39,264 nucleotides of DNA, from positions 1-39,264 of the forward strand of contig JAAXKQ010000026.1 in assembly GCA_025612245.1 (NCBI GenBank). Direction: 5' to 3'. Numbering within the stretch: the stretch's first letter is position 1; the number at the start of each line of letters is the position of its first letter. The DNA is from Ignavibacteria bacterium (GTDB lineage: Bacteria; Bacteroidota; Ignavibacteria; Ignavibacteriales; SURF-24). The notes beneath the pieces are model-generated. The model was not told the DNA's origin. It saw nothing but the letters and a program-made list of their open reading frames with translations, and ran no database searches. This document shows positions 1-39,264 of the stretch, in pieces. Made by a program: the position numbers and the translations under genes.

Positions 1-182
1 GTCAATATTAGATCATATTTTTTTGCAGTGCTGTTACAGCAATTTAGAAATGTCATATCTTTTCTTCGCAAGGTATACATCCGGTTAAAAGCATAAAACC
101 TTTTCCTGAATGACGGAACTATACGTTTCAAACAAAATGAACTGTAAAAATCAATTTTCACTAACATAAGAGAGAATTGGCG

Positions 183-222
183 AAAAAAAACTGCAGCAAA
201 TTCATACCTGCTGCAGTTTTCT
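183..222 (-). terminator. Rho-independent terminator of the VOC lipoprotein gene
   Basis: A perfect 12-bp inverted repeat (187-198 against 209-220, arm AAAACTGCAGCA) encloses a 10-nt loop. Read on the minus strand it is followed by a run of T. It lies 15 bp past the stop codon of the minus-strand lipoprotein gene. Bases 1-182 to its left show no gene. Confidence 0.8.
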
Positions 223-236
223 TAAATAATAAAGGT

Positions 237-746
237 TTATTTCTTGGATGCTTCGGAGAAGGTAAGAATGTAGCCGTTATTGTCCCTTACGGTAAATTCC
301 TTCGTACCGTAGAAGGTCTGGTGAAGTTCCCTTACTACCTGTATGCCGGCAGTAGTAACTTTGTCGTATAGAGGAATGATGTCATTTATTTCAAAGAATA
401 AGGAAAATGACCCGCCTACCTGCTGGTCCTTTGAAACATTCAGATCCTCGCTGAAACTTTCCCTTTTCTGAATCATCAGCTCAACATTACCGTTTGAGAG
501 AATTGCAAAATTGTATTGCCCGGTATCGGGAATGGTTACAACCGCGTCAAATCCGAAATAATCGTGGTAGAACTTAATTGACGAGTTAACATCGTTAACC
601 ATTAAGTTTGGCGTAAGCTTCTTAAAATTAATGTTTTCCTGAACCGCTTTTACACGGGGCTTTCTTTTCATCTGCTGATCGGAATGTCTTATGCAACCGG
701 TTAAAGTTATGGTCATGATGAGTAAAAAACTGTAAATTATTTTCAT
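237..746 (-). CDS. VOC-superfamily (glyoxalase/bleomycin-resistance fold) putative lipoprotein
   Basis: A 169-residue protein. Residues 1-18 form a lipoprotein signal peptide with a lipobox ending LTGC (Cys18), so the mature protein is probably lipid-anchored outside the cytoplasm. From about residue 45 it has the layout of one VOC module: a start like TPNLMVNDVNSSIKFY, a central ELMIQ strand, and an end with FTVRDNNGYILTFSE. This is the DPDGNxxxF-type ending of glyoxalase-like domains. VOC proteins bind a metal or a hydrophobic ligand, but the fold alone does not give the substrate. It is the last gene of the long minus-strand array and is closed by a strong terminator. An exported lipid-anchored VOC domain is uncommon because most family members are cytoplasmic. 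Family assignment is fairly secure; function is unknown. Confidence 0.75.
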   Translation of the reverse strand: MKIIYSFLLIMTITLTGCIRHSDQQMKRKPRVKAVQENINFKKLTPNLMVNDVNSSIKFYHDYFGFDAVVTIPDTGQYNFAILSNGNVELMIQKRESFSEDLNVSKDQQVGGSFSLFFEINDIIPLYDKVTTAGIQVVRELHQTFYGTKEFTVRDNNGYILTFSEASKK

Positions 747-865
747 ATCTATATTGGTCCGAATTTTATATTATAAACGAAAGTTATACAAAAAAACAAA
801 CTTAAAAAACACCTGAAGATCATTGCACATCAGTGCCTGAACGGGAACTTCTGCACGCCCGTTGT

Positions 866-3800
866 TTACTCAGCGTCCCTGGTCAGCGTTACCGTTACCT
901 TTGTACCTGCCCCCTTCTTACTTTCCACATGGATGCCGGCATTATTGAGATCCGCATATTTTTTAACCAGAGCCAGGCCGAGCCCGTTTCCTTCGAATCT
1001 TCTCGTATAGCCGGTTTCTTCCTGAGAAAAAGGAGAGAAGATCCTTGGCAGGTAATCTTCTGAAATTCCAATTCCGGTATCTTTAATTATTACCGATGTT
1101 ATACCCGGATTCCCGTCCACAATGGAAATTTCCACCTTGCCTTCTTTAGTGTATTTAATGGCGTTATCAATTAAATTCTGGAATAGCTGAGTAAGCGAGT
1201 AAGGGTCTCCCGTAATTACCTCGTCCGGGCTGCTGTCTGCATAAAGTATAAACTCCAGATCCTTCAGTTTTGCCTGGTTCTGAAATTCCCTGTACAGGCT
1301 GTCCAGTATGTCCGCCCTCAGGTTCAGCTTTCTTGGGGTCATTTCATAGTTGCCGGACTGCAGCTGCGACATGGATAAAATCATGTCTATGGTTCTAGTA
1401 AGGCGCCTTCCGCCGCTGTCGATTATCTTAAAGACCTGCGACATATCTTCAGGGAGCTTATTTTCCAACTCCGCCCTCAAAAGCGAGGTAAAGCTGAGTA
1501 TAGTATTTATGGGTGTCCTGATTTCATGCGACATCTGAGCCAGGAAATCGCTCTTCAGCTGGTCGGCTCTTTCAGCCGCTTCTTTTGCAAGTATCAGCTC
1601 CTCTTCGGCACGCTTTCGCTTTTCTTCAACCGCAATTGCCGAGGCAGCGATGCCCAGGAGCTTAAGATCGTCCTGGCTTGGAGTATAAATATCGCGGTAC
1701 ACAACACAAAGCGAGCCGGCAGGTTTTCCGTCGCATGAGACCTGTTTGCCGATGTATGTTTTCAAACCGAAGCGGGCTACGCTGGGATCAGTATCGGCAT
1801 AATTTGTTTCGTCCAGGTTTTCAATTACCCAGGTTTTATTCTTATCGCCCCGTATGACGTCATAGCATATGCGTCCTTCCGCAAAATCCTTTTCAGTGCA
1901 ATAACCGGGGAATAAGTTCCACTGCCCGATTTTGCAGAGACTGTCGCCATCAAGACGGTTATAAAGCGCTGAAGTAGCAGAAAGCTGCTCTCCGCAGAGC
2001 GCAACCAGGCGGTTAATGTTCTCTATTGCATCGGCGCCAAAGCTCAGCATGCAATCGTTCAGCTTTGAAAGCCCTTCTTCCGATCTTTTCCGCTCGGTAA
2101 TATCCCTGAAAACACTTAGTATCAAGGGATCCTGCCCGTTTAGCAGGAGTTCGGAATGCGAAACGTCAAACCAGAGTGTCTTTCCGTTCCATAATTTCGT
2201 TTCCTGAATGAAATGAGGAACAATTGTTCTTGTATTTACCCTTTCCAGGTACCCGGCAAGCGTCTCACCCCTTACCTCTTCGTGGTACATCACGGAAATC
2301 AGCTTGCCTTCAATTGAAGACCTGCTCAGGCCAACCATTCTGCAGAAAGATTCATTTACCATTTTAACATTGCCGTATTTGTCCGAAAGCCGCATTCCAT
2401 CGGCAGAATTCTCCCAGACAAGGCGGAAGAGTATTTCAGATTTCTGTAATTCTTCCTCGGCGTTCTTCCTCTCTGTTATATCCAGCATTCCGACAACAAC
2501 TTTCCTTGTTCCTTCAATAACAGCGGCATTGTTAATCATGAACTTTTCATTTCCATACCTGTCCTTAAACCTGTATTCATAAGTATGCGGAGCAGATGCC
2601 GGATTGGCCAGTCTTTGTTTCCAGTACGATTTTACCCTCCGGATGTCCTCAGCATGAATGAATTCAGTCCAGTCCAGTTTTCCTTCCACTTCCTGCTTCG
2701 AGTACCCGGACATCCTGCAAAACTCGCTGTTGGCAAGGGATATTATTCCGTTTTCTTCAATAATAATAATGCTGCTTCCGGTATTCTCGAAAGTGGTGCG
2801 GTACTTCTCTTCGCTTAATGCTATGGCGCGCTGGCCGCGTTTTCTTTCCGTGTTATCGCGGATTACGGTCTGTATGGCCGGCTTGCCCTCATAAAGGAAG
2901 AACCCGGCGCCAACCTCAACATCAATCTCCTTGCCGTCGAGGCGAACAATTTTTTCTTCAGAAAGTGGGGCGTTATGTCCCGTCTCCATCATGTATTTTC
3001 CACGCTGACGCGAAAAATCATAGTAGTCGGGATGCATGAATCTGAACAGAGGCTCCCCAATAATATCCTCACGGCCGGAAGCCCCGAGCAGATCAACAGC
3101 GGCGGAATTACAAAAGAGCACTTTGCCGCCGGAATGCACCAGTATGCCGAAAGGAGAGAGTTCTATCATATTACGGGCGTTTTCCTCGGACTGGCGGAGC
3201 TTATTTTCTGCAATCTTACGTTCCTTAATATCTCGGAATACAAGAACCACACCCGTAGTAGCCCCCTTTTCATCTTTTATCGGGGAGGCACTGTCGTCTA
3301 TCGGGATCTCCCTGCCATCTTTGGATTTCAGGACGGTATGGTTTGCCAGGCCGACAATTCCACCTTCCCTTATGACCTTTGCCACGGGATGCTCAACAAT
3401 TTCGAGCGTATTCTCGTTAAATATGTGAAAAATTTCTTCGAGCGGCTTGCCGGAAGCCTCGCTAATGCAAAAGCCAGTCAGTTCCTCGGCAATGACATTC
3501 ATGAAGGTCACCCTGCCCGTGAGATCCGTCGTAATAACGGCGTCGCCGATACTTTTTAGGGTTGTAGAAAACCACCTCTCGTTGGCCTTAAGCTTAATTT
3601 CAGACTCGTACTTGTAGAGCGCCATTTCAATGGTTGTCTGAAGTTCCCTTTCATCAAAAGGTTTCAGCACGTAACCGAACGGATCCGTCACTTTAGCGCG
3701 GTTTAGCGTAGCTTCATCGCTGTTTGCAGTAAGATATATTAAAGGTATGTCGAGTGCCGACTTAATGTCCGCTGCAGCTGTAATTCCATCTGTACTGCCC

Positions 3801-3976
3801 TCAAGGCCAATATCCATCAGGACCAGCTGAGGTTTGGCTTCCAGTATCTTTTTTACGCCGTCTTCAGCATTGGAGGCTATGCCACAGACTGAGTAGCCGA
3901 GACTTTCCAGGCTGTATTTCAGATCAAGTGCAACTATGCTTTCGTCTTCAACAATAAAGATGCTTGCTTTTGCCAT
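866..3976 (-). CDS. Receiver-PAS-GAF sensor histidine kinase
   Basis: A 1036-residue soluble signalling protein with no membrane segment. Domains in order: an N-terminal CheY-like receiver (residues 1-120, acidic pocket E10/D11, phospho-acceptor D55 in LVLMDIG, conserved K in YVLKPF); about four PAS/PAC units (residues 130-640, each ending in a form of VFRDITERK); a GAF-like segment (about 645-790); a HisKA dimerisation domain with H817 in SHEIRTP; and a HATPase_c domain with N box QNLIDNAIKYT, G1 DTGIGI, F box FSPF and G2 GNGLGLAL. All catalytic boxes are intact. With the receiver at the N terminus, it can plausibly accept phosphate from another kinase. The best candidate is the HisKA_2 kinase encoded directly upstream with a 116-bp gap. 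The signal is unknown; the PAS/GAF set suggests several small-molecule or redox inputs. Confidence 0.9.
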   Translation of the reverse strand: MAKASIFIVEDESIVALDLKYSLESLGYSVCGIASNAEDGVKKILEAKPQLVLMDIGLEGSTDGITAAADIKSALDIPLIYLTANSDEATLNRAKVTDPFGYVLKPFDERELQTTIEMALYKYESEIKLKANERWFSTTLKSIGDAVITTDLTGRVTFMNVIAEELTGFCISEASGKPLEEIFHIFNENTLEIVEHPVAKVIREGGIVGLANHTVLKSKDGREIPIDDSASPIKDEKGATTGVVLVFRDIKERKIAENKLRQSEENARNMIELSPFGILVHSGGKVLFCNSAAVDLLGASGREDIIGEPLFRFMHPDYYDFSRQRGKYMMETGHNAPLSEEKIVRLDGKEIDVEVGAGFFLYEGKPAIQTVIRDNTERKRGQRAIALSEEKYRTTFENTGSSIIIIEENGIISLANSEFCRMSGYSKQEVEGKLDWTEFIHAEDIRRVKSYWKQRLANPASAPHTYEYRFKDRYGNEKFMINNAAVIEGTRKVVVGMLDITERKNAEEELQKSEILFRLVWENSADGMRLSDKYGNVKMVNESFCRMVGLSRSSIEGKLISVMYHEEVRGETLAGYLERVNTRTIVPHFIQETKLWNGKTLWFDVSHSELLLNGQDPLILSVFRDITERKRSEEGLSKLNDCMLSFGADAIENINRLVALCGEQLSATSALYNRLDGDSLCKIGQWNLFPGYCTEKDFAEGRICYDVIRGDKNKTWVIENLDETNYADTDPSVARFGLKTYIGKQVSCDGKPAGSLCVVYRDIYTPSQDDLKLLGIAASAIAVEEKRKRAEEELILAKEAAERADQLKSDFLAQMSHEIRTPINTILSFTSLLRAELENKLPEDMSQVFKIIDSGGRRLTRTIDMILSMSQLQSGNYEMTPRKLNLRADILDSLYREFQNQAKLKDLEFILYADSSPDEVITGDPYSLTQLFQNLIDNAIKYTKEGKVEISIVDGNPGITSVIIKDTGIGISEDYLPRIFSPFSQEETGYTRRFEGNGLGLALVKKYADLNNAGIHVESKKGAGTKVTVTLTRDAE

Positions 3977-4092
3977 AAAAGGCAGACTCCTACGGAAAAA
4001 TTAGTGAATAGCCGTGTCATATCTTCTTCTTTTCTCAACCTAAGCCACCTTTGTCACGAGTCATTCAACAGATCACTTTCAAGAACCTGATC

Positions 4093-5802
4093 CTAAGATT
4101 TTTTCACCGGAAATATAATAATAAATTCAGTTATAACATCGGTCTTTAACTGAAAACTTCCTTTTAGTTGTGAAGCCAGAATACTGACCAGCTGAAGGCC
4201 AAGAGTTTTGGGATTAATGAGGTCAACTTCATCCAGCGGAAATTCTGTTCCGTTATTATAAACCGTAAGTTTATTGTTCTCCCCATCTGAGGAAAAGAGT
4301 ATCCCGATTTCACCGGAGCTCCTGTCCTTAAAGGCATATTTCAGCGCGTTTGTCACCAGTTCATTGAGTATCAGGCCGCACGGAATTGCCGAGTCGACCC
4401 CAAGTGAAACATCCTCCGGAACATCTATCTTTAGCGAAATAGCGTTATAATTTGTGTGGTACGACTTAAAGAGATTATTTACGAGGCTTCTTACATATTC
4501 TCCAAATCTGATGCTGGAAAGATCCCCCGACTGATAGAGCTTTTCATGAATCAGGGCCATGGATTTTACACGGTTCTGACTGTTGCGGAACATATCAAGC
4601 GCCATTTCGTCCTTTATAAATCCCGACTGCAGGTTTAACAGGCTTGAGATAACCTGCAGGTTGTTCTTAACCCTGTGGTGGATTTCCTTCAGAAGTATCT
4701 CCTTTTCCCTCAAGGAAGTTCTTATCCTGTCTTCGGAAGTCTTGCGGCTTGTAATGTCTCGGATTATTGAAAGCAGGATTATCTCTCCCTGGAGCTCAAG
4801 CTTATGGAGGTTTACGTCGGCATAGGTCTTTTCTCCTTCAGGACCGATAAACTGGCTTTCAAAATGCTGAGGCTCGTTGTTAAGCGCCTTTTCAAAGTGC
4901 TCATAAACGTTTGTTCCAGGTATCATTCTGTCTGAATGAAGAAATTCCGAAATTTCCACGCCCGGCGATTTCAATTTTTTTATTCCCAAGAGCCGGGCTG
5001 CCTTCTTGTTGGCTTCCAGGAGGCGCCCGTCTTTAATCAGGACAATCCCGTCACTTGCCTCATCAAAAATGGACCTGTATTTAACCTCGCTATCCATTAG
5101 CTCGCTTCTCTGTTTTTCCAGCTTGTCGATCATTCTGTTAAAGGAATTTATGAGCCTTCCTATCTCGTCTTCCGACCTTCCTTTCAGCTTCAGCATGTAG
5201 TTACCTTCCGAAATCTCCTCCATTCTGCGGCTAAGCTCCCCTATGGGCCTTCCGATGACCCGTCTTAAGGTAAAGAAAACCGAAACAATGATTACAAGGG
5301 CAATGACTAGTGTCTGAAGAATTATCCTCATAATTATGTTTTGTATCTCATTTTGGACTGCCTCTTCAGAAAAGTAGACCTCCACAAAGCCGATGGTGTC
5401 TTCACCGCGCCTGATTTTATCCTTCATTACGTTAATATAATCCCTTGCGGGAAGCCTTCGAATTCCTTTTTCGGAAATGCTGTCGAATGCAGCATTTCCA
5501 TTGCGGGCTACAGCCTCAAAGACCTCCCCGTCTTCCTTTCTGACAATAATTGCCACAATGTCTTTGTTAGTTTCATCAAAGGATATTATGCGCCTAGTTG
5601 AAAGCTCATCATAGGACCACACCGGCTCGACCAGGCTGTTTTCCAGCCTCTTAAACCTTAACTCCTGCATTATTTTTGTTTCGTTTATCAGCTTGTCTCT
5701 TTCAAACAGATAAGTATAGCGGCCAAAAATGCAGAGGAATAAAACCACGCTGAATGTAACAATAAGAATAGTTTTAAACAGTATTGAATTTTTAAATTTC
5801 AT
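4093..5802 (-). CDS. Membrane sensor histidine kinase, HAMP-PAS-HisKA_2
   Basis: About 569 residues from the ATG at 5802. A TTG 15 bp further out is possible but has no ribosome site. One hydrophobic segment near the N terminus (about residues 8-24) and a second around 155-180 flank a periplasmic sensor of about 130 residues. Then come a HAMP linker (about 180-235), one PAS domain (about 240-355), and a HisKA_2 domain with the family motif IHHRVKNNLQ (H375/H376). The ATPase domain has N box LNELVTNALKYAF and a short G box TLGLQLV. HisKA_2 kinases often phosphorylate atypical receivers. The neighbour downstream carries an N-terminal receiver, and the neighbour upstream encodes a periplasmic binding-type protein, so a sensing chain is plausible but inferred. 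Confidence 0.88.
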   Translation of the reverse strand: MKFKNSILFKTILIVTFSVVLFLCIFGRYTYLFERDKLINETKIMQELRFKRLENSLVEPVWSYDELSTRRIISFDETNKDIVAIIVRKEDGEVFEAVARNGNAAFDSISEKGIRRLPARDYINVMKDKIRRGEDTIGFVEVYFSEEAVQNEIQNIIMRIILQTLVIALVIIVSVFFTLRRVIGRPIGELSRRMEEISEGNYMLKLKGRSEDEIGRLINSFNRMIDKLEKQRSELMDSEVKYRSIFDEASDGIVLIKDGRLLEANKKAARLLGIKKLKSPGVEISEFLHSDRMIPGTNVYEHFEKALNNEPQHFESQFIGPEGEKTYADVNLHKLELQGEIILLSIIRDITSRKTSEDRIRTSLREKEILLKEIHHRVKNNLQVISSLLNLQSGFIKDEMALDMFRNSQNRVKSMALIHEKLYQSGDLSSIRFGEYVRSLVNNLFKSYHTNYNAISLKIDVPEDVSLGVDSAIPCGLILNELVTNALKYAFKDRSSGEIGILFSSDGENNKLTVYNNGTEFPLDEVDLINPKTLGLQLVSILASQLKGSFQLKTDVITEFIIIFPVKKS

Positions 5803-5876
5803 GGAGTAGGACGGCAAATTTTAATGATTTAGTAGTTAGTTACGGAATTTCACTGCATTTTCTTAAGAGGCAGAAT

Positions 5877-7142
5877 TCAGGTATTAACTATTCCGTATTT
5901 TTTCAAAATTTTCTTATATTTTTCGGTTTTTTTGAATTTTGCAAGCATTACCGAAAACTCTTCAGAGAGTTTTTTCTGGCCGCTTTTCCTGGAAAAAGCC
6001 ACGTAAAGGGGTTCCTGGCTGACATAAGGCCTTAAGAGGGAAAGCCTGCCATTGCCATTTTTCATGAGATGTTTTAGTACCGGTTCGGCCATAATTCCCA
6101 CGTCAACACGTCCGGTTTCAACCAGCCTGATCAGGGATTCGTTAAACGGCACCTCCTCTTTCCTCAGGTATCCGGCGTGATCAAACTTTTCACCATAGCT
6201 TGTGCTGGATTTTACCCCGATAACATATTTCTTCAGCTTCTTTAAGTCCCCGTCAAAAGCAAGCCTGGAGCTTTTAAGTTTGAAGAGTACGTTGGGCAAA
6301 ACTGAAGTCGGCTCCGAAGGGTAATATAGGAATTTAGTCCTGTCCTGTGTCTTAAAGATCGTCATTATGGCATCGGACCTGCCCGACTTCATCATTTCAA
6401 TACATCTTGCCCATGGATATTCCATGAAGACAGGCTGAATTCCCATGCTGGAAAAAACGGCCTGCGTAAGCTCAGCTTCAAAGCCCGAGACCTTCAGAAA
6501 GCCAACGGAAAATAGAATATCTTTGGCTTTTGACATTGCCGACCTGTCGGCTTTCCCAGAAAGGCTGTACTTCCCGGTCTTCCTGTCGGCGTGATAAACA
6601 GAAAGGAGCAAATCCCTCTTTGATTTGTCCTTTAACTTCTTTAGGACAGAATTTTTGAATATATCGCCACTAATTACACCAGGGATATTTTCTATGAAGT
6701 AGTTCGGAGGATAGTTTTCCATTACCACCGTAATTTTACGCTGTGGGTTTTGCCATGTACTACTGACTTTTTGGGGAGTTAAATTTTTCCCGGAAACAGT
6801 TTTTTTTACAGGGGATGTTTTTTTTAGGGCTTCACCCTTTTTGCCACCGGTAAGTACTTTTTTTGCAAGCGATTTCTTTGGACCTGTTTCACCCGGAGTC
6901 TTTTTCTTCTGGATTTTCTCCTTTAAGATTTTCTCTTTTTGAGAAGGTTTCCTTGTCCCCTTTTTCTCCAAAGGTTTTCTTTGAGAGTTTTTTTTCTGAA
7001 GAGTAGAGATGTTTTTCTTTGAAGTCTTAGTTTTGGACGCATTCTGCCCTGGCAGTGCGGCAGTAAATAGAAAGAGAAAGAATATTGAACAAAGGGAAAC
7101 TTTCAGGAAGAGACCTGAAAAACCGGATCTGTAACTAGTCAT
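5877..7142 (-). CDS. Periplasmic solute-binding (SBP_bac_3-like) protein with lysine-rich linker
   Basis: About 421 residues from the ATG at 7142. A GTG at 7184 would add 14 residues before an otherwise normal signal peptide. The hydrophobic export signal ends near FTAALPGQ. About 100 residues that are extremely rich in Lys, Thr and Ser follow (KKTSPVKK-type repeats). The rest matches family 3 solute-binding proteins: a first strand VVMENYPP, then SGFEAELTQAVFSSMGI, SGRSDAIMTIFKTQDRTKFL, YVIGVKSSTSYGE and GRVDVGIMAEPV. About 65 residues rich in Lys and Ser are inserted between the first strand and the GFEAEL helix, where the family normally has a short loop. No ABC permease is nearby and a membrane kinase follows at 74 bp, so a sensor role is as likely as transport. 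The ligand is unknown. Confidence 0.75.
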   Translation of the reverse strand: MTSYRSGFSGLFLKVSLCSIFFLFLFTAALPGQNASKTKTSKKNISTLQKKNSQRKPLEKKGTRKPSQKEKILKEKIQKKKTPGETGPKKSLAKKVLTGGKKGEALKKTSPVKKTVSGKNLTPQKVSSTWQNPQRKITVVMENYPPNYFIENIPGVISGDIFKNSVLKKLKDKSKRDLLLSVYHADRKTGKYSLSGKADRSAMSKAKDILFSVGFLKVSGFEAELTQAVFSSMGIQPVFMEYPWARCIEMMKSGRSDAIMTIFKTQDRTKFLYYPSEPTSVLPNVLFKLKSSRLAFDGDLKKLKKYVIGVKSSTSYGEKFDHAGYLRKEEVPFNESLIRLVETGRVDVGIMAEPVLKHLMKNGNGRLSLLRPYVSQEPLYVAFSRKSGQKKLSEEFSVMLAKFKKTEKYKKILKKYGIVNT

Positions 7143-7242
7143 CTTTATATACTCTCTCTTTTCTACTCCAGTTAAGGTATTCACCAGTTTATAATCGGAA
7201 AAAAGCGAAAAACTTTAAGCTTAAAATAATTTTTAATTTCTT

Positions 7243-7794
7243 TTATATCATGTCGCTGAGCAATTCCTGGCGGGGCTGTGCAATTACAACCTTATTTACC
7301 AGGAGCCCCTTATCGGCTGCCACTTTGGCACCGGCCTCAACAGCCGAGCTCACGGCGGCAACTTCACCGGTACAGGTAAAAAATGCCTTTCCGCCCAGAG
7401 CCATTGCAAGCCTCAGCTCAATAAGTTTTACGTTTGCAGATTTCACGGCCGCATCGGCAGCCTCAATGAGGGAGGCTACGGAGAAAGCTTCTACAATTCC
7501 GAGCGCCTCCAGCACTTCCACGCCTGTGTGCCCGGCAATGGCAGGAAAGATCTGTTCGTGGACGTTTGCAATGACAAAAGTATCAATAACTGCAAACCTG
7601 ATTGCGTCTGAGGCCGTATCCACCGCCGTCTGCACGGCAGCTACATCCCCGGCAATAAGGACCATATATTTGCCGGAACATATTGACCTGTTTAATACGA
7701 GCTCAACTTCGGAAGTCTTAAGCATTATATCTGCTGCAAGCATGCCAGCAGCAATGCTCGTCAATTCTATAAGTCCTATTGAATTCTTTTTCAT
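7243..7794 (-). CDS. pduT: Bacterial microcompartment shell protein, BMC-T class, PduT-like
   Basis: A 183-residue protein made of two BMC modules (about 1-90 and 93-180). The modules start GLIELTSIAAG and GIVEAFSVASLIEAAD, and both contain a GDVAAV/GEVAAV pore-loop element. Length and sequence layout match PduT, whose trimer carries a 4Fe-4S cluster at its central pore held by one cysteine per subunit. The equivalent cysteine is present here (Cys39, in RSICSGKY). PduT is thought to pass electrons across the shell with PduS as partner, and a PduS-like gene lies 50 bp upstream in the same operon. A GGAAG ribosome site precedes the ATG. No BMC-H, BMC-P or signature enzyme gene is in the window, so any compartment must be built from genes elsewhere. 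Assignment to the PduT type is confident; the cargo pathway is unknown. Confidence 0.9.
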   Translation of the reverse strand: MKKNSIGLIELTSIAAGMLAADIMLKTSEVELVLNRSICSGKYMVLIAGDVAAVQTAVDTASDAIRFAVIDTFVIANVHEQIFPAIAGHTGVEVLEALGIVEAFSVASLIEAADAAVKSANVKLIELRLAMALGGKAFFTCTGEVAAVSSAVEAGAKVAADKGLLVNKVVIAQPRQELLSDMI

Positions 7795-7844
7795 TTTTCT
7801 TCCCGTTTAAGAAATTTTATGTTGTCATTCAATGCAGAGGAACA

Positions 7845-9161
7845 CTATCCGGCAATTATTCTTATGCTGTCTTCTGTTATGCTGTTTACAAGGCCGTCAA
7901 TTGAGGCGTGTATGTTGGCACCCAGCTTCCCTTCCGGAACGCGGGCTATAAGCTGCCCCTTTTTGACCCTACTGCCGGTATCAACCACGGGGAGCGATTT
8001 TTCGCCCGTGTGCTGCTTTAAGTAGATTTTTACGCTCTCTGCCTTAAGGCTTTCTTTAATAAACGGTGTAGGCACATTATAATCCTGCAGGTTCAGCCTT
8101 CGTATGAGCTGCTTTACGGGAACTCTTCTTCCCTCTTTAACCGGGTGCACCTGTACGGGATGTGTCTGGACGTATTTTACTCCCTGGTTTCTCATCTCCT
8201 TTTTGGACCAGTCACACGCTTCCTTGGGATACAGATCCTCGGGACACGCATAGAGTGTACAAAGGCCGCAGGCACAGCAGAGCTCGGCATACTGGTTCCA
8301 TAGGCCGGCACCTGTTTCCGAAAAAACGAGTGACCGCATAACCTTATGCGGCTGAACGTTGTACCCAAGCAGATACCGCGGACAGAACTCGGTGCAGTAG
8401 CTGCACTGGTCGCATGCCGACTTACCGATCCTGTATCGGGATTTATCGGTTCTGTCCTTCCTTTTTACCAGGTAATGGTCCCGGGGAAGTATAATCAGTC
8501 CGGATGTAGTCTTTGTTACGGCCTGTGAAGCATCATATGTAAAAGATCCCATCATAACACCGCTTATAAATATGCAGTAATCCCTGATGGTGGTTCCTCC
8601 TGCATGCCTAATCAGGTCTTCAAAGCTTGTTCCAATGGGGGCAAAGAAAGTTGAAGGGTTTCTAACGGCACCGGAAACTGTAAGTATCTTTTCAGTAACC
8701 GGAAGGCCCTCTTCGGCGCGTGCAACGTTATAGAGTGACTCTACGTTATTTACCACGCATCCGACATTCAGCGGGATTCCCGCAGGCGGTATAAGCCTTT
8801 TTGTTGCCGAATAGACGAGCTCGTATTCATCGCCAGCCGGGTAAAAATCCCCGAGCTCGCAAATTTCAATCGGATGATCCTCAAGTGCGGCCTGAACGGC
8901 TTCAATAGCCTGTGTGTTCTTAGATTTAATACCGAAGTAGCCCAGCCTGGCTGAAGTAGAATCCATCATGAGCTGCATACCCCTTACGATCTCAGGCGCA
9001 AAGTTAATCATCAGCTCGACGTCCTTGTGCAGAAGCGGCTCACATTCGGCACCATTGGCGAGCATAAACTCCACCTTAGACTTTGCCTTAACGTGAGTCG
9101 GGAACCCTGCTCCCCCGGCGCCAACGACGCCAGCGGCTAAAATCTTTTCAGCTAAATCCAT
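7845..9161 (-). CDS. pduS: PduS-like flavin/iron-sulfur electron-transfer protein (RnfC family)
   Basis: A 438-residue protein. The N terminus has the RnfC/Nqo1-like nucleotide-flavin region with the glycine-rich GVVGAGGAGFPTHVK (11-25) and the family marker NGAECEPLL (36-44). An SLBB-type stretch follows (about 155-200). Two iron-sulfur motifs come next: C250, C253, C256 and C260, and then C295/C296, C298, C301 and C306. The C-terminal 60 residues form a barrel-sandwich hybrid segment (VDTGSRVKKGQLIA...ASIDGLV). PduS in propanediol compartments uses NADH and flavin to reduce cobalamin and binds PduT. Here it sits directly before the PduT-like gene and starts one base after the stop of the phosphatase gene, so translation is probably coupled. 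Rnf/Nqr subunits are an alternative family, but the shell-protein partner and the absence of other Rnf genes favour PduS. Confidence 0.88.
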   Translation of the reverse strand: MDLAEKILAAGVVGAGGAGFPTHVKAKSKVEFMLANGAECEPLLHKDVELMINFAPEIVRGMQLMMDSTSARLGYFGIKSKNTQAIEAVQAALEDHPIEICELGDFYPAGDEYELVYSATKRLIPPAGIPLNVGCVVNNVESLYNVARAEEGLPVTEKILTVSGAVRNPSTFFAPIGTSFEDLIRHAGGTTIRDYCIFISGVMMGSFTYDASQAVTKTTSGLIILPRDHYLVKRKDRTDKSRYRIGKSACDQCSYCTEFCPRYLLGYNVQPHKVMRSLVFSETGAGLWNQYAELCCACGLCTLYACPEDLYPKEACDWSKKEMRNQGVKYVQTHPVQVHPVKEGRRVPVKQLIRRLNLQDYNVPTPFIKESLKAESVKIYLKQHTGEKSLPVVDTGSRVKKGQLIARVPEGKLGANIHASIDGLVNSITEDSIRIIAG

Positions 9162-9162
9162 T

Positions 9163-10395
9163 TTACGTAGTCCTTTTTATAACTACCAGTGTTTTATCGT
9201 CTGAATAAGTTCCGTCTTTTGAATAATGAATCACATCGTTTAGAATTGTATAAGCAATTTCCTTGGGCGTCAGATGAATGGCCTCTTTGAGCTTCTGCTC
9301 CAGGCGCTTTTCGTCGTAGCACTCCTCTTCGGAATTAGTGGCATCGGTAATGCCGTCGGTATAAATTAAAAGAACGTCGCCAATGCTGAAATTAAGGTTT
9401 TCAGTTTCGTACCTCGCGTGAGGCGCGGGTCCGAGGAGCGGTCCAGTTGGCATAAGGTAGCTTGCCTCGCAGGTGCTGCTTTTGACAAAAATGGGAGGAT
9501 TATGCCCGGCGTTGGCATAAAGGAACAGGCCGTTTTTGTCCGTTGAAACCTCGCCGTAGAATAAAGTGGTAAACTTTGCCTCGCTGAAAATTTTATGCAC
9601 CAGCTCATTCATTTTTTTCATCAGGGGAGATATTTTTATCTGGAATGCGCTTGCCATTCTAAGAGCCCCCGAGACGTACATTGCTTCTGCAGCGGCACTG
9701 AGGCCCTTGCTTGCGGCGTCGCCAACCGTAATGCCCAGGCGTTCCTCATCGTCACCAATTTTCAGGTAATCGAAAAAATCCCCGCCTATGATCTCTGCCG
9801 GAAGCGTAAGGCCGAACATTTCGAAATTATGGAATTTGTACTCATGCTCAGGCAGAATGCTCTTCTGAAGCTGTTTTGCGCGGTCGATGTCGGCCTTCAG
9901 GTGCTGTGCATTCTCGCTGATCCTGCGCTGCTTTAGCTGTGAGGTCAGTACTGTAGCAACAATATTTAATGTGAGCCTGAGCTCGTCGTTAATGTTATTG
10001 CTGTTAAGAGCAAGCAGATATTCGTAATATGGCTTCCCGTCAATTTTCAGCCTCGATCCGACGCCGGAGGCGGAATACTTGAAAATTCCCTTCTGACGAA
10101 GGACTGAATTCGTTTCGTCGGAAAGCACGGTCCTCTCATCAGCCAGGAGGTCGAAGACCGGGTAATCATCTATGAAGATCTGGAAGCTGTCGCTAATTTT
10201 TTCAAGGTTGCCAGTCTGGAAAAACAGCTTGTAGGACCTGTTGGCGGTATCAAGGCGCCAGAGCCTGCCGCCGATGATTCCAACTTCTTCCTTAAGAACT
10301 ATCTGGCTAAGAACTGTCTCAAGCATTTCCTCTTCAGTCTGAAACTTTCCAGCTGCCACTGTGTCAATAGTGCGGTATAATCTTTTCTGATTCAT
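9163..10395 (-). CDS. SpoIIE/RsbU-type serine phosphatase (PP2C family)
   Basis: A 410-residue protein. Residues 1-165 are a soluble GAF-like sensory region, followed by a short helix (about 165-190) leading into the phosphatase domain. That domain shows the PP2C metal motifs of the SpoIIE class: EIIGGDFFDYL, TVGDAASKGLSAA, YANAGHNPP, YTDGITDA and a final DDKTLVVIK. The family dephosphorylates anti-anti-sigma factors (STAS proteins) in partner-switching control of sigma factors or enzymes. No STAS or anti-sigma kinase gene is nearby, so the target is elsewhere or different. An AAGGAAAC ribosome site precedes the ATG. The gene is 49 bp downstream of the peptidase gene and separated by 1 bp from the PduS-like gene, placing it in one transcript with the microcompartment pair. 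Confidence 0.88.
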   Translation of the reverse strand: MNQKRLYRTIDTVAAGKFQTEEEMLETVLSQIVLKEEVGIIGGRLWRLDTANRSYKLFFQTGNLEKISDSFQIFIDDYPVFDLLADERTVLSDETNSVLRQKGIFKYSASGVGSRLKIDGKPYYEYLLALNSNNINDELRLTLNIVATVLTSQLKQRRISENAQHLKADIDRAKQLQKSILPEHEYKFHNFEMFGLTLPAEIIGGDFFDYLKIGDDEERLGITVGDAASKGLSAAAEAMYVSGALRMASAFQIKISPLMKKMNELVHKIFSEAKFTTLFYGEVSTDKNGLFLYANAGHNPPIFVKSSTCEASYLMPTGPLLGPAPHARYETENLNFSIGDVLLIYTDGITDATNSEEECYDEKRLEQKLKEAIHLTPKEIAYTILNDVIHYSKDGTYSDDKTLVVIKRTT

Positions 10396-10444
10396 TGTTT
10401 CCTTTTAGATAAAAAAATTACCCGGGTCAATTTTCAGGAACCGG

Positions 10445-11713
10445 TTACTCGGAATAAAAACTGATCATTTTTTCAATGGCATCCCGGCATACCGGGCAGA
10501 AATTGTTTACGGAAATGGATTTCATGGTGCAGTCCATTCTCGGTCTGTAAACGCCTTTTGCAACGTAGCCGCCGCCCTCAAAAACGCCTACGGTCTTTTC
10601 GTAATTCTTGTCCATTGGAGTAGGGACCGGCACGTTTTGGGCCACCATGTTTTTCCATTTACTCTCGAAGTGAACCAGAGTAGTAAGATTCGGCTCCCAG
10701 GGCTCCACCCCCTCGGGGTAAAAGTTCTCATAAGCCACGTCCGAGGTATAATACTCGTCGCCCAGGCCTGCAAAGCCGTGTCCGAATTCATGAGTAAAAA
10801 TGTATTCTTCAAACTTGTTGTTATTAACGCAGACGGAGTAGTGATTATAAATAGCCCCTCCGCCATAAAGGTTTGTATTTACAAGGATATATATCTGGTC
10901 GTAAGGCACGTTTGCCGCAATGTCGCGAAGGCTCTTATTGTCACTCGTCATTAAGTAGCGTTCCAGGTCGAATGTAAAGAACGTGGTGTTAAGCGCCGTT
11001 TTTTTCCAGATGTTCTGCGGGGGAATATCAGTCCCGCTTTCCTCGGAAAATGCTTCAACTCCCCACACGTTAAACTTATCTTTATTTTCCTTATACGGGG
11101 ATGAATTAAAAAGGTAACCCGCAAATTTCTTGCAGTCAAGCCTGAATTTTTCCATCTCTTCTTTTGTATAGCCGTCCGGAATTATCACCAGGTCCACCTT
11201 CTTTTCCGGGTCGCCCGACTTAAGGACTTCAAAAGAATTGCATTTCCTGTGAACCTCGGGGGAAATAAAATAATTCGAAGGGTTCACATAATATTCAAAT
11301 CCTTTCTTAAACTTACCGGCTTTGTCCCTGCTGTAGAACTCGGCGCGGATAGTTTTCTTAGGGAATGGAAGAGTAACGGTTTCGCTGAAGGTTTTCGTGG
11401 TCTTTTTGGCTTCAGCCGTAGTCTGCCATTCGCTAAAGAGGGTTGAATAGCCTCTTGAATAGATGAGTTTGTTCGAAGCCGAATCAAAGATCATCACCAT
11501 ATAGTTTCCGTATTCAAACTTGTCAATCAGGTTCCTGTGCGATCCTCCCCAGTATGGCTCCTGCCTGAGCTCATCCATGGAGTAAGATTCCGTTGAAGCG
11601 GAGCCCGAATGGAAGTAGTCGATCCTTAAGGTCCTGGGTTCGAAATAGTCGTTAAATTCCACCTGTGCCATTAAAGAAACGGTCAAAAGAAGGAAAAGTC
11701 CAAGAGTTTTCAT
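10445..11713 (-). CDS. Secreted M64-type zinc metallopeptidase
   Basis: A 422-residue protein with a cleavable signal peptide (MKTLGLFLLLTVSLMAQ). A beta-rich N-terminal region (about 25-165) precedes the peptidase domain, which begins around VDLVIIPDGYTKEEM. The zinc site is HEFGH (H308, E309, H312), followed by GFAGLGDEYY. This is the arrangement of family M64, named after a Clostridium IgA protease. Many Bacteroidota have such proteins without known IgA activity, so the substrate should not be assumed. Four cysteines near the C terminus (CTMKS, NFCPVCRD) may form disulfides or bind metal. No T9SS tail is present. An AGGGGGAAC ribosome site precedes the ATG, 21 bp downstream of pyrE. Confidence 0.85.
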   Translation of the reverse strand: MKTLGLFLLLTVSLMAQVEFNDYFEPRTLRIDYFHSGSASTESYSMDELRQEPYWGGSHRNLIDKFEYGNYMVMIFDSASNKLIYSRGYSTLFSEWQTTAEAKKTTKTFSETVTLPFPKKTIRAEFYSRDKAGKFKKGFEYYVNPSNYFISPEVHRKCNSFEVLKSGDPEKKVDLVIIPDGYTKEEMEKFRLDCKKFAGYLFNSSPYKENKDKFNVWGVEAFSEESGTDIPPQNIWKKTALNTTFFTFDLERYLMTSDNKSLRDIAANVPYDQIYILVNTNLYGGGAIYNHYSVCVNNNKFEEYIFTHEFGHGFAGLGDEYYTSDVAYENFYPEGVEPWEPNLTTLVHFESKWKNMVAQNVPVPTPMDKNYEKTVGVFEGGGYVAKGVYRPRMDCTMKSISVNNFCPVCRDAIEKMISFYSE

Positions 11714-11734
11714 AGTTCCCCCTAAGCAGATTTA

Positions 11735-12313
11735 TTAAATTTTTCTGGATCCCGGTTTAACCAAAGGGAGTCCCTCTTTGCAGAGCGGGCATTCATCCGG
11801 AGTGTAAGAAACGACGTCCAGTTTTAAGCCGCTTACCTGTGGGACACCAAAGTCCACCTTGCCGTTGCTGCGGTCTACTATCATACCCACGCCCACAACT
11901 TCGCCGCCGTTTTTCCTTACGATATCCATCACTTCGAACACCGAGCCGCCTGTTGTTACAACGTCCTCGCAGACGAGGACTTTTTCGCCCGGGGCAATTG
12001 TAAAGCCTCGCCTTAAGGTGAGTTCCTTGTCTTCCCTTTCGGCAAAGATGGATTTTTTCCCCAGCTGCCGGGCAACTTCCTGGCCGACGACAATTCCGCC
12101 GATTGCCGGAGCAATTACGGTATCGATTTTATAATCCTTAAAAAATCCGGCTATAATATTGCAGATAGTTTCAGTGTGATTCATATACTGAAGAACCTTT
12201 GCGCACTGGAAGTACTGGCTGCTGTGGCGGCCTGAGGTGAGGCGGAAGTGACCGTTCAGGAGAGCGCCTGTTTCCAGGAATATCTCCAATATATTACTGT
12301 CTTTGTGACCCAT
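11735..12313 (-). CDS. pyrE: Orotate phosphoribosyltransferase
   Basis: About 192 residues. The ATG at 12313 is chosen because TAGGAAAG lies just before it; a start 60 bp upstream would add a hydrophobic tail not typical of the enzyme. It catalyses orotate plus PRPP to OMP in pyrimidine synthesis. The sequence shows [16 protein letters not shown] near the N terminus, the [12 protein letters not shown] loop, [15 protein letters not shown], and the PRPP-binding motif [13 protein letters not shown]. The C-terminal ending with a CPLCKEG pair of cysteines is seen in the longer bacterial form. No other pyrimidine gene is adjacent. It is downstream of clpC but separated from it by a strong terminator, so it probably has its own promoter in 12314-12520. 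Confidence 0.93.
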
Positions 12314-12524
12314 TATCTTTCCTAAAATGATTATTTTATCTGGAAAAATAACTATAGCATTGCTGGCTTGCAAGTGAAAAGCAGAAAAGAAAAAGGCACG
12401 GAAAAATTAAATTTTCAGCGGTAAATCAGGTACATTTCATAAAATTCCAGGCAGATGGTCCCTATCTTAAATACAATTGCAATATCCTCATCCGGTTGAT
12501 GTGTACACATTCGGGAATACAATA

Positions 12525-12567
12525 AAAAAAGGCGGGCATGTCAATTTTAAGACAGCCCGCCTTTTTT
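12525..12567 (-). terminator. Terminator after clpC
   Basis: The stem GGCGGGC/GCCCGCC has an inner TGTC/GACA extension and runs of A on the left and T on the right (12525-12530 and 12562-12567). It therefore reads as an intrinsic terminator on either strand. It lies 20 bp past the clpC stop and cuts clpC off from pyrE. The remaining 12314-12524 has no gene and presumably holds the pyrE promoter. Confidence 0.88.
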
Positions 12568-12586
12568 AATTATTAAAGGTCAGAGT

Positions 12587-15088
12587 TTAACCTTCGGAGC
12601 GGCCGGTTTTTTCCTTTTCATCCGATACTCCGGCCTCGGAAATATCCTCTATGAAGTTGAGTTCCTCCTGGCCTTCTGCATGCTTGGCAACAATTTTGCT
12701 GCCCTGCTTGAAAGTACCTTTTAATATCTCCTCAGCAAGCGGATCTTCAATGTACTTCTGGATTGCCCTCTTCAAAGGTCTTGCTCCGTATTTCGGGTCA
12801 AAGCCTTTGGTAACGAGAAATTCTCTTGCCGAGTCATCGAGGACGATCTCCATCTTGTTCTGATGCAGGTTTTCAATCAGGTCCTTCAGTTCGATGTTGA
12901 TGATCTGCATAATGTCTTCTTTCTCAAGGCTTCTGAATACAATTGCTTCGTCAATTCTGTTCAGGAACTCAGGGTTGAAAAGACGTTTCATTGCATCCTC
13001 GACCGAAGTCTTCATCGACTGGTATTTGCTTTCATCAGTTGCTCCTCCGAAGCCGATACCGCCTGTAGACTTAATGTCTCTTGTTCCGACGTTTGAGGTC
13101 ATGATGATTATGGTATTCTTAAAGTCGACTCGTCTTCCCAGGCTGTCGGTTAAGATACCGTCATCAAGAACCTGAAGCAGTATGTTGAATACATCTGGAT
13201 GAGCTTTTTCAATTTCATCCAAAAGAACCACTGAGTAAGGTTTCCTTCTTACTTTTTCAGTAAGCTGGCCGCCTTCTTCATAGCCCACGTATCCCGGAGG
13301 TGCTCCGACTAAGCGGGAGACCGAGAATTTCTCCATGTATTCGCTCATATCAATTCTGATAAGCGCGTCCTCGGAATCAAAGAGGTACCTTGCAAGAACC
13401 TTTGCAAGCTCGGTCTTACCGACGCCCGTAGGTCCTAAGAAGATAAAACTTCCTATCGGTTTATTCGGATTTTTCAATCCTGCGCGGGTTCTTCTGATAG
13501 CTCTTGTAAGCTTTGTAACGGCTTCATCCTGACCAACGATCTGGCTTTTTAAGGCTTTTTCCATGTTCATCAGTTTTTCACTTTCAGCCTGAACAACGCG
13601 TGTTACAGGGATGCCGGTCATCATTGAAACAACGGTTGCAATGTCGTCTTCGCTTACGTCATAGACTAGGTCCTGTGTCTTTGCTTCCCACTCCCGTTTT
13701 GCTATTTCAAGGTCGCTCTGTAAATTGCGTTCCCTGTCGCGCAGGCGGGCTGCCTCCTCATAGTCCTGTCTTTTAACGACTTTAACCTTTTCCTGCCTTA
13801 CTTTTTCTATTTCCTCTTCGAGTGTAAGGATTTCTTCGGAAACAGAATAGTTGCCCATATGCACGCGGCTTCCGGCTTCATCCAGAACGTCAATGGCTTT
13901 GTCGGGCAGATAGCGGTCCGTAATGTAGCGGTCGCTGAGCCTTACAGCCGAGTCTATAGCCTTGTCGGAATAGCGTACGTGATGATGCTCTTCATATTTA
14001 ATTTTGATGTTTGTCAGAATCTGTATGGTTTCATCCACCGTAGGAGGATCGACCATAACCTTCTGGAATCTCCTGTCGAGAGCCCCGTCGGTTTCGATAT
14101 ATTTCCTGTATTCATCGAGTGTCGTGGCACCGATGCACTGTATATCTCCTCGTGCCAGGGCAGGTTTGAACATATTTGAGGCATCCAGAGAGCCTGAAGC
14201 TCCACCGGCGCCGACAATTGTATGCAATTCATCAATAAAGAGAATGACGTCAACTGCCTTTTCGAGCTCCGTCATGAGAGCTTTCATTCTTTCTTCAAAC
14301 TGTCCGCGGTATTTAGTTCCTGCAACCAGTCCTGCAATATCCAGAGTTACAACTCTTTTATCCTGCAGAATTCTGGGGACTTTTCTTTGAACAATTCTCA
14401 AAGCCAGTCCTTCAGCAATTGCAGTTTTACCGACGCCAGGCTCTCCGATGAGAACCGGGTTGTTCTTTTTTCTGCGGCTTAAGATCTGGGCCACGCGTTC
14501 AATTTCACGTTCCCTTCCGATTACAGGATCGAGCTTATCTTCAATTGCCAGTTTTGTCAGATCACGCCCAAAGTTGTCCAGCACGGGAGTTTTTGTCCTT
14601 TCGACCTTTTTTTCAGAAGGAGGAGGAGTTGCTCCGGGTTCTTTCGGATTTTTACTGCTTAAAATGTTATTTAATTCCGCTCTGGCATTTTCATAAGTCA
14701 CATTAAACTGATGCAATATCTGTGTAGCAATATTATCTTCATCTCTAAGCAGAGATAGTAAAATATGTTCAGTGCCAATTACATCCGATTTGTAGATTTT
14801 GGACTCTATTTGTGTAATTTTAAGTACTTTTTCTGCCTGCTTAGTCAAGGGAATATTGCCAATGGTAAGTGTTCCGCCGGAAGTTCTTACCGTATCCTCA
14901 ATTGCCTTTTTCAGCTTTACAAGATCGCAGTCCAGGTTTCTCAAAATCCTAACAGCCATACCCTGTCCTTCCCTTATGATGCCGAGAAGCAGATGTTCGG
15001 TCCCAATATAGTCGTGCCCCAACCTTAAAGCTTCTTCACGGCTTAACCGGATTACGTCCTGCACTCTTTCTGAGAAGTTTCCGTCCAT
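12587..15088 (-). CDS. clpC: ATP-dependent Clp protease ATPase subunit ClpC
   Basis: An 833-residue Hsp100 unfoldase that feeds substrates to ClpP. It shows two Clp N repeats (about 1-150), AAA+ module 1 with Walker A GEPGVGKT (215-222) and Walker B ILFIDELHT, a UVR-containing middle domain (about 425-470, QDYEEAARLRDRERN), and AAA+ module 2 with Walker A GPTGVGKT (552-559). A D2-small domain and an acidic C-terminal tail follow. The UVR motif and short middle region distinguish ClpC from ClpB. Length is as expected for the family. It is transcribed alone: a divergent helicase gene lies upstream across 385 bp and a terminator lies downstream. No mcsA, mcsB or ctsR gene, its usual Firmicutes neighbours, is present. 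Confidence 0.96.
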   Translation of the reverse strand: MDGNFSERVQDVIRLSREEALRLGHDYIGTEHLLLGIIREGQGMAVRILRNLDCDLVKLKKAIEDTVRTSGGTLTIGNIPLTKQAEKVLKITQIESKIYKSDVIGTEHILLSLLRDEDNIATQILHQFNVTYENARAELNNILSSKNPKEPGATPPPSEKKVERTKTPVLDNFGRDLTKLAIEDKLDPVIGREREIERVAQILSRRKKNNPVLIGEPGVGKTAIAEGLALRIVQRKVPRILQDKRVVTLDIAGLVAGTKYRGQFEERMKALMTELEKAVDVILFIDELHTIVGAGGASGSLDASNMFKPALARGDIQCIGATTLDEYRKYIETDGALDRRFQKVMVDPPTVDETIQILTNIKIKYEEHHHVRYSDKAIDSAVRLSDRYITDRYLPDKAIDVLDEAGSRVHMGNYSVSEEILTLEEEIEKVRQEKVKVVKRQDYEEAARLRDRERNLQSDLEIAKREWEAKTQDLVYDVSEDDIATVVSMMTGIPVTRVVQAESEKLMNMEKALKSQIVGQDEAVTKLTRAIRRTRAGLKNPNKPIGSFIFLGPTGVGKTELAKVLARYLFDSEDALIRIDMSEYMEKFSVSRLVGAPPGYVGYEEGGQLTEKVRRKPYSVVLLDEIEKAHPDVFNILLQVLDDGILTDSLGRRVDFKNTIIIMTSNVGTRDIKSTGGIGFGGATDESKYQSMKTSVEDAMKRLFNPEFLNRIDEAIVFRSLEKEDIMQIINIELKDLIENLHQNKMEIVLDDSAREFLVTKGFDPKYGARPLKRAIQKYIEDPLAEEILKGTFKQGSKIVAKHAEGQEELNFIEDISEAGVSDEKEKTGRSEG

Positions 15089-15473
15089 ATAATTCCCTCA
15101 TTTCTTATGCGTATTTTTAGGATTACTCTTAACTATAATATATAAATTGTCTACCCCCCAATCAAGTATAAACCCCGCTTAATGAACTGTTTTACCCTAA
15201 TTGTGTTGTATAGTACATAACAATATATTACGGGATTAGTTCATTTGTTTTAAGTTCTATTTAATGTTTTGCCGTCAGAAACGGCAATAAAACCCATTAA
15301 AAGTTAATATCCTGTTTATTTGGAACAAAAAAAATGACTTATTAATCCCCCGGCCCTTAAAATGTCGGAATTAAAATATAATTCCTTATATTGCGAAATG
15401 TAAAATTTTGTTTCAATTTTTGCAAAAGTGCGTTTCACAGCGCAAAAAGATAAACCCCAAGATAAATTGAAAA
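15089..15473. other. Divergent intergenic region between clpC and the helicase gene
   Basis: These 385 AT-rich bases must carry promoters for both divergent genes. No open frame of note is seen. A short hairpin (TTGCCGT 15269-15275 against ACGGCAA 15281-15287, 5-nt loop) lies in the middle and could be a regulatory structure or a weak terminator of an antisense transcript. I could not identify a convincing promoter or a heat-shock operator by eye. Confidence 0.5.
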
Positions 15474-17468
15474 ATGGTGAAAAAATATCAGCTTAAGAGG
15501 ATCGGATCCACAGAAATTCAGCAGAGTCAAATCGACGAATCCCGTTTTCAGATAAACTATAAAACAGAGCTAAACGCCACGCAGTTCGAGGCCGTGTCCT
15601 CCACCGAAGGCGCTTACCTGGTTATTGCAGGGGCCGGCACGGGAAAGACCCGTACACTGGTCTACAGGGTAGCCCGTCTGGTGGAAATGGGAGTCGACCC
15701 CAAGTCCATACTCCTCCTTACCTTTACACGAAAGGCTGCCAACGAAATGATGAACCGGGCAGCGCTCCTGCTGGACAACAGGTGCTCCAAAATCAACGGT
15801 GGGACATTCCACTCATTTGCCAACATTACGCTCAGGAAATTCGGCAAGGCAGTTGGAATTGACCCCGGCTTTACTATACTGGATCAGGGCGACAGCGAGG
15901 ACGTGGTGAACCTCATCAGAAGCCGGCTCAACCTGGCAGCGGTAAAGAAGAGATTCCCGACAAAACAGACGATCTTTAAGATTTTCTCTTTCAGCGTCAA
16001 TACCGGAATACCCGTAGAGGAGATACTGGAAGCCGAATACCCGCATTTTTTTGAGTTTGCAGACGTAATTCTGGAAATTCAGAAGGTTTATGCCGCTTAT
16101 AAACAGAATAATAACCTGCTGGACTATGACGACCTTCTGGTTTACCTGAACCGCTTCTTAAATGAAAGGAGCCCGGCTGCAAAGTCCTTCCTTTCCGGAA
16201 TAAAGTATGTAATGGTTGATGAATACCAGGATACGAACAAGATTCAGGCGGAAATTGTGCGCGGACTTTCATATTACAACAACAACGTGATGGTTGTTGG
16301 CGACGATTCGCAGAGCATTTATTCCTTCAGGGGAGCCGATTTTAAGAATATCATGGAGTTTCCGCAGCTTTTTGAAGGGGTAAAAGTCATTAAGCTCGAG
16401 GAAAACTACCGCTCCACACAGGAAATATTAAACTTTGCAAATTACATCATCGAGGCGGCTGTTGAGAAGTACCCGAAGTTTCTTTTTACACGGAAATCCG
16501 GGGGTGAACTGCCGGCAATAATCTCTGCTACAAACGAGAACATGCAGTCGCGCTTTGTTGTAAATAGGATACTGGAGCTCAGGGAAGAAGGCGTTCCGCT
16601 TAAAGAAATAGCGGTCCTTTTCAGGTCCTCTTACTCCTCGTTCGACCTGGAAATCGAGCTCAACAAGGCAAACATTCCGTTTATTAAGGTAGGAGGGATG
16701 AAATTCATTGAAACAGCCCACGTCAAAGACGTTCTGGCTTTTCTCAGGATTGCAGCAAACCCAAAGGACCTTGTAAGCTGGCTGAGAGTTTTATTGCTCC
16801 ATGAAGGCATTGGGCCCAAGACGGCGCAGAAAATTCTGGATGAAATTTCCGTTTCCCGGATCAGCATAAAGTCCGATCCCGAGGCAGTTGTACCGAAGAA
16901 GTATAATGACAGGATTCTGAACCTCTTCATACTCTTAAACAAGCTCCACACAAAAGAGTCGTCACCTACAGAAAAGGCCGAACAGGTGCTGGACTATTAC
17001 TATCCGCTTTTCAAGGGAAAGTACGACGACTTCAACAAGAGAAAGAAAGACCTAGACATACTGCTTAATATTACGGAGAACTACAAGACGCTTGATTTGC
17101 TGCTGGCCGATATGGCTCTGGATCCTCCGCGCGACAGCGTTGTGGATATTGACTCGGAGACAAATGAGGATGAATACGTTACACTCTCGACCATCCATTC
17201 GGCAAAAGGGCTTGAGTGGCATTCGCTATTCATCATTCACGCCATGGAGGGTTTTTTCCCGAGCGGGCAATCCTTCGACGACTTTGAAGCGCTTGAAGAA
17301 GAAAGAAGGCTCATGTATGTTGCCGCTACCAGGGCAAGGCAGAACCTTTATATATCCTACCCCATGAGCATTTTTGACAGGGAAAAAGGGATGACATTCT
17401 CCAAGCCTTCGAGGTTCATTGCGGGAATAAAGGATGATCTGGCAGAAGAGTGGCTGCTTGAAGAATAG
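15474..17468 (+). CDS. UvrD/PcrA-like superfamily 1 DNA helicase
   Basis: A 664-residue 3'-5' helicase. The Q motif (LNATQFEAV), motif I Walker A AGAGTGKT (52-59), motif Ia LTFTRKAANEM, motif II VDEYQDTN, motif III VVGDDSQSIYSFRGAD, motif IV EENYRSTQEI, motif V STIHSAKGLEW and motif VI YVAATRARQNLYIS are all present. It is shorter than PcrA/UvrD because little follows motif VI (about 40 residues), so the C-terminal RNA-polymerase-binding region is absent. It probably acts in DNA repair or replication-fork processing. It is monocistronic, with a terminator 30 bp after the stop. Helicase identity is certain; whether it replaces UvrD in this organism is not shown. Confidence 0.92.
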   Translation: MVKKYQLKRIGSTEIQQSQIDESRFQINYKTELNATQFEAVSSTEGAYLVIAGAGTGKTRTLVYRVARLVEMGVDPKSILLLTFTRKAANEMMNRAALLLDNRCSKINGGTFHSFANITLRKFGKAVGIDPGFTILDQGDSEDVVNLIRSRLNLAAVKKRFPTKQTIFKIFSFSVNTGIPVEEILEAEYPHFFEFADVILEIQKVYAAYKQNNNLLDYDDLLVYLNRFLNERSPAAKSFLSGIKYVMVDEYQDTNKIQAEIVRGLSYYNNNVMVVGDDSQSIYSFRGADFKNIMEFPQLFEGVKVIKLEENYRSTQEILNFANYIIEAAVEKYPKFLFTRKSGGELPAIISATNENMQSRFVVNRILELREEGVPLKEIAVLFRSSYSSFDLEIELNKANIPFIKVGGMKFIETAHVKDVLAFLRIAANPKDLVSWLRVLLLHEGIGPKTAQKILDEISVSRISIKSDPEAVVPKKYNDRILNLFILLNKLHTKESSPTEKAEQVLDYYYPLFKGKYDDFNKRKKDLDILLNITENYKTLDLLLADMALDPPRDSVVDIDSETNEDEYVTLSTIHSAKGLEWHSLFIIHAMEGFFPSGQSFDDFEALEEERRLMYVAATRARQNLYISYPMSIFDREKGMTFSKPSRFIAGIKDDLAEEWLLEE

Positions 17469-17496
17469 TTACGGCTTTTAGTTCAGTCATTAAAAG

Positions 17497-17528
17497 AAAA
17501 CCCCCGCCTTATATGGCTGGGGGTTTTT
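17497..17528. terminator. Bidirectional terminator between convergent genes
   Basis: AAAACCCCC (17497-17505) pairs with GGGGGTTTT (17519-17527), with an inner GCC/GGC pairing around a one-base bulge. It has A/T runs on both sides, and it lies between the helicase stop and the end of the convergent deacetylase frame. It serves both strands. Confidence 0.85.
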
Positions 17529-17537
17529 CATTTTAAA

Positions 17538-18257
17538 TTACTTTAGCAAGGTGAACTTGTATCCCTTCCCTTCAAGTTCAGTGATCAGTTCGTCCAGCCT
17601 GTCGTAGAACAGGTCCTTTCGTCCTTGAGGAGCAGAAATATGAGTAAGGAGTATAAAACCGTTCAATCCGTTTTTATCCGTCTTTTCATAGTCCATAATG
17701 CTCTTATAAATCACGTCGCTTGAAACATAGTTTTTATCTATTACAGGCGAAGTATAGTCGGCATTCGATCTCGTACCAGGTGTAAAATCTACCAGCTGTA
17801 GTCCGAGCTCTCTTGTCCAGTCACTGATTCTCTGGTTGTACCATTCAAAAGGAGGCAGAAAATATTTTGCATCCTCTTTTTTAATGCCGAACTTTTCCAT
17901 TTCGGCATAATTTGCGGTAAGATCCTTAACGAAGTCCTCCCTGCTCAATAAAAGCGAGTCTCTCTTTTCCCATGGGGAATAAAGGAGGTGCTTGTTTGAA
18001 TGCCCACCCAGGTAGTGCCCATCTTTTTTCAGTTCCTTTATAAAAGCTGTAAAATTACTGTTGCGGTAAAAATCGCCTGTAAAGAAAAATGAGGCCTTAA
18101 CATGATGCTTCTTAAGGATTTTTCTTACAGTTTCACCGCCTTCAGCCTTGTCGTGTCCTGTAAATACAAGGTGGATCTCTTTTTTGCTTTTATCCGTCCT
18201 TATAATACCGCCTAAAATTACTTCACTTTTTTTTTTAACAAATCTGCCTGGTCTTTC
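17538..18257 (-). CDS. Polysaccharide deacetylase (NodB-like) domain, open frame without a usable start, -1 relative to the GH9 gene
   Basis: The open frame runs from a stop at 18258-18260 to 17538, but its first ATG/GTG/TTG is a TTG at 17948, which would cut off half the domain. Reading the whole frame gives GGIIRTDKSKKEIHLVFTGHDKAEGG, then HHVKASFFFTGDFYR, LGGHSNKH, FLPPFEWYN and GFILLTHISAP. These fit NodB motifs: the TxxD element with the first catalytic Asp, the metal-binding HSNKH, the PPFE segment and a late THISAP histidine. The domain therefore looks complete and active, about 226 residues. It overlaps the end of the GH9 gene at an A10 run (T at 18227-18236 on the plus strand), where a -1 shift would join the two into about 830 residues. 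It could be a sequencing error, programmed slippage, or a broken fusion gene. It would deacetylate or de-esterify a polysaccharide outside the cell. Confidence 0.7.
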   Translation of the reverse strand, partial: ERPGRFVKKKSEVILGGIIRTDKSKKEIHLVFTGHDKAEGGETVRKILKKHHVKASFFFTGDFYRNSNFTAFIKELKKDGHYLGGHSNKHLLYSPWEKRDSLLLSREDFVKDLTANYAEMEKFGIKKEDAKYFLPPFEWYNQRISDWTRELGLQLVDFTPGTRSNADYTSPVIDKNYVSSDVIYKSIMDYEKTDKNGLNGFILLTHISAPQGRKDLFYDRLDELITELEGKGYKFTLLK

Positions 18258-20023
18258 TTACCTTCTGCCTGCAGGGCACCCAGGAAATAGGTCAGGCTTG
18301 CCGTTCCATCCATTGTAGGCTCATTTGTCGAATAGTCACCGAAATCATCGTGATATACGACGCGTTTACTCTGGAATTCCGCGTATTCATCGGGTTCGTG
18401 GAGAGTAAGGCCTTTGAGCATGTTAAAAATTGTGGAATAAACGGGACCGTCGACCAGTCCGCCGTCGATCTGCATGTGGTAAACGGCAGAGAAAGCAGAA
18501 TGAGGGTCGACCGGGTTGTCGCCATCTTTAGGAAGCCCTATAATCATGCTGGTTCCCCAGGGGTTGCAGCCGAAAAGCCAGTCGCGGAGGGCCGCTTCCA
18601 TTTCCTGGTAGGAATCATCCTTAGTCAGTGTGTAATAAAGGTGACTCTGTGTGACCATGGCGCTGACCAGGTTATTTGAGCACCATACGAAAGGTATTCC
18701 GATTAAGAACGGGTTTGACTTGCCTTTCTGGTAAACGTTGTCAATTCCTTTTTTGAAATCGGCAGTAAATTCTTTTGCAATGGCTTTATTGCTGCTTTTT
18801 GCCAGGAAGTAGTGACCGAGATTAAGGAAAGGATACCACTGGTAGTGTCTTGCCGTGTCGGCGCCCATCCAGGGTGTAACCGGCTCCTGCTTTCCATACT
18901 TTGCAGCATCATTAAGGTAGTTCTTCCCCGTGTACTGAGACAGCTGTGAGGCAGCCAGTTCCATGTCATCCACCCAGTTATCCTCCTCATAGAAATAAGG
19001 TGACACGCAGGGAGCGGTCTGGCAGGCCCCCGGATATTTTACGCCCAGTTCATAGGCTTCAACGGCCTTGGTTTTCAGCAGTTTTGCAAATTCGGGGTAG
19101 TACTTGCTGAATATTTCTGATCCGAGTGAAAAAGCTGCGGCATACTTGCCGGCAGTTGAGGCAATACCAGTAGCGCGGTTTTTGTATTTAAAGACGCCCT
19201 GCGGCTTTCCGGTGCAGAAATAAACGGGCCTTTCCTTACCTTTGCCGTAAGAGACGGGATCGAGGCTCGGCATCTTAAAGCCTGCATGGTCGCGGTCGTC
19301 TGCAATCTGATTGAACATCATGTCCTTAGACGGATTCATCTTTACTAGCCAGTCCATGCCCCATTTAGCCTGGTCAAGGATGTCGGGAATTCCGTTGGCT
19401 CCCGGGTTACCATCCTTATCATATGCATCGCCGTAAGAACCCGGATTCTGCTCATAAGCAAAAAGGAGCTGAAAAACGGCATTTGCCGAAGTAGTAACGT
19501 ACTGCAGGTAATCTGAGGCATCGTGCCAGCCGCCTACAACATCAATGTGCGTGGAATCCACCTTTGGATCGGGGTGGTAAATTATAAAGCCGTCGTGTGT
19601 GTGGCAGCTGTCCTTAACAAAAGGATTATATCCGCACTGCTGTTGGCGCATATATTTTAAGAGAAAATCCGCCGTGCCGTCATAAACATCGTTTGCTATT
19701 CGGAATGATGGGGACTTTACCTCACCGGCCTTAATATAATAGGCCCCTTCTTTTTTGAAATCTGAAAAGTTCAGCCTATAGGAGCTTGTAAAAGAACCGT
19801 AAGTTCCGTAAGACTTTACATTTTTGGATTTCCAGAGGCTTTTGCCTGTCAGGGCATCGCAAAGCTCAAAAGACTTTAGTTTAATGTTTTCCTTGCTTAC
19901 CAGGACCGCCACTTTTATGGACTTGTTCTGGTAGCCCAGCTGGTTAATTCTAATCCAGCTTTTCTGCGGAAAAATTAGGCCAAAAGGCAGAATGAGTAAG
20001 AGCAAAAATAGTATTTTCTTCAT
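18218..20023 (-). CDS. Glycoside hydrolase family 9 (cellulase-type) secreted enzyme
   Basis: About 601 residues from the ATG at 20023, chosen because a signal peptide (MKKILFLLLLILPFGLIFPQ) begins there; a frame extension of 27 codons upstream adds nothing plausible. Residues 22-110 form the N-terminal Ig-like domain of GH9 enzymes (INQLGYQNKSIKVAV). The catalytic domain shows GGWHDASDY (D168/D171, the general-base Asp pair) and NEPTMDGTAS near the end with E568 as candidate proton donor. Expected activity is endo-beta-1,4-glucan hydrolysis; this is predicted only. The product as framed stops 10 residues after the domain at LLKKKVK, in a run of ten A. A complete deacetylase domain continues in the -1 frame there. 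No T9SS tail is present on either part. Confidence 0.9.
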   Translation of the reverse strand: MKKILFLLLLILPFGLIFPQKSWIRINQLGYQNKSIKVAVLVSKENIKLKSFELCDALTGKSLWKSKNVKSYGTYGSFTSSYRLNFSDFKKEGAYYIKAGEVKSPSFRIANDVYDGTADFLLKYMRQQQCGYNPFVKDSCHTHDGFIIYHPDPKVDSTHIDVVGGWHDASDYLQYVTTSANAVFQLLFAYEQNPGSYGDAYDKDGNPGANGIPDILDQAKWGMDWLVKMNPSKDMMFNQIADDRDHAGFKMPSLDPVSYGKGKERPVYFCTGKPQGVFKYKNRATGIASTAGKYAAAFSLGSEIFSKYYPEFAKLLKTKAVEAYELGVKYPGACQTAPCVSPYFYEEDNWVDDMELAASQLSQYTGKNYLNDAAKYGKQEPVTPWMGADTARHYQWYPFLNLGHYFLAKSSNKAIAKEFTADFKKGIDNVYQKGKSNPFLIGIPFVWCSNNLVSAMVTQSHLYYTLTKDDSYQEMEAALRDWLFGCNPWGTSMIIGLPKDGDNPVDPHSAFSAVYHMQIDGGLVDGPVYSTIFNMLKGLTLHEPDEYAEFQSKRVVYHDDFGDYSTNEPTMDGTASLTYFLGALQAEGKKDQADLLKKKVK

Positions 20024-20152
20024 TTTTAACCCATGGGGATGATTGTTAATAAACTCCAATTTTCGGTTGCGGGGGAAAATAAATAAAAAGGCAAACTGAA
20101 GCAAAGGTAATTATTATCTTTTTTTTATTGTGGGAAATTAGCCTGTAAGGGG

Positions 20153-21490
20153 CTAAAAAGAGCTTTTTTTGCTTCCCAGGTAAAAACGCGACGTTAGCAT
20201 GAGTGCAGAGGCAGTAAGCCCAATTATGAAGCCGAACCAGACTCCCCTGACGCCAAATCCCATGTTAAAGGCAAAAATATAACCTGCAGGAAGTCCCAGT
20301 ATCCAGTAAGAAACAAATGTAATTAAGGTCGGCATTCTAACGTCCGTAATTCCCCTCAAAGCCCCCAGTGCAACAGCCTGAACGCCGTCGGAAATCTGAA
20401 AGAAGGAAGCTATAATTAAAAGCGATGAGGCAATGGATATAACCTGAAGGTTATCTATATATAAAGACGGCAGAAGACTCCTGAAGAGGACAAAAATAAT
20501 TCCGGAAACAACTTCCAGGAGCGCTGCAAGTATTAAAGCGCTGAAGCCTGCACGCCTGATCTCGTGCGTATCGCCCCGCCCCAGTGCACCGCCTACTCTG
20601 ATGGCTGCGGCCGCAGAAATGCCGGTTGCCGCCATATAGGGAATTGTTGCCAGATTAAGGGCAATCTGGTTGGCTGCCAGTTCAAGCGTTCCAATCCACC
20701 CGATCATAATTGCCGCAAAGGAAAAAGCCCCGACCTCGAAGAAGTACTGGAAACCGCTTGAGAACCCGATTCCAAGGATCTTTTTTGATATACGCGAATT
20801 CAAATTCCTTATGCCAAAGCTCAGCTTATACTTCCTGAAGCGTTCGGACCTCAGGACATAGAGCGTCATTACAGCTGCCATGAAGCAGCGCGTAAGAAGC
20901 GTTGCTATTGCAGAGCCTTCAAAACCAAGTGCCGGAAAGCCCAGTTTTCCAAAAACCAGCACCCAGTTGCCCAGAGCATTAACCAGGTTGGCAACTATGT
21001 TGACAACCATTGCAGGACGCATTATGGAAAGCCCCTCGGTAAACTGCCTGAAAGTCTGGAATATCATCATTGGAAGTATGGAAAGGCCCACGATCCTCAT
21101 ATATACGGCTGCCAGGCGGGCTACATCTGCAGGCTGATTAAGATACTTCAGGAATCCAGAGCCCGCAAAGAGGACTGAGATCAGCAGAACTGCCACTGAG
21201 AGATTAATTATTAATCCGTTACGTAATATCTGTGCGCATTCAGATGGCCTGTTTGCGCTGCTTGCAGTGGCAACAAGAGGTGAAATGGCAAAAGTCACCC
21301 CCAAACCGATGACAAATATGAGAAAGAAGAGGCCGTTTGCAATTGATGCTGCGGCCAGAGGCACTGCACCCAGCCGGCCGACAAACAGGCTGTCGACAAC
21401 GCCCATCATTACATGCCCAAGCTGCCCGATAGCAACGGGATAGGCAAGTGTAAGAGTATTCTTAAAATGATATTTATAGGTATTTTTCAT
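20153..21490 (-). CDS. MATE-family multidrug/sodium antiporter
   Basis: A 445-residue integral membrane protein with about 12 hydrophobic segments in two related halves. The typical openings are TLTLAYPVAIGQLGHVMMGVVDSLFVGRLG in the first half and GIGFSSGFQYFFEVGAFSFAAIMIGWIG in the second. The MATE family exports cationic drugs or metabolites using a sodium or proton gradient. The substrate cannot be told from sequence. It is separated from the GH9 gene by 129 bp and is probably its own transcript, with a 494-bp leader region upstream. Family assignment is confident. Confidence 0.92.
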   Translation of the reverse strand: MKNTYKYHFKNTLTLAYPVAIGQLGHVMMGVVDSLFVGRLGAVPLAAASIANGLFFLIFVIGLGVTFAISPLVATASSANRPSECAQILRNGLIINLSVAVLLISVLFAGSGFLKYLNQPADVARLAAVYMRIVGLSILPMMIFQTFRQFTEGLSIMRPAMVVNIVANLVNALGNWVLVFGKLGFPALGFEGSAIATLLTRCFMAAVMTLYVLRSERFRKYKLSFGIRNLNSRISKKILGIGFSSGFQYFFEVGAFSFAAIMIGWIGTLELAANQIALNLATIPYMAATGISAAAAIRVGGALGRGDTHEIRRAGFSALILAALLEVVSGIIFVLFRSLLPSLYIDNLQVISIASSLLIIASFFQISDGVQAVALGALRGITDVRMPTLITFVSYWILGLPAGYIFAFNMGFGVRGVWFGFIIGLTASALMLTSRFYLGSKKSSF

Positions 21491-21984
21491 AAATAAAAAG
21501 TGAGGCTTAAAAGATAAGAATAAAAGCCGATAAGTTCTAATTCTACGAAATGGTTTTAGCTTTCCGGGTAAGTACTATTTTCATAATAAGTTTGAATTAT
21601 GCCGCATGGAGAGAAAAGCCGGATCTAAGACCGAAAGCCGGGAGTTTCCGGTAGTCAGGGATAAAAAAAACCCCACCGAATTACAACAATCATCCGAAGA
21701 CAATCCGTAGACATTCGATGGGGTTGAGGGGTCGCCATGAAAAAGAACTATTACCTGAGCATGAGAGATAAAAACAATCAATCTTAGGTTACACACAACT
21801 ACTTAACATATCGTTATACGTGTCAGAACAAAATCTTAAATCATCTTATCTAATTTCAAGATGAAATAATTGTGCTGTAAATTCAATGTATAATCGACTA
21901 AAGGCTCGTTTTGAAGGATAAGCGGTATCAATTTTGGGCTTAGAGGCTTTTTTGAGGCATTAGCGCGGTTTACCCAGCACTCAC
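21491..21984. other. Intergenic region between the LytTR regulator and the MATE gene
   Basis: 494 bp without a convincing gene. It contains a terminator-like hairpin (separate entry) about 260 bp past the regulator stop, so the regulator mRNA may have a long 3' untranslated region. A 16-codon plus-strand frame (ATG at 21737, MKKNYYLSMRDKNNQS) has no ribosome site and no recognisable relative. The MATE promoter presumably lies in 21491-21650. Confidence 0.45.
21663..21725 (-). terminator. Long-loop intrinsic terminator downstream of the LytTR regulator
   Basis: Arms 21669-21680 and 21714-21725 (AACCCCACCGAA type) pair with one mismatch across a 33-nt loop. On the minus strand the hairpin is followed by eight T. 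The position and T run suggest termination of the regulator transcript, or of a small RNA from its 3' region. The loop itself contains a partial direct repeat (ACAATC...ACAATCC). Confidence 0.6.
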
Positions 21985-22770
21985 TCAACTGAATTTCTCC
22001 TTAAATTTGTTGCCGTAGCGCCTGCTGATGATAAAAGGCTTTGGAATATTCTGAAGATAAACCTTGTAGCTGCGGTTGAATAATTTCTCGATTTTTGACA
22101 CAAAGTCCAGGTTAATAATAGTGGAACGGTGAATTCTTATAAAGAATTTCGCCGGCAGGAGTTCTTCCCATTCCTTCATTGATCTCCTGACAATGAACTT
22201 TCCCTCTGAAGTAAAAACATTTGTATAGTCACCTAGGGCCGAAATGCACTTTAAGTCGTTAATTTTCAGTATCTTTGGCTGGTTATCGACCGATAGGAGT
22301 ATGCGGTCGTCTAGACCAAGGGTCCTCATTGGAACCTCCTGCCTTACTGTAATTTCACTGTAGCCCATTTTTTCCTGAAATTGGGCAAAGCCGAAGGAAT
22401 TCCATTTTTTGAGCTGTGCAAGTACTGCCCCCAGGAGTTCCTCCTCGCTAAAAGGTTTTGGAATAAAGTCATCCGCTCCAAGCTCCATTCCCTTCCTGAA
22501 GTCTGCCCTTTCGGATTTACCCGTAAGCAAAATAAAAGGAACATACCCTTGAGCACTTTTTCTGATTTCCTGCAGGAGTTCATAGCCATTCATCATCGGC
22601 ATCAGCACGTCGCAAATGATCAGATCGGCGCCGTGCCTGTAGAACAGGTCGAGCGCCTCTTTGCCGTTTTCAGCGCCTTCAGGCCTGAAGCCGTTGTTCT
22701 CAAGAATTTCCATAATAAGGCTAAGAAGCATTTTATCGTCTTCAACTACCAGGATTTTCCTCATTAACAT
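21985..22770 (-). CDS. LytTR-family response regulator
   Basis: A 261-residue protein. It has a receiver domain (residues 1-125) with acidic pocket E10-D11-D12, phospho-acceptor D54 in LIICDVLMP, the LLTGK switch residue and K in FIPKPF. A linker follows, then a LytTR DNA-binding domain (about 160-261) with the family landmarks KCISALGDYTNVF, IRIHRSTIINLDFV and ISRRYGNKFKEKF. No sensor kinase is adjacent; in Bacteroidota these regulators usually pair with LytS/YehU-type kinases encoded elsewhere. A second start two codons in (ATG at 22764) is equally possible. A 9-bp hairpin (CCCCTGAAA 22812-22820 against 22829-22837) lies about 40 bp upstream of the start and may influence expression. Confidence 0.92.
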   Translation of the reverse strand: MLMRKILVVEDDKMLLSLIMEILENNGFRPEGAENGKEALDLFYRHGADLIICDVLMPMMNGYELLQEIRKSAQGYVPFILLTGKSERADFRKGMELGADDFIPKPFSEEELLGAVLAQLKKWNSFGFAQFQEKMGYSEITVRQEVPMRTLGLDDRILLSVDNQPKILKINDLKCISALGDYTNVFTSEGKFIVRRSMKEWEELLPAKFFIRIHRSTIINLDFVSKIEKLFNRSYKVYLQNIPKPFIISRRYGNKFKEKFS

Positions 22771-22811
22771 TCCCCGATATCTTTTGATTTGCCGTTTGAC
22801 TATGGAATTAT

Positions 22812-22837
22812 CCCCTGAAATCTGTGTTTTTCAGGGG
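22812..22837. promoter_or_regulatory. Hairpin in the leader of the LytTR regulator
   Basis: CCCCTGAAA (22812-22820) pairs with TTTCAGGGG (22829-22837) around an 8-nt loop. It lies 42 bp upstream of the regulator start with no T run, so it is more likely a leader structure or operator than a terminator. Function is not established. Confidence 0.35.
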
Positions 22838-22910
22838 CAAACTGCCCATAAAGCAGACACTTCCCGCAAACAGTTTCCGGTTGTTATAATAGTTGTGGTA
22901 ATAGCTAATA

Positions 22911-23240
22911 TCAGAAAGCCAGCATTTTTCTATACCTCCTGGAATAATGCCGGTACTGGTGTTTGAGTTCTTTTGCCTGGCCGGGCAGATTATCGTTAAA
23001 TAACCTAATTCCGGCAGCAACAATTGACAGTGAGGCAGCCCCAATCTTGGCGGCTTTTGCCACGGAAAACCATTTTCTGCGCCTGAAACCCCTGTGCTGC
23101 GATATTACTTTTGTAAGTGCAATTGCTCCCCCTAATGTTCCTGCAATTGAAGTTACGTTGTGAGCCGTTTTGCTCCAGTCGACCTTATCCATTGTCTTCC
23201 GGGCTTTTCTCATCGTCCTTTTCATGTTTAGCTTCATCAT
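22911..23240 (-). CDS. Small basic protein of unknown function, probable membrane-associated
   Basis: A 109-residue protein. I do not recognise a family. The N-terminal 25 residues and C-terminal 30 residues are strongly basic (KRTMRKARK; HQYRHYSRRYRK). In between are two moderately hydrophobic Gly/Ala-rich stretches, about residues 28-46 (SIAGTLGGAIALTKVI) and 62-81 (AKIGAASLSIVAAGIRLF), separated by the basic RGFRRRKWF. This could be a short membrane hairpin with basic ends. The ATG follows GGGGTAGTG. It is transcribed toward the LytTR regulator with 140 bp between them, possibly as one transcript. The open frame and composition suggest a real gene. Confidence 0.6.
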   Translation of the reverse strand: MMKLNMKRTMRKARKTMDKVDWSKTAHNVTSIAGTLGGAIALTKVISQHRGFRRRKWFSVAKAAKIGAASLSIVAAGIRLFNDNLPGQAKELKHQYRHYSRRYRKMLAF

Positions 23241-23473
23241 AACACTACCCCTTTCTCTGGAAATCCATAAAAATACAACCTGGCATAATTAACCGGTTCT
23301 TTTGATAAAGAAGGCTTTTTCGGCCATTTTTTTCCAGTCATTTATTTACCCATGTGACGAAGGTACAATTTCTTTCTTTATGTAAATAGATTTAAGGACA
23401 ATTGCTAAAAAACCCCGAAGGACATATATTAATTGAATAGCAGGTAAAAAATCTAAAGCTACAGGACTTAGTT

Positions 23474-24808
23474 ATGGCAGCCAGAAAACAAAAGAAAATC
23501 TTTGTAATAGATACAAACGTGATACTTTACGATCATACCTGTATTTATCACTTCCAGGAGCATGACGTGGTAATTCCGATAGTGGTTCTTGAGGAGCTGG
23601 ATAATTTTAAGAAAGGAAGCGATTCCATAAACTATGAAGCCCGGGAATTCATCAGGGAGCTAAACGAAATTTCCGGTCCCAGCCTTTTTACAAAAGGTCT
23701 CTCCCTGGGGAAAGACTCCGGGAATCTTTTTATTGAGGTAAGCCCGCCGCAGTCGGAACTCGTCAACCATGCTTTCATACAGAAGATGCCGGACCACATG
23801 ATTCTTGCCCTGGCAGACCAGCTAAGGCAAAAGCACACCTCCAGACAGGTAATTCTGATAACCAAAGACATAAACCTCAGGATGAAAGCAAAGTCCATTG
23901 GCATTCAGGCCGAGGATTATGAGACAGGGAAAATCAGGAACCTGGATGAACTTTACTGCGGATGGCAGGAATGCGAAGGTATAGAGAGCTCTTTAATTTC
24001 CCGGTTTTATGAGGAGCCCTATTTGGTACACAAGGAGGAGCTTCCCCTGCCTGTAACTCCCCTTGCCCACCAGTACTTTATCTTAAAGAACAAAAGCTCA
24101 AGCGTGCTTGTGCATTTTAACCAGAAGACCGGGAATTTTGAAAAGATCAACAAGCCAACTGCCTACGGTATAGATCCCCGCAACGCCGAACAGATCTTTG
24201 CCCTGGACGCCCTACTGAAACCCGGCGTTGCTCTTGTAGCCCTGACCGGCAAAGCCGGAACGGGCAAGACGCTGCTTGCGCTTGCAGCAGCACTCCAGCA
24301 GAGAAAATCTTTCCAGCAGATTTACCTTGCGCGCCCGGTTGTTCCGCTTGGAAATAACGACATCGGCTACCTGCCCGGGGACATAAAGAGCAAACTGGAC
24401 CCCTATATGCAGCCCCTGTGGGATAACCTGTCGGTCATAAGGACGAAGTTCCAGCCCGAAAGTCCTGAACTCAAACGCATTGCCGAAATGATACAGAACG
24501 AAAAACTGCTTATCGCTCCCCTGGCTTATATCAGGGGGCGAAGCCTGAGCAATATTTTCTTTATTGTGGATGAGGCACAAAACCTTACGCCCCATGAGGT
24601 AAAGACAATTATTACAAGAGCCGGCGAAGGAGCTAAAATAATTTTCACGGGAGATATTTACCAGATAGATACACCTTACCTCGACAGCCAGTCCAACGGG
24701 CTAACTTACCTGGTGGACAGAATGAAGGGACAGGAGCTTTTTGCACACATCAACCTGGTTAAAGGAGAACGCAGCCAGCTTGCCGAGGTTGCAAGCAACC
24801 TGTTATGA
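23474..24808 (+). CDS. PIN-PhoH ATPase (PhoH2/YlaK type)
   Basis: A 444-residue two-domain protein. The N-terminal PIN nuclease domain (about 8-150) has the acidic residues of the metal site: D13 in VIDTN, E40/E41 in VVLEELD, D107 in MPDHMI and D132 in TKDINLRMKA. The C-terminal PhoH domain (about 230-444) has Walker A GKAGTGKT (259-266), the ARPVVPLGNNDIGYLPG segment, Walker B FFIVDEAQNL and the sensor IIFTGD. Such PIN-PhoH fusions are reported as ATP-driven RNA helicase-ribonucleases and in some species form part of toxin-antitoxin loci. No small antitoxin gene precedes this one; the 233 bp upstream hold no open frame I trust. Family is certain; cellular role is uncertain. Confidence 0.93.
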   Translation: MAARKQKKIFVIDTNVILYDHTCIYHFQEHDVVIPIVVLEELDNFKKGSDSINYEAREFIRELNEISGPSLFTKGLSLGKDSGNLFIEVSPPQSELVNHAFIQKMPDHMILALADQLRQKHTSRQVILITKDINLRMKAKSIGIQAEDYETGKIRNLDELYCGWQECEGIESSLISRFYEEPYLVHKEELPLPVTPLAHQYFILKNKSSSVLVHFNQKTGNFEKINKPTAYGIDPRNAEQIFALDALLKPGVALVALTGKAGTGKTLLALAAALQQRKSFQQIYLARPVVPLGNNDIGYLPGDIKSKLDPYMQPLWDNLSVIRTKFQPESPELKRIAEMIQNEKLLIAPLAYIRGRSLSNIFFIVDEAQNLTPHEVKTIITRAGEGAKIIFTGDIYQIDTPYLDSQSNGLTYLVDRMKGQELFAHINLVKGERSQLAEVASNLL

Positions 24809-25159
24809 GATAAGGAGTGCACTTTGGAATTAAACTTCAGGTCCTACAGGCTTAAGCCCTGGCCGGGATCTGTTTTTGCTTTTCACTGCCATTTTTACAG
24901 TTGAGAAAAGCCTGGAAGGCTCATCTTTTACTTCCTTAAGGCTAAACACAACCGAAACTGCAATTAAATGCCATAAAGTAGCATAAAATTGCCGTTTCGG
25001 GTCAGTTTAATGTTCCTGGCAATTACCGCCATCCCTGAAATTATTTGAAATTCCGCCCCTCCGTCAGAACCGCAAAAAAATTTTAATTAATTTTATTGCT
25101 GCATATGAATAAAAAAAAACATAATATTGGCGGAATTAAAATCAATTACCGGGAAGCCC
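24809..25159. other. Intergenic region before the GH18-type gene
   Basis: 351 bp, with an AT-rich half next to the GH18 start (25080-25130, A and T runs) that probably contains its promoter. I see no open frame, RNA gene or clear terminator for the PhoH gene. Confidence 0.4.
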
Positions 25160-26620
25160 ATGAAAAAATTATTCTACTTTTTCAGCTTAGTACTTGCCCT
25201 TAATTTTCCTGTTTTCGGACAGGAAAGCGTTTCTGTCCATGAACTTCACAAAAAACAATTCGGAAGCCAGACGTTACATAAAAGCCTGTTTAACGAGGAC
25301 GGAAATGACATCATTCCACTTCAAACCGAGAATACGACTTCTTTATCCACGGTTTTCGGGTATCTGCCCGACTGGGAATACTCTTCGGCCAGAAGTTACC
25401 TGCAGTACAACCTTTTGACTCACATTGCCTGTTTTGATTTTCAGGCAACCTCGTCCGGCGGCCTTTCAAACCCCAGCTACTGGCCATGGACGGATGTCAT
25501 CAACAACGCCCATAAAAACGGCGTTAAGATAATCATGTGCGTCACCAATTTTACTGCAGCAGATATTCATAACATTATTTCCGTAGACGCCAACAAGCAG
25601 GCTCTTATCACCAACATTAAAAACAAAATCAAACAGTATTCGCTAGACGGCGTAAACATCGATTTTGAAGGCCTAAGCAAAGCCGACAGGGGTTCTTTGA
25701 TCAACAGCTTTATGCTGGAGCTTACAAATTCAGTTCATGCCGATTTCCCCGGAAAGGAAGTATCCTTTGCCGGCCCCATTGTCAACTGGGGCGGATGGGA
25801 CTTACTCGGACTGGCAAAAGCATGCGACTACATTTTTGTAATGGGATATGACTTTTATGGGGCCTGGAGCGAAACATCCGGACCAAGCGCGCCTTTAATA
25901 GGCTCCAGCTCAACGAACAACGTTTCCTTGGCTTTAAGTTCAACAACTTACGGATACGGATCGGTCCTTCCATCATACTCACAGAAGCTCATTCTTGGGG
26001 TTCCCTATTATGGGAACTGCTGGAAGGTCAGCTCAAGCGCGGCATATTCCCAAGCCTTAGATCATATAAGGAGTATGGTTTTCAGCAGCGCAGCTGCCGA
26101 GGCTAAAACCTATGGCCTCAAGTGGGATGCTTCTTCACGCACGGCATGGTATTGTTACCAGCAAGGAACAGACTGGTACCAGGTCTGGTTTGACACGGAT
26201 TCAAGTCTTGGCTTGAAGTATGACCTTGCTGCTTCCAAGAAAATGAAAGGCGTGGGCATGTGGGCTTTAGGGCAGGATGGAAGCAGGACAGAACTCTGGA
26301 ATCTCCTGAAGAAAAAAGTTATAGTTTCTGTTGAAGAGGGAAAAAACGCTTTGCCATCGGGATTTTCTTTAAGCCAGAATTACCCAAACCCTTTCAACCC
26401 AACTACAACAATAAACTATGAGGTCCCCAAAAGTGCAAAAGTCGTTCTAAGTGTGCATGATCTTCTGGGCCGCGAGGTTGCCGTGCTGGTAAACGAAGAG
26501 AAATCCGCAGGAAGTTACTCCGTTACCTTTGAGGGCAGCCATATGCCGAGCGGTGTATATTTTTACAGCCTTATGGCCGAAGGATACACTCTTACGAAAA
26601 AGTTTATATTGATGAAATAA
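25160..26620 (+). CDS. Secreted GH18-family (chitinase-like) protein with type IX secretion tail
   Basis: 486 residues from the ATG at 25160, where a signal peptide starts (MKKLFYFFSLVLALNFPVFG). A TTG 33 bp earlier is rejected because it would bury the signal. The GH18 barrel spans about residues 62-390. It has the DxxxDxE active-site motif DGVNIDFEG (D163, D168, E170) and the later strands YIFVMGYDFYG and LILGVPYYG. Family 18 hydrolyses chitin or peptidoglycan-type beta-1,4-GlcNAc links, and the Glu donor is present, so it is probably active. Residues from about 409 are a Por/T9SS type A sorting domain (FSLSQNYPNPFNPTT... to SGVYFYSLMAEGYTLTKKF), cleaved or used for cell-surface attachment. 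It is monocistronic. Confidence 0.92.
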   Translation: MKKLFYFFSLVLALNFPVFGQESVSVHELHKKQFGSQTLHKSLFNEDGNDIIPLQTENTTSLSTVFGYLPDWEYSSARSYLQYNLLTHIACFDFQATSSGGLSNPSYWPWTDVINNAHKNGVKIIMCVTNFTAADIHNIISVDANKQALITNIKNKIKQYSLDGVNIDFEGLSKADRGSLINSFMLELTNSVHADFPGKEVSFAGPIVNWGGWDLLGLAKACDYIFVMGYDFYGAWSETSGPSAPLIGSSSTNNVSLALSSTTYGYGSVLPSYSQKLILGVPYYGNCWKVSSSAAYSQALDHIRSMVFSSAAAEAKTYGLKWDASSRTAWYCYQQGTDWYQVWFDTDSSLGLKYDLAASKKMKGVGMWALGQDGSRTELWNLLKKKVIVSVEEGKNALPSGFSLSQNYPNPFNPTTTINYEVPKSAKVVLSVHDLLGREVAVLVNEEKSAGSYSVTFEGSHMPSGVYFYSLMAEGYTLTKKFILMK

Positions 26621-27058
26621 TTGCAGGGATCTATTCCCTAACGAAAATTGAAGCCTCTGTGCGGGTTAAAATAATAATTTAACCTGCACAGGCTTCAACT
26701 GTAAGTAACTCACGCAGAACAGCCCGGACAGCAAGTTCAGGCAGCATTCCCATAACACAATCCTTAATATTTGCATTAACAACAGCAAAGCCTTTGCCGG
26801 CACATTTGGCCCAAAGTGGACAAAGAGAGAATTTTGCCCCTACAAAATATACCACCCGTGGTGTATTTAACCGGTTTTTGTAGTAATTTTCCTGAACAAA
26901 AATATAGATATAGTATTTCCCATATAGGGAGAACTTTCTATATCACCCGTCATTTCGCCCATGCCCTTTTCCATAAGCTCTTGAGCAGACTCAAAAGCTG
27001 TTCCGGGTGATGCGAATGGCAGGATAATGATTATTTTAATAATTAATACTTGAGAGTT
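26621..27058. other. Intergenic region between the GH18-type gene and panB
   Basis: 438 bp. It begins with a strong inverted repeat (separate entry). A 64-codon plus-strand frame at 26816-27010 has no ribosome site, no recognisable family and poor codon character, so I do not call it a gene. The panB promoter presumably lies near 26990-27050. Confidence 0.4.
26650..26696. terminator. Inverted repeat after the GH18-type gene, terminator-like without a T tract
   Basis: A stem of about 18 pairs with small bulges (GAAGCCT, TGTGC, GGTTAAA against TTTAACC, GCACA, GGCTTC) and an AT-rich loop starts 30 bp after the stop codon. No T run follows on the plus strand. It may act as an mRNA 3'-end stabiliser or a weak terminator. 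Confidence 0.55.
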
Positions 27059-27880
27059 ATGACTGGATATATTAGCAGTGATTTACGCAAAGTAACCACG
27101 CACAGGCTCATTGAAATGAAGCAGCGCGGCGAAAAAATTTCCATGCTGACTGCATATGATTACACAACTGCACAGATACTGGATGGTGCGGGGCTGGATG
27201 CAATTCTGGTTGGCGACAGCGCCTCGAATGTAATGGCAGGAAATACCACAACAGTGCCCATGAGGCTGGAACAGATGATATATCACGCACAGTGCGTAGT
27301 GCGGGGGGTAAAGCGGGCGCTTGTTGTAGTTGACATGCCATTTGGCACCTTCCAGGTAAACGAAACGCTGGCAGTAACAAACGCCATCAGGATCATGCAG
27401 GAATGCGGTGCAGATGCCTTGAAGCTGGAAGGCGGAGAAGAAATCGTTCCAATGGTAAAGAAAATCATAGACTCAGGAATTCCCGTTATGGGTCACCTGG
27501 GCTTAACGCCACAGAGCATAAATAAATTTGGGACTTACGCTGTGCGTGCAAAAGATGAAGCTGAGGCAGAAAAGCTTGTCAGGGATGCTCATCTGCTGGA
27601 ACAGGCAGGCTGTTTTTCTCTTGTGCTTGAGAAAATACCAGCGGTGCTGGCAGAACGCGTTGCTTCTGAACTGAAGATACCCGTAATAGGTATTGGAGCC
27701 GGAGGAGCCGTGGACGGGCAGGTACTGGTGTATGCGGATATGCTTGGAATGAATAAGGAATTCAGCCCCCGTTTTCTAAGGCGCTATGCGGACCTGCACA
27801 CCATTATTACGGATGCTGTAAGTCACTATATTGAAGACGTTAAAAGCAGCAGTTTTCCTAATGAAAAAGAGCAGTATTAG
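27059..27880 (+). CDS. panB: 3-methyl-2-oxobutanoate hydroxymethyltransferase
   Basis: 273 residues from the ATG at 27059; a TTG 9 bp upstream is in frame. It transfers a hydroxymethyl group from methylene-tetrahydrofolate to alpha-ketoisovalerate, giving ketopantoate, the first committed step to pantothenate and coenzyme A. The barrel shows [16 protein letters not shown], the [11 protein letters not shown] metal-site strand (Mg-binding Asp), VVDMPFGTF, the conserved [17 protein letters not shown] and PVIGIGAG. Length matches the family. panC and panD are not adjacent. It ends with a clear hairpin terminator. Confidence 0.96.
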
Positions 27881-27897
27881 TTAATTGTTCACGTAAG

Positions 27898-27935
27898 AAG
27901 CTCAAAAGCAGTATTCAAGTACAGCTTTTGAGCTT
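27898..27935. terminator. Terminator between panB and the convergent permease gene
   Basis: A perfect 12-bp inverted repeat (AAGCTCAAAAGC 27898-27909 against 27924-27935) with a 14-nt loop lies between two convergent genes. The same AGCTCAAAA theme recurs in the terminators of the two tRNA-Ser genes further right. The T run is short (TT), so strength is uncertain. Confidence 0.65.
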
Positions 27936-27942
27936 CAGGCTT

Positions 27943-28356
27943 CTAGAACAATAGCACAAATGTACCGGCAACAATCAGAATTCCGGCGACAGCGGTTTTT
28001 AACGTTAATGGTTCACTTAGTATAAGCGCCGAAAGTATAAAAATCATTGGAAGCGAGGTTTTGTCGATTGCCGCAACCGAGGAGGCGTTTCCTTCCTGTA
28101 GAGCCCTGTAGTAACATAGCCACGATGCTCCCGTACAAAGGCCTGAGATAACGAGAAACAGAAAAGACCTCCTGGAAATTAGAGTAACATCCTGCATAGA
28201 GCTGCGAAAGAAAACGATTGTCCAGGCCAGAATCAGAACCACTACTGTGCGAATTGCCGTAGCGAGTGTAGAATCTATGTCCTTTACTCCCATTTTCCCG
28301 AATATAGTTGTAAGTGCAGCAAACAATGCCGATAAAATTGCGTATAGCCACCACAT
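27943..28356 (-). CDS. EamA-domain (DMT superfamily) small permease
   Basis: A 137-residue protein with four to five hydrophobic helices: MWWLYAILSALFAALTTIFGKMG, an AIRTVVVLILAWTIVFF helix, SFLFLVISGLCTGASWLCYYRALQEG, MIFILSALILSEPL and a final AGILIVAGTFVLLF. This is one EamA unit, half the size of ordinary ten-helix drug/metabolite transporters, like the stand-alone single-unit members that work as dimers. The substrate is unknown. It is convergent with panB and stands alone. The terminator at 27898-27935 serves its 3' end. Confidence 0.85.
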   Translation of the reverse strand: MWWLYAILSALFAALTTIFGKMGVKDIDSTLATAIRTVVVLILAWTIVFFRSSMQDVTLISRRSFLFLVISGLCTGASWLCYYRALQEGNASSVAAIDKTSLPMIFILSALILSEPLTLKTAVAGILIVAGTFVLLF

Positions 28357-28700
28357 AATATTTCCCTGAACGATAAAAGAATCTATTTACAAAGCAGTCC
28401 GTCTTAATTTAAATATAAAGTGGAAGAAAGCAAAAGAGGGATTTTTCAGATGCAATTGATATATCCCTTGTAAGCCAAAGGCATGCGGAAAAACTCTCAT
28501 TCTCCATGATTTCCACATATTTTAAGTTGCTTTTAACAACCGGTGGTAAAAAAGATCCATTTTTGATTGCACTTTTAAAAATATTGTTATTAGATTACTA
28601 TAGTTAAAAAATTCTATTGCCCTGGCTTAAAAAGGGGCCTTTTCACAAGACAAGTGGCGGTTGTTCTCTTCTAACTATTTAGAATCAATTGGAGTTCGGA
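28357..28700. other. Divergent intergenic region before the repeat-protein gene
   Basis: 344 AT-rich bases between divergent genes; promoters for both must lie here. I see no gene, hairpin of note or known operator. Confidence 0.4.
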
Positions 28701-30287
28701 ATGAAGAACCTTTTGCTTATATTTATCCCTGTTTTGCTTTTGCAAATTTCTGTATATCCACAAAACACAAAATCCGTCTCCTGGCCTGAAGACAGGAACG
28801 CTCACTCAGTAATTCCTGAAGTCCAACTTTTGCCAGACCGTATAAAGGACCAGGAAAACAGGGATCTAGTTCCTGAACTGCTGGTTAATAAACATGCGAA
28901 CAACAGCACAAGCACGTTTAGGCCCATAATAATTACAATTGACTCCTCAAAAAGGCGAATTTATGCTTATGATAAAAAGGGCCACAGGACCACGGAAACA
29001 GTTGCAGAACCGGAAAACGGCACATGGGTGAACAGCCAAAGGAAGACCAGCTATTACGATAACAATGGTAACCTGGTTGCCGTTTACACTGCAACTAATA
29101 GTAATGGCATATGGACAGACGTCAGAAAAGATTTACTGACATACAACAACAATGATAAACTGATTTCTAAGCATTCGGAGTGCCTGAGGCAGGGCAAATG
29201 GGAACAATATGAGAGATATACTTATACCTATGACGAAAACGGTTTTCAGAATGGCTACATCCTGGAACTTTGCCAGAACGGAATCTGGGGAAATAATTTA
29301 AGACGTAGCTATACATTAGATAATAGAGGGGACACTCTTACTTTCCTTTCAGAAGATTGGGCAAACGGAGCATGGAAAAATAATGAAAGATATACTTATA
29401 CATACGATGGCAATGGGAATTTGCTAACCATCCAGTCTGATGATTGGAAAGACGGGGCGTGGGAAAGTATTATGAGAATAACTTACACTTACGATGACAA
29501 CGGGAAAGTCCTTACACATCTTTATGAAGAATGGTGGCACGACGCTTGGTTTAAGACCACAAGGGATATTTATGCCTACGAGAGTAATGGCAGACTGCTT
29601 TCTAATCTTTCTCAGCGGGGTGATTTTAATGGTGGATGGCAAAATTACACGAGAGTAACGAGCTCAGTTTCCGATGATGGCAAAAAAGTCACAAATCTGA
29701 ATGAGAAATGGGTAAATGACGCCTGGACTCAATCTGACAGGGATATAGTAATTCTTGATGATAAGGGAAAGATATTGAGTAAATCCACAGAAAACTGGAC
29801 TGACAGTACCTGGGTAAACCGCAACAGAGTTGATTATGCACACGATGTTTTCGGCAATACGACCGGAGCAGTATCCATTGGGTTAGGTGAAAGCGGCAGT
29901 CGGGCAGGTTATAAAGATTTACTGGAATTCTATTACAATAATGCCAATGATTACCTAAAAATCTTCTGTTCTGCGATGGAAGTAGAATATGAATCTTCAG
30001 CTGGTGATAACCCTTCTATAATAAATGCGTTTACCCTATCGCAGAATTACCCTAATCCATTTAACTCATCGACCACAATAAATTATTCAGTAAAAAGAGA
30101 TGGTATGGTGAGGATATTTGCGTATAATTCACTTGGAAGCAGAGTGGCAGTAATTCTGGACTCATACAAGCCTGCGGGCGAGTACTCCGTAAGGTTCGAC
30201 GGGAATGGCTTACCAAGCGGTGTATACTTCTACACACTTGAATCGGGCGGAATTACGATGGCCAGGAAACTCATACTGCTAAAATAA
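28701..30287 (+). CDS. Secreted repeat protein (about ten 29-residue YD-like repeats) with type IX secretion tail
   Basis: 528 residues from the ATG at 28701, where a signal peptide begins (MKNLLLIFIPVLLLQISVYPQ). A TTG 12 bp earlier is less likely. Residues from about 83 to 385 are tandem repeats of 28-30 residues. The consensus is R-x-x-Y-x-Y-D-x-N-G-x-L, then five to nine variable residues, then W-x-x-G-x-W. Examples are YTYDGNGNLLTIQSDDWKDG and YTYDDNGKVLTHLYEEWWHD. This resembles the YD/RHS-type beta repeats, but the regular tryptophan pair is different. No catalytic motif is visible. The last 75 residues are a Por sorting domain (LSQNYPNPFNSSTTINYSV). It is likely a surface or extracellular binding or structural protein. 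Confidence 0.8.
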   Translation: MKNLLLIFIPVLLLQISVYPQNTKSVSWPEDRNAHSVIPEVQLLPDRIKDQENRDLVPELLVNKHANNSTSTFRPIIITIDSSKRRIYAYDKKGHRTTETVAEPENGTWVNSQRKTSYYDNNGNLVAVYTATNSNGIWTDVRKDLLTYNNNDKLISKHSECLRQGKWEQYERYTYTYDENGFQNGYILELCQNGIWGNNLRRSYTLDNRGDTLTFLSEDWANGAWKNNERYTYTYDGNGNLLTIQSDDWKDGAWESIMRITYTYDDNGKVLTHLYEEWWHDAWFKTTRDIYAYESNGRLLSNLSQRGDFNGGWQNYTRVTSSVSDDGKKVTNLNEKWVNDAWTQSDRDIVILDDKGKILSKSTENWTDSTWVNRNRVDYAHDVFGNTTGAVSIGLGESGSRAGYKDLLEFYYNNANDYLKIFCSAMEVEYESSAGDNPSIINAFTLSQNYPNPFNSSTTINYSVKRDGMVRIFAYNSLGSRVAVILDSYKPAGEYSVRFDGNGLPSGVYFYTLESGGITMARKLILLK

Positions 30288-30434
30288 AATTTCATTCTCA
30301 TAAGTTACAGGCATATTAATAATTAATTAAGAAGTTTTTCTTCATCACTTTAATTTGTATAAAAATATTTTCCCGAATCGCGGCATAATGTTCCAGCTAT
30401 CGCAATAGCTAGTCCATAGTTAACTCTTTATTTT

Positions 30435-30440
30435 AGGAGG
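30435..30440 (+). promoter_or_regulatory. Strong Shine-Dalgarno before the patatin gene
   Basis: AGGAGG lies 6 bases before the ATG at 30447 and fixes that start. A full consensus site contrasts with the weak or missing sites before most genes of this window, consistent with different translation needs or foreign origin. Confidence 0.6.
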
Positions 30441-30446
30441 TGAAAT

Positions 30447-31538
30447 ATGGCTGATGGCAGACAGAACCCGGATGAAAAGAACAGGAAGAAATTTTTGATC
30501 CTGTCTATTGATGGAGGAGGAATCAGAGGGCTGATTCCAGCGACCGTACTTGTCAGGCTCGAAAGCTTAATAAGGGAAAAAAGAAAAGACAATGGAAGTA
30601 TTGGAGAGTATTTTGATCTAATTGCCGGGACAAGTACCGGTGGAATACTCGCCTGCCTTTATCTTACCCCGGAAAGCAAAGAAAACCCATGTAAAGCACG
30701 TTTTGAGGCAGCCAAAATCAGAGACTTTTACCTGGAACATGGAGAAGAAATCTTTCAACGAAGCCTCTGGCAAAGGATAACAGCGTCCGGCGGAATCCTG
30801 GACGAAAAGTATAATGCCGGGCAATTAGAAGACCATCTTAAGACGTATCTTGGGGATCTGGAATTGAAGGACCTGATGAAACCCTGCCTAATTACCGGGT
30901 ATAACGTTAGGCAATACCGCCCTATATTTTTTACCAAACAGGATGCAGATAATCCGGCCACAAACTACAAGGTAAGGGATGTTGCCAGGGCTACGGCAGC
31001 AGCACCGACGTACTTTGAAGCAGCCCTTCCGGAAAGCCTGGATAATATCAGGGATGAATTTCCAGTCATTGACGGAGGGGTTTTTGCAAACAATCCGACA
31101 GCATGCGCACTGGTAGAAGCAATTAAGAAAGGGCGTGGGAAAGTTGATGATGGGAATTTTATGGGAGTTCCATTTGAAGACATTGTAATTCTTTCACTTG
31201 GAACCGGCCGAAAGTCAACAACAATTACTTACAAAGAGTGCAAAAACTGGGGATTAATTGGCTGGGCCAGGCCTCTTGTAGGAATTATAATGGAGGGTGT
31301 TTCGCAGACTGTAGATTATCAGATGCAGAATATTTTCGAAAGTCAAAATAAGAAAGAGGATTATCTCAGAATAGATGGCGAGTTTGATGATTTCAGGAAT
31401 GGTTTAGCTGTTGATGGTCTCGATTCCTCTCTCGATTGTGCTACATATGAGAACATGCAAAAGCTTGTAACTTTTGGTGAATTGCTTACTCAGAAATTCG
31501 AAGGCGATTTGAAGAAATTTGTAAATAAGTTTTTCTAG
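30447..31538 (+). CDS. Patatin-like phospholipase
   Basis: A 363-residue cytoplasmic protein without a signal peptide. It has the patatin Ser-Asp dyad and oxyanion hole: DGGGIRG (residues 22-28), nucleophile S63 in GTSTGG, and D209 in the VIDGGVFANNP strand. Patatins are lipid acyl hydrolases that cleave membrane phospholipids. The length and order resemble stand-alone bacterial patatins, including effectors of CBASS immunity, but no nucleotidyl-transferase gene is next to it. It could be a housekeeping lipase, a self-membrane-directed effector, or a lipid-recycling enzyme. It is monocistronic, followed by a strong terminator 210 bp later. Confidence 0.9.
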   Translation: MADGRQNPDEKNRKKFLILSIDGGGIRGLIPATVLVRLESLIREKRKDNGSIGEYFDLIAGTSTGGILACLYLTPESKENPCKARFEAAKIRDFYLEHGEEIFQRSLWQRITASGGILDEKYNAGQLEDHLKTYLGDLELKDLMKPCLITGYNVRQYRPIFFTKQDADNPATNYKVRDVARATAAAPTYFEAALPESLDNIRDEFPVIDGGVFANNPTACALVEAIKKGRGKVDDGNFMGVPFEDIVILSLGTGRKSTTITYKECKNWGLIGWARPLVGIIMEGVSQTVDYQMQNIFESQNKKEDYLRIDGEFDDFRNGLAVDGLDSSLDCATYENMQKLVTFGELLTQKFEGDLKKFVNKFF

Positions 31539-31746
31539 TGTTATGATCTTATCACAGATTCGGAAGCAGTAAGCCTCCGGGGTGGACAAAAAAGCAATAA
31601 GACTTAATGCTTGAATTTTATTTTAAGTGAAAAAATCGGCAGTAAATAACATTACCTTTCATTTAGTTTGGTTTCTTATATTCCGGTATAGAACGATCCA
31701 AGCATTCAGATAAACTACGAGGAGGAGAGCAACTATTTTAAATCAA

Positions 31747-31784
31747 AAAGCCCGGGAACAGTTTATAAGCTGTTCCCGGGCTTT
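31747..31784. terminator. Strong 15-bp terminator hairpin
   Basis: AAAGCCCGGGAACAG (31747-31761) pairs perfectly with 31770-31784 around an 8-nt loop. The plus strand has TTT then A and TT after the arm; the minus strand reads into a run of five T. It probably ends transcripts from both sides. Confidence 0.8.
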
Positions 31785-31812
31785 ATTCTTTGCTAGCGGA
31801 AAGAGTTGGATT
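31780..31812 (-). pseudogene. Fragment of a tRNA-Ser 3' end with trailer
   Basis: This stretch matches the end of the intact tRNA-Ser(GGA) and its trailer at 33381-33412: the shared text is GCTTTATTCTTT, four differing bases, then GCGGAAAGAGT. It therefore carries the last acceptor bases of the tRNA, the trailer and the start of the terminator, but no tRNA body precedes it on the minus strand. It could be a decayed tRNA copy or an attachment-site half left by an integrating element. Not functional as a tRNA. Confidence 0.55.
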
Positions 31813-31935
31813 TTCGGCACTATATCTGAATATAATGAATTCAAGCTGTTTTAAGCATTTTCAAGAAGCCAATGTCATTAAAATGACATGAATATCTTTC
31901 ATTTAATGAATGGATTTGAGAATTAAATGAACGGT

Positions 31936-33009
31936 TTATTGGACATTACTATATATCCATAGCTCGAGGGGATAAATGCCGCCTTCACCGTCGAATGCCC
32001 CGGCTGTAAAGGCAAAGTGCCTGCCCGAGGGGCTGAAGCAAGGATTTTTATTCACTATAAATCTTGCGGTAAATTTTGTAGTTCTGACATCCAGATCTTC
32101 ACTTCGTGAAGAGTATAAATCAAATAGCTCGATATGACATTGCGGAACATTGGCAGCATCACCCGGGAACCCATAGTTCAACAGTACTTTAGACGGATTT
32201 GCCGGATCTGCGGCAACCGAATTGAAAGAACCGCCCCTGTCGGCTATTACCTTTAATGTGGTATCAGTGCCGTCAATACCGAGCTGCATAAACCTTACCC
32301 TTGTGCGGGAGTTATTATCCTGACCAAAGATAAGGTATCTGTTATCCTTTGTTACTGCAAAACTTGCTGCTTCATTTGGCTTTAGGGTGATATTATAGAG
32401 AAGGTCTATGTAGCTTACTGCCCCGGTAGACCGCAGAACTGCTTTATAAAAACCGCTCAGATTGTCCTGCGGATTCGTACCGTAAAAAATGAATTCTTCG
32501 CCCGATGAAAATATGGCGACAGATCCGGGTTTCCATTCATCGCTTATCAGTTCACGGGAGGAAACAGTGCCATTTCCGTTTAACTCAATTAAAAGAATCT
32601 TTTGTAAATTGTTTTGTCTTGCTGATACAAGAAATTTACTGCTGCCGGTAATATTCTTTATATCAAAAATTCCGTCATTCTCGAAAGGATAAAAACTATA
32701 ATCCTTAAAGCTGAAATTCTGTGAATCCATATTTAATAAGAAAAAGCCTTTATGAGTCACTGCATTTGTTAACTCTGCGCTATAAAAAAATATTTGATTC
32801 TGATTTATCCAGCATGGATATAATACATCCGGGCCCTCACTTGCTCCTATATTGGGAGCTCTGGTTGCCACATCGGAGTATCCCCAGTAAAACAACTGGT
32901 GTAGTTTTGAGTTTAGCGTTATTGTTCGATCCGGAGAAGTAACATTATTATCACAACTGCTAAACATACATGCAATTAAGGCAAAGAAATAAACCACTGC
33001 ATTTTTCAT
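31936..33009 (-). CDS. Putative lipoprotein, beta-propeller-like (TolB/WD40-type) repeats
   Basis: 357 residues from the ATG at 33009, which has a GAGGGAAA site; a GTG 12 bp upstream is in frame. A lipoprotein signal ends in FSSC (Cys19), so the mature protein is membrane-anchored. The body is beta-rich with recurring blade-like strands ending in patterns such as FAVTKDNRYLIFGQDN and CFSPSGRHFAFTAGAFDG. These resemble the PD40/TolB blade motif (xxSPDGxxIAF). No catalytic motif is seen and no family is clearly recognised. It lies between the tRNA-Ser remnant and the intact tRNA-Ser(GGA) and may have arrived with the element that duplicated the tRNA end. Confidence 0.65.
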   Translation of the reverse strand: MKNAVVYFFALIACMFSSCDNNVTSPDRTITLNSKLHQLFYWGYSDVATRAPNIGASEGPDVLYPCWINQNQIFFYSAELTNAVTHKGFFLLNMDSQNFSFKDYSFYPFENDGIFDIKNITGSSKFLVSARQNNLQKILLIELNGNGTVSSRELISDEWKPGSVAIFSSGEEFIFYGTNPQDNLSGFYKAVLRSTGAVSYIDLLYNITLKPNEAASFAVTKDNRYLIFGQDNNSRTRVRFMQLGIDGTDTTLKVIADRGGSFNSVAADPANPSKVLLNYGFPGDAANVPQCHIELFDLYSSRSEDLDVRTTKFTARFIVNKNPCFSPSGRHFAFTAGAFDGEGGIYPLELWIYSNVQ

Positions 33010-33312
33010 TTTCCCTCGCACCTGTAATTCTTTCTATAATGATTTTATCAGCTGAATTTCTTAATTGCACTTTTGTGAACTTACAAATTCGGAAATAGTC
33101 TGTCAAGCAAGTACAAATACTCATTCAGGACCTCGAGTTGAGTCATAAATAATGTAACTGGGAACAGTTTTTCTTCAGTTGTACAGAGAAGCATTAAATT
33201 AGATTTACTTTCGGTTCATCAGAACTTCCATGTGGAAATTCATGTACTTCAATTGTATTATTCAAAAACATAATGTCCTAATAGTGTCATGTTGCTGGTA
33301 AAAGATGGGGTA

Positions 33313-33382
33313 TTTGGGTGAGTTAGGGAGACGCCACTATGCGAATAAAGCTCAAAAACAGCTTTTTTAGCTGCTCATGAGC
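33313..33382 (-). repeat. tRNA-Ser trailer repeat, copy A (inverted relative to copy B)
   Basis: On the minus strand, just after tRNA-Ser(GGA), the 70 bases contain a hairpin (AGCTCA...TGAGCTTTATT) followed by CGCATAGTGGCGTCTCCC and TAACTCACCCAAA. Copy B after tRNA-Ser(CGA), 34605-34674, agrees at about 62 of 70 positions by eye, including the 11-base CGCATAGTGRC. This copy includes the tRNA terminator. Confidence 0.85.
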
Positions 33383-33385
33383 TTT
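33341..33385 (-). terminator. Terminator of tRNA-Ser(GGA)
   Basis: On the minus strand the outer stem AATAAAGCTCA/TGAGCTTTATT encloses an inner AGC-rich stem. It begins 13 bases after the tRNA 3' end. The T run is interrupted (TTTATT), so termination may be partial. Confidence 0.6.
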
Positions 33386-33397
33386 ATTCTTTAGGAG

Positions 33398-33484
33398 CGG
33401 AAAGAGTGGGATTCGAACCCACGGTACGGTTGCCCGCACACACGCTTTCCAGGCGTGCCAGTTCAGCCACTCCTGCATCTTTCC
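33398..33484 (-). tRNA. tRNA-Ser, anticodon GGA
   Basis: 87 nt. The acceptor GGAAAGA pairs with TCTTTCC and discriminator G. The anticodon stem CACGC/GCGTG carries loop CTGGAAA with anticodon GGA. The long variable arm GTGCGGGCAACCGTACC is typical of serine tRNA, and the T arm is GTGGG-TTCGAAT-CCCAC. No CCA is encoded. It is oriented away from the ZIP gene, back to back with a second tRNA-Ser 1 kb to the right that has the same variable-arm sequence. Confidence 0.96.
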
Positions 33485-33591
33485 GTAGTTGAAAGACTCA
33501 AATATATAAATATTTCGTGAAATTTAAAAGAAGCAGTCCGAAAATATTTTAAAATGCACGTTATTTTTGGTAAATTTATTAGTTAAAAAAA

Positions 33592-34365
33592 ATGGAACAA
33601 ATGGATCAAATATATTCAGGAATGGTATTACGGTCTGTCTTTGTAGTCATCTCAGCCCTCGTGGGGGCGGTTTCCACTTTCTCAATCAAAATAGACCATC
33701 ATAAATTATGCGCTTTAATAAGCCTCTCAGCGGGAGCCTTATTCGGCGCAGCGGCGTTTTCCATACTGCCTGAGGCGTATGAGGCGCTTTCTGTACCGGA
33801 ACTTCTCTTAGGATTAGCTTCGGGCTATTTAGTATTCTATCTTATAAGTAAGTATTACTTTCACGTCTGCCCGGCCTGCAGTGCAAGCCACTTTGACGAG
33901 CAGACAACAAAGCGGTTTTCGGAAATTGTGCTTCTGATGGTAACGGCACTGTCGTTCCACTCGCTCTTTGACGGCATTGCGCTTACCACAGGCGGCGAGC
34001 ACATGCACTTCGAGAGCAACTCTATATTCCTTGCAATACTTGTGCACAAGTTTCCCGAGGGACTTGCTTTAGCCTCGCTAATGCTGGGAGCGGCATACAG
34101 CAAAAAGAAGATTATTACATATGTAACACTTGTTGAACTTACGACCGTGCTGGGAGCGGTAATAGGCATTTACCTGCTGCAGTCCATGATCTCCCCCATT
34201 GTATTCGGAATGATAATGGCGCACATCGGCGGCGGATTTATTTTCCTGGCGTTCCATGCCGTACTGGGAGAGATGCTGAAGAACCACACAAAGCTTGTAG
34301 TTACATCATTCTTAATTGGAGCCGTCTTAATACTGGCGACAAAATTCATAGCCGGTTCAATTTAG
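33592..34365 (+). CDS. ZIP-family metal (zinc/iron) transporter
   Basis: A 257-residue protein with about eight hydrophobic helices. The ZIP metal-site helices are clear: HSLFDGIAL in helix IV and HKFPEGLAL in helix V, each with the paired His and acidic residues of the binuclear metal centre. A His- and Cys-bearing loop (HVCPACSASHFDE, and later GGEHMHFE) may sense or scavenge metal. ZIP proteins import divalent metals such as Zn2+ or Fe2+; which one cannot be told. The gene is alone between the two divergent tRNA-Ser genes. The A-run just before the ATG is typical of weak-SD Bacteroidota-type starts. Confidence 0.92.
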   Translation: MEQMDQIYSGMVLRSVFVVISALVGAVSTFSIKIDHHKLCALISLSAGALFGAAAFSILPEAYEALSVPELLLGLASGYLVFYLISKYYFHVCPACSASHFDEQTTKRFSEIVLLMVTALSFHSLFDGIALTTGGEHMHFESNSIFLAILVHKFPEGLALASLMLGAAYSKKKIITYVTLVELTTVLGAVIGIYLLQSMISPIVFGMIMAHIGGGFIFLAFHAVLGEMLKNHTKLVVTSFLIGAVLILATKFIAGSI

Positions 34366-34508
34366 AAATATTTCACATCTTTTATATAAAGCAGCGGGAC
34401 GGAGCAATTTGAATAAATCTGCCGGTTGACTTGTCTGGAGGGTTGATTTAGTGTATATTATTTATTAGAATTGGTGTTCAATTTTTTAAGTTTAAGCGAC
34501 CAATACCG

Positions 34509-34595
34509 GGAAAGGTGGCAGAGTGGTCGAATGCGGCGGTCTCGAAAACCGTTGTGCGGGCAACCGTACCGGGAGTTCGAATCTCCCCCTTTCCG
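34509..34595 (+). tRNA. tRNA-Ser, anticodon CGA
   Basis: 87 nt. The acceptor GGAAAGG pairs with CCTTTCC and discriminator G. The anticodon stem GCGGT/ACCGT (one G-U pair) carries loop CTCGAAA with anticodon CGA. The variable arm TGTGCGGGCAACCGTACC matches the GGA isoacceptor, and the T arm is GGGAG-TTCGAAT-CTCCC. No CCA is encoded. It is followed 9 bases later by a terminator and then directly by the AT-rich SIR2-HerA island, so it is a candidate integration site. Confidence 0.96.
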
Positions 34596-34600
34596 CTTAC

Positions 34601-34642
34601 AAAAGCTCAAAGGCAGCTAAAAACGCTGTTTTTGAGCTTTTT
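34601..34642 (+). terminator. Terminator of tRNA-Ser(CGA)
   Basis: AAAAGCTCAAAGGCAG pairs with CTGTTTTTGAGCTTTT, allowing G-U and small mismatches, and ends in TTTTTT. It starts 5 bases after the tRNA. Confidence 0.8.
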
Positions 34643-34674
34643 TCGCATAGTGACGTCTCTCTAACACACCCAAA
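34605..34674 (+). repeat. tRNA-Ser trailer repeat, copy B
   Basis: These 70 bases downstream of tRNA-Ser(CGA) are nearly identical in inverted orientation to 33313-33382. The match covers the terminator, CGCATAGTGACGTCTCTC and TAACACACCCAAA. Short TTAGGACA words follow both copies (34693-34720 here, 33265-33275 there). The HerA gene ends 32 bp further right. Confidence 0.85.
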
Positions 34675-34705
34675 CTCACCCTGTTTTTCTCAAGTTAGGA
34701 CAAAT

Positions 34706-36901
34706 TTAGGACAATGATTTGGGAAATGGATTGCTAGGAATGTCCTTACTGTCATCTATGAGATTTGACATCGTATTATTTTCAGTACTCTCATTAGAAT
34801 CACTTCCATTGTAACCTTGCCATTCATCAGCAATATCTTTCCAATTGATTTTTCTATCCTCCTCATTAATCCACACTTTCCAAAACTGAGCATCGTTTGA
34901 CATAGGTCGGTCTTGTTTTGATAATTCTCTCATCTCTACTAGAATAGGGATAGGTGTTGCCCAACCAAGAAGAATTGCCTTTCTGGTTGGCAGAATTGGC
35001 AGTTCATTTAATAAAGCCCCAATATTATCTGGAACAAGTCTCCTTATAAGATCCTGATCACGGTCATTTACAATTCTATGGAGCAAAAAAGTGTTACATT
35101 GGGAAAGAACTGTTGATGAAAGTTCAGATGGTCTTTGTGAAGATAGAAGTAGGCTTAAACCAAATTTTCTCCCTTCTCTAGCAATCCTTTCAAACGTTTC
35201 TCTGCAAAGCTGTGAGTAAGTAGTTTCATTAAATCTGTTCTCTCTTATAAAAGTATGAGCTTCTTCTAGTACTAAGACAGTTGGAAGCTCAGCTCCAACT
35301 TTTCGTTTATAGCGTTGTACTGCTTCAAAAACAACTCTGGAAATAACTGAAATTAAAATATGAATGATGTCAGCTGGGACAAGCGATAAATCAATAATGC
35401 TTATGTATCCATTATCAGCACTATTTCCACCGATTATCATTTCTAACCATTCTGCAAAATCTATTTTCAGTTCGTCCACAATAACTGATTTAGCACGCTC
35501 GTCTCGCATCAAATATTTAATTCTGAGGTTCAGAGAGTTTACAAACTGCGACAAATCCCTGCCTGAGGTTTCAGTAGAAGCATAATTGTCCAGAAAATCA
35601 GGAAGATCTAATACATCGAAATATCTAGGTGTATCAGGAGAAACCAGATTAGAATTATCTTCAAATGAAGGTAGTACTTCTAAAACATTTTTGATTCGAG
35701 TTAAGATACTTAATAGTTCAACCTCCCTAAAATCTGAGTATCGGATTGTGTTATTATTATTACTATAAGTCCTATCATGTACTTCTTTACATTTTTCAGC
35801 AAGTAGATTTAACTTTTTAATCACTTCTTCATCGAATACCTGCTTCTTATTTGGGATATAGAGGTGTCTTAAATCATAATCTAAGGTACCAATTTTTTTA
35901 CCGCACTCCTGTACTTCGCCATAAGACATATTTGGGTTTGATGACCAAAGTTCAAAATTTAGTTTCCTCGCAGTCAGAAGTTTTACTAATCTGGCCAAAG
36001 GTTGTGGTGAATACTGAACCCCTGATTTGATAAATCTTAAAGTATCAAGTAACAATGGTCTTTGAACTCCAGGAGAAGCCTGAGAAAAAGTAATCCATTC
36101 ATCACTGTTCCACATCCATGCGGGGACCTTAAGTTGCGTAGCACTTTCTCCATCAGATGATGAAACATTCACAACCTTGAATAATCTAACAGGTTTACCC
36201 AGTTCATTAAAACAATTGCAGTATTCTCCGTTTGGGTCAAGAACAATAAATCTAGCGTTTATTGAATCATTATTACTTTTACATGAGTTTTTTGCAGCTT
36301 GAATGGACCACCTAATTAAGCCTGCTACTGAACAGGATTTACCACTTCCCGTGTTACCTAAAACGGCAAAATGTCTTCCAAATAACTTGTCTGGATTAAT
36401 TCTAACTTCCGCATTGTTTGCAATTGGAGCTTTCCCAATAATTATAGCTGCATTTTCATCACGATTCTCAACAATTGAATTTAGTTGCTCGTCTGTTGGC
36501 AAGACAACAATATCCCCTACCGAGGGGAAAGAATATATTCCTCTCTCTAGTGTATATTTTTCAAATCCCTTTTTACCAGTAAACTTTAAGGTTCCGATAG
36601 GAACCAGACATAATTTCCTTAATGGGAAAGGCAGATCAATTAAATCGAAATCCTTGTATCCCTTTCTTTTTGGATACGGAGAATGTTCTACTCCTATCCA
36701 ATTTACCATTCCAACAATCCCCCCAACTTCGTTTGGGATCATTAAATAACTATTAATTTTAGGAAAGGAGCGTGGGGTACCTGTATTTATAGAGGTATTT
36801 TGAGGAGCATCAACATCTAGCAAAATCCGAATCTCATTAGAAGATACTGAATTTACAGTGCCAATTGAAAGGCTTCTGAAATTGTCAAAATCAGTGTTCA
36901 T
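34706..36901 (-). CDS. herA: HerA-type hexameric ATPase of a SIR2-HerA defence system
   Basis: A 731-residue protein. An N-terminal HAS-barrel region (about 1-150) leads to a FtsK/HerA RecA-like core with Walker A GNTGSGKS (182-189), an intervening helical insertion (about 290-440), Walker B VLVLEEAHTF, and the RKFGLSLLLSSQRPSELS and NTFLLHRIVNDRDQD segments. HerA proteins form hexameric rings that translocate DNA with NurA. In defence loci they assemble with SIR2 proteins instead and boost NAD hydrolysis and DNA processing. The start ATG overlaps the SIR2 stop by 11 bp, so the two are translationally coupled. No nurA gene is present. Base composition is clearly more AT-rich than neighbouring core genes, suggesting acquisition. 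Confidence 0.9.
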   Translation of the reverse strand: MNTDFDNFRSLSIGTVNSVSSNEIRILLDVDAPQNTSINTGTPRSFPKINSYLMIPNEVGGIVGMVNWIGVEHSPYPKRKGYKDFDLIDLPFPLRKLCLVPIGTLKFTGKKGFEKYTLERGIYSFPSVGDIVVLPTDEQLNSIVENRDENAAIIIGKAPIANNAEVRINPDKLFGRHFAVLGNTGSGKSCSVAGLIRWSIQAAKNSCKSNNDSINARFIVLDPNGEYCNCFNELGKPVRLFKVVNVSSSDGESATQLKVPAWMWNSDEWITFSQASPGVQRPLLLDTLRFIKSGVQYSPQPLARLVKLLTARKLNFELWSSNPNMSYGEVQECGKKIGTLDYDLRHLYIPNKKQVFDEEVIKKLNLLAEKCKEVHDRTYSNNNNTIRYSDFREVELLSILTRIKNVLEVLPSFEDNSNLVSPDTPRYFDVLDLPDFLDNYASTETSGRDLSQFVNSLNLRIKYLMRDERAKSVIVDELKIDFAEWLEMIIGGNSADNGYISIIDLSLVPADIIHILISVISRVVFEAVQRYKRKVGAELPTVLVLEEAHTFIRENRFNETTYSQLCRETFERIAREGRKFGLSLLLSSQRPSELSSTVLSQCNTFLLHRIVNDRDQDLIRRLVPDNIGALLNELPILPTRKAILLGWATPIPILVEMRELSKQDRPMSNDAQFWKVWINEEDRKINWKDIADEWQGYNGSDSNESTENNTMSNLIDDSKDIPSNPFPKSLS

Positions 36902-38246
36902 TTACTTGGGGTGTATTATTGTTTATTAATTTGTCTTCTGGTTCTCTTCCAAATTTAATTCTTATTGCCTTTTCAGTAATACGATCTATTGCTGGCTTAG
37001 GTAAGTAGTACTCCGTAAGGTTTTCAATAGCTCCTAAATGGTCACCTATTAAAAGGGTAATTTGCGAGGGATTACTTTCAAAGAATTTTCTTATTCTGTC
37101 TCGAATTGGACTAACTCCATTTTCAGATATTTTATCATATGCAATAATAACTACGTGAGTAGATGGAATTGTTAACATATCATTAATTATCTGGTTAATA
37201 TGACTATCTCCAAATCCATAGCCATATGTTACTAATGTCGAGTTAGGCTTGCAGATAGCAGCTGAAAAATCTCTAAAAAGTTCCGAATAAGGATAAAAAG
37301 CAGTCTCAATAGCTTTTGAGGAATTCGGATATATTACAGCACATTCAGATAATCTTTTTATAATAGGATGATTTTCATCTGCACCAAATGGAAGTAACTC
37401 TTTAATGATATTGTGATTTTCAAAACGCCAATCAATCGACCCATGTATTTTAGTAAAGCGAACTACCCCTTCAACATACCTTGGCTCCCCTCTTATCCCA
37501 GGAGGATTGTAGTGGTAATCTAGTTCTAATCTAGTATTTCGCATGATTGGGTATAATGTTCCTCTAAATCTATCTAAGGATAATATACCAGCTTCATCGT
37601 TAGCAAATTCAATAAATCTATCATAGTTTGTCGTAAAGATATTCAATCTATCTCTTGAAGCTACTCTGCTTGCAAAACTCGAAAAGAAGGATTTCAAAAT
37701 CTCAAGTGCTTTAATCCCCTTCTGATGTAGTTCCAACTCATCTGAAAATAAGTTATTTACGAAGCATCTCTCAGTATAGATAATGGATTTAATTAAATCC
37801 TCAAGAATTGTATCAATGTTACTTTTAAGAATTTTTGCTTTGTCATTTTTTTGAAGTACATTTAATCCATTTAACAATAAATTAGCTGTTCGTAGATCAT
37901 CTTCAAAATTTGCCTCACCTCTATCCATTGTTTTTGCTGTTTTATCCGCATACTCTCTTATTTTGTCCTTATCAATCTCGAATTCGGGCCGCTTATATTC
38001 AGGAGGCTTTACACCAGCTATTTGGCTTATTCCTAAAGTTAAACCATTCCCTACTAGTAAAGACAGATGTTCGCTTTGAAAGATAGCTGACAACCAAGGT
38101 TCAATTTCCTGTCGCAGTTTTAAGTAAGCATTCACTTCTGGTTCTGCAGTATTTTCACTATCCGAGCATAAAAACTCAGGAAGAAAATCATCAAAAGATC
38201 TTTCTTTATTACCAATTTTTGAAAGATGTTTTTTCGTCCAATCCAT
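36891..38246 (-). CDS. SIR2-family NADase-like defence protein, partner of HerA
   Basis: A 451-residue protein with the divergent SIR2 Rossmann fold found in prokaryotic immunity. Landmarks are LLVGNGLTLG (63-72, NAD-binding glycine loop), FTTNYDRFIE (204-213, with the conserved N207 and D209), KIHGSIDW (266-273, with catalytic H268) and VTYGYGFGDSHIN (339-351). The zinc-finger cysteines of deacetylase sirtuins are absent, as expected for NAD-hydrolysing defence SIR2s. A helical region (about 75-190) is inserted after the glycine loop. The family is known to deplete NAD+ on phage infection when complexed with HerA, and the order SIR2 then HerA with overlapping ends matches that system. Activity here is predicted, not shown. 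Confidence 0.9.
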   Translation of the reverse strand: MDWTKKHLSKIGNKERSFDDFLPEFLCSDSENTAEPEVNAYLKLRQEIEPWLSAIFQSEHLSLLVGNGLTLGISQIAGVKPPEYKRPEFEIDKDKIREYADKTAKTMDRGEANFEDDLRTANLLLNGLNVLQKNDKAKILKSNIDTILEDLIKSIIYTERCFVNNLFSDELELHQKGIKALEILKSFFSSFASRVASRDRLNIFTTNYDRFIEFANDEAGILSLDRFRGTLYPIMRNTRLELDYHYNPPGIRGEPRYVEGVVRFTKIHGSIDWRFENHNIIKELLPFGADENHPIIKRLSECAVIYPNSSKAIETAFYPYSELFRDFSAAICKPNSTLVTYGYGFGDSHINQIINDMLTIPSTHVVIIAYDKISENGVSPIRDRIRKFFESNPSQITLLIGDHLGAIENLTEYYLPKPAIDRITEKAIRIKFGREPEDKLINNNTPQVNEH

Positions 38247-38570
38247 TTTTATCCTAAGGGAATATTATTATTTAATTTGTTAACTTCACCAAAATTTATT
38301 CAACACTGATAAGATTTTACCAAAGAACAAAAACCCAATGAAATTAATCTAAAGTGGATTAACGAAGACCGTGCTAGGATTGGGAGCCCAAAAAGGAATA
38401 TTAAAAGAAATGATAAAATAAGTGCAAGAAAGTATAGAATTTCCAATCTGTCACCATAATAAAGAAAAATACAAATTCAAATTCTTACAAATTAAGATCT
38501 AAATAAGCATTTTATTTAGTAATTGTCAAATTTTAATTATGCTTTTCAATTATAAAGAAAGGCCAGTCAT
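38247..38570. other. AT-rich intergenic region upstream of the SIR2 gene
   Basis: 324 bp, about 70 percent A+T by eye. It presumably holds the promoter of the SIR2-HerA operon. A plus-strand frame from 38313 to 38459 is open for 48 codons without a start (EQKPNEINLKWINEDRARIG is part of it) and may be the broken end of a lost gene. A hairpin at its right edge ends the integrase gene. Confidence 0.45.
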
Positions 38571-38588
38571 TTACGATTGGCCTTTCTT
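38555..38588 (-). terminator. Terminator at the integrase 3' end
   Basis: AAGAAAGGCCA (38555-38565) pairs perfectly with TGGCCTTTCTT (38578-38588). The stem overlaps the last six codons and stop of the minus-strand recombinase. It is followed on that strand by TTTATAATTG, a short T run. Confidence 0.65.
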
Positions 38589-39188
38589 ATCGAGGTCTAT
38601 CAGATTATCCAAGTGGGTTACTTTGTCGTGCAGCTGATCGGGCTTATGATGGGCGTATATTTCTGTTTCTGTAATTGAGCTGTGGCCCAGAAGTTTCTTT
38701 ATATCCTCAAGGCGCTCCCCTCTCTGCACCAGTATCGTTGCATATGTGTGACGGAACTTATGAAGAAAGGCATTTGAACTGATCTTCGCCTTTCCCGCAA
38801 CAGCTTTGCAAATTGAAAGCGCTTTCCTTTCCTTGATCTGTGTCCCGCTCTTGGTTGTAAAAACCAGATCTGTCTTTCTATTTGGTTCAAGCTGCTTAAG
38901 AAGCTTGTAAAGGTCCTTTGTCATTGGGATAGCTCTTTCGGAGTTTGATGTCTTGGTCTTGAAACTTTCGGTAGATCTGACATGGAGCAACCGCCGCTGG
39001 AAGTCCACATCAGCCCAGGTAAGATTAGCTAATTCAGCAAACCTCATCCCTGTCTGCAACAGGCCAAAGAAAAAGTTTCTGTATCCCTCAGGCATCGGCT
39101 GTGAGAAAAACCTCTTCAGTTCTTCATCCGTGTAATATTCAGGTTTTTTCTTTTCGACCTTCAGACTCTTTAGATGAATTACGGGTGA
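38571..39188 (-). pseudogene. Tyrosine recombinase, catalytic domain only (N terminus missing)
   Basis: The frame is open from 39188 to 38571, but a stop at 39189-39191 removes the N-terminal core-binding domain that should precede the conserved linker KVEKKKPEYYTDEELKRFF. The catalytic domain is complete. Numbering from the internal Met at 39095, it has R18 (TGMRFAEL), a beta-hairpin lysine region (KTKTSNSER), H112 and R115 (LHKFRHTYAT), H138 (LLGHSSI) and Tyr147 (TETEIYAHH). It resembles XerD/phage-type integrases of about 300 residues. It is either a remnant of the element that brought the SIR2-HerA genes, or a gene whose 5' half was displaced by the repeats at 39196-39264. A start at 39095 would give an incomplete protein. 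Confidence 0.75.
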
Positions 39189-39195
39189 TTAATGT

Positions 39196-39264
39196 CAATT
39201 ATAATTACCGGTTAACGACAATTATTTTTACCGGTTAGATTCTCTTCAACGACAATTATAATTG
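39196..39264. repeat. Short tandem repeats at the window edge, upstream of the recombinase
   Basis: CAATTAT recurs at 39196, 39219 and 39253. The first two copies continue TTACCGGTTA after two variable bases (period 23 bp), and ACGA precedes the second and third copies. The window ends inside the third copy. These look like recombinase or regulator binding sites, or the edge of a repeat array, and are not coding. Confidence 0.65.

What the first reader, a model, noticed from the sequence alone, without database searches (positions are those of the whole stretch)
34706..38246. SIR2-HerA anti-phage system next to a tRNA-Ser
The overlapping SIR2 then HerA genes, the sirtuin motifs without zinc cysteines, and the HerA Walker motifs match the known two-gene SIR2-HerA immunity system, which depletes NAD+ on infection. 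The system itself is described; what stands out is its place directly downstream of tRNA-Ser(CGA), its AT-rich composition, and a recombinase remnant at the other side. This looks like a mobile defence island in an Ignavibacteria-like genome.
Basis: partly seen in the sequence, partly recalled or inferred. Interest (0 to 1): 0.7.

Follow-up and report, generated by a model that had tools for sequence, protein, structure and literature searches.

The report
SIR2-HerA defence pair in tRNA-Ser element
This is an intact-looking member of a known two-gene bacterial antiviral system (SIR2-HerA) that was brought into the chromosome by a small mobile element inserted at a serine tRNA gene, whose own insertion enzyme now seems to be broken.

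Summary
Window 36891-38246 (-) encodes a 451-aa SIR2-like protein and 34706-36901 (-) a 731-aa HerA ATPase, overlapping by 11 bases. They belong to the known SIR2-HerA (Nezha) antiphage family by PADLOC profiles (532 and 902 bits), by fold, by invariant catalytic residues (SIR2 N207, H268; HerA K188, E547), and by gene pairing (HerA directly downstream in 77 of 80 relatives, the other three cut by contig ends). The likely mechanism is abortive NAD+ depletion, by homology only.

The place is also explained. A 31-bp exact copy of the tRNA-Ser(CGA) 3' end lies on contig C44, which overlaps this contig's end. An exact paired TTAGGACA repeat occurs in the own genome only inside the two ends of the element. 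A same-genus genome has the same flanks with different cargo and no HerA match. So this is a tRNA-Ser integrative element of about 6.3 kb. Only the catalytic half of its integrase remains, beside an IS21-family remnant, so it is probably no longer self-mobile. It is one defence system, not a multi-system island. The system is a new member of a known kind; the tRNA-Ser hotspot is the more interesting part.

The parts
36891..38246 (-). SIR2-like NADase subunit, 451 aa, first gene of the pair
34706..36901 (-). HerA-family ATPase subunit, 731 aa, second gene, 11-base overlap with SIR2
34509..34596 (+). tRNA-Ser(CGA), integration target
34582..34612 (.). attL core: 31 bp identical to contig C44:2687-2717, made of the tRNA 3' end and the bases that follow it
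34600..34643 (+). terminator-like hairpin now behind the tRNA, read as element-borne; the version like that of the sister genome is at C44:2687-2745
   Evidence: comparison by eye; not found by the consensus scan
34695..34713 (.). paired TTAGGACA repeats inside the left end, arm-site-like; the HerA stop codon lies in the second copy; matched at C44:1528-1546
38571..39188 (-). tyrosine recombinase remnant (catalytic half); about 160 N-terminal residues missing
39189..39264 (.). end of an IS21-family remnant; the last 55 bases are identical to C44:1-55, and an IstB fragment follows at C44:167-340 (-)
33397..33484 (-). tRNA-Ser(GGA), second target of the same element family
31757..33389 (.). small unit at tRNA-Ser(GGA) with family-type ends, no integrase ORF seen, one 361-aa ORF (31936-33021, -) with no Pfam match

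Best explanation
A two-gene SIR2-HerA antiphage system. By homology, HerA forms a hexameric ATPase ring that binds and licenses a SIR2 oligomer; on phage infection the SIR2 active site (N207, H268) hydrolyses NAD+ and the infected cell stops supporting phage growth. The genes are the cargo of a tyrosine-recombinase element that inserted into the 3' end of tRNA-Ser(CGA), rebuilding the tRNA end and bringing its own terminator. The integrase was later cut, apparently by an IS21-family element, leaving the cargo fixed. Shown here: gene identity, residues, pairing, predicted folds, att repeat, element ends, other cargo at the same locus in a sister genome. Inferred: complex formation, trigger, NAD+ loss, phage protection, loss of mobility.
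For: PADLOC HerA PDLC04098 902 bits and SIR2 PDLC04079 532 bits. The SIR2 chains of solved SIR2-HerA entries are its best sequence matches, and the fold search of its model ranks SIR2-HerA chains first; in the second look ranks 1-9 have Z 23.3-27.0, rank 10 is also a SIR2/HerA chain (17.8), then ThsA at 16.3. The HerA model's rank 1 is a chain of a SIR2/HerA complex. N207 and H268 in 66 of 66 aligned SIR2s; K188 and E547 in 56 of 56 HerAs. HerA directly downstream in 77 of 80 loci. In V. cholerae SIR2 active-site residues N168 and H227, and herA, are needed for defence (PMC11559045, passages). Mobility: 31-bp att repeat against a chance longest of about 11; exact paired repeat only inside the two ends in the own genome; sister genome with the same flanks and other cargo; related integrase beside tRNA-Ser(GCT) in G001.
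Against: No biochemistry. NCBIfam equivalog cut-offs for the antiphage SIR2 and HerA are far from met (124 of 500; 237 of 850 and 184 of 800), so this is not the subfamily those models describe, and mechanism is carried over at low identity. Predicted models are good but not excellent (pLDDT 82.4 and 78.9), with weak stretches at SIR2 234-242, 308-317 and 439-451; the top HerA fold match has rmsd 16.3 and TM 0.55. The integrase remnant does not share the low G+C of the pair. The element spans two contigs joined only by a 55-base overlap at an IS end. No empty site was seen, and the two G001 contigs that hold the flanks were not shown to be adjacent.
Confidence: 0.9

Rival explanations
1. Same genes, other main weapon: the complex acts mainly as a HerA-driven DNA-processing or nuclease machine and NAD+ hydrolysis is secondary.
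For: Nuclease, helicase and ATPase activities are reported for the E. coli complex (PMC12198126 and PMC11559045, passages). The HerA ATPase motifs are kept.
Against: The SIR2 active-site pair is invariant in 66 of 66 aligned sequences, and point mutation of the active site abolished defence in V. cholerae (PMC11559045, passages). Pfam finds no nuclease domain in either protein.
Confidence: 0.12
2. A vertically inherited chromosomal pair that merely lies beside a tRNA gene.
For: The ORFs are intact and nothing in the neighbourhood looked like a phage structural gene by eye.
Against: att repeat, element-end motifs, low G+C of the pair and the sister-genome comparison; HerA at E <= 1e-20 in none of the four other genomes of the family searched, one of them only 88% complete.
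Confidence: 0.02
3. The element is still mobile, with the integrase supplied in trans by a relative elsewhere in the cell.
For: The left att core and paired repeats are present; four other integrase relatives exist in the genome; family-type units without an integrase exist (31757-33389), and the fetched stretches of the sister hotspot show no match to this integrase.
Against: The other integrases in the genome are only 28-41% identical over the matched part, and the nearest has a stop inside; the right att at C44:1601-1661 is degraded.
Confidence: 0.15

Closest known systems
SIR2-HerA (Nezha) antiphage system of E. coli (PDB 8j4u, 8sub, 8uae) and V. cholerae
   Same: SIR2 and HerA genes together; same fold; same N/H pair by alignment with 8j4u; HerA Walker motifs present
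   Different: Low sequence similarity (about 22% in the structural alignment of SIR2); HerA is longer (731 against 610 residues); NCBIfam equivalog cut-offs not met
SIR2/HerA complex with PsSIR2 (PDB 8w9l, 8wld)
   Same: Its HerA (696-residue chain) is closer in length and ranks first by fold for the HerA model
   Different: Its SIR2 is shorter (381 residues) and a weaker sequence match
HerA-DUF4297 system (PDB 9c1m, 8ziq, 8zir)
   Same: Same HerA fold; best HerA sequence match in the PDB is 9c1m
   Different: The partner here is a SIR2, not DUF4297
Integrase-only defence-carrying islands at integration hotspots of E. coli (PMC10121019, passages)
   Same: Integrase without other known mobility genes, variable cargo between strains; 18 of that paper's 41 hotspots are tRNA loci
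   Different: Different phylum; here tandem elements with recognisable shared ends and a broken integrase
Tycheposons (only a search listing seen; the rest recalled)
   Same: tRNA-associated small elements with variable cargo (recalled)
   Different: Not tested here; no homology was looked for

Membership tests
SIR2-HerA antiphage system | SIR2-like domain with the catalytic Asn and His | tested here: met
   Pfam SIR2_2 2.7e-09; N207 and H268 in 66 of 66; aligned with 8j4u
SIR2-HerA antiphage system | HerA ATPase with Walker A and Walker B | tested here: met
   Pfam DUF87 1.9e-20; GNTGSGKS 182 and LVLEEAH 543; fold rank 1 is a chain of a SIR2/HerA complex
SIR2-HerA antiphage system | The two genes adjacent, same strand | tested here: met
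   11-base overlap; 77 of 80 relatives, three misses cut by contig ends
SIR2-HerA antiphage system | Match to curated defence profiles | tested here: met
   PADLOC 902 and 532 bits
SIR2-HerA antiphage system | 12:6 complex, infection-triggered NAD+ loss, phage protection | not testable with these tools
   needs expression and assay
NCBIfam equivalogs SIR2_antiphage NF042942 and HerA_antiphage NF042943/NF042944 | Score above curated cut-off | tested here: not met
   124 of 500; 184 of 800; 237 of 850; so not filed under these equivalogs
tRNA-integrated genomic island | Direct repeat of the tRNA 3' end at the far side | tested here: met
   31 bp exact, C44:2687-2717; a shorter, degraded copy at C44:1632-1661; rests on C23 and C44 being adjacent
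tRNA-integrated genomic island | Own integrase | tested here: inconclusive
   only the catalytic half remains
tRNA-integrated genomic island | Different content at the same site in relatives | tested here: met
   G001: left flank 99.3% over 1,249 columns, right flank 88.4% over 3,471, on two contigs with other cargo
tRNA-integrated genomic island | Excision | not testable with these tools
   needs PCR or deep sequencing
Tycheposon | family-specific integrase and module set | not tested
   only a literature listing

The most novel reading that the evidence does not exclude
The neighbouring tRNA-Ser genes of this genus are docking sites for a family of small elements with shared ends (paired TTAGGACA-like repeats, then an aaatgcccaaaacagcctgaattc-like stretch, then the tRNA 3' end). 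They stack in tandem and swap cargo: SIR2-HerA here; chromate-transport and other genes in the sister genome; a single unknown protein at tRNA-Ser(GGA). Some members carry one gene and no integrase and would be moved in trans, so that antiphage defence is traded as one interchangeable cassette among others.
Probability: 0.3. Interest if true: 0.5.

Novelty: new member of a known kind. Interest (0 to 1): 0.3.

Why it matters
It places a known NAD+-depleting defence system in a clear mobile context and explains how it arrived. The shared element ends give a sequence handle for finding further elements of this family, and their cargo, at tRNA-Ser genes of this group. The defence system itself adds a SIR2-HerA branch far in sequence from the solved examples, useful for testing which contacts of the complex are general.

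Tried and rejected
Rejected: a vertically inherited pair (sister-locus comparison). Rejected: tRNA association as a trait of SIR2-HerA in general; 7 of 80 relatives have a predicted tRNA in the fetched stretch, at least two of these inside the SIR2 or HerA match (L117, L122), and 2 of 80 have a match to the window integrase. Rejected as main carrier: phages; 3 phage records matched, all weakly, and of 20 viral-contig loci 4 matched at 45-50% and 16 at 23-31%, while 315 plasmid records matched, all under 60% identity. Led nowhere: promoter and terminator consensus scan, at chance level (16 against 15.8 and 3 against 3.1 in shuffles); single-sequence scan of genome contigs, 34 pattern hits but no relative. 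Literature on Ignavibacteria with tRNA-Ser islands or SIR2: none of the 8 papers listed of 74 and of the 8 listed of 73 held the word Ignavibacteria; the unlisted papers were not seen, so this is no proof of absence. Not settled: whether C44:747-1595 (two ORFs, no Pfam match) belongs to the cargo. A short stretch after tRNA-Ser(CGA) in G002 that I took by eye for an integrase start is not backed: the full-length G001 integrase has no match in that locus at E <= 1.

Rows dropped: 76 of 80 loci gave a full-length SIR2 ORF and 64 of 80 a full-length HerA ORF by my length filter. Of the 76 I aligned 65 plus the window (A3), of the 64 I aligned 55 plus the window (A4); the 11 and 9 left out were chosen by eye as redundant, without a test. 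The tree used all 76, the window and 5 rows from the genome search.
Full report
WHAT IS THERE. One search gives two complete ORFs on the minus strand, SIR2 36891-38246 (451 aa) and HerA 34706-36901 (731 aa), overlapping by 11 bases. tRNA-Ser(CGA) lies at 34509-34596 on the plus strand and tRNA-Ser(GGA) at 33397-33484 on the minus strand (both also found by Rfam). The pair is AT-rich: G+C 0.334 and 0.360 against 0.440 for window 1-34580; the recombinase remnant is not (0.445). The space between SIR2 and that remnant holds no ORF over 48 aa.

IDENTITY. Pfam: DUF87 (HerA central domain) 1.9e-20 and SIR2_2 2.7e-09. PADLOC: 902 bits for HerA and 532 bits for SIR2. Among solved structures the three SIR2 matches at E below 1e-7 are chains named SIR2-like or SIR2 family (8j4u, 8yhx, 8w9l); a profile of ten relatives finds the same three. 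The fold searches show that 8j4u and 8w9l belong to SIR2-HerA work, while 8yhx is titled 'trimeric HerA'. HerA matches antiphage HerAs of both the DUF4297 and the SIR2 kind. NCBIfam equivalog cut-offs for the antiphage SIR2 and HerA are not met, so this is a divergent branch.

RESIDUES AND FOLD. The SIR2 has TTNYD at 205 and KIHGS at 266, four scattered cysteines and no CxxC. N207 and H268 are present in 66 of 66 aligned sequences; HerA K188, E547 and R590 in 56 of 56. In V. [quoted passage not shown] that these are the same positions as N207 and H268 is my reading of the motifs, not a direct alignment. AlphaFold2 models have mean pLDDT 82.4 (SIR2) and 78.9 (HerA). The SIR2 model ranks SIR2-HerA entries first; in the second look ranks 1-9 have Z 23.3-27.0, rank 10, also a SIR2/HerA chain, 17.8, and ThsA 16.3. 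The HerA model ranks a chain of a SIR2/HerA complex first, with TM 0.55 and a large whole-chain rmsd (16.3), and HerAs of the DUF4297 kind close behind.

DISTRIBUTION. Of 395 genomes of the phylum, 10 have this SIR2 at E <= 1e-30, the own genome included; each of the nine others has an ORF that I read as HerA directly after it (by eye). A profile scan of genome contigs found 332 pattern matches, of which 263 encode a relative; the best 80 were kept. HerA (over 80 bits) follows on the same strand in 77 of 80; the other three have 5, 15 and 333 bases left on the contig, the last with a 47-bit HerA match. The tree of 82 rows puts the window SIR2 in a well-supported set of 36 rows from eight named groups (17 Bacteroidota, 8 Bacillota and others); the groups together need 23 changes, the least possible being 10. 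This fits repeated transfer, but the tool warns that more than one change is no proof.

THE ELEMENT. The window is the whole of contig C23; its last 55 bases equal C44:1-55. C44:2687-2717 repeats 31 bases of the tRNA-Ser(CGA) 3' end exactly (window 34582-34612); chance would give about 11. The copy at C44:2687-2745 continues into a hairpin like that which follows the tRNA in sister genome G001, whereas the one now behind the tRNA in the window differs (by eye). The exact pattern TTAGGACA-NN-TTTAGGACA occurs twice in the 4.84-Mb own genome, at window 34695-34713 and C44:1528-1546; one more is in G001 and none in the other 19 of 21 genomes. A degraded att copy follows at C44:1601-1661. So the SIR2-HerA element runs from 34582 to about C44:1661, about 6.3 kb by arithmetic if C23 and C44 are adjacent, and a second small unit fills C44:1661-2745. 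The HerA stop codon lies in the second TTAGGACA of the left end.

THE SISTER LOCUS. In G001, of the same genus, the block from tRNA-Ser(GGA) to tRNA-Ser(CGA) is 99.3% identical (L048:1-1246), and the right flank C44:2957-6423 is 88.4% identical at L049:7633-11097. On these two contigs, not shown to be adjacent, the inner parts hold a DUF5916 protein, ChrB, two chromate-transporter ORFs and other genes, plus further att-like ends. Only element ends are shared with the window's element; SIR2, HerA and the integrase fragment have no match in the fetched stretches, and HerA has none at E <= 1e-20 in the whole of G001. The same search found none in G002-G004 (G003 is 88% complete) and matches in 15 of 59 genomes, the own one included. 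The fetched G003 and G004 contigs held tRNA-Ser(GGA) but not tRNA-Ser(CGA). No empty site was seen.

THE INTEGRASE. The fragment is the catalytic half of a tyrosine recombinase. A full-length relative in G001 (60% identical over 197 columns) aligns from its residue 161 on, at window 39188; upstream lies an IS21-family end, with an IstB fragment on C44 (2.1e-14). No match to the missing N-terminal part was found in the first 34 kb of C44. The G001 relative lies about 270 bases from tRNA-Ser(GCT), which supports tRNA-Ser as target. It has no match in the fetched stretches of the G001 hotspot or of the G002 locus, so the elements seen there either lost theirs or used another.

A FAMILY OF ELEMENTS. 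Six right ends (three in the own genome, three in G001) align along about 100 bases: repeats, a stretch near aaatgcccaaaacagcctgaattc, then the tRNA end. They were picked because they matched; in the own genome two (C44:2601-2760 and the tRNA-Ser(GGA) one) have diverged repeats, and in G001 the one at L049:7351-7540 has a diverged tRNA end. The tRNA-Ser(GGA) one belongs to a 1.6-kb unit, 31757-33389, with a single 361-aa ORF and no integrase ORF seen; that protein has no match in the four other genomes of the family searched. A search of 21 genomes with one right end found matches in these two genomes only.

MECHANISM. Most likely: infection activates a HerA-bound SIR2 oligomer, which hydrolyses NAD+ and aborts infection. 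This is inference from homologues. The trigger is unknown; a review lists the activation as unclear (PMC12198126, passages).

VERDICT. The system is a new, divergent member of a known kind. The tRNA-Ser element context is well supported and ordinary in kind; integrase-only defence-carrying islands at integration hotspots are described in E. coli (PMC10121019, passages). The integrase-free cassette reading is the boldest one left open.

Noticed in passing
window 31757-33389: A 1.6-kb unit at tRNA-Ser(GGA) with ends like those of the SIR2-HerA element, a single 361-aa ORF without Pfam match, and no integrase ORF seen.
   Followed up: partly
window 30447-31538: Patatin-like phospholipase (Pfam 1.4e-25) matching PADLOC profiles named Effector, Phospholipase (232 bits); that these are CBASS effectors is recalled. 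No cyclase gene was recognised by eye among the neighbouring ORFs.
   Followed up: no
L048 (G001:C70) 3641-6909: ChrB and two chromate-transporter ORFs at the same tRNA-Ser(CGA) hotspot in the sister genome.
   Followed up: partly
L031 (C44) 747-1595: Two ORFs between the IS21 remnant and the right end of the element, no Pfam match; possibly cargo or a split gene.
   Followed up: no
L177 (G001:C1) 7230-8669: Full-length relative of the broken integrase about 270 bases from tRNA-Ser(GCT), perhaps part of an intact element of the same family.
   Followed up: partly
L054, L056, L057: ORFs beside SIR2-HerA in relatives look like modification methylase or YhcG-type nuclease genes by eye; not tested.
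   Followed up: no
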